DNA from: Isoetes taiwanensis
Lineage: Eukaryota > Streptophyta > Lycopodiopsida > Isoetales > Isoetaceae
Length of the DNA: 64,000 nucleotides
Assembly: GCA_021234155.1 (NCBI GenBank)
Contig: JAJEKV010000010.1
Coordinates: 22,096,833 to 22,160,832 of the forward strand
Reading direction: 5' to 3'
In this document: piece after piece, positions 1-64,000 of the stretch
Position numbering within the stretch: position 1 is the first letter of the stretch
Layout: the number at the start of each line of letters is the position of its first letter
The notes under the pieces: model-generated
Database searches by the model: none
What the model saw: only the letters and a program-made list of their open reading frames with translations
What the model was told of the DNA's origin: nothing
Program-made: the position numbers and the translations under genes

Positions 1-254
1 TTGAAAAAGTTGACACCTAAGAAAAATTGTTGAAATGGGCCTGCACACGCCATGTGGCCATGTGAGGTTGATGTACGAAGGGGCGGAAGACAGAATTCAT
101 CTTCACGCCATTGCAGGAACTTGAAATTTGTTGGTACAAAGGTGCAAAGCAGATCTAAGAATCGGGCAAAAGATGAGGCGTCCCCCAAAATGTGCCAAAA
201 ATATGCTCCAGATGTTGCTTGCGTCAAAAGTGGATCGAAAGTTGTGCTTGAAGT

Positions 255-1553
255 CATGCCTTGAGGGGCCGTGACAGATTGTTGAACTCACGCCATTGGG
301 CCGTGATGTTTGAAGTTATAGTTGCATGATATTTTACCTCCAAAGGCATAATAGTAGGACTAGATATCGGGTATGAAAAAAATGGCATCAATATTTAGAA
401 GGGGTGAAAAACACCAAAAATGTAGGCCATCTAGAATATTTAAGTGTCGAATGCTCTCTCGCAAGAAAATCATAAAGATGTCATAAAAAAAAGCATGGAC
501 AATGTGTTTGACAGGAGAGGAATGTTCCATGCCAAGGGGATGGGCCGTGGGGTTTTGATGTTGTGATGTAACAAAGTTGCCATGGCGGAGAGGCCACGCC
601 GTGGGGGCCGTGGGTCACGCAGAGGCCACGCCCGTGAGGTCTTTGATGTCGAGGCCACGCCGTGGGGGCCGTGGTTCACGCTGTGATGGCCCGTGGAGAG
701 TCCACACCGTGAGGGTGCAGACAGGTCGTGGAGACTCTGTGAAACCACGCTTGTTATCTAATAGAGGAAGTGTGCCACGCCGTGAGGGGCCGTGGGCTTA
801 GAGACTTGAACAGAGCTAAGCAAGAGAAATTTTGCCACGCCGTGATGGGCCGTGGGCGAAGTTCTGCAACAGGGATGTGAATAGAGTGACGACAGAGACG
901 TGAAGAGAGAATTTGTGCCACGCCGTGATGGGCCGTGGGCTTATGTTGATGCAAACCAAACCCTTTGAAGAAAGCACAGGCAAAACTCTAGTGCTTGATC
1001 TGTTTCGACAGGGCGAAGTTGGTGATTTCTTGAAATCTTGGGGTCACAGAGCCGTGGGTGGGCTTCACGCTTCCCATTTTGTGAAAGCCAGAGATTGAAC
1101 CACGCCGTGGAGGGCCGTGGAGTTGGTGTCTTCAAGAGGCTTGAGTAAATGCACAGAATTCGTGCCCAGATTTTGCCAGAAAATCAGTTATTGCAGAAAA
1201 GAGGGCATTTGATTGCCACGAAAATACTTGGAGAACCTAGGAGAGGGAGCCCAAGAATTGTCTTCACAAGCTCAAAGCGCTGGTCCAGAGAGGTGGCTGA
1301 GACCTGTGAAAATGAGTTGCAGGATCCGTCATGCTTGATTTGAGGCTGAGTGCATTACCTGTAGATACCCAAGTTTACTGGAATTTGAATGAATCCATGC
1401 CCTGATGGTGCCGTGAGCGTCAAAAATTTGTGATGGCTGAGTCCTAGTCTAAGCCGCCCAGACCATGAAGGTTTGAAGGGCAGAGAAGCCAGGCCGTGAT
1501 GGGCCTTGGCCGTCTGCTTGCTCTGAGTGTCCACGCCGTGAGGGGCCGTGGAG
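255..1553. repeat. Cluster of GC-rich imperfect palindromes (CCACGCC...GCCGTGG)
   Basis: A motif of about 21 bp, opening CCACGCCGTG and closing GGGCCGTGG, occurs at about 593, 654, 773, 833, 917, 1099 and 1527. More degenerate forms lie near 255, 290, 692 and 1040. Its outer five bases (CCACG/CGTGG) are self-complementary, so each copy could form a short hairpin. The sequence between copies is unrelated and the spacing is irregular (roughly 60-180 bp), so this is not a simple tandem satellite. Several short reading frames cross it but none is gene-like. Confidence 0.7.
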
Positions 1554-3192
1554 CCATAGGGCAATGCATGCATTATGTTTTTGATCAGAATGAATCTGCT
1601 GAAAGTAAAGAAGAGGGCATTGCAGGAAAATCACAATTGATGTACGTTCTTACCAAAGAATTGATGCTCTGCCCAAAAGGAATGAAGAAGCCCCTGTTTT
1701 TTTATGCTCGGAATCCCCTGTTGTTTATGCTTAGCTGGTTCAGTATTCTTCCAGAAGTCAGCAAGTGCAAGGTAGATGCAATTTGGCTAGTGTTTTATTT
1801 CATCTGAACTATTTTGTGGCAGCCACAGCCTGGGATAACAAAATTGCGGAGCCAAGCATTTGCCCCGAGAAGTTGCTGCCTGTGTGATGCCGGATATGGC
1901 AAATCAATGCATGATATCAAGATTGAGATGTCGGTGGCTACAGGGGAGCCGGCTACAGACATCACAGACAAATCGGCTACGTAACACTCCTTGCGTCTGT
2001 GATGCTGCATAAAATATTGTTACTGTGCAAGTTGACTGACAGGCCCTTGTTGAGACTAGAATAAGATGCTATGAGGCTTGAGGTGAGTCGTGAGGAATCC
2101 AAATAGCTTGGGAGCAGATTGTGCAGAAACATCGGACAGTAATAGGCAGCCACTGATATAGCCATGATTCGAAAGAAATTACTCCCAGATATGTGCCTTT
2201 GAACAGAGCCTCTGCTCTGCTTGTGTGAACGAACGGCCTTTTATGTTGAGACGAACCATTACGGACAGGAGATCCAAGGGGCATCTCCTGGGACTGCTTC
2301 TATGAAAAATCCTGCAACCAGAGGAAGGATCGAGAAAGAGTGCATGTCGTGCTGTTGGGCATCAGAAAGAGTGCCCAAAAAGAATTGGAGGAGGAATTCA
2401 TGGGTCTCTTATTGAAGATCCAAAAGGGCATCTCCAGGACCCCAAAATATACTCGAAGATAAAAGACCCGAAGAGCATCTCCAGCACAAAAATTCACCCA
2501 AAAATTTAAACTGTATTACCTGGGGTAAACTTGTCTAAGAAGAAATGCATGATTCTCGTGCACAAATAAGATTAACCCAAATAGGAAAAAACAGTGTCGA
2601 TTAACCCAAATGTGACAAATAAGAACTTTATTTTGCCCCAAATCAGGTTTGCCTCTTCGGAAAAGTGGGCAAGTATCAAGAGATGATAATGCAACAAAGT
2701 GTCGATGTAGAACCAGTTATTTTTGACGAATAAGAACTTTATGCTGTCAAAAACCAATTTGGACCCTTCCTGAAACAGTGGGCAAATATCAGACATGTGA
2801 ATCCCAGAAAGTGTCAATGTAGAACCAAATAGGATTTTCTGAACTTTTGGAGAAACTTGAAACAAAAAAAAGGATGATCATGAGCCCAAGAGACCCCGGC
2901 ATGAGGCGCCAGTGTTGATATTTGGGGTTCTTGGCATCACCTTGCAGCAGCAGTCCATGACTGCCGGATGCCACAAGGCTGCCACAAATGCTCATGGATC
3001 AACAAAAGAAGGTGAGAAGAAACTCCAAGAACAAGAACAAAGCAAAGAATGAACAAAACTGAATCATATTGATGCTCCAAAAGGAGGTGCTCCGAAACGT
3101 GAGCAAAAACCTAAACAATGAGAGGAAATGCTCTCTCTAAATAGTAGAGCAAAACCCCAACCCTAACTAACATCTCACCCTCCACAGATCTA

Positions 3193-3342
3193 GGCTAAAT
3201 CTGGGCCATAGATTGTGGGGTCCAATATGACAAATACATGTGGCCTATGCCACCTACCACATATGTGGGCTAAATCTGGGCCCTAGATCAAGTGGTCCAA
3301 TGTGATAAATACATGTGGCCTATGCCACTCATACATATGTTT
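3193..3342. repeat. 75-bp tandem duplication
   Basis: Two adjacent copies begin with 'ggctaaatctgggcc' at 3193 and 3268. They share 'aaatacatgtggcctatgcc' and differ by scattered substitutions. No coding potential is seen. Confidence 0.8.
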
Positions 3343-3868
3343 AGCCCAAAGGGCTAACATTATGCTTCACCTAATAAATTAAATAAAGTTTTGCACATGC
3401 TTTTTTCATGCTCCAATAGATTGAACCTACCACTAATGAAGTCTACCTTTTGCCAATGAAGGTATATGTAATGTCACCATCGCCAATGAAATCAAGCTTT
3501 TGCCTAAGATAAAGTACCTATGACCAATCATCTTACTAGTTTGAATACCTATAAGAGTACCTGCAACACATTTCTTGCCTATTTGAAATGAAAACGCAAA
3601 CAGGCCAGGGATCTTTTTGTGTATGCCCCAAAATCTTCTCGATACATTAACTAGAGTATTCAATATTCAAATTTTAACATCCAAAAATAATAAACTTGAG
3701 CAATGAATATGAGGCATTAACTAGAAAAGGTGTGGATACTCCCCAACCAAATTGAGTATTCAATAAACAATCAAACTATTAGCTGAGTATAAAAATGATT
3801 GAGTACAAATGAACAATGAAATTACGAATCCAAAAAGTAGAAGATGCATCAGAAATGCACCTACAATG

Positions 3869-3914
3869 AAAATTAACATGCCAAACTTGAGAAAATTAAC
3901 ATGCCAAACTTGAA
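3869..3914. repeat. 23-bp tandem duplication
   Basis: 'aaaattaacatgccaaactt' plus three bases is present twice in immediate succession with one mismatch at the end. Confidence 0.85.
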
Positions 3915-4279
3915 AATACAATTGTTTTGAACTACTCAAACATAAGTAATTCATCTCATTTTCTCGAGGAAAGCTGCAAGCCGCTTTTGCATTTATTCCA
4001 TGACGCCTACCTTATGGGTCTCGTTCTCTTCCATCATTTGCAATTTACAAGGCTCGTTTTCTTGATGGAGCTCGAAGTTAACCAAAATCCCTTCAGACAT
4101 GCCTTTAGTTAAGTTACAAATTTAACTTAACCAGAATGCATTCAAACCAATTCAGTTCTGTTTATTGTTGTTAACTTAATCAAAACTTATTCAAAACATG
4201 TTCCCAGTCAAGTTATTTACCTACTTGAAAGAACATATACCCAAAAAGCTTTATATACCCAGATTGGATGATGTCGCCT

Positions 4280-4740
4280 TGATCATGTATGTAGTTCATG
4301 GCTTGCGAGGGACTATCAAGTTTTTGATAATCATTTTAGGATGAAGGCACAGACCAAACTATCACTTAGTCATTTGCAGCAAAAACTATTGGAAGCAGAG
4401 ATGGATAACAAAAGGCTTCAAAAACATGAAGCAGCAATTTAATCTAAGCCAGACTTGCTTCTTCACCCATTTACTTCTTCCATCGATTCTAGTTCTTTTT
4501 TTTCATCTTAATCGCATCTCATCACTAAAATGAACAGTCATCTCAAATATGATTGTAACACCTGAAACGGGATCTTGCTCAATATTTTCAGCAACAAAAA
4601 GCAAAGAATATTTCTAAATCACAAAAAATTGTTAAGACAGATACAACTGCACAACTTTCTCAAGTGTCTACTGTTTCAAGTGTTTTTAAGAACAGAACAA
4701 GCCATGAATTGGTTTCTGATTTCAAAAAACAATGTTACAG
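4280..4740 (+). pseudogene. Possible Ty1/copia gag remnant
   Basis: Reading across frames gives a peptide of the kind 'FRMKAQTKLSLSHLQQKLLE', which resembles the helical C-terminal part of copia gag (LSL..L...L..E). About 200 bp further on, 'HLKRDLAQYFQQQKAKN' resembles the end of a CCHC zinc knuckle (GHLKRDC), with the last Cys replaced by Leu. Stops and frame changes lie between the pieces, and no integrase or RT follows. The match is weak. An unrelated low-complexity Lys/Gln frame is the alternative. Confidence 0.3.
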
Positions 4741-4753
4741 CTTGGTGATCTGC

Positions 4754-5995
4754 TCAATATGACACTTCTAAAGCTTTTGCTGCATTGGAAGCATAAAGCA
4801 TGACTTGAATTTCTACAGAGGCAGGAACAGGTGGCAGAGCCACATTTCCTTCAAGCATTCTAACAACCTCTGCCATAGAAGGCCTTGCAGATGGATCATC
4901 ATGTATACAGGGCAGAGCAATTTGAAGTAAACGGAAAGCTTCTCTCTTGTTAAACATGCCCTCCAACCTTGGATGCACAATTGCTTCAATCTTGTCCTCT
5001 TTCAACTTGAGCACTGCCCAACTTGGCAGGTACATTTCTACACTTGCCTGTACATCAGAAATAAATTGCCTTCTACCACCCACTAATTCAAATAAGAGTT
5101 TTCCGTAACTATATACGTCGCACTTTTTTGTCACAATAGAGTGCAAAAGGACCTCCGGTGCAATGTATCCTGGAGTGCCTCCTATGCTGGTTAGAAATAG
5201 ACTTTGATCACGTTGGATCAGCTTAGACAAACCAAAATCTGCTACTTTAGCAGTGAAGTCATGATCTAACAAGATATTTTCATGTTTTATGTCCAGATGT
5301 ATAATGGCGTCCATACATTCTTCATGCAAGTAAGCCAGACCTCTAGCTGTATCTAAAGAAATGCGATATCTGGTATCCTTAAATAACCATCTATCTAGAA
5401 AAGAATTTGACACAAGTTCATGAACAAGTAAATGATGAGCACCATCTAAGCAGAATCCACATAGTCTAACTAAATTTATGTGGCTGATGCCTCCAAGTGT
5501 AGCTACTTCTGCTAGGAATAGCTTCATAACATGGACGTTGCTTTCCAACCTCTTAATTGCCACTAGTCTTCCATCTGGAAGTGTTCCTTCATAGACTGCA
5601 CCAAAGCCTCCAGATCCAAGCTTTTTAGAAAACATATTTGTAGCTGTTTCTGAATCCTTCAGTGAGAATCTAGGAGTCAGCCCTGGTAACTCTTTAAGGG
5701 CATCTTCTTCTTCCCGTAAAGCTGTTGTTGTCTTCTTGATTTTCAGCCAAAGTACAAAGCAGATTGCCAAGACCGGAATTCCTAGCCCAATTGCAAGACC
5801 TAATATCAGGAATTTATTTGATTTCTTTTTCTCTTGAACCTTGAGAAAATCCAGATCACTGTTGTTGCCTGATTGATACATTGTCCTTACATTTTCAATC
5901 TGATAGCAGGAAAGTGAAGAATTTAGAAAAAATGTAGCCTTGCAGGAACAATTTGAGAGACAAGAGGTTTTGCATGCTTCCACATTCTGAATACC
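4754..5995 (-). CDS. G-type-lectin-like receptor Ser/Thr kinase, 5'-incomplete (SD2-5-like)
   Basis: This open frame of about 413 codons encodes the C-terminal half of a plant S-domain receptor-like kinase, a plasma-membrane kinase family. Counting from a frame that opens at 6001: residues 7-35 are the Cys-rich end of a PAN/apple domain (ACKTSCLSNCSC), 63-86 a transmembrane helix followed by basic residues, and 110-395 the kinase. Kinase landmarks are visible: glycine loop LGSGGFGAV (128-136), Lys150, Glu165, catalytic loop HLDIKHEN (235-242, where HCDIKPEN is usual, with D237 and N242 kept), DFG (255-257), APE (281-283) and the late Arg373. About nine residues usual between helices D and E are missing near 207-210. 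The frame has no ATG start. A good splice acceptor (TTACTTGCAG) lies at its 5' edge, so it is probably a 3' exon starting at 5995. The lectin and most of the apple domain are not found upstream. It may be a truncated gene or pseudogene. Confidence 0.8.
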   Translation of the reverse strand, partial: GIQNVEACKTSCLSNCSCKATFFLNSSLSCYQIENVRTMYQSGNNSDLDFLKVQEKKKSNKFLILGLAIGLGIPVLAICFVLWLKIKKTTTALREEEDALKELPGLTPRFSLKDSETATNMFSKKLGSGGFGAVYEGTLPDGRLVAIKRLESNVHVMKLFLAEVATLGGISHINLVRLCGFCLDGAHHLLVHELVSNSFLDRWLFKDTRYRISLDTARGLAYLHEECMDAIIHLDIKHENILLDHDFTAKVADFGLSKLIQRDQSLFLTSIGGTPGYIAPEVLLHSIVTKKCDVYSYGKLLFELVGGRRQFISDVQASVEMYLPSWAVLKLKEDKIEAIVHPRLEGMFNKREAFRLLQIALPCIHDDPSARPSMAEVVRMLEGNVALPPVPASVEIQVMLYASNAAKALEVSY

Positions 5996-6167
5996 CTGCA
6001 AGTAAGTTATTAGAGAAGTAATTCACTACTACTACCTCATGCAATCTGTGAGATCCAGAAGAGCAATTTAGACTTAATTCGGCGGTGCATCCTTTGCTGT
6101 GAAACACAGCACCAAGAATACAAAATACTAAAAAACACAGCACCAAGAAAACACCGTATGGGCACAA
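5996..6167 (-). other. Possible upstream exon with signal-peptide-like segment
   Basis: Directly upstream of the kinase exon a minus-strand frame reads a strongly hydrophobic stretch (YGVFLVLCFLVFCILGAVF) followed by polar sequence, like a secretory signal peptide. A GAG|GTAGTA donor at 6036/6035 would join in phase to the acceptor at 5996, but the implied intron is only 40 nt, shorter than plant introns normally are. The frame has no ATG (it is preceded by TGA, then TTG). I consider it degraded or coincidental 5' sequence. Confidence 0.25.
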
Positions 6168-6174
6168 AGATCAC

Positions 6175-6986
6175 TGCAAAAGATGTAACCGCTTTGTTGC
6201 TCAGAATGATTTACCATCCTCCATCAGAGAGGCCCTATTCATTGAAAATAAAAACATCATGGCACCTGTAAATCTTCTGCACCTTCGAATACCAGGCCCA
6301 CGCCCTCGCCCTCGCCCTCCATGGCCACGTCCACCGCTTCCTTGGCACTCTTCGGGCCCGTCCACAAAATGCCATTGCTAACTGCGGCTAAATTGCTAAC
6401 TGCGACTAAAGTGACCTCGCTTTAACTTTTAGTTTATTTTTCATCCACAGTTAAAATTTTGTTAACAATATGCTAACCAACATTTTGGGTGTGAAAGGAA
6501 TTTTTTATTAGTGTTTTCAGTTAAAAAAAACTTAACAGCCTAACTTAACTATTGGTGTGAAGTTGATTGCAGTTAAAAACTCTAACTAAACCTAACTTAA
6601 CGGTTGGTGCGAATAGACCCTAAAAAAGTTGATTTGATTGATGCTCATGCTTTATTGGAGCATGTAGAGAGTAAGCAAAACCAAAAGGTTGGTTCCTGAA
6701 AATGCTACAGTAAATGGTGTTTTGCATGTGTATTTGAGGATAAATGAGGATATGCCTCATTTATGAGCTGGATTGGTGCCAAGCAATTCATCTTACTTAG
6801 CATATGCTTACGGTAATATGCTCGCCACTATTGTAGATACTTTCCATGTAATGTATTCTCCCTCTTCCAAAGTAGTTGGATGCTTGTATCATCATTATAT
6901 TTGAAAATCAAAAAGTATTATCAATAACATTCATTTGAATATCACTATAAATAAATCAATACATCAAAAGTAAAGGCAGTGATGCC
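6175..6986. other. Non-coding; possible MITE at about 6350-6620
   Basis: No gene is seen. Between about 6350 and 6620 the sequence is rich in 'ttaac/gttaa' words. Its ends, 'gggcccgtccac' on the left and 'gtgcgaatagaccct' on the right, are complementary apart from transition differences, as in an old hAT-like miniature element. No clear target duplication was found. The stretch at 55.7-56.07 kb has similar ends and composition. Confidence 0.3.
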
Positions 6987-7080
6987 GTTATATTTACATA
7001 AGGCTGTATGCTTTCTGCTGGGGCATCGAAGCAGTTATATTTACATAAGGCTGTATGCTTTCTACTGGGGCATCGAAGCA
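6987..7080. repeat. 47-bp tandem duplication
   Basis: 'gttatatttacataaggctg' and the next 27 bases are present twice, starting at 6987 and 7034, with one mismatch. Confidence 0.85.
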
Positions 7081-7082
7081 TT

Positions 7083-9790
7083 ACAAATGAAGATCTCCTT
7101 ATATAATATATTTTCTCAATGAAATCAAGGGCTGCATAACCTATACCATATAAGCAGATACTAAAAAAAGAGAATCGAAAGTCCATGAAATAAGAATGGC
7201 CTTCATGGAGCTGCACACTCCAGTTCTTGTTTATTATATCTAAATTTGCCCATTTTTCTATCTGCATATCCCATTCGTACATCTAATCAACCCGTCCTTG
7301 CACCTGCATTTTTTCCCCTAAAATGATCTGAGGAATATGAATGGTATTTCTTACCTGAGTTACCTGGGAAAGCAAGAGGGTTGCAGCAGCCTAAATCCGT
7401 TTCAAGAAGACTAGAGCAAACCTAGAACAGAAAACATGAAATCTAGCATGTAAAGTAGTTAATTATACTTTAATTGTTAAAACCTGATTAACCTGGATGG
7501 GATCCTCATCTTCCGGATCTTGTTCATTTGCTGCATTCTGCTCCTTTGCAACAGGCAAATCAGCAATGATGGTGCTGTGATTGTTTGATGTGGCCTAAGG
7601 CAGACCACTATTGCACGAACTTTTTGATGCCAGTGCTTGGTTTGGTGAAGCAAGGAGTTGAAGTCGAGCTCGATGATACAACCAGATTGTATCTATTTAC
7701 AACCTTTTCTAAAAAAGATTTGCTGAATCGAAAGTCTTCCTGTTGGATTGCCCTATGGGCGCATTTTCCATTCTGCATAGTGCAGGCAAGTCTACTTCTG
7801 TATCAAACGAAAGGGTCTATAACCCTAAACTTGCATTTACAGTGAAACTTTGCATGAAAGCCGGAATTGTAGCTGCTATGCCATCTCATCTTGCAACAGG
7901 TCGGATTTGGCAGAAATCATACCTGTTTATGCCATCACATTTTGAGACAGGCCGGATTTCTAAGGACATCTTCACCACAGAAGATTGAAGATGAAAAATG
8001 AAGGTCGGATTTGCCATATCCTGGAACTGCCAGCGGCGCCTACATTTCAGTTCTGTTAGGGTTTAGAAATTCCAACCCTAATCCTAATTTTTTTTAGAAA
8101 GTTTTCCACGGCCTATGGAAGTCTGATAGATTTGTGTTGTTGCATCAACAAAATCATCATGTTATCAGCACAGATTGCCAGCCGAATCTGGAAAGAACGT
8201 CCCTTCCGACAACAAGAAGCAGACCACAGCGGCTCAGCCAATACGCTGCCAACACGGCTTACAAACCCGCTCCAATCTCAGCTACGCTCACAACAGAACC
8301 GGATCGCCTTCACCAAATCCAACGGGCACAGCCCATCTAACGGCCACTGTACTTTCCAAGAAAACAATGCTCAAGGCCTGCCTAATTTTGTCATTGGGAA
8401 ACCTATTTGACTTGGATTAGAGACCAATTTATTAGGACAAAAAACATTGATTTACAAATTACAAGTTCTCAATACAATGTATCACCAATGCTTTAGAAAC
8501 TTTAATCTATAATGTGGCTGAAATGTGGAATCGTATTTTTGTAAGATAAGGTTTTTAATGGTGTAAATGGGTATTCGTATGTGAGTATGTTATTTTGCTG
8601 ACGGTGGCAGTGGGGATTCAAAAAAACCCTGGAATCATCACTTGTCATTTCAAACTTTGGTCCCCAAGATTGCAGTAGCCGCTCACCTGCTTTGTGTTTT
8701 CCTGTTGTTGTGGAGTTGCATGCCTCAGATTTTGTCCTGCCTCAGATTTCATTCAGAATATTTTAGCTGAGTTTCAATTTCGAATTCACAACCACTTTAG
8801 ATTTGTGTTTCGGATTTTGTTCTGGTTGAAGATGCAGTGGTTGCTTGGAGGCAGCTGAATCCGACATGCTCCATTCCAGACCTGCCTGCTTGTCAGGCAT
8901 GCTCGTCAAATTTGGGCGGCCTGCTTGTCAAATTTGGGTTGTTGGGTTATGGCTGCATGGGATGTAGCTGCATGCGTTGCCTTCACCGGAGCTTATCAGG
9001 TTCAGAAGGCTTGATCAAACCACTGATATGTGCATGTATTTGCACATTTTGGTGTATCCATTGTTTATACGGGATAATTCAATGGTTTAACAATGGTTAA
9101 AACTTAAAAAAAAAAATAGAAAAGGTTGCATTTAGCGATAACGTTGCATTTATAACAAGGTTAAAAGAAAAATTCCTTTTGCAAATAAATTAAGCACCAA
9201 TATTACCATAGATCCACAGTGGCTCAAATTTAAACGACCTGTATATTGTTTGAGTAGCTAGGGAGTCCCCTTGCACTTGACAGAGATTTATGGTTCTGGG
9301 TGCAACGCATGCATGTTCAAACACATGCATTTGAATAGCTTATTCTGCGAAAAAAATCCCATTTCCTGCTTGCTTCCGTTCTTTCAGAAGTAAGGAAAAC
9401 ATATCTACAAGCATGTTTGCATAATCTACCCCACAAAGCAATTTTTTCGCCCTTGATAGACCAAGTGTTGGCCAAATGTGTGCCTAGTGTGCCAATAAAA
9501 ACTAGTTCAAGGTTCATTTTACTTGCCCTAAGCCATGTCATTTAATTCAGAAAGACCCTTTTCCTAGTGTTATGTGCACACCTGAAGTCCAACTATGCCT
9601 TTATAAATTAAGGCCAGCATCCTAGTGTTGTGTGCCCACATAAACTTCCTCCATGAAGTGCACAAATAAACGTTTGACATGGTGGTATGTATACCATTCA
9701 ATAAATGCAAAGGGTCGAGTGCTTGTATAACCAATGGCATATGCCAAATATTTGCCACAAATTAGCAAATAAAATTCAAATCAAAGAGTG
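7083..9790. other. Intergenic stretch, no gene recognised
   Basis: All reading frames are short. Around 8130-8420 three overlapping plus-strand frames are open at once, which is typical of chance openness in GC-balanced DNA and not of a gene. A partial internal similarity ('gccggatt...gccatctca/gccatcaca') occurs at 7860-7960. No transposon ends or RNA genes were recognised. Confidence 0.55.
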
Positions 9791-9993
9791 AGCATTAGTT
9801 AGAACGATCCGGGCAGCCTGTTGTTGGGCAAGCATGACTGGCACCCTTCCCCAAGCCAAACAAGGTCAGGACTTTGCACAGCCACCTCAACAGAGGGGAG
9901 AGTCCCGATTCGAGGAGACGGGCCCCAAAAAAGTTCTTGAAGTAGCCTGTGCTGGCAGCGATTCCCCGGGGGGGCGTACGCTAATGATCACCC
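9791..9993 (+). repeat. Dispersed copy of the array's 'B' module
   Basis: This segment matches, in order, the landmarks of the B half-unit of the 40-64 kb array and of the divergent copy at 53.72-53.92 kb: 'cattagttagaacg', 'ggcacccttccccaag', 'aggggagagtcccga', 'ccccaaaaaagttct' and 'gctaatgatcaccc'. It is closer to the 53.7-kb copy ('ttgttgggcaagcatg') than to the array units. It lies directly beside the CACTA terminus that ends at 10496. Confidence 0.75.
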
Positions 9994-9995
9994 AA

Positions 9996-10496
9996 ACATT
10001 GACAAAGCGTGTGACACTAAAGGTGCTATTATATTTGATGCTAATAACACCACCCATAATGTCACCAGTGGGTCCTGACACTAACACTGATGTTATATGT
10101 GTAGCAACTACTGACACTATATTTGAAACAACACTTATAACGTCACTGATGGACAATGACACTATGACTGATGTTATATGTGTGACAACTACTGACACTA
10201 TATATGATGCTAAAAACACCACCTATAACGTCACCAGTGGGCACTGACACTAACACTGATGCTATATGTGCTACAACTGGTGACACTATATTTGATGCTA
10301 ATTGCAACATCTATAGCATCATAACCAAGTTACTGACATTGTTGGCGACACAAAGAGTGAGGCTATAGGTGATAGAAATTGTGGCATCTATAACAGCACT
10401 TCTATAAAAATGTCACTAATAATGTCATCGTTATTAACACTTTTCAATATTGTGGTGACATTTTAGTGACACTAATGGACCCCTTCTCTTGTAGTG
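9996..10496 (-). mobile_element. CACTA (En/Spm) transposon terminus with subterminal repeats
   Basis: Read on the minus strand, the element end at 10496 begins CACTACAAGAGAAGG, the classic CACTA terminal inverted repeat. The adjacent 3 bp (TTA) would be one half of the target duplication. The next ~490 bp inward carry many copies of TGACACTA(A/T), TGATGTTATATGTG and TATAACGTCAC, as expected for the subterminal transposase-binding region of these elements. No matching CACTA end or transposase was found to the left, so this is a terminal fragment or a deleted non-autonomous copy. Open frames across it are artefacts of the repeats. Confidence 0.7.
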
Positions 10497-11055
10497 TTAA
10501 ATCATGAAGATTATTGGAAACTATGAGGATATATGCCACAACACTTTTATCTACCTGTAGTTTTACAGCAACCGCAATTCTGTCAGCTCTTCTCTTCAAG
10601 CAGGTTGATATCAAGAGGCGGTGGAAGTTCCTCTTAATATCATGCAGGGATGGCCAATGCTATAAAAAATGTTTCCTCAAAGCTGTGTTAAATAAATTCA
10701 TTAAACTGGTAACATGGCACAAAAATAATTGCCTGTCTCAATTTACACTGCGCAAATCCAGGAGGTTTGTAATAGAGTCCAGGGCCTTTAAGACCCAAGG
10801 AGGGCCAATTTGACCATGTCGGCCATCTGGCTTCCTCCAGAGGCCATCAAATCAACATTTTGCATTTGAGGCAGCAGCCATGCCAAGTTCCATTATGCCT
10901 AACATGCAATGCTCTTTTTTTTTTTCCCCTTATTGAACAGGAGGCAAGAGCTATGGCAGGATGCAGTAGTCTGTTACAAATTACACACAACTGTAGATTT
11001 AGTAGTACAGATCTGTTCTCCTGAAAAGCGATGAACGAACTCGGGGTTTCCATCA

Positions 11056-11107
11056 TATTTAAGAGGAGACTCTTGCTTCACTATTTAAGAGGAGACTCTT
11101 GCTTGCA
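11056..11107. repeat. 26-bp tandem duplication
   Basis: 'tatttaagaggagactcttg' plus six bases is repeated once, exactly adjacent. Confidence 0.85.
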
Positions 11108-13307
11108 CATAAAAGAAATCCGAAGACAGCGCCCAATCTTGCACATACACGACGAGAGGGAATCTCGGAATAGAATCTTGCCAACCACGCTTATGGAAAA
11201 CATAGCAAAGGTTAGAGATTCAAAAAGTTGTTCCCGTTATCAACCTGCACTTTTGTGCACGGAATTAGCGTGGGAAAGTTGCACGGCAACGAAAGCATAT
11301 GCAGAGCAGAAGTTCAGACCGAAAAATGAAAGACGATGAATGGTAGCAGCAGCGCCACCAGCAGGCTCCTGGGTTCAGCTTCAGGAAGTTCTTTTGCAAA
11401 TCTGCAGCATGGTTGCGACAGTGCAGGTATGTCAGAATCAGAAATGAATCTGGTTGGATAGGGCACGCCTGGAACTTAGCTGGCCCAAGCAGTCCGTGAA
11501 ATGGGAGTTGGGGTGGAAGAAATTGACCTTGAAATTGAACACGTAGAAGATGCACCTGATTTTGTAGCCCATGCCTTGGGCATGGCTTCTATTGTTGTAT
11601 CTCCGCCTGAGGATTCCTGCCAGGATCATTCCCAGATTAGCAAGGGAAGTGCAATCGGATTGGGGTAGCCCCCAAAGAAAAAGAAAGTTGCTAAAAAGTG
11701 GAGGGATGAATGGACCGATACTTATAAATGGGCTTATGTTGCCGTCATGGAGGGGACCCCTAGAATATTTTGCTCTGTTTGCCGCTATAGCCACTGCCCT
11801 CATTGTCGAATCTAGCATTGGCAATATCCCTGCAAATCCATACCCCTTTAGTTAGAGAAGACCGGCCATGCAAATAGTTTTTTAAGGGCTTGCTTCAAGC
11901 TATTAGTCTATTCTTACAGAGATGGGCCCAATCCTCCTTAGTTCCTAATGCCATTCAACGAATCCCTTGTATTTTAAGTAGACCAGTGAAGAGATGAAAG
12001 AAAAAAAAAGAAAGAAAAAGCAAGAGCCATACCTTGCTATGCCATAAAAAAATGCAACAAATGGTAATATGCCAAAAGAAAAAGCAACGGGTGGTAACAT
12101 GCCAGAAGAAAAGCCATCCCAGGACTATGGAGCTGCAAACCCGGCAAAGATGTTAAAAAAAAACTAAACCCATCTTCCTATCTACCTGATTGAAGCAGTC
12201 GAAAAGCTCTTAGGAATGTAGTACCCTCATCTTCAAGGCAGACAAATACAACATAGCTAATTGTTCCACCCAGTTAATATTACATATCTTCTGAGTTTTA
12301 TCTGCTCTACATCTGTGAGCCATGATTTTATGGTGGGCACTAGGGCCGTTCAGAGAAAGTAGCCGAAGCCAAAATTGAGTTTAGGGTTCATATATACAAC
12401 ACATCCGGACTATTAAGAGCTGCCTCAGCTATGGTTGTGCCGAAAATCTCAAGACTGGACGATTTGCTGCCATCATTGTACCTGCCCTGATCATTTCCAC
12501 TCTTACCGCCAATGCAGTGATGGCTCTGCTACACACGCTCATGGTAAGCTGTTTCTATTGCATCTCTTTAGTTTTCCAGCAATACAGGCTATACAAATCT
12601 GAATCTGAATCTATTCGCTTCATCTTTGAAAAAAGTCAAAGTGTTTGCTCTGCAAACGACCCATCCTCTTGCCTTTCTTCTAAACCAGAAATGGACTCAA
12701 AGGATCAGCTGGATATTTCGTATTTTCTTAAAGAGCTTACCCTTGACTCTAGCGCCTGCAGACCTCTGTATACCCCATTTCAACTGCCGAAAATGGAATA
12801 CCCTGGTTTCCTCTTCAAAAGAAGTTTTTACCTGTTTTGCTTAATGATTTTGTGCCTGATGGATTTGCATTGCGCGCAAATGCAGCATCCAGGCAAACCT
12901 TCTGCAATCCCCTGCTTCCAACCACAACAAAGCTCTAGCGACTCTTGCAGGTACGGATTTGGCATCGCCGCCAACAGCTCCGCTACAATTTGTAAGATTC
13001 GGCGCTATGGCGGCGGCCATGCGTAGTCGATTGAATCGCCGGAATAGGTCTGGGCTTTGCTTCAAAGCAAAGTAATAATTCCATCGCCCAACCACGTGTA
13101 GGACAAAGAAAATAGAGTAAAAAAAATAAAACAAAAATGGCCCAAAAACTAACGTGTCAACTGGAGAGCCCTTCTCAGCGACGGAAATATTAGGAACGTA
13201 TTTTTTCAAACAAAAAATCACACTGCTTTATATATGTTAGGATATATATAATTATTATACATCTCCCTTAGGGATGTTTAGGTGGCATCACATCCGGTGC
13301 GTTAATG

Positions 13308-13379
13308 CTTGGACTTTCTAGCAGTTTGTTAAGCACAAAATTGCTTGGACTTTCTAGCAGTTCGTTAAGCACAAAATGA
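13308..13379. repeat. 36-bp tandem duplication
   Basis: 'gcttggactttctagcag' through 'ttaagcacaaaat' is present twice (13308 and 13344) with two differences. Confidence 0.85.
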
Positions 13380-13499
13380 TTAAAAAAAATCTAGACATCT
13401 CTATACTTCCAAGGCATTTGAGTTAGATTTTGCTTGCCTAGGTCTTCTTCGGGTTTCTTTTTTTGTTTTTTTTTCTTTATAAAAAGAACTCTTGACCAT

Positions 13500-14000
13500 T
13501 TCCTGCCGATGGTTTTAAGTACGCTCGATTGGGGTTGGCCTCTGATGGAAACCCTTCTGAATTTCCATGGAAACCCTTCCGGCTTTCCATGGAAACCCCA
13601 CGGAAAGCCGGGAGGGTATCGGAAGGGCCGGTTTTCCAGTTTTTGAAATTCGGAAGGATGACCATGAATTGCATCCAATTGCCTATCATTCACGAAAGTT
13701 TCAGGCTGCTGAAATCAACTATCCCATTTATGACAAGGTCCATATTGGAAAATCGGAAGGGTTTCCACGAAATTATTTTTTAAAAAAATATTTACACACG
13801 TGAGCTTTTATGGCTCACGCTTTTCGACACGGACGTCAGACATTAAGGCGCATGTCCACCGAGCGCCCGTCACCCAAAATTCAAATTTTGAGTGGAAACC
13901 CTTCCCGATGGGTTTTCACAGGAGGAGGAAAATAGGAAGGGTTTCCACAGGAGTAGGAAAACAGGTAAGGTTTCCACATGAGGATGAAATTAGGTTAGGT
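13500..14000. repeat. GGAAACCCTTCC-rich repeat region
   Basis: Copies of 'ggaaacccttcc' and its complement 'ggaagggtttcc' recur in both orientations from 13546 to 13760. A second set of ~30-bp spaced copies ('agggtttccacaggag', 'aaggtttccacatgag') runs from 13890 to 14010. The same words form the hairpin at 18665-18759, so both loci probably derive from one repeat family. The open frames here are repeat artefacts. Confidence 0.65.
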
Positions 14001-15659
14001 TTCCACATGCAGTTAGAAACTCTATGGGGTAATATTAACGGAGAATTGAGACCAGCTTTAATCTCAAAAATTCTGGCACTTAACACCCAATATAACATGA
14101 CCTCAAAAATTCTGGCACTTCACATGGTTTGATGTGTTATGATAGTGTGTTGGCATTGTGATGATGCCAGCACACATGCTGTGGTTTGATCTTGTATCCA
14201 GGTTATGCTATTTTGAGTATATGACATGCTTGGATCTTCTACAGTTTTCTTTGCTAGGTTGGTTGCAACTGAGTCTTTACAGATGTAAGAGCTTCAAGCA
14301 TAAACTGTTGGATGCTTTTCTTGCAGCAGGCAAGCTGTTTGAACTATGTGAGGCTTAAGGAAGTCTATCTTAGACAAAAGGAGGAATGTGGTATATGTAG
14401 GAATTCCAACACTAAAGTCGTAAGAGAAATCGAAGACATAACAAACAATTTGAAGGATCGAAGACAAGTTGCTAAAACCATATATTCTAGTAATCTATTG
14501 CATTCTAATTCAAATTTAAAGTCATTCCATTCATCACTACCAATTCATGAGGGCAACCCATAGTGCCACAACACTTTGTTTGTTAATAGTTTCATAGTTT
14601 TCATTCTTCAATCTATCTTTTTATGATCTAATTAAAAACTTGCATGCAAACATTGTTCTGTTGTGACCTAGAAGCTATTAGGTGCAAGAAGGGCCTAAAG
14701 AAACAATTCAGCGGTTAAAATGACCTAGAAAAAGGTATGCAAGAAAGAGAAAGATTAGGCCACAACATTCTAACATACTAGTAAATTGCCCACCTTGGCG
14801 GGCTTTACATGTGATTGTTCATCTTTTGTGATTATTCCATGTGATTGTTTACTTGAACAATACTTGAAATGAGTTATTTAGATTTTTGGGTTTAAAGGTT
14901 GGTTTACGTTAAATTTCTTTAAACATGGAACTATTAGTGTTGCAGTGCATTGCTTAAACATTGATTAAGATAGTGAGGCTGCGAGGCGCTAGGCCATAAG
15001 GAAAAAATCCTGGGAAAATCTGTCTGTTCCTCCGACATTTCCAAAGCGCATTTTTTTTACCGCACAATCAAAATTGCGCCCTTTCATTTGATATAGGCAA
15101 ACATTCATCTTGCATTTGGATGCCATGCCGCCCAGCAGCCCATTAGGAAGCTTCGCCATAGCACAAGAGAAGGAAAAATCGGCGACCAATAGCGGACGAC
15201 CTACGGATAAACTTCGGCCTTCGAAGGCGCCTTTTCTAGCACGCTTTCGCATTAAAAAAGCACACATGGATTGCTGACGTTAATTGAAGGCGTAAAGGAT
15301 GTTCCTAATGTTGGCGAAAGAGTTTGTGGGGCCTTGTATTTTCCGGCACAAGGTTATGAAGACTCCAAAGGAGTCTCTTCTCCATTGTCTCCGTATTTCC
15401 ATGGAATTATTGAGGCTCTATTAACTACCACAGATAGGGACACCTCCAACATGAAGATCTGTTATAAATCCATGTTTTTCAATTGGCATTCCTATGTCTC
15501 TGCCTTAATCTGTTGCTCCTATTTTTCCAGAAGCTTTAAACACAGAGGTAAGGGTAGAAACATCTAGAGAAACATTTTGTAATACCATCTGCTCAAGCAC
15601 TTCATATCCATTATCCGCTAACCTGATAGAAGCGCTTCCCAAGCAACATATAATGCTTT
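14001..15659. other. Intergenic stretch, no gene recognised
   Basis: Two copies of 'ctcaaaaattctggcact' lie at about 14064 and 14102. The remaining frames are short and unrecognised. An A+T-rich region at 14560-14960 holds nothing I can name. Confidence 0.5.
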
Positions 15660-15843
15660 CGGATTTCTTCAGCCCTTGCGAACAGTTTGCTCAAGTTTCC
15701 AAATCTTCAAGTTCTGAGCTTGGTCTCATTGGGGATATGGGGAGTGCTACCTGTCAATCTCGACCACCTCAGATCGCTTCAAGTTCTTAATGCTAGCAAC
15801 AATCTCTTCTCTGGTGATATCCCTGACAGGTACTCTGCACCTT
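15660..15843 (+). pseudogene. LRR receptor-like kinase fragment (At3g03770-type)
   Basis: The plus-strand frame reads ISSALANSLLKFPNLQVLSL, VSLGIWGVLPVNL and LRSLQVLNASNNLFSGDIPD. These are consecutive plant-type leucine-rich repeats (LxxLxxLxLxxNxLxGxIP). The 'LSLVSLGIWG.LP' segment is characteristic of the probably inactive LRR receptor kinases related to Arabidopsis At3g03770. An in-frame TAA precedes it at 15651. No signal peptide, further repeats, membrane helix or kinase domain follow. After about 15843 the frame stays open to 15962 but no longer looks like LRR sequence. It is an isolated exon fragment. Confidence 0.6.
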
Positions 15844-15962
15844 TAACCCCGCATCTATCTTTCTCTGCAAGTCGGGATGATATCTTTTCTGGGATGATAT
15901 CATTTGCCTTCAAGGATGCAAATGATGGGTCTGCGGCAATACTGAGAGGTTTGCTAGCTTAA

Positions 15963-16679
15963 CGGATTTCCAATTTCGGATGCCATAGCTGAATACTTGA
16001 CACGGTTACTTGATGCAAAAATCGAGATACAGAACCCATTTTTTCTTGTCCAATAACAGATCATTCTCGAACTATGAATATCGATATCTCCTGCATAGTT
16101 TTCAAAGGGCTTCTGCCATAGCCAGGCCTCTCTACTCGAACCTTGAATTCGGTGCACTGTCTTGCGGCTTGGCTGTTCATAGCAAGAAAAAAGGTTCATT
16201 GAATGTGGGCCGTTGGATTTGATCAGCTTAATTCTCACCGCCCAATCTAGGGCGCGATTGAACACGGTAAAACATTATTATATAGGATACTATACTGCAG
16301 ATGATAATGGAACTCATCCAATGCCAACAAGATCAAGGAACTCATCCAATGCACGTAAAGAGAGAACTCTAAGAGCCCAAGCAGCGAGGTGATTTGTGAT
16401 ATTTAAATACAATGCAAAAGCAGACCTGTAAGCAAAAATAACTTCTTCAGGGTCCAAATGCCTCAGGTGGAGGAGGCTCAAGGTTTAAACCGCATGTATC
16501 TAACAAATGAACAAGAATAAGGTAAGCTACTCCAAGCATAACTGCAATTGCTCCAGTGACCACTGCTGTAATTTGGCCCTTCTCCGTAGCAGCTTTGGCT
16601 GCAAAACAGCCATATCATCCACTTATTTTAAAGTGACAATTTCTCCAGAAGATTGAAGGTATGTTTTCCACCCTCATCA
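15963..16679. other. Intergenic stretch, no gene recognised
   Basis: Short frames only. No repeat, RNA gene or domain is recognised. Confidence 0.5.
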
Positions 16680-17000
16680 TTAGAATATGACGCAATTACA
16701 GCATTCCAAGAAACTATACCTCCTATTGGACATATGGTCAAATACTTTAAATGCATCCTTTCGCGCACCAGCAGCAACTGTACAATCAGCCATATTCTTA
16801 ATCAAAGCATGAACCAACTTACCCTCTTCAAGAGTGGTGCATGCACCTAAAATAGCAATAAGGGTAAAAACATTCGGTTTAAAACCAGAAGACTGCATTT
16901 TGTCTAATAAACAGATGGTTTCTCTACTGTTCCCAATATGCATATGTGGAAATAATGGCTGTCCAGGAAATAACTCTCTAATGCATGTTCTCAAGACCTT
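16680..17000 (-). pseudogene. PLS-type pentatricopeptide repeat (PPR) pseudogene fragment
   Basis: The minus-strand frame contains TICLLDKMQSSGFKPNVFTL, IAILGACTTLEEGKLVHALI and, after a degraded stretch, DAFKVFDHMSNR. These match successive plant PPR repeats of the P-L-S class (FxxMxxxGxxPNxxTFxxxL.AC..L..G...H..; DA..VFD.M..R). Such proteins normally act in organelle RNA editing or processing. Only about two repeats remain. The segment NMADCTVAAGARKD stands where 'DMYAKCG.iedA' is usual, which suggests indels. There is no transit peptide and no E/DYW end. It is a retained gene scrap, not a functional gene. Confidence 0.6.
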
Positions 17001-17132
17001 AACAGGACAAAGTCCTTCTGTATGCCTGCAAGTGAAACTCCATAATTGCATATGAAAGCAGAAACACACCATGCCGACTACTAACAAATATGCACAAGGT
17101 GGAAACGAAGCAACATTAACTTGTATTTCCAC

Positions 17133-18664
17133 GAGAAAAAAATAGAGAAATTATAGAAAGGTTATCTTAACTTCATGATATGCACTGGATAGTTTGAGAA
17201 ATTATAGGCTGCAATATAAGGCTAGTTAGTTTCAGAAAAGCTTGTTACTGGATAACAAATAAAAGACGAAAAAATGCTCATTCAAATAAGAGACGAAAAA
17301 ATGTTCATTCAAAGCCATTATAGGAACAGGAAGGATAACGCTTATTAATCATACTAGCAATTTGTGACACAGCAAATGTGCCAACAGAAACTCTGCAAAG
17401 AGCTCAACAATTGACCCATCTGATGGCACCACATCTTTGATCTAAATATTAAATGCTTCCAAATTCATTTCCAGTCATGTCTTGCTGGACCCACGCTTCC
17501 CCTGATGAAGAACATGATATAACTCAATTACTTTGCGAAACAATTTCTAATCTCTGTGTATATTTAATGCGCCTAACCTTCTCAAATTTTATCTTATGCT
17601 GTTCAGAAACATAACTGACTTTAACTGAAGAAGAACATTATACATGAGAAAGAAAAGAAGTTGTAAGAACTTTGACATCTAGATACTTCGCATGAGGTCA
17701 AGGTTGAATCACTGACCAGATTTTTGAGTGCCTTGAGTAACCTGAAGTCTCGGTGGATGACAAATGTCCATGGGTATTCATGCCGCCCCCCACATCAGGA
17801 AGCTCCAACTGTAGAAGATACCGATGGACCAGCTGCTTCGTCAGAAGCCATAATGGATACCTGAAGTTTTTCTTTGGCGAAGAACTATAATATCCTGCAT
17901 GTTGGCACTTGAACCCTACCGCAAAAACCTGACCATATGTCTTTAACGTAATCCGTTTTGTTCCTATCTGTTGCCCTTACTGCATTAGTCACCCAGAACC
18001 CATGTCCATAATTTAACAGAATTCCCATCTGCACTCATTTTCAACAGTGGTCGATAGATATTCTCTGAAACTTTAAAAGAGGACCAACTTGCAAATTGGA
18101 CAGTATAGACCGATGGCTACTTGCAAATTTGGAAGAATGAGAGGATACATGTCTGAAAAAAAGCAAGAAAAAGAGGCGGGCATGAGGCAGACAAGAGGCA
18201 AGATCAAGAGGTAGCTTTTGCAGCTAGATAAAAGGGCCAGCAAAAAGAATTAATAATCGCCCACATCAGAAACAGGACTGCCCAGCCTCTGAATTTGATT
18301 GATACTACTTCTAGACATGCTCCAGCTGCCGCCCTCACCCTCTGCTCCCACCCTCACCCTCTGCTCCCATCTCTGCTGCAAATCCGTGGACCTCGAAAAC
18401 AATTTCTGACCCCCTCTGCTCTAATCCAGCAAAATGAAATGCGCAAAGGCGAAGCTCCAAAACATGGCCGAATCCGTCACCCATAGAACCATAAACGGAA
18501 TGCAAATCCGTATTAAACGCTGCCCAAAGAATCTGTGAGACCGGAGAAGAGGTGAGAAGAAAAGAAATTCTTTCTAAAAAAGCCCCTTCTAAAATAGCCG
18601 TGGGAATTAAATCTGGTCATTAATTAACGGCGGCGGATATCTTCTTCCGAAAAATTCCACTTTC
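17133..18664. other. Intergenic stretch, no gene recognised
   Basis: No domain-bearing frame is seen. An 'aagagacgaaaaaatg.tcattcaaa' duplication lies at about 17263-17315, and a short 'ctcaccctctgctccca' duplication at about 18334-18370. Confidence 0.5.
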
Positions 18665-18759
18665 AGTGGAAACCCTTCCGGGGTTCTAATATGAAACCCT
18701 TCCGGATTTCATGGAAATCCGGAAGGGTTTCCATATAGAACCCCGGAAGGGTTTCCACT
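18665..18759. repeat. Near-perfect 46-bp-arm inverted repeat (hairpin)
   Basis: The arm 18665-18710 and the arm 18714-18759 are reverse complements except for a small difference near the middle ('tcatatta' versus 'tccatata'), with a 3-nt ATG loop. Each arm contains two 'ggaaacccttcc' words, so the whole is a compound palindrome. It resembles a foldback element or MITE core. The 13.5-14.0 kb locus shares the same words. Confidence 0.9.
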
Positions 18760-19479
18760 AATTTATTTAATAACCCCAATCGGGGAGAGATAGTGTGAGC
18801 GATTTCCTGCCGATAGCTAAGGTTTAATCTTTGAGATCGTTAATCGAGGAAGAAAATCCGTCTCCTAGTCTCTTTTGGGATTTATGTATTGTAGAGCACT
18901 GCCGCTATGTGTGGCCTGCACTCCAACGCATCAGTCCCCATAATACTATCCTGCTTTGCAGTGGCCACTATGATTCTACCGTAGAGTGGGCAGCCATCAT
19001 CTGGCTCGGCGCGAAAATTAAAGTTGGCACTCCAACTTGGCACCTGGAGACCCGTGCCGGAATTGAGACTCGATGGATGAGGCCCTTCTCGAGGCTGTTC
19101 TCCAGAGTCTCTGTATCCCAATCATCCCAGTAGGTTTTGATGTGACCCTTGCAGGAATTGACAGTAGGTTAATTCAGACGCAGGAGTCGATATCTAGGCT
19201 AGGATTGAGTAGGAGAGCCTTCAGCAATCACTATCTGTGTATTCTCTGCTTTAACAGAGTCGGGTCGTTAAGAGTGGCAACCCATAACTCCCAGCCCTTC
19301 TTGAGTTTCGGCAACATATATCCTCGAAATATTTTTCACATATATGTTCCAGAAGAATTTAATCTCTAGGCAATATTCTTCGACCGGCAATCCACGGAGA
19401 TTTTTCAGGACCTAGAAATTGTAGTGTGGAGATTTGTGGCAGCAAACTAAATTTTAGTCCAAAAATGGCCAGTACTGGA
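18760..19479. other. Unrecognised open frames
   Basis: Two overlapping plus-strand frames of ~100 codons (18831-19133 and 19073-19369) are open. The second reads GIDSRLIQTQESISRLGLSR and has ordinary amino-acid composition, but I do not recognise either. They may be 5' parts of the decayed retroelement-like sequence that follows. Confidence 0.3.
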
Positions 19480-21305
19480 GCAGGAATGAATGTTAAGGGA
19501 AAAAATAATATGGCAGAAGGATCAAGACATGGGGTTCTTGAGAAAATTGAAGAGGATGAATGGACGTATATCTTCTGGCTAGAGGATATAAAAGATGAAG
19601 CATAGAGAGTTCTTAAAGAAGCATATATAGTCATTCAGATTATCAAAGATCAACAAAAGGCAGCATCTTTTTGCATGGAGGTTCATGATGGTGGCTTGAT
19701 CAATACTTGTCTGAGCAAAATTGTCGGGTTGGAAAAGGACTATGAGGAAGGAAGTGCAAATGACAGAGATTAGGTATGGAACACTCTGGGCTACATTCAA
19801 GAAATGGATCATAGCCTCTACAAACTCATAACGGTCCAAGCAGGGACATATAGAGGAAGATTGTTCCAGCTTGAAGAACAATATCTTCTGGAATTCGAAT
19901 GAGGGGTTGCTAAGCAAAGTTAAAAAAAAAATGGATGTCACTTTGGACAACCTAACTGATCAAAAGACGGAAAGAGGCGGAAGATCATGTTATTGAAAGG
20001 TACAAGCGCCAGTTCAAGGGGTCATTGTCTAAGAACATTGCGGTGGGTCTGGAAGTTATCACCACCTCTCTCGAAATATATTAGACTAGACTCAAAAAGA
20101 GGGGGTGTTGATCAAAGAATGCAAGATCAGAGACGACAATGGCTTCTTCAACCCGGTGGAAGTGGATACGTGCGATTGCTTCAACTGCAACAAGATCAAG
20201 CTTTTCAGGCTTAACAAGACAAGTACTAGAATAGGAGATTTCAGGATCCAAAATAGAATTCCGATAATCAGTAAAAGCGACTCTGCTAAAGGTATATCAT
20301 CTCCTCCTTCATATAAAAATGTGTGATGAAAAGTGAGTGTTTGGATCCACTTTATGACAAGGGAATACAATAAGTGTCAGGAAAAAAACCTTAATATAGA
20401 TTATATTAATCTTGATTCTATATTAGACTCTTCTGCTATTGATATCTTTTCCAGGAAAGCTTTTTTGTTACACTTTCCCAAGAAATGCCTTTCTATTGGC
20501 AAGATCAAATTTTGGGTCACTAAAGTCCAGAACATTCCTATTCTTTCTATCTTAAAAATGGATAACATGACCGTCCAGATTATTTGCAGAGATGAGGTCT
20601 GTGTTAACCAATTCTTAAAAAGAGATTGGATCAGATTAACTTGCGAAACGGGACCCTGGGTATATTCCTGATAAACTTGAGCACATATGTACTACAACTT
20701 GGGTTTCCTTTCTAAACCTCTCTCCTGCGTTTTGGACTAGAGCTCATCTTAAAGCAACTTTATAGCCTTGGGGAAATTGTGGATATCAATATACCTATAG
20801 CAATTTTCCTTATGTTTGTATATCTAAGGCCATTAGTTCTAACTGGAAAACGGAGATCAAAATTACGACTACTGTCGGGGTCTTTATGAATCTAAAGACT
20901 AAATACTCTAAGATCCCTATTATCCCTCCCAAGGATAAAGTTGTTGCCCAGTCCGACCAGCCTAAACAAGCTTGGATCCCGAAACATACCTTTGAAAAGG
21001 GCGAATCCAGTAAGGGCATGGACACTATTAGTCAAAATAAGGCCACTCATAGCCAGGATGGGATTATTATTGATAGCAATATGGTTCTGACTATTAAGAA
21101 TGTCAACCTTTCTCTCAGAACTGACACATGTAACATCACCTTCTCTCTTCCCGAGGTTATTGTGGAAAATAAAGAGAATAGATTCAAAAAAGATCGAAGA
21201 GATTATATAAGAATGAGGATGGTTGGCAACTTGTCACAAAGAAAAAAGGAAGAGCTAAGTTATCTCCTAGTCCCAGCTAAAGCAGCCCAAGGAGATCCAC
21301 CATTC
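19480..21305 (+). pseudogene. Decayed retroelement-like reading frame (gag/ORF1-like)
   Basis: Several consecutive plus-strand pieces in shifting frames look like one degraded protein. They include ASFCMEVHDGGLINTCLSKI (about 19661), AEDHVIERYKRQFKGSLSKN, VDTCDCFNCNKIKLFRLNKT (about 20158), KFWVTKVQNIPILSILKMDN (about 20510) and a Lys/Ser-rich tail. Near 21205-21270 a further frame reads EDGWQLVTKKKGRAKLSPSP and then stops, and 'DGWxxVxKKK' resembles the tail of LINE ORF1 or gag-like proteins of plant retroelements. No RT, endonuclease or integrase follows. Family assignment is uncertain: a non-LTR ORF1, a copia-like gag or an unrelated dead gene are all possible. Confidence 0.35.
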
Positions 21306-21368
21306 AAGCTGTTATGGTGACAGGTATATATAAGTTTTAAATGGATAGAAGTATCAAATGTACAACTC

Positions 21369-22224
21369 TGTTGAACCACAAGTGGTCCAACATGTGTGTG
21401 GCAATTGAGAAGATATTATTTGGGGCAATGATTACAATGGTTAGGTTTTAAGGGCTTGGATTAAGTGGTGGAAGTGGATGATTAAGATGAAGAGGCAAAA
21501 TTTATGGTTGTGATGAAGAGGTGGAAAACAATGGTGGGGATTAATAGCTGTAAAACATAAATAATTTGAGGAGATACTCTCTCCTCCTCTTCCTTCACGT
21601 TCAGAAATGGAGTAGTGGCAGTGCTCTAAGAGGAGGGTGGCAGCCTCCTCTTCATTTGTTGAAGGTCCCTTGCAAGGGGTTTCTCTGTTGTTTCAAGATC
21701 ATGCTTTGTGATGTTTATTGAAGAAAAGAATTCTTACTGTGCAAATTTTGTTGTCTTATCATATTGATATTCCATTGATCTTTTCCTGAGATGTTTATTG
21801 ATCTTTTCTTGAGATGTTTATGAGTGTTGGCCTGGATGGGGAACCAGGTTCAACATTATGGCACTCCGGTGGGACTCTGTTCTTATGAGCAGAGTTTTAT
21901 TCCCCAAAGCACAGTCTGTATCAGAAAACAGAATATCTGAGTGCTTTATGAAGATATTTTCATAAAGTTGTTGTTGGCTTCTTCCAACGATGTTGTTAAT
22001 CTCAAGGGAAAATTCCCCCTGTAGCAGACCAATGGCTAAGTGCAGGAGAAATGTATATGCAGAATCATTGAAGAATGTGCGTTACCTGTTCCCTGCTGTT
22101 CCAGAAGAATCAAAAGAACGTACTTCCCAATATTTTTTGCCATATATTCTGCATCCCTTCTATGCCTTCTATCTCTGATACACTCATTTTCTTCCCTGAA
22201 ATCCGGAAAGCCACCATAAGCCCC
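21369..22224 (+). repeat. Left long direct repeat (LTR-like copy 1)
   Basis: This copy lacks about 25 bp ('gtaatttggagcatatta' region) that copy 2 has near 22975. It is otherwise colinear, including the 'gtagtggcagtgctctaag' and 'tggatggggaaccaggttca' landmarks. Confidence 0.85.
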
Positions 22225-22750
22225 GCTTGCTCACTGTGTTAATTTTACAATTTTTGAAAGCACTAATCTAAAGACCTGAATCCGCTACTGCCATACAATC
22301 CGAAGATGCCTGAGCTTTTTGAACTGCTCAAAACCAGTTTGTTCAGAACCTGCTTTTCTAAATCTTCCTTCAAACCTGCTAAAATGCTTGCCGGATTCTT
22401 AGATTTTTCCGTTGCCGACTCTGCCTATCCATATGCTGATAGATGCCATTGATCTCCAAAGGCCGCCACATCCAGCTGCCGTAAACGTAGCTTCTATTCT
22501 TGCCTTAACCCTAGCACATTGTAACAAACCGCCTGCATTCTGATATTTCTTATGCATTCTGCTCCAGCTTGTTGCACGCCCTAACCCTAAAGATTTCATT
22601 TTTTTATCGTTGCCTAGTTTTCCACGACCATTGCCTCTTGAAATTATATAACCAATTATTTTGGGGCACCCACTCTCTATTGGATTGAAGCTATGGTCCC
22701 ACGGTCTTTTTGGCACAAGGGTGTTGGAGTCACACCTAAACCAAAACTCC

Positions 22751-22840
22751 GGTGCCTAGGAGGCACCTAAAAAACTCACATTGTGTTGGAATACACGTTA
22801 AACCTTCCAGTGCCTAGGAGGCACTTTAAAAACTCACATT
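22751..22840. repeat. Short duplicated palindrome-bearing unit
   Basis: Two copies of 'gtgcctaggaggcac' followed by 'aaaaactcacatt' lie at 22751 and 22810. GTGCCT/AGGCAC is a 6-bp inverted repeat, so each copy is a potential small hairpin. Confidence 0.75.
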
Positions 22841-22908
22841 ATTTTTTCCTTTTCTTTTGTGCCGGTATGAGGGCCGAGGGGACCGGCCCATTCTTTTTTG
22901 GGGCATAA

Positions 22909-23927
22909 TGTTGAACCACAAGTGGTCCAACATGTGTGTGGCAATTGAGAAGATATTATTTGGGGCAATGATTAAAAAATGTAATTTGGAGCATATTATA
23001 ATGGTTAGGTTTTAAGGGCTTGGATTAAGTGGTGGAAGTGGATGATTAAGATGAAGAGGCAAAATTTATGGTTGTGATGAAGAGGTGGAAAACAATGGTG
23101 GGGATTAATAGGTGTAAAACATAAATAATTTGAGGAGATACTCTCTCCTCCTCTTCCTTCACGTTCAGAAATGGAGTAGTGGCAGTGCTCTAAGAGGAGC
23201 AGGGATAGGTTCTATACGTACAAAATTAAAATTCCTGACGTATAAAGTCAAAAAATATGTATTTTTAATAAAATACGTATTTAACGTATTAAAACCTCGC
23301 CGGCCGGAAAAAAAAAAAATTTCGCGTACGCGAAAGCTTCGTGAAGGTCCTCCTCTTCATTTGTTGAAGGTCCCTTGCAAGGGTTTTTTCTGTTGTTTCA
23401 AGATCATGCTTTGTGATGTTTATTGAAGAAAAGAATTCTTACTGTGCAAATTTTGTTGTCTTATCATATTGATATTCCATTGATCTTTTCTTGAGATGTT
23501 TATTGATCTTTCCTTGAGATGTTTATGAGTGTTGGCCTGGATGGGGAACCAGGTTCAACATTATGGCACTCCGGGTGGGACTCTGTTCTTATGAGCAGAG
23601 TTTTATTCCCCAAAGCACAGTCTGTATCAGAAAACAGAATATCTAAGTGCTTTATGAAGATATTCTCATGAAGTTGTTGGCTTCTTCCAACAATGTTGTT
23701 AATCTCAAAGGAAAATTCCCCCGGTAGCAGACCAATGGCTAAGTGCAGGAGAAATGTATATGCAGAATCATTGAAGAATGTGCGTTACCTGTTCCTTGCT
23801 GTTCCAGAAGAATCAAAAGAACGTACTTTCCAATATTTTTTGCCATATATTCTGCATCCCTTCTATGCCTTCTATCTCTGATACACTCATTTTCTTCCCT
23901 GAAATCCGGAAAGCCACCATAAGCCCC
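22909..23927 (+). repeat. Right long direct repeat (LTR-like copy 2)
   Basis: Colinear with 21369-22224, but interrupted at about 23203-23345 by extra sequence. Its right end abuts the gypsy RT fragment on the minus strand at about 23928-23935. Confidence 0.85.
23203..23345. other. Insertion in LTR-like copy 2, with perfect 16-bp palindrome
   Basis: About 140 bp is present here where copy 1 has only 'gggtggcag'. It contains repeated 'acgta' words (tatacgtac, gacgtataaag, aaatacgtatttaacgtatt), a GCCGGCCGG-type site, an A12 run and the perfect palindrome TTTCGCGTACGCGAAA (23320-23335). Composition differs sharply from the surroundings. I see no target-site duplication that identifies a transposon class. 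Confidence 0.7.
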
Positions 23928-24390
23928 TAGAAGTATGTCGCAGGTAAAAAATATGTTCTCTCCTAGAAGTCGCTAAGCACAAGTCATACAAGAATATCCT
24001 GAGTATATCTAATGGAATATCCTTAAAGATTCTACTCATAGCTCTTTGAAACGTAGCAGGAGCATTCATAAGGCCGAATGGCATCCTCCTCATTGCATAT
24101 GTACCCCATGGAGTTATAAATGAGGTTTTTGATTGATCATCTTCCTTAACATAGACTTGATTGAATCCGGAAAAACCATCCATAATTGAATCCGGAAAAA
24201 CCATCCATAAACGAATACACCTCCTTACCTGCCACTGTATATAATATCTCTTCAAGAAATGGCAAGGGATAACAATCCTTGAGCGTGGCTTTGTTTAGCT
24301 CCTGATAATCAATGCAGATTCTTAATTTTCCATTTTTTTTTAGAATTGGCACCATACACGACACCCAAGATGGATTCCGTATTTCATAGA
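23890..24390 (-). pseudogene. Ty3/gypsy reverse transcriptase fragment
   Basis: The minus strand encodes YEIRNPSWVSCMVPILKKNG, KLRICIDYQELNKATLKDCY, PLPFLEEIL and DGFSGFN, then FITPWGTYAMRRMPFGLMNA, PATFQRAMS and FLYDLCLATSRREHIFYLRH. This is the canonical gypsy RT order, with FLYD in place of the catalytic [FY]xDD. A 23-25-bp tandem duplication at about 24160-24210 repeats the DGFSGFN coding block and shifts the frame. The frame is lost after about 23935, where the copia-LTR-like repeat begins, so the RT C-terminus, its own RNase H and the integrase are missing. It is the continuation of the element whose gag-protease part lies at 26.3-28.9 kb. Confidence 0.85.
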
Positions 24391-24395
24391 TTAAT

Positions 24396-26029
24396 CCAGT
24401 GTGACGTTCCAGGTAGTTATACGGTCTACGTCATGTATTTGTAATGGGAAATACGGTCTACGTCATGTATTTGCAATGGGAATTTAATTGCAACCTAGGG
24501 AGTTACCTTAAAAAGGATTAAATTAGCTATGCTAATTTAACACATTAATAATAATAACCTATAACCTAGGAAATTAGACTAATTACCATTTGGGGAGGCG
24601 CCACCTGGCCCAATCGATTGGGCAGCATGGGGATTGCCAAGTTTGGATGCCAACTTGACCCCTATCCCTGGGATTGACTCCTGAAGATCGACCAAGGAAG
24701 GCCAGGAGCTGGGCGCCATCATACACTTGCAGAAGATCACCATAACGATTGGTCCCCAGCAAGTAACAAACTGAATTCTCAACTCCCGAGAAGATGGAGG
24801 CCCCCATGGAAACGAGTCCAAAACCCAATTCCGTAGGGTGGCTATGTGAATTCTAGTTAACACTTGGTTGTGTCCGCTCTCTCTCTGTTCTCTTTGTGAA
24901 TCAATCATAGAAACTAACCCTTGATTGTACAAACAAGTTTTCTTTATATTCAATTACGGTTCTTACTCAAAAGGATGGATTGTTAGTTCCTTGTTTAATC
25001 TGACTTTGAAACGGGGGATTACGGGGTAGAGGCCTCTCAACCGTGTATTGTAGTATGCTCCTAGATAGCCATGCAATGCAGGTCCCATTAAATGCGGCTG
25101 TGCACAAGAACCCACCGGGTCCTAGATGCTATGGTCCGCTTAGCACCGCACAAGGAACACAAGCAGTGACATGAGGGGTGGGGTCTTGCATGAGCATACA
25201 AGGCTCCCCGAGACTCCTACAATGGGCTAGGCCCGATAGCCTGGCCACGCTGAGGGCCGGGCATGGGTCCGACACTCCCCGGGTGTAGAGGTGTGATCCG
25301 TATGGAGCATCATGCACTTTGAGTAGAATCGGGTGAGTAAGTCTGCACGGATGCGGGGTCACGATGCGCACGTATTCTCTAGCTCACCCATGGAACCACC
25401 GCGTGATTCTCGAAGGGGACGCCCCCGACTGCTTCATCGGACCAAAGGCCATGAACCCGAGTAGGCTCGGGGTGATGCCCCGAAGTTTGCGTCTCCCAAG
25501 GCTATAGCAAAGCCATAGCATGAATCGACCCATCCGCAAAGTGTGCACAGGAGGGGCGGATGGAGTGGACAACCCTAGCCAATGTTCTATGCCAGCCAAC
25601 GCCATGCCAAGACTTCTGGCCTGGCGATCCCTTGAGGCCCAGTGTCGACCGATCCTCACGAGTCCGAGCCGGGTAGAACCCGGGTTCCGGGTGTTTTCGT
25701 GAGGATTAGATGCATATTCTCGCCGTTGGTATATTAGATGGATGCGCCACCCTTCGTGGTGGTTATTTATGTATATTCATGCCGTGGTGCTAACCCTTGT
25801 ATTCATGCTTCACACGTAGGAGTCCCACTCAAGGCGTGGGCGAATGACCCCTTCGTCCTTCTTTTCGGCCTCATTTCATAGATGGCCTGAAATAGACGGA
25901 GGGCCCCCGCCATGGTGAGATGATTGCCATGGGAGGGGAAAGTCCTCGTATGTATACGTCCGAGGGTCGATATATTCTCGGGCGCCACATCCAAACTTTG
26001 CAACATTTTCTCGAATTTTCATGCACCAA
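24396..26029. mobile_element. 1.63-kb insertion splitting the gypsy pol, class unknown
   Basis: The gypsy reading frame stops near 26030 and resumes near 24390. The intervening ~1.6 kb has no recognisable coding sequence. The octamer 'agattaat' is present on both sides (24388-24395 and 26030-26037), as expected for a target-site duplication. A TGTGACGTTCC start at 24400 and an ATGCA at 26021-26025 would also fit a solo LTR, but the flanking 5-mers do not match. The part from 25020 to 25980 is GC-rich and the left end is AT-rich. It includes a tandem duplication of 'atacggtctacgtcatgta' at about 24419-24480. Confidence 0.55.
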
Positions 26030-26303
26030 AGATTAATAATGCTGGATTTATTCTCCGTAATTTCTGTTGTACTGGTCTAACCCCTGGTTTTAATTTAATC
26101 TCAAGTTCACATATTTCTCTAGATATACCTTTCATCTCAGAATAATCGTATGCCAGTACCTCTGAATATTCCTGAAATAATCGAGCAAGCTCCCCCTTTT
26201 CTTCTACATTGGCTGAGGCTCCCAATGCTAGTTTCCTTTCTGTACCATTCTTCATGATGGTGATTTCACTAACCTTTTCTATCTTTGCAACATCGACGAC
26301 CAA
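26030..26303 (-). pseudogene. Gypsy pol linker between RNase H and RT
   Basis: The minus-strand frame reads LARLFQEYSEVLAYDYSEMK, GISREICELEIKLKPGVRPV and QQKLRRINPALL. This is the conserved stretch that immediately precedes RT in gypsy pol proteins (LF.eY.DvFAW...DM.GI....eH.I.l.pg.kPv.QK.RR.NP). The frame is offset from the upstream protease-RNase H frame by a 'tagatagatagatag' microsatellite carrying stops at about 26305-26335. Downstream it runs into the 1.6-kb insertion. Confidence 0.8.
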
Positions 26304-26332
26304 TACCTGATGCTGTTAAAACTACTATCTAT

Positions 26333-27295
26333 CTATCTAATTGCTCCTTCGCAAAGGTAATTAAATAAGGCAACTTTGCATAATGCGTCGGCTTCTGAGT
26401 TTTGTTCGCGTGGCACATGACATATTTCCCAAAAAACAAAATCAGCTAGTTTTATATGTGCTTCATTCCACAACTGCAATGGATGCTGATTTCTAACTCT
26501 ATAATCCCCAAGGATTTGATTGCAAACAAGCTGCGAATCGCCCCTGATATGAAGGTGTGTAATGCCACATTCTCGTGCAGTTGTCAAGCCAGCCAATAAT
26601 GCTCTATATTCTGCTGCATTGGACGTGCAATCATGCAAAATATTTCCCTTCTTTGCGAGCACTTCCATCCTCTCATTTTTAAGTACAACCCCCGTGCAAG
26701 CTAGCTGCAACCTTTTGGAGATTCCCCCATCGAACCATAAATATGCGCGTCTCTCAACGTCCTCCTCACATACTACTGCTTCCTGCTTTATTAGTAAGTG
26801 ATTATCAATATCAATAGATGTGATCGTTGGAGGTACTTCAGTCTTGATAACGAATTGACCCATCCCTTCATCCAACAATACGTCCTCTGTTTCTATAAGA
26901 TGCACTTCCTCATTCTTCTCTTCTTCATTTTTTTCTTTTCCTTCTCTGTTATAGATATATGACACTCGCATTTTATTGGAGATACTACAATAACCCCTGC
27001 TCCATACGGGTCTAGCATCAACCGATTTCATCCATCTTCTTCCTAATAATAAATCATAGTTTGAGGGTTTACCTGGATCTTCATAAGATGGTACAACAAC
27101 AAAACTTGCCAATACCGTTATTTCCTCAATTATTACCGGGACATCTGTTACAATTCCTATGGGCTTCACTTTATGACCAGAGAATGTTCGAAGTATCTGC
27201 ATAGTGGGCTTGTTCACTTTTAGTCCAAGTTGCACCATCATATTGTGTGGCATGACATTAGAACCAGATCCTCCATCCACGTAAACCTTTTTCAA
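26333..27295 (-). CDS. Gypsy protease fused to an additional RNase H (pol, partial)
   Basis: This is one open frame of 320 codons, entered from gag across a single stop (27323-27325) in the same frame. Residues 1-100 are an aspartic protease: VDGGSGSNVMP (6-16) is the active-site region with Asp7, and YDLLLGRRW (80-88) is the usual ILG motif. After an acidic linker, residues 184-311 form a complete RNase H of the archaeal/plant RVT_3 type. It has WFDGG (D189), NAAEYRALLAGL (E229), RGDSQLVCNQ (D253) and VPREQNSEADALCKVAL (D303), so all four acidic positions are intact. In common gypsy elements RNase H follows RT. Here this domain precedes RT. The final reading ends in a stop beside a TAGA microsatellite. 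It shares a frame and element with gag at 27.3-28.9 kb. Confidence 0.85.
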   Translation of the reverse strand: MKKVYVDGGSGSNVMPHNMMVQLGLKVNKPTMQILRTFSGHKVKPIGIVTDVPVIIEEITVLASFVVVPSYEDPGKPSNYDLLLGRRWMKSVDARPVWSRGYCSISNKMRVSYIYNREGKEKNEEEKNEEVHLIETEDVLLDEGMGQFVIKTEVPPTITSIDIDNHLLIKQEAVVCEEDVERRAYLWFDGGISKRLQLACTGVVLKNERMEVLAKKGNILHDCTSNAAEYRALLAGLTTARECGITHLHIRGDSQLVCNQILGDYRVRNQHPLQLWNEAHIKLADFVFWEICHVPREQNSEADALCKVALFNYLCEGAIR

Positions 27296-27322
27296 ATGTT
27301 TCCCCTTAACTATAGCTTCACA

Positions 27323-28246
27323 CTAAAAAATACCAGGATCTTCTGCAGCTTCATTCACTATGATATCACTTACGAAGCATTCTTCATCAAGATTTTCCAT
27401 ATTGTTTACGGAACTCTCACCATCCTGTCCCATTAAATCTAGCAATTTTTGTTTGTATGAAGGGGCAACCTTCAGCAGGGTTAGCAGATCCATCCGCACA
27501 CTTGAGCCTTTCAGCAATCTTTCCAAATCATGTGGCCCTTCGGTTTCTTCTATTTTCTTGGGTGCTATGGGTAGTTTATTCCTTAGGTGACTTAAAGTAA
27601 CTTTCGCAGCAGAATCAATCATTTTGGGAATACCCTTGGGTGAAATTTTTGCATGCATTGTTAATGGTTCAACTTTATTCTCTGGTTGCATGTCTTGATA
27701 CTTCGCTGCTTCAAGGTAAAACATTTCAGAATGCTGGGTACGACTTTGTTGTCTCGCAACTACATTCAAGACTTCATCTTCCTGTTCAATCTCCACTGTT
27801 TGTTCTATCAGATTAATGTTTGTACCTGAACTTGTGCTTGCTCCTCTGGTCTTTCCTATGTCCTGCCTGGATAAATATTGCTTAACCCTGCACTTCTCTT
27901 CAGTATGTCCTTTTTCCTTGCAAAAATAACAAACCGGACATTCTTTTCCATAATGGCCTCTTATGTTACAGTTTGGACAAGGTCTTCCCCAACAGGTAGC
28001 TTCTGTATGTCCCAGCCTTTGACAAACAGTACATGTATTAATTGTAGCATTTGTTGCTTGCATTTTTAGAGCCTCAGTAAGCTGTTTTGAAATTTCCAAT
28101 AGCGTTTGCATCCCTGTTTCAAGTCTATCAGTAGCTTTAGCTACTTCCTTCTTGATCTCCTCTTCAAATCGGACTTTCTTTTCTTTCTTCTCACCTTGTA
28201 CAACATATATTTCTCCATCTCTCTCATTTTCCCATTCGGGAGCCAT
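27323..28246 (-). CDS. Gypsy gag, C-terminal part with three zinc knuckles
   Basis: A frame of 307 codons. It carries a basic/acidic N-terminal coiled region, then three consecutive CX2CX4HX4C nucleic-acid-binding knuckles at residues 72-85, 90-103 and 106-119, and a ~185-residue tail leading to protease. It is in the same frame as the N-terminal gag block, separated by a TAA at 28277-28279 and nine further codons. It is in the same frame as protease, separated by a TAG at 27323-27325. Either stop may be a mutation. The second sits at the usual gag/pol boundary, where some retroelements use stop-codon readthrough. Confidence 0.85.
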   Translation of the reverse strand: MAPEWENERDGEIYVVQGEKKEKKVRFEEEIKKEVAKATDRLETGMQTLLEISKQLTEALKMQATNATINTCTVCQRLGHTEATCWGRPCPNCNIRGHYGKECPVCYFCKEKGHTEEKCRVKQYLSRQDIGKTRGASTSSGTNINLIEQTVEIEQEDEVLNVVARQQSRTQHSEMFYLEAAKYQDMQPENKVEPLTMHAKISPKGIPKMIDSAAKVTLSHLRNKLPIAPKKIEETEGPHDLERLLKGSSVRMDLLTLLKVAPSYKQKLLDLMGQDGESSVNNMENLDEECFVSDIIVNEAAEDPGIF

Positions 28247-28276
28247 ATGACGAGGAGTGTAAACCTTGCTATCATC

Positions 28277-28939
28277 TTATGGCATCAAAGCTATAGTCTT
28301 AGATATATCTATGGCAATGGAGGATGCCTTATGAAATGAATCCAACTGGCCTGCGAGTTGAAGCTTGTATAGTTTTTTGTACACCTTATGCAACGGCTTT
28401 AAACCAAGAACAAAGAATTCTACCACATAATCAGTAGGAGTTTGCACATCCATCTGTTGACAATTCATAAGATATGCATGAAATCTTTCTACAAATGAGG
28501 AGAAACTTTCTCCCCTGCGTATTACCATAGTGTGTAGCCCTTGAATTAATGTACGTTTAGAAGATGCAACCCCAAATCTATCCAAAAAATTTTGAGTAAG
28601 AATATCCCATGGGCAGTTGCCATAACTCACCTGATAGCTATACCATTGTTTAGCATCTCCTCTCGTGCACTGGCCAAATAATTTCACAATGCTTTCAGGT
28701 CCATCTTTCTTTTTCCCATACTGTTCAAACCAGTCCTCAAACTGGGTAATGAAGTCTTGAGGATTTTTAGTCCCATCAAAGATCGGAGCTGGGGAGGGCA
28801 TAGTGACCTCGATATGGTAAGGTTGTACTGTAGGCATTGCATCTGAACTTCTGACAGAATTGTGATGCTGGTCTGCCATTTGTACAGACCCCTCTGATTC
28901 GCCTTCTCTTTCCATGGAATTTGCAGAGCTCCACTGCAA
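28277..28939 (-). CDS. Gypsy gag, capsid-like N-terminal part
   Basis: A frame of 220 codons. Its first ~40 residues are Ser/Glu-rich. Residues ~45-150 match the plant Retrotrans_gag capsid domain (PIFDGTKNPQDFITQFEDWF, CTRGDAKQWYSYQ, FLDRFG, GESFSSFVERFHAYL). It begins just downstream of the PBS (28943-28960) and LTR, as expected for the first frame of an LTR retrotransposon. It ends at TAA (28277-28279), after which the same frame continues into the zinc-knuckle part. The upstream reading starts at a non-ATG codon, so the true start may be the internal ATG about nine codons in (SMEREGESEG). Confidence 0.85.
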   Translation of the reverse strand: MQWSSANSMEREGESEGSVQMADQHHNSVRSSDAMPTVQPYHIEVTMPSPAPIFDGTKNPQDFITQFEDWFEQYGKKKDGPESIVKLFGQCTRGDAKQWYSYQVSYGNCPWDILTQNFLDRFGVASSKRTLIQGLHTMVIRRGESFSSFVERFHAYLMNCQQMDVQTPTDYVVEFFVLGLKPLHKVYKKLYKLQLAGQLDSFHKASSIAIDISKTIALMP

Positions 28940-28942
28940 TCA

Positions 28943-28960
28943 GTCCCACCAGGAGTGCCA
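28943..28960 (-). promoter_or_regulatory. Putative retrotransposon primer-binding site
   Basis: Minus-strand TGGCACTCCTGGTGGGAC begins three bases (TTT) inside the LTR end. Its start TGG complements the CCA end of a tRNA, and the overall form resembles gypsy PBSs (TGGCGCC...GGGG). I cannot name the tRNA without a search. Confidence 0.55.
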
Positions 28961-28963
28961 AAA

Positions 28964-29597
28964 TGATGTTGATGTACGTGGAGCTTTACACCAACAACTG
29001 CAGTACTGCTTTCCTGTTGTCAGAACTATATTTAAAGACTAAGTGGCCAAGCAGCTCACCAGCCCACTAACAGCTATCGGATTATTGCTCATACACCTTC
29101 TAAACATAAATTTACAAGACATTTTCCTTTCATCTTGTAAAACTTGCACAACTTCTGCAATAAGACAATCTGAGATCTCATGCTTTCACACTCTATGATT
29201 CATGTCCAATAACAGACTTGCAAGTTATAATTTTTTGCATCACCTACTTAATTTGTCAAAACGAAAATACAATAAACAACTTGCACATCTCCAAAACCAG
29301 AGCAGAGGCTATATATTCATTCAGCAACAATTGGTACATGCCATGCAGATCACCCATGGGATCTGTTTCACTGGAATAAGAGGATTTTCAGATTTTTTTC
29401 AAGAGTTTTTCTTGTAGCAAAGATACAGAAAAGATACAACAAAGATACATCAAAGATACTGTTCTATATTCTCCAGCCTTCCCTAACATAAATCTGCAAC
29501 TTTCTTACTGGAAATCATCATGCTTCATGTCTGTATAATGCCATCCTTCCTGTTGTACATCTTTATAATATACAACTTCCTGCTTTTCTTTACATCA
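28964..29597 (-). mobile_element. Putative 5' LTR of the minus-strand gypsy element
   Basis: The 634-bp segment is bounded by TGATGT and ACATCA, perfect 6-bp inverted ends of TG...CA type, and lies immediately before the PBS. It has no coding sequence. A second ACATCA at about 29447-29452 is an alternative outer end. No second LTR is visible, because the element's 3' part beyond RT is missing. Confidence 0.5.
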
Positions 29598-30115
29598 CAA
29601 CAAGAGAATGGACTTTTAGCGACGTGGGCTTGCGACGTCTGTGCGACGTGACGTCGCAAATAACGTCACCATGCGACGTCAATGCGACGTCACGTCGCAG
29701 GCACGTCGCATGCGACGTATGGTGCGACGTCTGACACGTATGGTGCGACGTCTGACACTGTGACGTCGCCAGGCGGACGACAGGTGTCACGCCAGGCGGA
29801 CGACAGGTGTCACGCCAGGTCGCGTCGCATGCGACGTATGGTGCGACGTCTGACACTGTGACGTAGCAGATCTGTCACGCCAGGTGGACGCTTGCGCCAG
29901 GTGGACGACAGGTGTGATGTTTACGACGTGACGTCGCATGCGACGTCGTATATGTGACGTATGTGACGTATGTGTCGTATATGACACGTCAGTACGTATA
30001 TGTGACGTATATGACACGTCCATACGTATATGTGACGTATATGACACGTCAGTATGTATATGTGACGTATATGACACGTTAGTACGTATATGTGACGTAG
30101 GTGGTCGCATGTGAC
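29596..30115 (+). mobile_element. CACTA-like terminus with dense CGACGT/CGTATATGTGACG repeats
   Basis: The segment opens CACAACAAGAGAATGGAC, one base away from the CACTACAAG consensus and similar to the CACTA end at 10496. It is followed for ~330 bp by copies of TGCGACGT in both orientations (gcgacgtcacgtcgca, gcgacgtatggtgcgacgtc) and 30-bp units with 'ccaggcggacgacaggtgt'. It then has ~40-bp tandem units of 'tatgtgacgtatatgacacg' to about 30110. This layout matches the subterminal repetitive region of an En/Spm element, where the transposon's own DNA-binding protein binds. The start overlaps the presumed gypsy LTR end by 2 bp, so one boundary is slightly wrong. Confidence 0.55.
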
Positions 30116-30129
30116 GTATATTTTTTATA

Positions 30130-31300
30130 CACGAAGTTTTGGTTTTTTAGGATTACAAATTCAATACATTGCCCGATTGATACCGCCCTCAAAAAGACTC
30201 GACGACCAACCCGCAGCTTCATTTAAGCATGTTGCCCGCATGCATCATCATCATAAGAGATGTGCTACCGCATGAATTACCTCCTTCATCTAGACTTTGA
30301 GAAAAATGGTTTTTTTGGGCTTTGAGAGATTGCAAGAGCCGGAAAAATATTGTCTCGAACTATATCAAAAAACAAAAGAAGCACATATGGATACGCCAAT
30401 ACGTGGGGAAGAAGGTTATGATTTAAAAATCTCATCTTTGGGTATACAAGTAATTCTAATGGCACTATGGAAGTTGAAAGATCAACATCAAGGTTGGAAT
30501 CGGCAGAAGAATGCTTGAACTTGTAACTTTACCCGCCAAACGCCGATGATTTTGTGATATATGATGGTGGAGGAATTTATGCTTCAATTGCACAAGTTCC
30601 ATATGAAGCCGAATTCCATTGATGAGGATTTTGAAAAGCCGAGGTACTATGTGGCTACACCTGTTGATGGCCTTGTTTCTAGATCCATACATGGAAAGTG
30701 GAATTGAACATAGCTCGGGCCGCTATGCCGCAGAAGAGTATCTAAACCGCCACCGTTACCTTGGAAGTCTTCAAAGTAGAGCATGTCATGGTGCAAAGAA
30801 AAATGGGCTTCACCGGAGCTTAGGGATCACAAGGCGGTTGAGCTTGCCGACATTCTTTGCCGGGTCCTTTTGGTGCGTGTTTTAACGCCATGCTCGATTG
30901 TTTTCGCTTCATGACTCATGAACTTGTTCCGCTTTGAGCGCCAAGATTTTTATGGGTTCTTCTTTGATCGATTGTATGATCCGACAAATACAACATACAG
31001 CCACCCCAAAAATCATGCGCTTTTTCGAAAATCTCTTAACCGCTCTTTTTTAATTTCTTCATTATGGCCATTCCGAGGTTGTGGAGGTTGTTGCCTTCTT
31101 GGACAAGTTTGTTCATCGAAAATCAAGAGAATTGTGGAGTTGGTTGAACTAAAATATTTTAATTGGTCATCTAGCAAAATGCTTTGGGAAGAAAATCGGT
31201 GTATTCTCTCTCAACATTCATTCTAGAACTTTCTACAACATTCGAATTTTCTAGAAGGATTCCTTAGGCTCACCCAAGATTCTCTTATATTTTAAAACTT
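30130..31300. other. Unrecognised, partly open sequence inside the CACTA-like region
   Basis: Plus-strand pieces such as ADDFVIYDGGGIYASIAQVP (about 30540) and LRDHKAVELADIL followed by FRFMTHELVP (about 30805-30935) look like protein remnants in shifting frames. I cannot assign them to a family. Around 31230-31330 'ttctagaac/ttctagaa' words recur, followed by 'atatgtgacatatgtgacat' at about 31334. Confidence 0.35.
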
Positions 31301-31364
31301 TTTAAAACTTTCTAGAACATTCTAGAACTTTCAGATATGTGACATATGTGACATATGTGTCGTA

Positions 31365-31930
31365 GAAGGTCGATATGTTCCGAAAGGCACCATCTTCATT
31401 GTGCCCTTAAGCCCCAAAAAGCACGTGAACTTTTAGTGTGAGCTTTTCTAATGGATTGAGCTTCATCCGGAATAATTCTAAACCACCTAATGTTCGACAA
31501 GCAGCCCCCTTAGCCCGGGGGCTGCTTCTTTTCATCCTCTTCGGATGGCTTCATAATTAAACAAATGGTTCCATATGTAGTAAGCACAATGTCGTGGCTT
31601 ACAAAGTTCAACACAATTTATTCTTCTCTCGATCTTCATGGTATATGTACACGATAGCTTGGATGAGATGGTGCTACTTTTTCCTTCAATTCATGTTCCC
31701 ATTGTTTTAAAAGCGATTTAGGGCAAACAATCAAGGTGCTCTCACATTCTTCTACATTGTATCTTTGACGCTTTGGCGGTCTAGCCTTCAAAATCAAAGC
31801 AATTGCAGAGATTGTCTTTCCAAATCCCCGATAATTTGATAATTATAAACATATGAGTTCCCCGACAATCACGCCCCGAAGTTCAGATTTCTCCATCCAA
31901 GCAAGGGCAATACGCTATATTACATCCCAA
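31365..31930 (-). pseudogene. SNF2-family helicase fragment (RAD5/HLTF-like)
   Basis: On the minus strand, with frameshifts, the sequence reads IALAWMEKSELRGVIVGEL, RGFGKTISAIALILKARPPK (Walker A, where GMGLGKT is usual) and STLIVCPKSLLKQWEHELKE (motif Ia). Next come a short 'LTTYGTI' block and WFRIIPDEAQSIRKAHTKSS (motif II, DEAQ for DEAH), then RAFWGLRAQ and RWCLS (motif III, usually RWCLTGTP). Spacing and order match the N-terminal SNF2 ATPase lobe of RAD5/RAD16/HLTF-type proteins, which remodel chromatin or act in replication-linked repair. A GC-rich palindromic stretch (gcagcccccgggctaagg) interrupts it at about 31502-31525. The C-terminal helicase lobe is not found. It lies between CGACGT-type repeat blocks at 29.6-30.1 and 33.7-34.0 kb, so it may be transposon-captured. 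Confidence 0.75.
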
Positions 31931-31934
31931 CCAT

Positions 31935-33730
31935 GTCAATTGCAGCTATAAAAATATGAAATAATAATATATCTAGTCATACCCGGTGCTTCGTAAGTTC
32001 TATTGTTATCGTCATTGTCTAGATTTGCTTCTTCATCTCCCCGCAATTGTATTCTAATATTCTAACCAATTTATCGTGTCCCATTGCGAATGGCTAATAT
32101 GGGATCAGCACAAATGAGTCTCACCTTGTAGTCAGCGCGGCGAATGCATTCTTATCAAGTTCGACCCCAAAATAATCTCCAAAGCAGGACGAAGATATTC
32201 GTAGTTTTCCGATGGGGGTTGGCAAGGAGTATAGAAAATGATGCGCATCATCTTTTAGAGAGCTTGATTCACGCTTGATAATGAGCCATGCGTGCACAAA
32301 AGTTCACCTAGAGGATATTATGCTAGACACTCCACCGATATTTCGTGGTGGATCTAGTTGGCTCTCAAGATAGTGTAGATTGGTTAGATAAGAAAGTCCT
32401 TGAGACCGGCATTTCATTTCGTGGCTTGTGCAACCAAGTGGGCGCTTGATTTGATAACCGATTGCGTTGGATTTTTGTTTTTCATCGTCATTCCAAAAAT
32501 CAACGCAAGCACATTTTGCCTTAATGGCGGAATTGTGGAGAAAAAAAAAGGTAAGATGCTTCGCTTATAGATTAAAATCAATGCATGTGGAAATTTAGAT
32601 ACTCGTTATTGGGATAGTTCGCAAAGTTATGTCTTCGCAAAAGGCCGGAGCAGTTTTGTCAAGGCAAAGAATTTGCGTGAATGATGTGGTTTCGTTTGAG
32701 ATAGATATCCAAGGTAAAAATTTTACATCACCGGGCTAAGGGATCCTTCGGGGTGCCGGAAATTACGTTGTTGATGCAGGATGCAAATGCCCTTTGCGTA
32801 AAAGTTTTCAGTCGCTTTGGAGTCGATATTTGGTATTGAAGCAACTTAAATTCTATCTTTGATATAACTATAATATGGTAGTTTTGAGCTCGATTAGCTC
32901 CCCGGTTGATCCGAATTTTTGAGCTCTAATTTAGCTTATGGTTGATCCAGAATTTTTGAGGCACTGCCTTATGTATATAAGCATGATGTAGAATACAAAA
33001 AACTGGATATATGATATGATATAGATTTCTGAAATCAGTTTTTCAAAATGGAATTTGAAGATAAAAATATGAAGAAGATGAATATGATCAGGATGGATAT
33101 CAAGAAGATGAATGCCACGATGAATAAGGATATGACAATAATATTGCTTGTTTTAATTTGTATAGGCCTATTTGTGCTATGGGTATTTTGAAAAAGCAGA
33201 TGAATTTAGTGATGGACATGGAGTTGGAGATGGTTGATCCAGAATTTTTTGAGCTCATAATTTAGCTTCTGGTTGATCCAGAGAAAGAGAAAAAAGAAGG
33301 AATTAGAAATGACATATGGATTTACCCCTAGAATTTCTACAACGAGAATATTGGGTAGTCAAAAAGTGGGACTCCCATATCCTCAGTCCAACATCTTTAG
33401 AGAAGCAACAAAATGCAATCTGAATGAGGAACTTGGTGTCCAGCATAGTGGGAGAACTGCTTCTGACGACTCCTTGCAAATCCAAGGCATTAATGTCCCA
33501 TGTGTTAAAGCGTCTGATCAAAATTTGCCTAAAAAATGCCATCGCCCACCTGGCTGGCATCGTCACGACAAATGTCACGGCAAATGTCGACTGCCACGCT
33601 AATTTGCTCTGCGGATGCGCCTAATCAAGCTATGTTCAAGTGTTTTGAGGTATGCAGATTTTAGGTTGTTACACAAAACTTGCTCAGATTTTAGGTTGCT
33701 CAGAACAGCATAGGTATACATAAATTTCAT
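31935..33730. other. Mostly non-coding, repeated 'ggttgatccagaatttttgag'-type words
   Basis: Minus-strand codons just right of the SNF2 block (e.g. DEEANLDNDDNNRTYEAPG near 32000) may be its upstream acidic part. 'tttagctt.tggttgatccag' and 'aatttttgagctc' recur at about 32910-32960 and 33233-33285. A plus-strand frame at 33273-33602 (109 codons, ending KKCHRPPGWHRHDKCHGKCR) is unrecognised. Its Cys/His-rich tail overlaps 'cacgacaaatgtcacg' repeats and is probably an artefact. Confidence 0.4.
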
Positions 33731-33734
33731 AACC

Positions 33735-34015
33735 GACAAATGTCACGACAAATGTCACGACAAATGTCAGACGTCGCATGCGACGTCATGTGACATTACA
33801 GAACATAAGACACGTCAGTACGTACTTGCCACGTGTACTGCCAGGTCGCATGTGACCTGGATCTTGACCGTTGACTATACGTCGCATGCGACGTGGTCTA
33901 CGTAACGCATTTACACGCCCAGACGTATTTGCCAGTGTACGCCAAGTCGTGAGGTGACTTGGCATGTGACCGTTGACACTACGCCGCCGGCGACGCCACG
34001 CCGCATGACGTTAAA
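33735..34015. repeat. CGTCGCATGCGACG-type repeat block upstream of the transposase cassette
   Basis: 'cacgacaaatgt' is repeated three times, followed by 'acgtcgcatgcgacgt' (33772 and 33881), 'ccaggtcgcatgtgacctgg' (33841) and related palindromes ending 'cgccgccggcgacgcc' (33982). A TATA-like site follows at once. It resembles the repeat block at 29.6-30.1 kb and the shorter ones at 40.3, 54.0 and 60.0 kb. Confidence 0.7.
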
Positions 34016-34016
34016 G

Positions 34017-34030
34017 ATTTCTATATAAAC
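34017..34030 (+). promoter_or_regulatory. TATA-box-like site
   Basis: 'tttctatataaac' lies directly after the CG-repeat block and about 110 bp before an ATG (34135). This is the arrangement expected of an En/Spm promoter next to its subterminal repeats. Confidence 0.5.
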
Positions 34031-34134
34031 AACTTTTTCTACCTTCATTGTTATTTTCTTTCGCCCTCTTCCAAAATTCTAAGCCTTTGGTGTTCTTCTT
34101 TTTAACCATATCTTATACTTGTTGCCGCCTCTAC

Positions 34135-34231
34135 ATGGATCACCATGGTCATCGGCATGATCGACGCGAGATGGCCAGAGACGATTGATGCCGCCTTACC
34201 ACCGGGAGGCCGGATATGCGAACCGCCACAT
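34135..34231 (+). other. Possible leader exon 1 of the SET/transposase cassette
   Basis: ATG at 34135 opens MDHHGHRHDRREMARDD and then a stop. A second frame (RLMPPYHREAGYANRHM) stays open to a perfect GTAAGT donor at 34232. The exon is therefore either a leader or carries a small frame error. Downstream intron-like sequence carries the hairpin repeats. Confidence 0.35.
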
Positions 34232-34324
34232 GTAAGTTACCGATTCTTGTATTTAGTAGCCTAGACATATATAAACTAGGAGAGGACGGTAATCGAAAGT
34301 AGTAAAAAAAACGCAGTGTTTTTG

Positions 34325-34610
34325 GTCAAGGACACCTGGCCGCCTCCACCTTGAGTGGAGAGGACCAGATGTGCCAGCCCAAACTCACCTTCATACCTTA
34401 CTAAGTACAATGTAGATTACAAAATTGAGGTGTCGCAGAGTCAAGGTCATATGTCGACTTCACCTTGAGTGGAGGGGACTCTATGTATCGGGCTAGCGTC
34501 TCCAAAAAGATCTTTATTGAAATTGAAACTTATATAAGGGTCAGACTCGAAAGGGCATGGCCTGGCTTCACCTTGAGTGGAGAGGACTACGTGTCCCGCC
34601 CAATTCATCC
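34325..34610 (+). repeat. Three ~110-bp repeats with CTCCACCTTGAGTGGAG hairpin
   Basis: Units start near 34325, 34440 and 34550. Each contains 'c(t)ccaccttgagtggagagg' (in units 2 and 3 'cttcacc'), with CTCCAC/GTGGAG complementary, then 'gac' and a variable 'tgtgcc/tatcgg/gtcccg' tail. Four related units occur at 55.26-55.66 kb in the second cassette. Confidence 0.8.
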
Positions 34611-34651
34611 ATTTAGGATTTAGGGTCTAGGGTTTAGGGTTTAGGGTTTAT
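34611..34651 (+). repeat. Interstitial telomere-type repeats (TTTAGGG)
   Basis: About five copies of TTTAGGG or a one-base variant run in tandem, matching the plant telomere repeat. The short array is internal and inside an intron-like region, so it is a telo-box-like motif and not a chromosome end. Confidence 0.8.
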
Positions 34652-34770
34652 ACTATCATATATTGTATCTATCACAAATTCAAACTATTGTGCAAGATAT
34701 AGTACTTACCTTTTGTAATTGGCGAGGGACAAAATAGTTTGGCGATTGTAAAAGATGTATAAATTTGAAG

Positions 34771-34860
34771 AGACGACTTAGAACGGTTGTTGAAGACCAT
34801 CCGATAAGATTTGGTACATTTGAACAACCCACCGATCCGATGCTCGGCCATGGATATCAG
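34771..34860 (+). other. Possible exon 2 of the cassette gene
   Basis: A 30-codon open block (RRLRTVVEDHPIRFGTFEQP, TDPMLGHGYQ) has ordinary protein composition and is followed by a G|GTTGGTAT-type donor. The family is not recognised. Confidence 0.35.
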
Positions 34861-34957
34861 GTTGGTATACAATTATTATTTGTTTTTTTTTTTTTTTAAG
34901 AGTATCTCTCCCAGTTTAAGTATATATTCAAGATGTTTATGATATCTAAATATGTAG

Positions 34958-35780
34958 GTAGATGATGCTGATGTCTCCTCCAAACTAGATGTGGATTTTG
35001 GTTTAATGTTGTCCATAGAGGCATATGAAACTGGGCAAGAACTTAGATTCATCAATAATGTGGATGGGTGCCGCTCACGCCGAAGTGTTCCCCCGCGGAA
35101 AGAACACGGCGGGCTACAATCATGAGAACATTGCATGTGTCGCACATTTCCCAAGAACGCTTGGCCTCACTGCCCGAGCGTGAAATTCCTGAAGAATTGC
35201 AAAGATTAGTCCGACCCTTTGTTAGGCACCGCAAGACATTTGGCTTGTGGCCAGTAGACTTACCTATCCCTATGGATCAAGAATTTGCTTATTGGGGAAG
35301 AAGATACATCATTATGCGGAGCCGCATTTGTCCGTAAGTCGGATTCGCCTTTATCTCCCACGACGCCAGATAGAAGTGGAGCGAGATACCCACATTCCAT
35401 TAATGCCATATGCAGGTCCCGAGTACGATTGGAAAACTTGGCAAACTTTGACTAAATATGCTTGGCGTATGAGGATTTATGGAATGAATTCCAATGTCGC
35501 TACGATAGTCGTGGGGGCATGTGATGAGGAGTTGAAGTTTATTGATGGTCGGCCAGGGGTTCATGGCAATATTGCAGGGTTCATCAACAGTTCTATTGAC
35601 AACCGTGAGCGATGCAATTGTGAATTTTTAGAGTGTCAAGGAGGGGAGGAAGATTTTTTTACAAGATCTGTAAAAAGCAGATATATCATGGTGTGTGCTA
35701 TTAAAAGCATAAACATTGGAGATGAGTTATTCATCAACTATCGCTATGATAGACCTCTCCCATTTGAGATGGAACAATAG
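34958..35780 (+). CDS. SET-domain protein frame next to a CACTA transposase
   Basis: The acceptor 'tatgtag' at 34957 opens a frame (VDDADVSSKLDVDFGLML...) that hands over near 35068-35337 to IPEELQRLVRPFVRHRKTFG. The final frame starts at or before 35247 (177 codons) and ends at TAG 35778-35780. From ~35337 it reads as a SET domain: SRIRLYLPRRQIEVERDTHI-PLMPYAGPEY (N-terminal strands), ELKFIDGRPGVHGNIAGFIN-SSIDNRERCNCEFLE (where FINHSCNPNCEF is usual) and SRYIMVCAIKSINIGDELFI-NYRYD (where GEEL.YDY is usual). SET proteins methylate lysines, mainly on histones. Here the NHS histidine is replaced (N-S-S), so activity is doubtful. At least one frame change separates the upstream half. It lies 160 bp before the putative first transposase exon on the same strand. 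Confidence 0.65.
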
Positions 35781-35940
35781 TATTGTTGTACTAAAAAAAG
35801 GAATAAAGAGGTTTTTTTTTTTTTAATATGTTTTTTGTCATTCGTGAGTCTATACAAATGGTTGTATGTATTTTATACTTATTACATTATTTGACATGAT
35901 GGTTAATAATTACTCCCCGTTAATGAACTCATTCAGAGCG

Positions 35941-36362
35941 GTCTCCATCCCGATCCATTAGTTCTAAGTTACAGGCAAAGGGAAACCTATCGTCGTGAAT
36001 TTCAAGCCAGAGCGCACCAATATGAAGATATTGCATACGATCAATATGAAGAGGATGAAACTATTGACGAACCCGAGAACGAAGTCTTTCGTGACGAGCC
36101 GATGCTCGATATGTTGCACGCTCTTCAAGAATTACCTGATATTGATTTAGATGATGTCGAGGATGGTGGTGGAGAGGATATGGTAGAAGATGTGGGATAC
36201 CCTTCGAGGATTGGTCGTCTCGACGATGACCCTATTGTTATCGGCGTAAACGCAGCTTATTTCCTCAAGTCTCGAACCTCTCGCTTTGTCGGCGTGCCTG
36301 CTAATTCTCAATCTCCAAACCAAGTTCAAGTGGAGCAATGCAAGTGTCTCTGCTCTATTGAG
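35941..36362 (+). CDS. Putative N-terminal exon of the CACTA TNP2 transposase
   Basis: An open, acidic block (DEPMLDMLHALQELPDIDLD, DVEDGGGEDMVEDVGYPSRI) precedes the transposase core and is followed by a GAG|GTGACA donor-like site. TNP2 proteins carry an acidic N-terminus with a similar 'DML' helix before the conserved core. The ~70-bp gap to the next block (acceptor GCGCAG at 36433) looks like a small intron, although the phases do not join perfectly. Confidence 0.45.
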
Positions 36363-36433
36363 GTGACATACTTATCAAGTCTTTCTATCTTACCACCATC
36401 TCCATCTTTTATCTTACCACTCTTAGATGCGCA

Positions 36434-39397
36434 GGTTATTGCACGAGAAGATCCTTCCAGAGAAGAACAATATGCCTACCGACAGATCTCAAGTTAAGAA
36501 AATGATTCAAGCGAATCGCCTTGGTTATAAAGTCATACATGCATGTCCAAATGATTGTATGATCTTCTATCCCCCTCGCCGAAAGCATGAGAAGTCCACT
36601 CATTGTCTCGTATGTAATGAACCGAGATACGAGAATGACCTAAAGGGAAAAACGGTACCTCGAAGGTTATTCGACACTTTCCAATAATCCCAAGGTATAT
36701 GCATCACCACTTCTTACAAATAGTTGTAAATTCACTTATTTTCTGTGACTTATATGTTGCCTATAATTTATTCTATAGGTTAAAGTTGATGTTCCGTTGC
36801 AAGACATTGGCTAGCCTAATGGACTTCACGGCTACACATGCATCTAGTGATGATGTGATGCGAGTCCCGAGCTTACGCTGGGGCTTGAAGCATGTCGATG
36901 CGACATGGCCCTCGACTTTGGAAAAGAACCACGTAACGTCGCGCTTGGGCCCGCCCACCGATGGCGTAAACACATATGGTACACAATCGACCGCATGGTC
37001 TACATGGCCCGATGATAGTGAACTACAACATACCCCCATGGTTGTTGATGAAGAGTGGGCACATTATGATGACTTTATTGATACCGGGAAGAAAAACCAA
37101 GTAATTTAGATGTGTACCTAAGAATAATTGTGGATGAGTTACTCCCTTTGTGGAACACAGTATTCAGTGTCCACGATGCCCATAAAAATGACGTTTTTAA
37201 TCTTAGAGGTATACTATTGTGGACTATGCATGACTTTCCGGTTTGCCGAAAGTGTTCGGTTTAAGACATCTGGCACTTCCCTTGCATGATATGTGGGGAA
37301 AAGTTGCAGCACCGTCACTCTAAGCATCCAAGAAAGTAGTATACGAGGGTTTTAGGAAGTATTTGCCGCCACGCACCCCTTCGAAAGCAAATGCACAATT
37401 CAAAGGGCAATCAGACTATACGTAACCACCAAGCGTAATTACCATACGAGAATGGGGTGAGCGTTGGGATAAGAAGGAAGAGGGGGAAAATCCGCAAGGG
37501 GAAATCCGTGGGGGGCACCTGCGAATGAGGAGGTCAGAAATGACCTAGACAAAGGAGGATGAGGAATTATACAAATGGTGGCGAGGAAGCCGCGGAGGAG
37601 GAAGTCTTTACCGCCAATATGAAAAGGAAGTCCGCTTTTTATAGACTACCATATTGGACCGACCTATTGATTCAACACCTTTTAGACCCGATGCATATCT
37701 TCAAGAACGTGGAAACTCTTTATGGAAGCATGTATTTGGTCAAAAGACACAACAAATGCCGTGGATGGACCTTAAGGTAAGTAATACAAAGAAAGAGGCA
37801 TGGATCCGAGGTGAAGGGCAAACCACTTCCTCCGCAAAATGGGTTATTGCTAGGTCTGACCATCGACCTATTTATGATGATTTAAGGGCCCTTAGAACAC
37901 CAACCGGTTACATGCAATCATTGCGAACCGCGATTCACAAGTAGTGGGGAGCCGACCGGTTTAAAGTCCCATGATCGCATAAGTTCTTGCATGTAAGCAA
38001 TTGAAGTCCACATATATATGCACTACTATAAAAATGTAACCCATAACTTATATTTGGTGTTTGGATCATGCGAGCTCTTCATGCCCCCGACCTTTAGGGG
38101 AGTTTTAGACAAGGGACCATTGGAGGCAATAAGTGCCCTATCAAAGGTCATAAGGTTGTTACCCATGTTGATTTAGTGGTCCCCCTCGCCTATTTTATTT
38201 GTGGCTAAGTTTTTGTTTTGGACCTCATAGATGGATGTGTAAAAAACTATACCGAAAAGACTAAAATTGAAGAGATGAAAGTGAAAATGGCAGAGGCATG
38301 TTGCTTGTTGGAGAAGGAGTTTCCTACGAGCTTTCTTGACATCAAACCCATCTTTTGGTACATCTTATTGAGGAAGTGGAGCTCATGAACCGTATATGCC
38401 GATGGATGTTTTTCTTGGAAAGGTTTATGAAGGTATTGAAGGATATGGTGCGTCAAAGAGCACGTCCCGAAGGTAGTATGGCGAGGGATGGCTTGCGAAA
38501 AGAGTCACTTTTCTATATGACAGAATATATTTCCGCATTACATCCGTGATGCACCTCGCTATGGAGTGATGAAGGGACGAAGAAGATTGTGGGGGTAGTG
38601 GCGTAAGGCAATGGTATGCGAAGTCATTTCCGCTTTGATATGATCATTAAGGTTAATCAATTTCTTCTTTACAATTCGGCACCAATGGCAAAATGGATTG
38701 CTTCGTTATGAGAACGCAAAGGAAGAAATGGAAGAGAAGAGGCATGAATGGAGACGACATAATAGACGAGCCCCGCACTCGATGGATATGAACCCTGCCT
38801 GGACAAGATGGAAAGAGAATGGGTACTACGAGGCTTTGACCGATGCATATCACAAGGGGGGTATATTACAGCTACTTTTAATGGGCATACGCACAAGGTG
38901 TCATGAAAAAGGTAGTTGCAACAAATTATGTTGATGTCGAAATCGAGTATTTTCTTTTGATGTTATTGTATCTATTGACATTAATGGTGCTTTTGAAGAT
39001 ATATCTTACTCCTCGATATGGTGGCATGGGACCCACTATCGCGGTGAGTTCTCTTGACATACACAGAAGACTTGTGGATCAGCGGAGTCATGGCATCATT
39101 CACGATGGAGTTTCAATCAAGTGTTGCCGATCGTAATCGTCGAGGAAGCCACCTGATTTGGGCCTGAGGTTAAAGACTATAATGGAGGTGGATGTTGGTG
39201 GCAATTTTAAGACCTTCATATTCGATGTCGATTGGTTTGACCTTCAATTAAGGGGCCAGCCTACAAGAAAGTATGATAGAACAAGTGGCTTTTTTCATTT
39301 GTCAACTCTAGCAAGATGTACCCCGGTAGTGAGACGCTTGTCCTTCCGCATAACCGTGGAACAGTACACACATACACATATCCACTTCAAAATTTAG
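36434..39397 (+). pseudogene. CACTA/En-Spm TNP2-type transposase pseudogene
   Basis: Pieces in successive frames reproduce a TNP2 (Transposase_21) protein in order. They are RLLHEKILPEKNNMPTDRSQ and GYKVIHACPNDCMIFYPP (signature ACPNDC, 36510-36575), CLVCNEPRY and LGPPTDGVNTYGTQSTAWST (about 36943). Next come DVYLRIIVDELLPLWNTVFS and LRGILLWTMHDFPVCRKCS (37110-37260), then RKSAFYRLPYWTDLL..LLDPMHIFKN (37624-37710), LRTPTGYMQSLR and ICRWMFFLERFMKVLKDMVR-QRARPEGSMA (38394-38485). The C-terminal DUF4216-like part (VDVGGNFKTFIFDVDWFD, about 39185) closes it. TNP2 is the catalytic transposase that cuts CACTA elements at their termini. Many frameshifts and stops separate these blocks, so the gene is dead although nearly full-length in layout. 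It follows the SET frame on the same strand. Confidence 0.85.
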
Positions 39398-39399
39398 AC

Positions 39400-39594
39400 C
39401 ATCAATATCAATCTCACGCCCAAATTCTTTGACCGCATTTTTTTTCTTTACCGATCGACAAGACCCAACATGGTGGTTTATCATACAAACTACACAATCA
39501 GGGGACTTCCAATATTCCAAGGTATTGTGCTAGAGGAGTCAATAACGTCAAGAGCCCTCCGGCGTGATCAAGGCATTCAAACTCACCCCAAAAT
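39400..39594 (+). other. Short stretch after the transposase, unrecognised
   Basis: A frame continuing to 39718 (IRGLPIFQGIVLEESITSRA...) may be the degraded transposase tail. No domain is recognised. Confidence 0.3.
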
Positions 39595-40310
39595 GAGCAT
39601 CAAGAGGTTGGACCACCAGCCTCATGCAAAGATCTTACACCGAGCAATTCCACCTAAATACGATGTACTTCCGCATTTTAATACAAATGTTGGCAATGCT
39701 AACAATGACGACTCCTAGTTAGCACCTAGAGGAGACGATCATTAAATTCTATATGTCAAATATTATGCACATCCTCGCAATCCTTCCGATAGGCTATGTC
39801 TATTGGTCTTCGTGTGCAATAAAACACATTCAATTCAATTCTTTTTTTCCCCCTCCCCCTTTTGGTATACATTATATCCGGAGGAATAAAGAACGGCCGA
39901 ACATGGGCTCAAAGAAGCCACATAGGCTCAAGCATTGCCTCTAGACTAGAACATGCAAAGAGTCTTCAATGGTATCTTAGTTACTTCCGATTTTCTCTAA
40001 CCTTAAACCAAAGGCCACCACCAAGTTAACTTTGATCATTGCTTAATTTGATGCTATCCACTAGCTTTCATTGTGGATCACCGCTCTACCTTTCAAACAA
40101 CAGATAATAATAATGGTATTTTGTAGGGTGAACAAGTCCAAATACATAGAGTGAACCATGAGGAGCCTACGATGTTGAACGGTAGGCGTTGCATTTCCCT
40201 TAGGGCCTAACATGCTACCTAGGTTCAAACAAGCCTCTTAGGCTCAAGCATTGTCTAGGCTCAAACATGCCCCAAAGATCAAACATGTACACAACAAAAA
40301 TAAAAAATAG
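39595..40310 (+). repeat. Cassette tail, first copy of the ~19.7-kb direct duplication
   Basis: This segment is matched colinearly by 59300-60025: 'agaggttggaccaccagc', 'gagcaattcca', 'ttttaatacaaatgttggca', 'ctagttagcaccta', 'gataggctatgtctattggt', 'gtgcaataaa.cacattcaat', the C-rich run, 'acatgggctcaaagaagcca' and 'gggtgaacaagtcc'. A poly-pyrimidine run 'ttctttttttccccctcccc' lies at 39840. It looks like a 3' UTR and transposon tail. Confidence 0.85.
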
Positions 40311-40313
40311 TTT

Positions 40314-40386
40314 AAACGACGCCGCTATAACAAATAACGCCGCATGCGACGCATTGACGCCGCATGCGACGCATTAATGACGCTTT
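40314..40386. repeat. CG-repeat block (GCCGCATGCGACGC)
   Basis: 'gacgccgctataacaaa' is followed by two copies of 'cgccgcatgcgacgcatt'. GCATGC is central and palindromic. The same 'gctataacaaa' plus CG repeats occurs at 54.04 and 60.03 kb. Confidence 0.75.
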
Positions 40387-40984
40387 AAAACTCATTTCTT
40401 AGTTGGGTTAACATGAGTGGTCTTCCTCGTCACGTAACTTGGTCCCGGAGGGCAACGCCGACGCTCTGAGTCCATTGGGCAGAGTCAAATCGCGATTTCG
40501 AGAGGGAGGTCGCCCGTCCGGCCCCTGTGGCCTTGGGGAGAGGAAATTCGCGCAAGCGACCCGGGGATTTTAGGGTCCGCGGTTCTGGCGTCAACACCTT
40601 CACTCCACGCCAAGTCACGCGGCGCAAGGTCCCGCCTGACCGACAAGGAGAGGGCCTCCAAAACGTAAACCCCGTGGGCTGCCGTGTTCTAGAAGGGTTT
40701 GCGTTTTGGGGGCCGACTTGGTCTGTTGCACTTGGGACCGGCCGAGAAGCCGCAGACGAGAATACGGAGCAAGGAACCGACGGAGCGGAGTTTGGGCCCG
40801 TCCTCCTCCCGATGTGGCAAGTAGAAGTCGGGGGCTTTTGCAAAGTGGCAAGACATTCATAAATTCGCAATTAATGCATTGTACGAAAATAAATTCTGAT
40901 TTTTTGCCAGTGGAATCCTAATCCATTTCCAAAGACACAGCCCAATTTTCGAAATTTTTGGAGAAGGTCTAGGTCAAAGGGTTA

Positions 40985-41530
40985 GCATTAGAACGGTCGG
41001 GGCAGCCCGTTGCAGGGCAACCAAGCTGGCACCCTTCCCCAAGTCAAACGAGGCCAGGGACCTTGCAGGATCCCTCACAAGAGGGAGAGTCCTGGACCCC
41101 AAGAGGCGGGATCCAAAAAGTTCCCGAGGCAGCCCTTCTTCCGCGGGCCCCCCTCGGGGGCTGACGCTTAATGACCACCCTCCCGGAGCCCGTTCCCTCT
41201 ATCCGTGGATTGGATCCTCCGCTCAGGGCCCCTCTTCGAAGGCCCAAAAGATTCCGTGATCGGTCCGGAGAACTTGTCAAACCGCTGGCCCCCGAGGTCG
41301 GCCTTTGTAGAAACCGCAGTTGTCTTGTCGCTCGCACCGGGAGGTTCCTAATGGCAAATCGACCCCGCCAAATCGTCCGAATGGGCTAAAATTACCCTAG
41401 GGAGCAAGTTACAAGGTCGGTTTTGCAAAAGAAAGAAACACTCACGCCCCCACGACAAGATCCCGCATCCACATCCTAGGCCAATTGACTACGAGTGTGA
41501 TGGAAGTGAGCTACTTTGGCGCTTCTTGAG
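40985..41530. repeat. Representative B half-unit
   Basis: Landmarks are 'ggcacccttccccaagtc', 'agagtcctggaccccaagag', 'gcccaaaagattccgtgatc', 'caagttacaaggtcggtttt' and 'tgtgatggaagtgagctact'. Other B halves lie at about 45470-46020, 46590-47140, 47695-48235 and, in array 2, 60690-61230. Their ancestral form is seen at 53.7 and 9.8 kb. Confidence 0.8.
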
Positions 41531-42229
41531 GTCCGGTGGTCTTCCGCCACGGAACTTGGTCCCTGTGGCAACGCCGACGCTTCCGAGTCCATTGGCAGAG
41601 TCAAATCGCGATTCCCGAGGGGAGGTCGCCCGTCCGGCCCCTCTAGGCCTTGGGAGAGGAAATTCGGGCAAAGCGCCCGGGATTTTAGGGTCCGTGGATC
41701 TCAAGGGCCAACACCCCCACTCCATCGCCAAGTCACGGCGCAAAGGTCCCGCCCGACCGACAAGGAGAGGGCCTCCAAAACGTAAACCCCGTGGGCTGCC
41801 GTGTTCTAGAAGGGTTTGGCGCTTTGGGGCCGACTTGGTCCGCTGCACTTGGGACCTGGCCGGAAGCCGCGCAATGGTGAATACCTGGAGCAAGGGGAAC
41901 CGACGGAGCGAGTTTGGGCCTGTCCTCCTCCCGATGTAGAAGTAGAAGTCGGGGGCTTTGGCAAAGGGCAAGACATTCATAAATTCTAGTGCGGGTTGTG
42001 GGATCGTTGTACTTGGGGTTGACCTTGGCTCACTGACATTATACTTGGTCTAAGATTGCATTGAGAATATAAGCATCATAACTATTAGAATGAAGATAAA
42101 ATGATTACTGAAAAGCATCATAACTACTAGAATGAAGATAAATGATTACGTAAAAGCAAAAAGACTAGTGCGGGTTGGGGGGTTAGATTTGGTTGCTTGT
42201 GATGATGGTTGTGTTTCAAAGATCAAGGC

Positions 42230-42790
42230 ATATGGATAGAGAGAATGCCCTTGTTCAAATCTGGACTCCCCCTAAAGATATTTGACATGGATGGCATAAT
42301 TAACTTGTAATGAACTCAATTCGGGGCAAGCAACTTCCGGGGAGTTTAGGGTCCCACCCGGGCGCCAACACCCCTCCATGTCAAGATACGATTGCAAGGT
42401 CCCACCAAATCGACAAGGAGAGGGCCTCCTCCAAACGTAAACCCCGCGGACTTGCCGATTCTAGAAGGGTTTTTGTTTTGGGGCCGAAGTTTTGGTCTTC
42501 CTCGCCACGAACTTGGTCCCTAGGGCAACGCCGACGCTTCGAGTCCATTGGCGAGTCCATTGGAGAGGGGAGATCGCCCGTCCGGCCCCTGTGGCCTTGG
42601 GGAGAGGAAATTCGGCAAGCAGCTTTCCGGGGATTTTAGGGAGCAAGTTACAAGGTCGGTTTTGCAAAAGAAAGAAACACTCACGCCTCCACGACAAGAT
42701 CCCGCGATCCACATCCTAGGCCAATTGACTACGAAAGTGTGATGGAAGTGAGCTACTTTGGCGCTTCTTGAGGTCGGGTGGTCTTCTCGC
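42230..42790. repeat. Rearranged partial unit in array 1
   Basis: 'gagtccattggcgagtccat' shows the A anchor duplicated head-to-tail. A stops early and jumps at about 42640 into the end of B ('gggagcaagttacaaggtcg'). The same unusual junctions occur at about 62243-62475 in array 2, so the rearrangement predates the 19.7-kb duplication. Confidence 0.75.
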
Positions 42791-43346
42791 CACTCTTTAA
42801 CTTGGTCCCCGTGGCAACGCCGACGCTCGAGTCCATTGGCGTAGTCAAATCGCTGATTCCGGAGAGGGGAGGTCGCCTCGTCCGGCCCCGTGGCCTTGGG
42901 GAGAGGAAATTCGGGCAAGCAGCCTCGGGATTTTAGGGTCCGTGGTTCAAGGCCAACACCCCCACTCCATCGCCAAGTCACAAGAAGGTCCCGCCCGGAC
43001 CGACAAGGAGAGGGCCTCCAAAACGAAACCCCGTGGGCTGCCGTGTTCTAGAAGGGTTTTATGCTTTGGGGCCGAGACTTGGTCCCTGCACTTGGGACCG
43101 GCCGAGAAGCCGCAATGAGAATACGGAGCAAGGGGAACCGGACGGAGCGGAGTTTGGGCCTGTCCTCCTCCGATGTGGCAAGTAGAAGTCGGGGGCTTTG
43201 CAGCGGCAAGGCATTCATAAATTCACAATTAATGCATTGTACTTAAAATAAATTCTGATTTTTGCCAACCGGATTCCTAACCCATCTCCAAAGACACGCC
43301 CCAATTTTCGAAATTTTTCGGAGAAGGTCTAGGTCAAAGGGTTAGC

Positions 43347-43830
43347 TAAGGTCAAAGGAATGGAGTTTGTGGGATCGTTGTACTTGGGGTTGACCTTGGC
43401 TCACTGGACGTTATACTTGGTCTAAGATTGCATTGAGAATATAAGCATCATAACTATTAGAATGAAGATAAATGATTACAGAAAAGCAAAAGACTAGTGG
43501 GGTTGGGGGGGTTAGATTTGGTTGCTTGTGATGATGGTTGTGTTTCAAAGATCAAGGCATATGGATAGAGAGAATGCCCTTGTTCAACGGACCGCTCCCT
43601 AAAGATATTTGACATGGATGGCATAATTAACTTGTAATGAATCAATTCGGGGCAAGCAACTTCCGGGGAGTTTAGGGTCCCAGCTCAAGGCCAACACCCC
43701 CCACCCATGTCAAGATACAGTGCAAGGTCCCACCAACCGACACAAGGAGAGGGCCTCCTCAAACGTAAACCCCGTGGACTTGCCCGATTCTAGAAGGGTT
43801 TTGTTTTGGGGGCCGAAGTTTGGGCTTCTG
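43347..43830. repeat. Representative C half-unit
   Basis: C reads 'aggaatggagtttgtgggat', 'gattgcattgagaatataag', a ~45-bp 'catcataactattagaatga' repeat (one copy here, two in most C halves), 'gttgcttgtgatgatggttg' and 'gacatggatggcataattaa'. It then has a degenerate second copy of part of A ('gcaagcaacttccggggagt' to 'attctagaagggttttgttt'). Others lie at 44395-44910, 48792-49320, 49872-50420, 51060-51590, 52150-52675 and 63052-63590. Confidence 0.8.
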
Positions 43831-46800
43831 GCCACGTAACTTGGTCCCCGTGGCAACGCCGACGCCGTCGAGTCCATTGGCAGAGTCAAATCGCGATTCC
43901 GAGAGGGAGGTCGCCTGTCCGGCCCCTGTGGCCTTGGGGAGAGGAAATTCAGGGCAAGCAGCTTCGGGATTTTAGGGTCCGTGCTTTCACATCAACACCC
44001 CCCTCCATCGCCAAGTCACGCTAAAGGTCCCGCCGGACCGACAAGGAGAGAGGGCCTCCAAAACGAAACCCCGTGGGCTGCCGTGTTCTAGAAGGGTTTG
44101 CGCTTTGGGGGCCGGTGACTTGGTCTGCTGCACTTGGGACCTGGCCGAGAAGCCGCAGCCGAGAATACGGAGCAAGGGGAACCGACGGAGCGGAGTTTGG
44201 GCCTGTCCTCCTCCCCATGTGGCAAGTAGAAGTCGGGGGCTTTTGCAAAGGGCAAGACATTCATAAATTCGCAATTAATGCATTGTAACGAAAATAAATT
44301 CTGATTTTTGCCACTGATTCCTAACCCATCTCCAAAGACACACATTGGTTTTCAAATTTTCTGGAGAAGGTCTAGGTCAAAGGGTTAGCTAAGGTCAAAG
44401 GAATGGAGTTTGTGGGATCAAGTACTTGGGGTTGACCTTGGCTCATTGGACGCTATATACTTTGTCTAAGATTGCATTGAGAATATAAGCATCATAACTA
44501 TTAGAATGAAGATAAATGATTACAGTAAAAGCATCATAACTACTAGAATGAAGATAAATGATTACGTAAAAACAAAAAAGACTAGTGCGGTTGGGGGGTT
44601 AGATTTGGTTGCTTGTGATGATGGTTGTGTTTCAAAGATCAAGGCATATGGATAGAGAGAATGCCCTTGTTCAACTGGACCGCTCCCTAAAGCTTTTTGA
44701 CATGGATGGCATAATTAACTTGTAATGAACTGAATTCGGGGCAAGCAACTTCCTGGGAGTTTAGGGTCCCAGCTCCAACACACCCCCACTCCATGTCAAG
44801 ATACTGCAAGGTCCCTACCAACTGACAAGGAGAGGGCCTCCAAACGTAAACCCCGGACTTGCCGATTCTAGAAGGGTTTTGTTTTGGGGGCCGAGTTTTG
44901 GTCTTCCGCCCACGTAACTTGGTCCCTGTGGCAACGCCGACGTTCCGAGTCCATTCGGCAGAGTCAAATCGCAGTTCCGAGGGGAGGTCAGCCTGGCCCG
45001 TCCCCGTGGCCTTGGGGAGAGGGAAATTCGGGCAAGCAGCTTCGGGATTTTAGGGTCCGGTGCTCAAGGCCAACACCCCCACTCCACGCCAAGTCACGCT
45101 GCAAGGTCCCGCCGACCGACAAGGAGAGGGCCTCCAAAACGTAAACCCGTGGGCTGCCGTGTTCTAGAAGGGTTTTGCGTTTTGGGGGCCGTAGACTTGG
45201 TCTCATGTACACCTGGGACCTGGCGAAGAAGTCATAGCCGGTGAATACACGAGCAAGGGAACCGGCGAGCGGAGTTTGGGCCTGTCCTCCGGCCCGTGTG
45301 GCAAGTAGAAGTCGGGGGCTTTTGCAAAGGCAAGACATTCATAAATTCGTTAATTAATGCATTGTACTTAAAATAAATTCTGATTTTTGCCAGCTGAAAT
45401 CCTAATCCATTTCCAGCACATGCCCCAATTTTCAAATTTTCTGAGAAGGTCTAGGTCAAAGGGTTAGCATTAGAACGGCTCCGGGGCAGCCCGCCAGGGC
45501 AACCGAGCCGGCACCCTTCCCCAAGTCAAACGAGGCCAGACCTTGCGTGATCCCCACAAGAGGGGAGAGTCCCGACCCCAAGAGGCTGATCCAAAAAGTT
45601 CCCGAGGCAGCCCTTCCCGGCAGGGCCAGCCCCCGGGTCAGACGCTTAATGACCACCCTCCTGAGTCGCCCGCTCCCTATCCGGACCGCTGATCCCTCCG
45701 CTCAGGGCCCCCTTCGAAGGCCCAAAAGATTCCAGATCGGGTCCGAGAACTTGTCAAACCGCTGGGCCCCCGAGGGTCCACCTTTAGAAACCGGGCAGTT
45801 GTCTTGTCGCTCGGCACCGGGAGGTTCGAATGGCAAATCGACCGCCAAATCGTCCGAATGGCTAAATTACCCTAGGGAGCAAGTTACAAGGTCGGTTTTG
45901 CAAAAGAAAGAAACACTCACGCCTCCACGACAAGATCCCGTGATCCACATCCTAGGCCAATTGACTACGAAAGTGTGATGGAAGTGAGCTACTTTGGCGC
46001 TTTTCTTGAGGTCGGGTGGTCTTCGCCACCACGAACTTGGTCCCCGTGGCAACGCCGACGCTCCGAGTCCATTGGCGAGCCAAATCGCGATTCCCAGAGG
46101 GAGGTCAGCCTCGGCCCGGCCCCGTGGCCTTGGGAGAGGGAAATTCGGGCAAGCAAATTCGGGGATTTTAGGGTCCGTGTATTTCAAGGCCAACACCCCC
46201 ACTCCATCGCCAAGTCACGCCCAAAGGTCCCGCCTCCGACCGACACAGGAGAGGGCCTCCAAAACGAAACCCCCGTGGGCTGCCGTGTTCTAGAAGGGTT
46301 TGCGCTTTGGGGCCGAGACTTGGTCCGCTGCACTTGGGACCCGGCCGAGAAGCCGCAGCCGAATATACGAGCAAGGGAACTGGACGAGCGGAGTTTGGGC
46401 CCTGTCCTCCTCCCCGATGTGGCAAGTAGAAGTCGGGGGCTTTTGCAAAGGCAAGACATTCATAAATTCGCAATTAATGCATTGTACGAAAAATAAATTC
46501 TCGATTTTTGCCACCGGAATCCTAATCCATTTCCAGCACACAGCCCAATTTTCAAATTTTCGGAGAAGGTCTAGGTCAAAGGGTTAGTGATAGAACGGTC
46601 GGGGCAGCCCGCTGGTGGCAACCGAGCCGGCACCCTTCCCCAAGTCAAACGAGGCCGACCTTGCGGATCCCTCACAAGAGGGGAGAGTCCTGACCCCAAG
46701 AGGCGGGATCCAAAAGTTCCCGAGGGCAGCCCTTCCCCGGCAACCCTGGGCCGCAGACGCTTAATGACCACCCTCCCGAGCCCTGCCTCTATCCCGGACC

Positions 46801-49800
46801 GCTGATCCTCCGCCTCCTGTGGGCCCCTTCTGAAGGCCCAAAAGATTCCAGATCGGTCCCGAGAACTTGTCAAACCGCTGGGCCCCCGAGGTCGGCCTTT
46901 GTAGAAAACCGCAGTTTGTCTTGTCGCTCGGCACCGGAGGTTCCCTAATGGCAAATCGACCGCCAAATCGTCCGGAATGGCAAAATTACCCTAGGAGCAA
47001 GTTACAAGGTCGGTTTTGCAAAAGAAAGAAACACTCACGCCTCCACGACAAGATCCTCGCGATCCACATCCTAGGCCAATTGACTACGAGTGTGATGGAA
47101 GTGAGCTACTTTGGCGCTTCTTGGAGGCTCGGTGGTCTTCCGCCACTTTAACTTGGTCCCTGTGGCAACGCCGACGCTCCGAGTCCATTGGCAGAGCCAA
47201 ATCGCATTCCAGAGGGAGGTCGCCCCATCCGGCCCCTGTGGCCTTTGGGAGAGGAAATTCGGGCAAGCAGCCGGGGATTTTAGGTCCGTGCTCGGGCCAA
47301 CACCCCCACTCCATCGCCAAGTCACGGCAAGGTCCCAGCCTGGAATCAGAGCGAGAGGGCCTCCAAAACGTAAACCCCGTGGGCTGCCAGGTTCTAGAAG
47401 GGTTTGGCGCTTTGGGGGCCGAGACTTGGTCCGCTGCACTTGGGACCCGCCGAGAAGCCGCAAATGGTGAATACGGAGCAAGGGGAACCGACGGAGCGAG
47501 TTTGGGCCCGCCCCTCTCCCGATGTGGCAAGTAGAAGTCTGGGGCTTTTGCAAAGGGCAAGACATTCATAAATTCGCAATTAATGCATTGTACGAAAATA
47601 AATTCTGATTTTTTGCCACCGGATTCCTAACCCATCTCCAAAGACACAAGCCCAATTTTCGAAATTTTCGAGAAGGTCTAGATCAAAGGGTTAGCATTAG
47701 AACGGTCGGGGCAGCCCAAGGTGTATAAACCGAGATGGCACCCTTCCCAAGTCAAACGAGGCCAGGACCTTGCAGGGATCCTCACAAGAGGGAGAGTCCC
47801 ACCCCAAGAGGCGGATCCAAAAAAGTTCCCCGAGGCAGCCCTTCCCCCGGGCAACCGCCCCCTGGGCAGACGCAAATGACCACCCTCCCGAGTCCTGCCC
47901 CTATCCCACCGCTGATCCTCCGCTCAGGGGCCCTTCGAAGGCCCAAAAGATTCCGTGATCGGTCCGAGAACTTGTCAAACCGGGCTGGCCCCCGAGGCCT
48001 ACCAGAGAAACCATGGGCATCTTGTCGCTCGCACCGGGAGGCTCCTAATGGCAAATCGACCGCCAAATCGTCCGAATGGCTAAATTACCCTAGGGAGCAA
48101 GTTACAAGGTCGGTTTTGCAAAAGAAAGAAACACCACGCCCACGACAAGATCCCGCGATCCACATCCTAGGGCCAATTGACTACGAGCGTGATGGAAGTG
48201 AGCTACTTTGGCGCTTCTTGGAGGTCGGGTGGTCTTCCGCCACTAACTTGGTCCCTGTGGCAACGCCGACGCCTCGAGTCCATTGGCGAGCCAAATCGCG
48301 ATTCCGGGAGGGGAGGTCGCCCGTCCGCCCCTGTGGCCTTGGGAGAGGAAATTCGCAAGCAGCCCGGGATTTTAGGGTCCGTATTCTCGCGCCAACACCC
48401 CCACTCCACGTCAAGTCACGGCAAGGTCCCGCCCGAATCGACAAGGAGAGGGCCTCCAAAAACGTAAACCCCGTGGGCTGCCGTGTTCTAGAAGGGTTTG
48501 GCGCTTTGGGGCCGGGACTTGGTCTCTGCTGCACTTGGGACCTGGCCGAAGCCGCAGCCGGTGAATACGGAGCAAGGGGAACCGGGACGGAGCGGGAGTT
48601 TGGGCCTGTCCTCCTCCGGCGTGGGCAAGTAGAAGTCGGGGGCTTTTGGCTGGCAAGACATTCATAAATTCACAATTAATGCATTGTACGAAAATAAATT
48701 CTGATTTTTGCCCCGATTCCTAACCCATCTCCAGCAGCCACACTGACCCAATTTTCAAATTTTCTGAGAAGGTCTAGGTCAAAGGGTTAGCTAAGGTCAA
48801 AGGAATGGAGTTTGTGGGATCGTTGTACTTGGGGTTGACCTTGGCTCATTTGGACGCTATACTTGGTCTAAGATTGCATTGAGAATATAAGCATCATAAC
48901 TATTAGAATGAAGATAAATGATTACGTAAAAGCATCATAACTACTAGAATGAAGATAAAATGATTACGAAAAAAAGCAAAAGACTAGTGCGGGTTGGGGG
49001 TTAGATTTGGTTGTTTGTGATGATGGTTGTGTTTCAAAGATCAAGGCATATGGATAGAGAGAATGCCCTTGTTCAACGGACCGCCCCTAAAGATATTTGA
49101 CATGGATGGCATAATTAACTTGTAATGAACTGAATTCGGGGCAAGCAACTTCCGGGGGGATTTTAGGGTCCCAGCTCTGGCGTCAACACCCCCACTCCAT
49201 GTCAAGATACGGTGCAAGGTCCCACCAAATCTGACAAGGAGAGGGCCTCCAACGTAAACCCCAGCGGACTTGCCGCATTCTAGAAGGGTTTTGTTTTGGG
49301 GGCCGAGTTTTGGTCTTCCGCCCGAGAACTTGGTCCCCGGGGCAACGTCGACGCTCGAGTCCATTGGCGAGTCAAATCGCGATTCCAGGAGAGGGAGGTC
49401 GCCCATCCGTCCCGAGGGCCTTGGGAGAGGAAATTCGGGGGCAAGCGGCCGGGGGATTTTAGGGTCCGTGCTCAAGGCCAACACCCCCACTCCACGTCAA
49501 GTCACGCGCAAGGTCCCGCCCGAATCTGACAAGGAGAGGGCCTCCAAAACGTAAACCCTGTGGGTTGCCAGGTTCTAGAAGGGTTTGCGTTTTGGGGGCC
49601 GAGACTTGGTCTGTTGCACTTGGGACTAAGCCGGAAGCCGCTGGTAGAATACGGACCAAGGGGAACCGGGACGGAGCGGAGTTTGGGCCCATCCCTCCTC
49701 CCGATGTGGCAAGTAGAAGTCGGGGGCAAAGGGTGGCAAGACATTCATAAATTCATGAATTAATGCATTGTAAAAAATAAATTCTGATTTTTTTGCCACT

Positions 49801-50419
49801 GGATTCCTAACCCATCTCCAAAGACACCCCAATTTTCGAAATTTTCGGAGAAGGTCTAGGTCAAAGGGTTAGCTTAAGGTCAAAGGAATGGAGTTTGTGG
49901 GATCGTTGTACTTGGGGTTGACCTTGGCTCAAAGGACGCTATACTTGGTCTAAGATTGCATTGAGAATATAAGCATCATAACTATTAGAATGAAGATAAA
50001 AAAATTACACGAAAAGCATCATAACTACTAGAATGAAGATAAATGATTACTGAAAAGCAAAAAAGACTAGTGCTGGATGGGGTTAGGGTTAGATTTGGTT
50101 GCTTGTGATGATGGTTGTGTTTCAAACCCAAGGCATATGGATAGAGAGAATGCCCTTGTTCAACGGATCAAGCTCCCCAAGCTTTTGACATGGATGGCAT
50201 AATTAACTTGTAATGAATCAATTCGGGGCAAGCAACTTCAAGATACGGGAGTTTAGGGTCCCAGCTCAAAAGTCAACACCTCTACTCCATGTCAAGATCG
50301 TTGCAAGGTCCCACCAAATCCCCTGACAAAGGAGAGGGCCTCCGGGGAACGTAAACCCCCGTGGACTTGCCCCCGATTCTAGAAGGGTTTTGTTTTGGGG
50401 GCCGAAGTTTGGTCTTCCT

Positions 50420-51060
50420 GCCACGTAACTTGGTCCCTGTGGCAACGTCCGACGTTTTTTTGTTGCCGAGTCCATTCCAAAGACAGAGTCAAATCCCAGA
50501 TCCTGGGAGGGAGGTCGCCTGGCCCAACTCCCTGTGGCCTTATTCAAGGGGAGAGGGAAATAAGCATCGGGCAAGCAACTTCCACTAGGGATTTTAGGGT
50601 CCGTGGTTGTTTGTCAAGGCCAACACCCCCACTCCATCGCCAAGTCACAGGATGGCATAATTAACAAAGGTCCCAACTCCCCAATGTCAAGATACTGCAG
50701 ACAAGGAGAGGGCCTCCAAAACGTGAAACCCCTGTGGGTTGCCGTTTCTAGAAGGGTTTGGCGCTTTTGGGCCGAGACTCTGGTCCCTGTTGCACTTGGG
50801 ACTCCCGGCCGAAGCCGCGGCTCGGCCAGAATACGAAGTCAGGAACCGACGGAGCGGAGTTTGGGGCCTGTCCTCCCCAGATGTGGCAAGTAGAAGGTCT
50901 AGGCACTTGGGGCGGGAACCGTTTTGTGGCAAGACATTCATAAATTCGCAATTAATGCATTGTCTGAAAATAAATTCTGATTTTTGCGGTTTGATTCCTA
51001 ACCCATCTCCAGCACTACCCAATTTTGAAATTTTCGGAGAAGGTCTAGGTCAAAGGGTTA
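50420..51060. repeat. Aberrant A half-unit with inserted micro-segments
   Basis: Relative to other A halves this one carries small insertions that resemble pieces of other unit positions: 'gatggcataattaac' inside the 'caagtcac' stretch (50652), 'atgtcaagatactgcag' (50685), 'tattcaag' (50540) and 'ataagcatc' (50570). This is either local gene-conversion patchwork or an assembly/consensus artefact. Confidence 0.6.
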
Positions 51061-53429
51061 GCTAAGGTCAAAGGAATGGAGTTTGTGGGATCGTTGTACT
51101 TGGGGTTGACCTTGGCTCATTTGACGTTATACTTGGTCTAAGATTGCATTGAGAATATAAGCATCATAACTATTAGAATGAAGATAAATGATTACGAAAA
51201 GCATCATAACTACTAGAATGAAGATAAATGATTACGAGAAAAGCAAAAAGACTAGTGCGGGTTGGGGGTTAGATTTGGTTGCTTGTGATGATGGTTGTGT
51301 TTTGCGGTATCAAGGCATATGGATAGAGAGAATGCCCTTGTTCAATCGGACCGCTCCCCTAAAGCTATTTGACATGGATGGCATAATTAACTTGTAATGA
51401 ACTCAATTCGGGCAAGCAACTTCCCGGGAGTTTAGGGTCCCAGCTCTGGCCAACACCCCCACTCCATGTCAAGATACGGTTGCAAGGTCCCAGCCAAAAT
51501 CGACAAGGAGAGGGCCTCCCAAACGTAAACCCCGTGACTTGCCGTTCTAGAAGGGTTTTGTTTTGGGGCCGAAGTTTTGGTCTTCCGCCATAGAACTTGG
51601 TCCCGTGGCAACGCGTCGGCGTTCTACGAGTCCATTGGCAGAGTCAAATCGCGAGCCCGGAGGGGAGGTCGCCTGGCCCATCCCGAGGGCCTTGGGGGGA
51701 GAGGGAAATTCAGCGCAAGCAGGGGGATTTTTAGGGTTGGAGTGCTCCAAGCGTCAACACCCCCACTCCCGCGTCAAGTCACGGCGCCAAGGTCCCTAGA
51801 ATCGGACAAGGAGAGGGCCTCCAAAATAAAACCCAGCGGGTTGCCGGAGTTCTAGAAGGGTTTGCGTTTTGGGGGCGACGAGACTTGGTCTGTTAACTTG
51901 GGACTGGCCGAGAAGCCGCCCAGCCCAGAGAATCTGAACAAGGGAACCGGCGGAGGCGGAGTTTGGCCTGTCCTCCTCCCGTGTGGCAAGTAGAAGTCGG
52001 GGGCTTTTTGCGATGGCAAGACATTCATAAATTCAAATTAATGCATTGTGCGAAAATAAATTCTGATTTTTTGCGGTGGATTCCTAACCCATCTCCGGCC
52101 CACAACCCAATTTTGAAATTTTTGGAGAAGGTCTAGGTCAAAGGGTTAGCTAAGGTCAAAGGAATGGAGTTTGTGGGATCGTTGTACTTGGGGTTGACCT
52201 TGGCTCATTTGGGCGTTATACTTGGTCTAAGATTGCATTGAGAATATAAGCATCATAACTATTAGAATGAAGATAAATGATTCTGAGAAAAGCATCATAA
52301 CTACTAGAATGAAGATAAATGATTCTGAGAAAAGCAAAAGACTAGTGCGGGTTGGGGAGGGGTTAGATTTGGTTGCTTGTGATGATGGTTGTGTTTTGAT
52401 GTCAAGGCATATGGATAGAGAGAATGCCCTTGTTCAACGGTTTTGCTCCCCTAAAGCTATTTGACATGGATGGCATAATTAACTTGTAATGAATGAATTA
52501 GGGGCAAGCAACTTCCGGGGGTTTAGGGTCCCGGCTACGGCAACACCCCCACTCCATGTCAAGATCACGGTGCAAGGTCGACCAAATCGACAAGGAGAGG
52601 GCCTCCAAAGCGTAAACCACAGTGACTTGCGATTCTAGAAGGGTTTTGTTTTGGGGGCCAGTTTTTTGGTCTTCGCCCCAGAGGCTTGGTCCCTAGGCAA
52701 CGTCGGCGTTCACGGAGTCCATTCCACGAGTCAAATCCGCGATTCGAGAGGGGATTAAGCGGCCCGGTCCCGGGGCCTTGGGAGAGGAAATGGGGCAAGC
52801 GGCTTCCGGGGGATTTTTAGGGTCCCGTGCTCTAGCATCAACACCCCCCCCCCACGTCAAGTCCGCGAGCAAGGTCCCTTGAATCGACAAGGAGAGGCCT
52901 CCAAAACGTGAACCCCAATGGGTTGCGGAGTTCTAGAAGGGTTTGCATTTTGGGGCCGAGACTTGGTCTGTTACACTTGGGACTGGCCGAAGGCTGCCAG
53001 CGAATCTGAACAAAGGGAGCAGGGCGGGGCGGAGTTTGGGCTGTCCCTCCTCCCGATGTGGCAAGTAGAAATTAGGGGCGCTTTGCGGTGGCAAGACATT
53101 CATAAATTAGCAATTAATGCATTGTCACGAAAATAAATTCTGATTTTTTGCCCGGTTGGATTCCTAATCCATCTCCATCCACCTGACCCAATTTTGAAAT
53201 TTTAGGAGAAGGTCTAGGTCAAAGGGTTAGCTAAGGTCAAAGGAATGGAGTTTGTGGGATCGTTGTACTTGGGGTTGACCTTGGCTCATTTGGACGTTAT
53301 ACTTGGTCTAAGATTGCATTGGGCGTAAACCACGTGACTTGCCCGATTCTAGAAGGGTTTTTGTTTTGGTTTTTACGCTCCCTAAAGCTATTTGACATGG
53401 ATGGCATAACTAACTTGTAATGGCTGGTT

Positions 53430-53995
53430 TTGTTTCTCGGAAACAATTGTACCTTGATGAAAGATTGCTTCATAGTTTCCAAGTGAAAATTTTTTAATGT
53501 GTCCTTACCGCCTTATTTGCCCCCCACAGTCAAAGACTACCTTTTTTTCGATGCACACTCTTTTAGTTATGCATTTTATTGCATTTATGGTTTATAAATT
53601 CGTAGTTAATGCATGGCATGGAATTAAATTATGGTTTTGGTCAGTGGCTTCTATGGTCATCACCCCGACATCTGAGGAAAATTTTCCAAAATTTTTAGGA
53701 TAAGGTCAGACCCAAGCGTTGGGGTTAGAAACGGTCAAGGCGTTGTTGGGCAAGCATGGCTACTGCACCCTTCCCCAAGTCAAACAAGGCTGACTTTGAA
53801 TGGCCACCTCGGTGGGGAGAGTCCCGTCCCCGGGAGGCGGACCCCAAAAACGTTCTCCAGGCTGCTGTCTGGCAGCCCACAGGGGCCCCGTATGCTAATG
53901 AACACCCTCCCGCTCGGTTCCCCTATATATTCGGCCAGATTGAATCCTCCGTTCAAGGATCCATTACCTTGGGACTGTTCAAATAAGCCTAGGGA
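53430..53995 (+). repeat. Divergent copy of A-tail plus B at array end
   Basis: 'tttataaattcgtagttaat', 'ttttccaaaatttttaggat', 'gggttagaaacggtcaaggc', 'tgcacccttccccaagtcaa', 'ggggagagtcccgtcccc' and 'gctaatgaacaccctcccgc' align with A-tail and B. Substitutions suggest an older, less GC-rich form. 'cctatatattcgg' (53922) is TATA-like, where array copies have lost the TATA word. Confidence 0.75.
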
Positions 53996-54033
53996 CAAAC
54001 TTTAATGAGCTTCACATTAAAAAGATGCAAAAA

Positions 54034-54135
54034 CAATAACGTCGCTATAACAAAATACGTCGCCAAGGGCGTCGCGTCGCGGCCTTGATTTGAAATAGCG
54101 TCGCATGCGGCGTGGCGTCGCATCACGGCCTTCTG
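54034..54135. repeat. CG-repeat block opening the second cassette
   Basis: 'aacgtcgctataacaaaata' is followed by 'cgtcgcgtcgcgg' and 'gcgtcgcatgcggcgtggcg'. It corresponds in position to 33.7-34.0 kb and in sequence to 40.31 and 60.03 kb. Confidence 0.75.
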
Positions 54136-54296
54136 TATTATTACACAACCCAGCGGGCGGCCGGCTTTTCCGAACTTCTTTTTGCCCTACTTCTTGAGGT
54201 TCTTGGGCGATCCGGCGCTAGTACCACGATCTACACGCAACAACTATTCTAAGGTTAGTATATCATGTTTTTAGATTGAATAGGTTTTTGGATTGA

Positions 54297-55110
54297 ATGG
54301 TGCATGCCCAACCTTCCTCTTTTGGTTTCCTTTCCTTCCTCTTCTTCTTTGTTCTTGATTTTTTTTTCCCATTCTTCCATGCCTTTTTCATTCTTCTTTC
54401 TTTTTTCTCATGCTTCATTTCTTCCTCATTCTTCCTCATGCTTCATTTCTTCCTCCTTCTTCCATGCTTCATTCTTTCCTCATTCTTTCTTCCCATATTT
54501 CTTCTTTCCTCATTTCTTTCTCATTCTTTCTTCCTCATTTCTTTCTCATTTCTTTCTTCCTCATGCTTTCTCATTCTTTATTCCTCACTCTTTCTCATTT
54601 CTTCCTCATTCTTTCTCATTTCTTGCTTTCTCATTTCTTTCTCATGCTTTCTCATTTCTTTCTCATTTCTTTCTCATGCTTTCTCATTTGTTCTCATTTT
54701 CCATTCTTTCTCATGCTTTCTCATTCCTAATTCTTTCCCCTCCCCTTCCCTCATTTCTTTCTTCTCTTCCCTTCCTTATTCTTCATTTTTTTCATTTCTT
54801 ATTCTTCATTCTTTTTTAATTTCATTTCTTCATTCTTCATTTGTTTCTTATTCTTCACATTTCTTCCTCACTTTCCATTCGATCCTTTTCTTTCCCTTCC
54901 CTTATTTCTTCCTTCCATTCTATTCCCTTCCCTTCTCTTATTCCTCTTATTTTCTTCATTCTTTCTTGTTTCTTCTCTTATTTCTTCTCTATTCTATCCT
55001 TATTTCTTCCCTTCTATTCTCTTATTTCTTTCTCTTGTTTTATTTCTATCTCTTGTTTTCTATCCCCCTTTTTTCCTTTCTTTCTTCTTGATCTTTTTCT
55101 TCTTTGTTCT
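54297..55110 (+). repeat. ~0.8-kb (TTTCTCAT)n-type pyrimidine-rich tract
   Basis: Almost entirely T and C with a regular A or 'atg': 'tttctcatttctttctcat', 'cttcattcttcat', later 'ttcccttcccttatttcttc'. The strand asymmetry keeps several frames open, giving Phe/Ser/Leu-rich nonsense peptides. It lies between the promoter-like CG block and the hairpin repeats, in an intron-like position. It has no counterpart in the first cassette. Confidence 0.85.
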
Positions 55111-55261
55111 TATTCCTCTAATGCTTTGTTATACATTGCGACTTTCTATTCTGATTTGGACCCGTGCGGGATCTTGTACTGCAGCGTCCTTATTTTGGTA
55201 AGTAGTTGATCGCACTTGCATTTTATTTTTATAGTTTTAAGTAGGTTAAAAAAATTGATGG

Positions 55262-55660
55262 AGTGGCTTGTTCAAGAGACGCGGGTCGGCTCCACCTAGA
55301 GTGGGGAGGACCATGTACCGGAGTTCTAAGTCCACTTTCACTACAATCATAAATGTTTCCTAGGTTAATGGTGGCTTGTTCAAGGGCACAGTGGCTCCAC
55401 CTAGAGTGGAGAGGACCACGTGCCCGGAGTTCAAGTCCACTTCGATTCCACTTGTTATTTTTAGGTTTAAAATAAAATTGTAGTGGCTTGTTCAAGGTCA
55501 CGGTCGGCTCCACCTTCGTGGAGAGGACTAGGTGTCCGGGTCCAAGTCCACTTTTCTTCTCATTCTTAGGTAGATGTGGCTCACGGCAAGGGACATGATT
55601 TAAAACTCCACCGCAGAAAGTGGGGAGGACCAGTGTTGTTCGGACCTTAGTTCACGTTAT
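55262..55660 (+). repeat. Four ~110-bp repeats with CTCCACCTAGAGTGGAG hairpin
   Basis: Units begin near 55262, 55371, 55482 and 55577, with 'gtggcttgttcaag' followed by 'ggctccacctagagtgg' and 'gaggacca'. CTCCAC/GTGGAG can pair. The last unit is degenerate. They are homologous to the three units at 34.33-34.61 kb. Confidence 0.85.
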
Positions 55661-55699
55661 TGTCGATTTAGCTAGAGGTAGCTAGGGCTAGGTTAAGTT

Positions 55700-56075
55700 A
55701 ACGATGGCTTGGATGATTCCCTTCACACCCGTGCTAGTTAAAAAATAGGTTAGGCTAACAATGTAGTACTAATTAAGCACTAAAAGCGTTGGTAAAAAAA
55801 ACTTAACTAATTAACTAAATTATTTGAACATGTCTAGTTAAGTTAGCCAAAGGCATAAAAAAATTATATGTACAATTAACTAAACTTAAAGTGACCTCTA
55901 TAGTGCTAATTTCTAATTTAGTTAATTTTTAGTTAATTTTGCTAACTAATCCAGAACAAGGTCGCGAAGATAAGTTTAGGTAGTGTTTTTGGTTAAAAAG
56001 TTAACTAAAATTTGGGACTATCTGCTAACTAATTAACTAGTAATCTGAATGTAAATTAATTGAGTGGGTCCGAAT
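55700..56075. other. 'ttaac/gttaa'-rich stretch, possible MITE
   Basis: The ends 'gattcccttcacacccgtg' and 'gagtgggtccgaataccct' are partly complementary. The interior is full of 'ttaactaa/ttagttaa'. The 6350-6620 stretch is similar in style. No target duplication could be fixed. Confidence 0.3.
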
Positions 56076-56280
56076 ACCCTAATCTAACCTATTTAGTTTT
56101 CTTGTTTCTTCTTCTTTTTTTCTTGCTTTTTTTTAAGTCGGATAAGGTATTAGTAAAGCCATAGGTGTTATAAGTAATGATTATATAGTGCATACATGTT
56201 TGATATTGTCGTATTATGTTGCATTTACTTTGTGCATGCTTGGCTTTTGTATTCATTATTTTGTTTTGTTTTGTAGGCAT

Positions 56281-57810
56281 AAAATGGCCTCGATGGGGAC
56301 GGAGATGCTTAGTGAAATTAAAGCATCCTCATCAATCAAATATCATACCAGGCAGACCGGAGCGACATATGCAAGCAACCGATGGTCAGATTAACGTTTT
56401 GTAGCATCGGTTGAGAAAGAATGTGATTGCATTATGTGGGAGGTGGCGAGCATGAGTCACGAGTTGGAAGATATGATGAGAAAGAACTTAAAGTCTTGGG
56501 TTTGCAATCACGAGGCGAATTGAGGATGCTACTTAAGTATAAAGTGCCACTTATGAGCCCCTATCTTTGAGGCATCAAAGTGGGACGATGGGCTAATTAA
56601 AATGGCGGCGAGAAGTGCAAAGGTTCGGCCTTAAAGATCACAAGATGGCGATGCTTGTCTCAATGATGAGCGGTGAAGGGAGTTAGATAGTCTTATCCAT
56701 GGTGGGAGCTCTATTGGTGCGAGGGCTAGATTATCATTACATGCTCATGATAAATGTCTTTGCATTTATTGGCAAACATTCCCAAGGATCTTTGTTGGAG
56801 TTATAAAGTGCATTGGTAGTAAACAAGGCGCCAAATATACCAAATCGGATCTTGGGAACCACGTACTTTAATCAAGATGATTATTATCTTGGCATTGTGT
56901 GGAGAGGCCAAGATAGAGCTGCATCATGGTTGTTGGTGACAAGTATATCCGTTTCAAAGAGCCCAAGTCAGCATTGGCCACACCTTGGACTTGCCCACGA
57001 GGTCTTTTGTGGAGATGAGCCACGAGGGACCAATGGTAGTCCCGCCATTCATGAATGGAGGAACCTTTGCGAGAATTACTTGACCATCTTAGAGCCAATT
57101 CTCTTCTTATAGGAGATGGTCAAATGCAATGCATAGTGCTCCAAGAAGGGCTGATATGAAGATAAGTCTGAAAGTGGAAAGCCAAAATGAGACTTCGTGT
57201 ATAAGTGCCCGAAATAGCTCTGGCTCTTGCGGAAAAGTCTATGCCATCCACGCTCAAGTTGGACACACACAAAGCTCAATTGCAAAAGGGTCAAACTCCA
57301 TTTTGATGACTCCCTTACAAATGTGTGGGTGGCTATTGGTGATTGGGACCGCGACCCTCAGTTTTTGCAAAGGAGCGAATGCCCAAATTGAAGAGCCGTT
57401 ATACACTACAAGATGGAGCGGTCGCGATATCCTTGGTGGGAGAAGAGAGTTTTACATCATCATCGGATGACCAAGCATCATGGGGGCATGAGATATCGAC
57501 ATATATTCCCCAGCTACATTCACGAGATGCTCCTTGATTTTGTCCAGGGCAATTGAAACTTATGGGGTTGTGTGTTGAGATAAACCCAACCGACCGATAC
57601 TCTAGCACATTGGACATCATCAACATATGAAGGTCCAAATGATGATGGATAGAGAGCTGGTGCACATGGATCTTCCATCTATTGCTCATTCGTCGATGTT
57701 TCAAAACAAGGGCTTTCTTCCGATATAGTTGTGAGAGAGAGCGACATATGAAGTGTGGTGATCCACTTGAGATGGCTAAGCTCATTAGAAATGCTTACAA
57801 GAAGTGATTA
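56281..57810 (+). pseudogene. Unrecognised decayed gene of the second cassette
   Basis: After a TTTTGTAG acceptor (56277), open pieces in shifting frames have protein-like composition: MASMGTEMLSEIKASSSIKY, GLQSRGELRMLLKYKVPLMS, NIPNRILGTTYFNQDDYYLG (56835), WRGQDRAASWLLVTSISVSK and GHEISTYIPQLHSRDAP, ending LEMAKLIRNAYKK and a stop at 57808. It occupies the position that SET plus TNP2 hold in the first cassette, but I find no SET or TNP2 motif in it. It may be a different CACTA-encoded protein (TNPA-like) or a captured host gene. The frames are broken by many stops. Confidence 0.4.
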
Positions 57811-57964
57811 ATATAATTTTGTCTTCCTATTTGAGGGAGCTGTTGCAACCAATAAATGTTTTTAGTCAAAATTACTAATGAAAAAAGTAATTTATTAATC
57901 AAAAAATTATTATTAATGGTAAATAAATTATTAATCATAACTTGTAGATAAAGTGTAAAAACTG

Positions 57965-58265
57965 AGGGCGTCAAACCCTAGGTTTTGTGTGCTAACATCA
58001 TCAAACCCTAGATTGTAAATGCCATGTGGCACAATCTAGGGTTTGATGATAATAACTTTTACCTGAAACTAGGTTTTTGTTTATAACACCTATGATGTGG
58101 CAATAGAGGATTCGCGTGATGTGACACAACCTAGGGTTTGATGATGTGCCACCAGCATAGCGTGGGGTTTCATGATGTGGCACTAAAAATGCCATGATGG
58201 GATAATTTAGGGTTCGATTGTATGACATGATACATGGCGATAATATGGCAACCTAGAGTTCGATA
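57965..58265 (+). repeat. Degenerate ~55-bp repeats of 'cctagggtttgatgatgtgg'
   Basis: About five degenerate units combine 'aaccctag/cctagggttt' with 'gatgatgtggca' and 'atgccatg'. The region is non-coding and lies after the gene-like block. Confidence 0.6.
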
Positions 58266-58269
58266 TGCA

Positions 58270-59299
58270 CCCCATACATATATCTGAGATACTTTTCTAA
58301 TATATAAATAAGAAGATAAGAATATAAATTTAGGTATTTATTCAAAGACACTTGTTCAAAGCTTTTTCTCTAAGCTAATTCGTTATGTTCAAATTAATAT
58401 ATATAGTCATGGCATTAATTCTTAGCGGTTTTTCCTCATTTGTGGCCCTCTTTTTCTGATGCAATATTCATGGCACTGCGTCTCCCCTAAGACCAGGGTC
58501 AAGGCGGTCAAAGGCTATGATAAATGCCGGGGCTCATTAATGGCACATTTAGAACCATAAAAATACTATTTTTCATCTCTATGGTTTGTAAGTATCATTC
58601 TATTATTGCAACCAATATCATTCATGGTTTATCAAATGTTTCTCTCACAATTTCTTTTTGATCTAGGTGCTCTTTTTCTACGTGATGAATAGAGGTAATC
58701 GCAATAAAATGCGGAGGGAATATAGCAAGGCGAAGTAGTATTTATATGGTTTTATTATACGCTTTACCCTCTAATTAGGTATGTGAGTTTATGCATGGAG
58801 TTTTAATTTGTTGTGTAGAGGAAAGGGGCGAGTTTAGAGAAAAATAGGAGGAGGACTCCACGAGGTAGGGGCAATCGTCTTTGATGGTCCTCCAAGGCGT
58901 AACCTCCACTATCACTACACCCGGCGGGTTTGGGTATTAAGATAGCTTTTTATAAAATAATAAATAAATGAAAAATAAAATAATAAATGCATGATATTTT
59001 GTGCTTCTACTAGCTCCTCCGGCTCCCCGCTTTCCTGCTTACACAAAAGTGTCTCAGAGAGAGACCAAATTCTGCGGCATATTTTTGCCTCTTTTGGACA
59101 CCAACGCCAAGGGCAGACCTCCGGCTCTCTATTTCCCCCAATCCACATAGTGTTGATTATCGCTCTCACGTTCTGGCGAAATATTGAGAATGCTGTGGAC
59201 GTAGATGGACTCCCGCTCTAGGCAAGAGACGGGGACGGATTTTTCTAATGCAAAAGGAACTTGGAGGAAGATTTCAACGAGGTAAATATATATCCACTA
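58270..59299. other. Non-coding, no gene recognised
   Basis: AT-rich sequence with only short frames. 'aaaataataaataaatgaaa' runs lie at about 58956. No domain is recognised before the duplicated tail starts at 59300. Confidence 0.45.
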
Positions 59300-60025
59300 C
59301 GCATCAAAATAGGCATCAGAGGTTGGACCACCAGCTCTCATCGCGGCATCTTACACAGCGAGCAATTCCACGAAATCTGAGATGTACCGAGGGCATTTTA
59401 ATACAAATGTTGGCAATGCTGCTGTGGCTTGACTCTAGTTAGCACCTAGAAGCGTCATTATTCTATATGTCCAAATATTATGCACATCACCGATTGCAAT
59501 CATACGATAGGCTATGTCTATTGGTCTTAGGTGTGCAATAAAGCACATTCAATTCAATTCTTTTTTCTCCCCCCCTCCCCCCCTTTTGGTATACATTATC
59601 GGAGGAATAAAAAGCGGTTTGGAACATGGGCTCAAAGAAGCCACATGGGCTCAAGCATTGCCTCTAGACTAGAACATGCAAAAAGGTCTTCAATGGTATC
59701 TTAGTTACTTAGATTTTCTCTAACAAGCCGATTACCACCACAAGTTAGCACGATCATTTGCTTAATTTGATGCTATCCACTAGCTTTTGCATTGTGGATC
59801 ACTTGCTCTACCTTTTCAAGCAGAGGATAATAATAGTGTTTTTGTAGGGTGAACAAGTCCAAATACATATGAGTGAACCATGAGGACTCTACAGTGTTGA
59901 GCGTGTGATTTGCATTTCCCTTAAGGTTAGACATACTACCTAGGTTCAAACAAGCCTCTTAGAGCTCAAGCATTGTCTAAACATGCCCGGTATCAAACAT
60001 GTACAACAAAAATAAAATAGTTTAA
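59300..60025 (+). repeat. Cassette tail, second copy of the ~19.7-kb duplication
   Basis: Colinear with 39595-40310 with many scattered substitutions and small indels. It shares the C-rich run (59565-59585) and 'cattgcctctagactagaac'. It runs directly into CG repeats and array 2, exactly as in copy 1. Confidence 0.85.
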
Positions 60026-60105
60026 GCAGCGTGGCTATAACAAATAGCATTAAGCATCGACGTATTGGCGTCGCATCACGGCGATACCTGCGGCGGCGTT
60101 TAAAA
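60026..60105. repeat. CG-repeat block before array 2
   Basis: 'gcgtggctataacaaatagc' is followed by 'ggcgtcgcatcacggcg' and 'tgcggcggcgtttaaaactc', aligning with 40314-40395. Confidence 0.7.
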
Positions 60106-60129
60106 CTCATTTCTTAGTTGGAGTTAACA

Positions 60130-63100
60130 TGAGTGGTCTTCATAGTCCTGAACTTGGTCCCCGGGGAACAGCGTCGTGATTACGAGTCCATTGGCAGAGG
60201 TGTCGCGATTCCGGAGGGGAAGTGGCGTGGAGTCCCGGGGCCTTGGGGAGAGTCGGAGACAGCGGCTTCGAGGATTTTAGGGTCCGTGCTCACGGCGTCA
60301 ACACCTTCACTCCACGTCAAGTCCGCGGCGCAGGTCGCCCGAATCTGATGACAAGGAGAGGGCCTCCAAAGCGTAAACCGTGGGTTGCGAGGGTTCTAGA
60401 GGGTTTTGCGTTTTGGGGGCGGGAACTTGAATACATTGCACTGCAAGGACCTGGCGAGAAGGCTGCCGAGCGAGAATCACAGACAAGGGAACTGGCCGGG
60501 CCGGAGTTTGGAACTGTCCCTCCTCCCGTGTGGCAAGTAAAGTCGGGGCTGCGATGGCAGGCATTCATAAGTGCACTTAATTAATGCATTTATGCGAAAA
60601 TAAATTACGATTTTTGGCTAGAATGCTAATCCATTTCCAGCACAGCCAATTTTTGCAAAATTTTTTGGAGAAGGTCTAGGTCAAGGGTTAGCATTAGAGC
60701 GGTCAGGCGACCCGTTGCGGGAGCAACCAAGCTGGCACACCTGCTTCCCCAAGTCAAGCGAGGCGGACGCTGCGAGGGGATCCTCACAAGAGGGGAGTCC
60801 GGACCCCAAGGCTGGGATCCAAAAAAGTTCTGAGGGGCGCCCTTCTGGCGGCGGCTCCTGTAACCACCCTCCTCGGGCGGTTCCCCTATCCGGCCAGTTG
60901 GATCCCTCCGTTGGAGCCCCTCTTGGGGAAGGCCCAAAATTTGAATTCAGATGGGTCCGGAGAACTTCCAAGTACGGCGTCACGAAATTAGACCTTGTAG
61001 AAACGGTGTCTTGTCGTTCGGCACGGGGAGGCTCCCGAATAGCAAATCGACCCTGCCAAATCGTCCCGGAATGGCCATTACCCTAGGAGCAAGTTACAAA
61101 AGTCGGTTTTGCAAAGAAAAAACACTCCATCCCTCCAGCCGATTATCAGCATCCACATCTAGGCCAATTGATTTCTGAGTGTAGTGGAGTGAGCCTACTT
61201 TGGCGCTTCTTGGAGGTCGAGATTTAATTAATACGGCCCGCGAACTTGGTCCCCAGAACACTTGTCCGGCGTTCTGAGTCCATTGGCGAGTCAAATGTCC
61301 TTTGGGAGGAGAGGGAGGAGTGCGAGATCCCGTCCCAGGCCTTGGGGAGGAAGCCGAGGGCAAGCAGCTTCGAGGGGGATTTTAGGGTCCGTGATCTGGC
61401 GTCAACACCCCCCACCCACGTCAAGTCCGCGGCGCCAAAGGTCCGCCCGAGATCGACAAGGAGAGGGCCTCCCAAAAGCGTAAAACCTGTGGGTTGCAGG
61501 TTCTAGAAGGTTTGCGTTTTGGGGGCGAGACTTGCTCTGATTACCGCAGGACCTGGCCGAAGCTGCAGCCGAGAATCTGGACAAGGAACTGGCCAGGCGG
61601 AGTTTGGGCCTCTCCTCCTCCCGATGTGGCAAGTAGAAGTCGGGCGGTGTGAAGACATTCATAAATTAATTAATTACATTTGCGGTGGCAAGACATTCAT
61701 AAATTCTAGTGCGGGTTGTGGGATCGTTGTACTTGGGGTTGACCTTGGCTCATTTGGACATTATACTTGGTCTAAGATTGCATTGAGAATATAAGCATCA
61801 TAACTATTAGAATGAAGATAAATGATTCTGAGAAAAGCATCATAACTACTAGAATGAAGATAAATGATTCTGAGAAAAGCAAAAGACTAGTGCGGGTTGG
61901 GGGTTAGATTTGGTTGCTTGTGATGATGGTTGTGTTTTGATTATCAAGGCATATGGATAGAGAATGCCCTTGTTCAGCGGACTGCTCCCTAAAGCTATTT
62001 GACATGGATGGCATAATTAACTTGTAATGAAGGCGGAGTGGGGGCAAGCAACTTAGGAGTTTAGGGTCCCGGCTCGGCAACACCCCCCCTCCCATGTCAA
62101 GATGCGGTTACAAGGTCCCCACCAAATCCACAAGGAGAGGGCCTCAGAAGCCAAACCCTGTGACTTGCGGGATTCTAGAAGGGTTTTGTTTTGGGGGCGA
62201 GTTTTGGTCTTAGGCCCGCGGAACTTGGTCCCTAAACCGTCGGCGTTCACGAGTCCATTGGCGAGAGTCCATTGGAGAGGGGAGATCGCCCGTCAGTCCC
62301 GAGGGGCCTTAGGGAGAGGAAGTAGCAAGCGGTTTCGTTTTTAGGGGAGCAAGTTTTGGTTTTGCAAAAAAAACACTCCAAGCCCTCCCGCGTAGGTATC
62401 CGCATCCCACATCCTAGGCCAATTGACTACGGTGTGATGGAAGTGAGCTACTTTGGCTTCTTGGAGGTGGGGTGGTCTTCTGGCCCGAACTTGGTCCCCA
62501 GAGACAGCGTCGGCGTTAAGTCCATTGGCGAGTCAAATCGCGATTGGGAGGGAGGTGGCGCGTCCATCCCCAGCCTTTTGGGAGAGAGGGTCGGGGCAAG
62601 CGGCTTCGGGGGGATTTTGGGTCCATGCTGCGGCGTCAACACCCCACTCCCACGTCAAGTCCGCGGCCAGGACAAGGTCCCTCCCAAGATCGACAGGAGA
62701 GGGCCTCCCAAAGCGTAAACCACGTAGGTTGCAGGGTTCCTAGAAGGGTTTTGCGTTTTGGGGGCGAGACTTCAGTGTTGCACCTTGTCAGGACCTGGCG
62801 AAAAACTACCTTGTAGAATCCATGAGCAAAGGACGCAGGCGGGCCCGGGTTTGGGCCTGTCCTCCTCCGATGTGGCAAGTAGAAATTACCCTAGGGCGCT
62901 TTTGCGGTTTGCAAGGCATTCATAAATTCACAATTAATGCATTGTGCGAAAATAAATTCTGATTTTTGCCCATTTGGATTCCTAACCCATCTCCGGCCTA
63001 CAGCCCAATTTTGAGAATTTTTAGGAGAAGGTCTAGGTCAAAGGGTTAGCTAAGGTCAAAGGAATGGAGTTTGTGGGATGCGTTGTACTTAGGGTTGACC

Positions 63101-64000
63101 TTGGCTCGCTGGGCGTTATACTTGGTCTAAGATTGCATTGAGAATATAAGCATCATAACTATTAGAATGAAGATAAATGATTCTGAGGAAAAGCATCATA
63201 ACTACTAGAATGAAGATAAATGATTACAAAAAAGCAAAAGACTAGTGCTTGGGTTGGGGGTTAGATTTGGTTGCTTGTGATGATGGTTGTGTTTTGATTA
63301 TCAAGGCATATGGATAGAGAAATGCCCTTGTTCAGCGGTTTTCCTCCCTAAAGATATTTGACATGGATGGCATAATTAACTTGTAATGAACTGAATTGGG
63401 GCAAGCAACTTCGGGGGAGGGAGTTTAGGGTCCCAGCTCCCCAAGGCGTCCAACACCCCCACTCCATGTCAAGATGCAGTTGCAAAGGTCCGACCAAATT
63501 GGACAAGGAGGGGGCCTCCGGCGTAAACCCACGGTGACTTGCGATTCTAGAAAGGGTTTTGTTTTGGGGGGCGGTTTTGGTCTTCGGCCCCCTGAGAAGT
63601 TACAAGTCCCAAAGAGAAAACAGCGTCGGCGTTCTGAGTCCATTGGCAGAGTCAAATCAGCGATTCGGAGGGGAGGTCTTGTGAAAACCCTCCGTCCCGG
63701 GGCCTTGGGGAGAGATTCCGGGGCAAGCAGCTTCGGGGGATTTTAGGGTCCCGTGCTCTGGCGTCAACACCCCCACTCCACGTCAAGTCCGCGGCGCAAA
63801 GGTCCCGCCCGAATCCCGACAAGGAGAGGGCCTCCAAAGCGTAAACCACGTGGGTTGCGGGTTCTAGAAGGGTTTGCGTTTTTGGGGGGCGAGACTTGAA
63901 TCCTGTTACGCAGGACTGGGCGAGAAAAATGCCCGAGAATCACGAACAAGGGGAAGCGGCGGGCGGAGTTTGGGCCTGTCCTCCTCCCGATGTGGCAAGT
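60130..64000. repeat. Array 2 of ~1.1-kb modular units (continues past window)
   Basis: The order is AB, A-C(truncated), rearranged partial unit, AC, A..., identical to the first five blocks of array 1 and offset by about 19,710-19,720 bp (anchor 40469 to 60187, junction 41974 to 61694). The special junction 'cattcataaattctagtgcg' occurs in both. Copies differ by dense small substitutions and indels. The array is cut by the window end. Confidence 0.85.

Follow-up and report, generated by a model that had tools for sequence, protein, structure and literature searches.

A putative SET-domain gene within a CACTA-type transposon family of the lycophyte Isoetes taiwanensis

In plants, transposons are kept silent by methylation of histones and of DNA. 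The CACTA (EnSpm) elements of plants encode a TNP2/TNPD transposase and a TNPA protein. Genes for SET histone methyltransferases have been described in HarbingerS and MuDR DNA transposons (Kojima and Jurka, Repbase Reports 2014, cited through PMC12730594). The available part of PMC12730594 lists these SET-bearing elements among the counters to silencing and names the oomycete Phytophthora as host. Two other systems are mentioned there: fungal DNA transposons, including EnSpm, which carry TET/JBP genes and are thought to evade silencing, and plant Vandal (MuDR) elements, which encode a protein acting on their own epigenetic silencing.

The locus described here lies in a window of 64,000 nucleotides from Isoetes taiwanensis (contig JAJEKV010000010.1, positions 22,096,833 to 22,160,832) and appears to be a degenerate copy from a family of the CACTA (EnSpm) type. 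The family resembles the HarbingerS and MuDR elements, as far as the available account of them goes, in being a DNA transposon with a SET gene. It differs from them in its TNP2 transposase of CACTA, its plant host and a SET exon that follows a Transpos_assoc-like exon, a comparison of gene content and host rather than of SET sequences. Only TNP2-associated families, and no Harbinger-type transposase, were matched in the element proteins scanned against Pfam. With plant CACTA/EnSpm elements the family shares TNP2, DUF4218, a DUF4216-like part, a CACTA-type 5' end and subterminal repeats; the SET exon is additional, and the ends of one subfamily (A) begin with CACAA instead of CACTA. Like the fungal TET/JBP transposons, which in the same partial account are of CACTA and other types, it would carry an enzyme for epigenetic marks, although theirs is a dioxygenase acting on DNA in fungal hosts and here a SET protein is encoded. 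SET genes in DNA transposons have already been reported for Harbinger and MuDR, and searches of the open-licence literature of PubMed Central brought up no description of one in a CACTA element.

A first, sequence-only reading of the window had noticed a SET-like domain between a promoter-like CG-repeat block and a nearly full-length TNP2 transposase. The CG-repeat block is real, with clusters of GCGACG/CGTCGC at 29500-30000, 33750-34000 and 54000-54250, the first of which starts at the CACTA-type end. The domain also held up, since positions 35226-35777 match the Pfam SET profile (27.7 bits, E 3.9e-6; cut-off 22.4 bits). TNP2 is present, but the description as nearly full-length was too generous: the window copy is frameshifted and reaches 19.8 bits, under the Pfam cut-off of 28.6, while its DUF4218 part is clear (50.6 bits). 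This copy is a relic, with a decayed TNP2 and a SET exon spread over three frames. Read against an open-frame relative, the exon carries two frameshifts, and the initial ~46 residues of the frame at 35226 are out of frame compared with relatives (Table 1). Many relatives occur in the same genome, some with open frames. One of them, A1, carries a TNP2-type transposase (PF02992) at 247 bits; its DUF4216 match (21.6 bits) stays below the cut-off of 30.6, as does PF13963 (Transpos_assoc) in the B-type copy B1 (20.8 against 27.7 bits).

Table 1. Parts of the element copy in the window (positions within the 64,000 nucleotides)
Feature	Position	Strand	Remarks
5' terminal repeat of element, CACAACAAGAGAATGG	29596..29611	+	identical end in two other A-type copies
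Left subterminal CGTCGC/GCGACG block	29596..29947	+	~3.8-kb insertion interrupts block after ~29947
Remaining CG-rich subterminal or promoter-like block	33740..34010	+	edges approximate
Exon 1 with ATG, homologous to A1 exon 1	34135..34231	+	frame broken here; splice site by eye
Exon 2, zinc-finger-like (Transpos_assoc-like)	34728..34860	+	
Exon 3 with SET domain	34958..~35780	+	frames 34958-35101, 35098-35358, 35367-35777
First TNP2 exon, acidic N-terminal part	~35910/35937..36458	+	
TNP2 transposase core, decayed	36639..38001	+	Pfam and open-frame relative
DUF4218 part of transposase gene	38140..38693	+	Pfam and open-frame relative
DUF4216-like part	39001..39429	+	open-frame relative
G+C-rich tail, imperfect ~1.1-kb units	40418..53954	+	common to other copies
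Second CGTCGC cluster	54030..54150	+	ahead of possible second transcription unit

The arrangement is not confined to this locus. A search for the SET frame upstream of other TNP2 loci, proposed together with the first reading, found it genome-wide: the union of the SET searches places SET upstream and on the same strand at 52 of 150 listed TNP2 places in the same genome. These counts are lower bounds, as the genome searches scored the best ~150 of 1694-2311 candidates. Among the matches listed, SET precedes TNP2 on the same strand in all 34 pairs that lie within 8 kb (the distance is 0.9-1.3 kb in 30 of these first 34 pairs), and likewise in 20 of 21 pairs of the C-type SET; one pair on opposite strands was met. 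Twelve TNP2 places without a listed SET were inspected. Four have SET pieces after all, and three, with TNP2 of the SET clade, have none in the 2.7 kb upstream; in another TNP2 clade SET is absent from five of five inspected copies. A host SET fragment captured by chance beside TNP2 and carried passively might have been expected, as CACTA elements are able to pick up pieces of host sequence and the window copy is broken. The recurrence across the genome, in three subfamilies, led us to reject this explanation, and the constraint on the SET protein described below also speaks against it; we regard it as very improbable. Of 66 pattern matches to relatives in viral contigs, none was confirmed.

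The ends of the copies place SET inside the element, because copies turn homologous exactly at a CACTA-type terminal repeat. The mutual homology of two other A-type copies starts at this repeat. The 5' ends differ by subfamily, being CACTACTAG in B and CACAACAAG in A, and two B-type copies share the end CACTACTAGAGAATGG. The reverse complement of the terminal repeat, with W at two places, has 798 exact matches in the genome and its reversed control none. The ends and SET places compared were those listed on the contigs as far as C856. Of these 27 SET places, 11 have an exact A- or B-type 5' end within 20 kb in the right orientation and none has one in the wrong orientation, the number expected by chance being ~0.01 per SET place; at C-type places such an end occurs in none of 12. 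A 3' end with a 3-bp target duplication was not found within 20 kb. One end pair, on C503, was considered as a complete element and discarded, its flanks being unequal and the pair resembling two left ends facing each other. The CGTCGC/GCGACG clusters form subterminal repeats at the left end and occur again internally, and the long repetitive tail is present in copy A2 as well as in the window. A gene lying downstream in B1 was inspected as a candidate of the TNPA type, and its pieces had no match in Pfam.

The three subfamilies, A, B and C, have the same gene order and SET sequences that are 47-61% identical. Between A1 and B1, 542 of 816 bases of the SET exon are identical, compared with 38 of 75 intron bases and 64 of 121 spacer bases. 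Two sets of copies, picked for long open frames among 44 SET copies, were used for Ka/Ks. The first (14 copies, 15 pairs) gave 0.22, 0.19 and 0.23 for three A-B pairs, with bootstrap limits of 0.11-0.33. The second comprises 23 copies (14 C, 6 A, 3 B), leaving out broken copies and three of the first set; its pairs, given within C at Ks 0.05-1.2, show 0.22-0.42 where Ks exceeds 0.15. Ratios of close pairs, weak evidence alone, are 0.25-0.92 in C (Ks < 0.15), 0.44-0.77 in A and 0.29-0.73 in B. Silent sites are saturated in A-C and B-C pairs of SET and in the three pairs available for TNP2. Ratios of ~0.2-0.4 at informative distances show purifying selection on the SET protein, a regular and selected component of the CACTA family.

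The relationship to known SET domains is a distant one. PF00856 matches seven of seven aligned members with E up to 1, and every score shown exceeds the cut-off (24.4 bits in A1, 32.5 bits in B1 and a further 29.2 bits, besides the window copy). In a profile-profile comparison, six SET genes of the same genome, which we take to include both ATX-like and SUVH-like proteins, were matched with a probability of 82.9 (E 9.2e-6), and four SMYD-like host genes with 1.3; between the two host groups the probability is 93.6. Sequence search of the PDB found no solved SET chain, and a single-sequence structure model of the window fragment has a low mean pLDDT of 36.5.

The NHS motif, a hallmark of most active SET proteins, is replaced by FINSS in 22 of the 23 open-frame copies and by FIHSS in one. 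The first reading had taken the alteration as a sign of possibly lost function. Decay is not the cause, because FINSS stands in nearly all open-frame copies, in three subfamilies under purifying selection. The change could nevertheless mean that methyltransferase activity was lost and that the protein serves the element by binding histones, DNA or the transposase, aiding the formation of transposition complexes or target choice. The match of A1, restricted to profile positions 47-104, would agree with such a module. B1 and C1025, however, cover almost all of the profile (9-104 and 2-104), and G131, N220-C221, G254-DELFI, Y261 and Y263 are invariant in the 23 copies (at most two gaps per column). 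A128-G129 is kept in the seven aligned copies, although G129, the first G of GxG, varies among the 23. An altered NHS motif is compatible with activity in PR/SET proteins, and we consider a purely binding role unlikely, if worth weighing seriously.

From the 5' end, the element comprises the terminal repeat, the CG-rich block, a short ATG exon, a zinc-finger-like exon and the SET exon with its own stop, followed by the TNP2/DUF4218/DUF4216 transposase exons after a spacer of ~120-230 bases. Judged by eye, all three subfamilies have phase 0 at the end of exon 2 and at the starts of the SET and TNP2 exons, and no start codon common to the TNP2 exons was seen. These exon phases suggest one gene with two proteins through alternative splicing. 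A single transcription unit would yield two products with the same N-terminal finger: exon 2 joined to the SET exon would give a finger-SET protein, and skipping of the SET exon a finger-TNP2 transposase. A plain SET-TNP2 fusion is disfavoured in A and B, because the SET stop lies at a like place in all three subfamilies and no donor of the right phase was seen before it in these two. The C copies have a phase-0 GT just before the stop, so that a fusion is possible there.

The shared finger may bring the SET protein to the CG-rich ends of its own element, where it could methylate histone H3, or the transposase, and ease silencing. Vandal offers a parallel, in the available account, for such a self-directed anti-silencing protein, from a different superfamily; the Vandal protein, VANC, is not known to be a SET protein. 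Taken jointly, a CACTA family with a selected SET gene, splicing of one unit into two proteins and a SET protein easing silencing form an account that we hold to be somewhat probable. More specific is a splice switch that arose from part of the transposase gene and would give the same DNA-binding N-terminus to a chromatin-opening SET methyltransferase or to the TNP2 mover; this version is tentative and on balance doubtful, and if true, one gene makes both anti-silencer and mover. The SET protein might instead repress, setting a silencing mark on element ends that limits copy number or shuts off competitors. An active and a silencing mark are both conceivable, because presumed ATX-like and SUVH-like proteins were pooled in the profile comparison, but long-term selection for a self-repressor is less expected in a spreading element, and repression appears improbable. 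Under the anti-silencing reading, a SET protein kept working by selection means that transposons may act on the silencing system of the plant. With a selected, multi-copy SET gene in a cut-and-paste element, one can ask directly whether transposons themselves set marks on histones. The host might also gain new chromatin genes from SET-bearing elements, and this family supplies a natural collection of SET sequences in which the NHS motif is unusual.

The sequence-only reading had set a SET frame directly in front of a CACTA-type TNP2 transposase, and the recurrence of this arrangement at other TNP2 loci is borne out by genome searches. The 1,658,258,908-base assembly (1110 contigs) was searched with TNP2, the window SET frame, and the SET of a C-type element, C being one of three subfamilies (A, B, and C) of SET-bearing elements; ~150 of ~1700-2300 candidates were scored per query, and 150 listed places of each were compared. 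Among the matches listed, the window SET gave 34 SET-TNP2 pairs within 8 kb, all 34 on the same strand with SET upstream, the gap being 0.9-1.3 kb in 30 and 2.6-5.4 kb in four. The C-type SET showed this orientation in 20 of 21 listed pairs, the remaining pair lying on opposite strands. Since two TNP2 places are common to both SET lists, SET lies upstream at no fewer than 52 of the 150 listed TNP2 places when both SET queries are combined, a lower bound because 4 of 12 TNP2 places without a listed SET contained SET pieces on inspection. No SET gene in CACTA elements was found in the literature searched (open-licence papers of PubMed Central). Kojima (PMC12730594, citing Repbase Reports 2014) records SET genes in HarbingerS and in Phytophthora MuDR families, and TET/JBP genes in several transposon lineages, fungal EnSpm included.

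In the window, Pfam profiles upheld the SET domain (35226-35777, 27.7 bits against a cut-off of 22.4), whereas the transposase fell short of its own (frame 36639-37106, 19.8 bits against 28.6); DUF4218 scored 50.6 bits in the frame 38340-38546. Compared with the A-type copy A1 (contig C1040), whose frames are open, the window SET exon (34958-35777) is spread over three frames and TNP2 is likewise frameshifted; the window copy is dead. A1 scores 247 bits for TNP2, 95.8 for DUF4218, 24.4 for SET, and 21.6, below the cut-off, for DUF4216.

All seven aligned members match PF00856, with profile coverage of 9-104 in the B-type copy B1, 2-104 in the C-type copy C1025, and only 47-104 in A1. Profile-profile comparison gave a probability of 82.9 (E 9.2e-6) against six SET genes of the host genome and 1.3 against four SMYD-like ones, while these two host groups reached 93.6 against each other; the host labels (ATX-like, SUVH-like, SMYD-like) are our own. 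PDB searches with the element sequence recovered no solved SET chain. Among 23 copies with long open SET frames (14 C, 6 A, 3 B), G131, N220-C221, G254-DELFI, Y261, and Y263 are invariant if up to two gaps are tolerated. GxG keeps its first glycine throughout a 7-copy alignment but not among the 23, and the NHS position reads FINSS in 22 of them. Some PR/SET (PRDM) proteins, which the element SET may resemble, are active without NHS. The main rival to a histone-methylating role is that the SET protein would serve for binding and lack catalysis.

Exons 1 and 2 of B1 together with its SET exon encode 357 residues (see table). Exon 2, recognisable in A, B, and C, carries the pattern C-x-C-x2-C followed by H; it matches Transpos_assoc (PF13963), normally found at the start of TNP2 proteins, with 20.8 bits in B1 (E 4.4e-4, under the curated cut-off of 27.7) and 15.6 bits for one C-type exon 2. 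The SET protein probably carries the DNA-binding finger of the transposase. In each subfamily the SET exon reaches its stop at a similar point, and the TNP2 exon begins ~120-230 bases further on, in phase 0 like the other exons; no start codon shared from one subfamily to another was seen in it. Skipping the SET exon would join exon 2 to TNP2 in frame (splice sites read by eye), and the phases agree, which suggests one gene with two products. A SET-TNP2 fusion is possible in C.

Positions of the window, the window copy, and the B1 exons
Feature	Position	Remark
Window	C908:22096833-22160832	forward strand
5' end of window copy	29596 (window)	followed by CG-rich block, ~3.8-kb insertion, remainder of element
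B1 exon 1	2257-2370	with ATG
B1 exon 2	2441-2575	
B1 SET exon	starts 2652	

The Ka/Ks of SET was 0.22, 0.19, and 0.23 in three A-B pairs (bootstrap limits 0.11 to 0.33). Silent sites are saturated in A-C and B-C SET pairs, and also in three TNP2 pairs tried. C-C pairs gave 0.22-0.42 where Ks exceeded 0.15 and 0.25-0.92 where they were closer, the latter range fitting copies that died recently; close pairs within A (0.44-0.77) and within B (0.29-0.73) are little informative. At the DNA level, A1 and B1 agree at 542/816 bases of the SET exon, 38/75 of the adjoining intron, and 64/121 of the spacer. Selection has preserved the SET protein for long enough to nearly saturate silent sites, next to the transposase whose finger it probably shares; such a protein likely acts on the element itself. 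Our first choice is that it would relieve silencing of the element through histone methylation; self-repression of the element by the SET protein ranks after the binding role.

In a tree of the TNP2 core, A, B, and C stand apart from another TNP2 clade of 5 copies, none with SET within 2.7 kb upstream; SET and TNP2 alike place A nearer to B than either is to C. Rooting on the SET-less clade makes a single gain of SET the simplest reading, the root not being fixed by the data; midpoint rooting instead groups C with the SET-less clade and would therefore imply loss of SET there or two gains. At three TNP2 places of the SET clade, the 2.7 kb examined in front of the transposase lacked SET, which is read as losses or interruptions.

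Homology of two A-type copies starts exactly at CACAACAAGAGAATGG; for two B-type copies, CACTACTAGAGAATGG marks its start. Searched as its reverse complement with two W positions, this A/B-type end has 798 matches in the genome, and a reversed control has 0. On contigs up to C856, where 27 SET places could be set against listed ends, 11 had the end 1.8-18.9 kb upstream and correctly oriented, and none had it in the wrong orientation, with ~0.01 expected per place. All 11 are among 15 places from the window-SET search; none of 12 from the C-type search has an A/B-type end nearby, so C-type ends probably differ. The 3' end was not found within 20 kb, and thus no complete element with target duplication is demonstrated. 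Two further CACTA-type ends lie in the window: a 3'-type one at 10481-10496 (CCCTTCTCTTGTAGTG, differing from the family end by one mismatch) and a 5'-type one at 57404 (CACTACAAGA).

Downstream of TNP2, B1 (oriented positions 10076-11925, loci L002/L006) and a second B-type copy, B2, show exon-like pieces of an unnamed gene; those of B1 had no Pfam match, and a TNPA-type product is possible. B1 also carries an insertion (L006 1373-5223, contig C1045) with repeated flanks (at ~12.2-13.0 and 18.8-19.6 kb in oriented B1 coordinates), two open frames, 521 and 696 residues long, and weak similarity to reverse transcriptase (28.2 bits against a cut-off of 29.6); it may be Penelope-like.

At 40418-53954 the window has a tail of imperfect G+C-rich units of ~1.1 kb each. 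Similar tails follow the A-type copy A2 and, by eye, copies C1039, C1055f, and C907; A1 showed no such unit over the 20 kb examined. A second, 5'-truncated family copy occupies 59313-64000 on the plus strand, the 3' part of the transposase being followed by the G+C-rich tail. Past the second CGTCGC cluster, a stretch at 54150-54260, kept in A2 (contig C1031), ends in the splice-donor-like AAG/GTTAGT and may mark where a second transcription unit begins.
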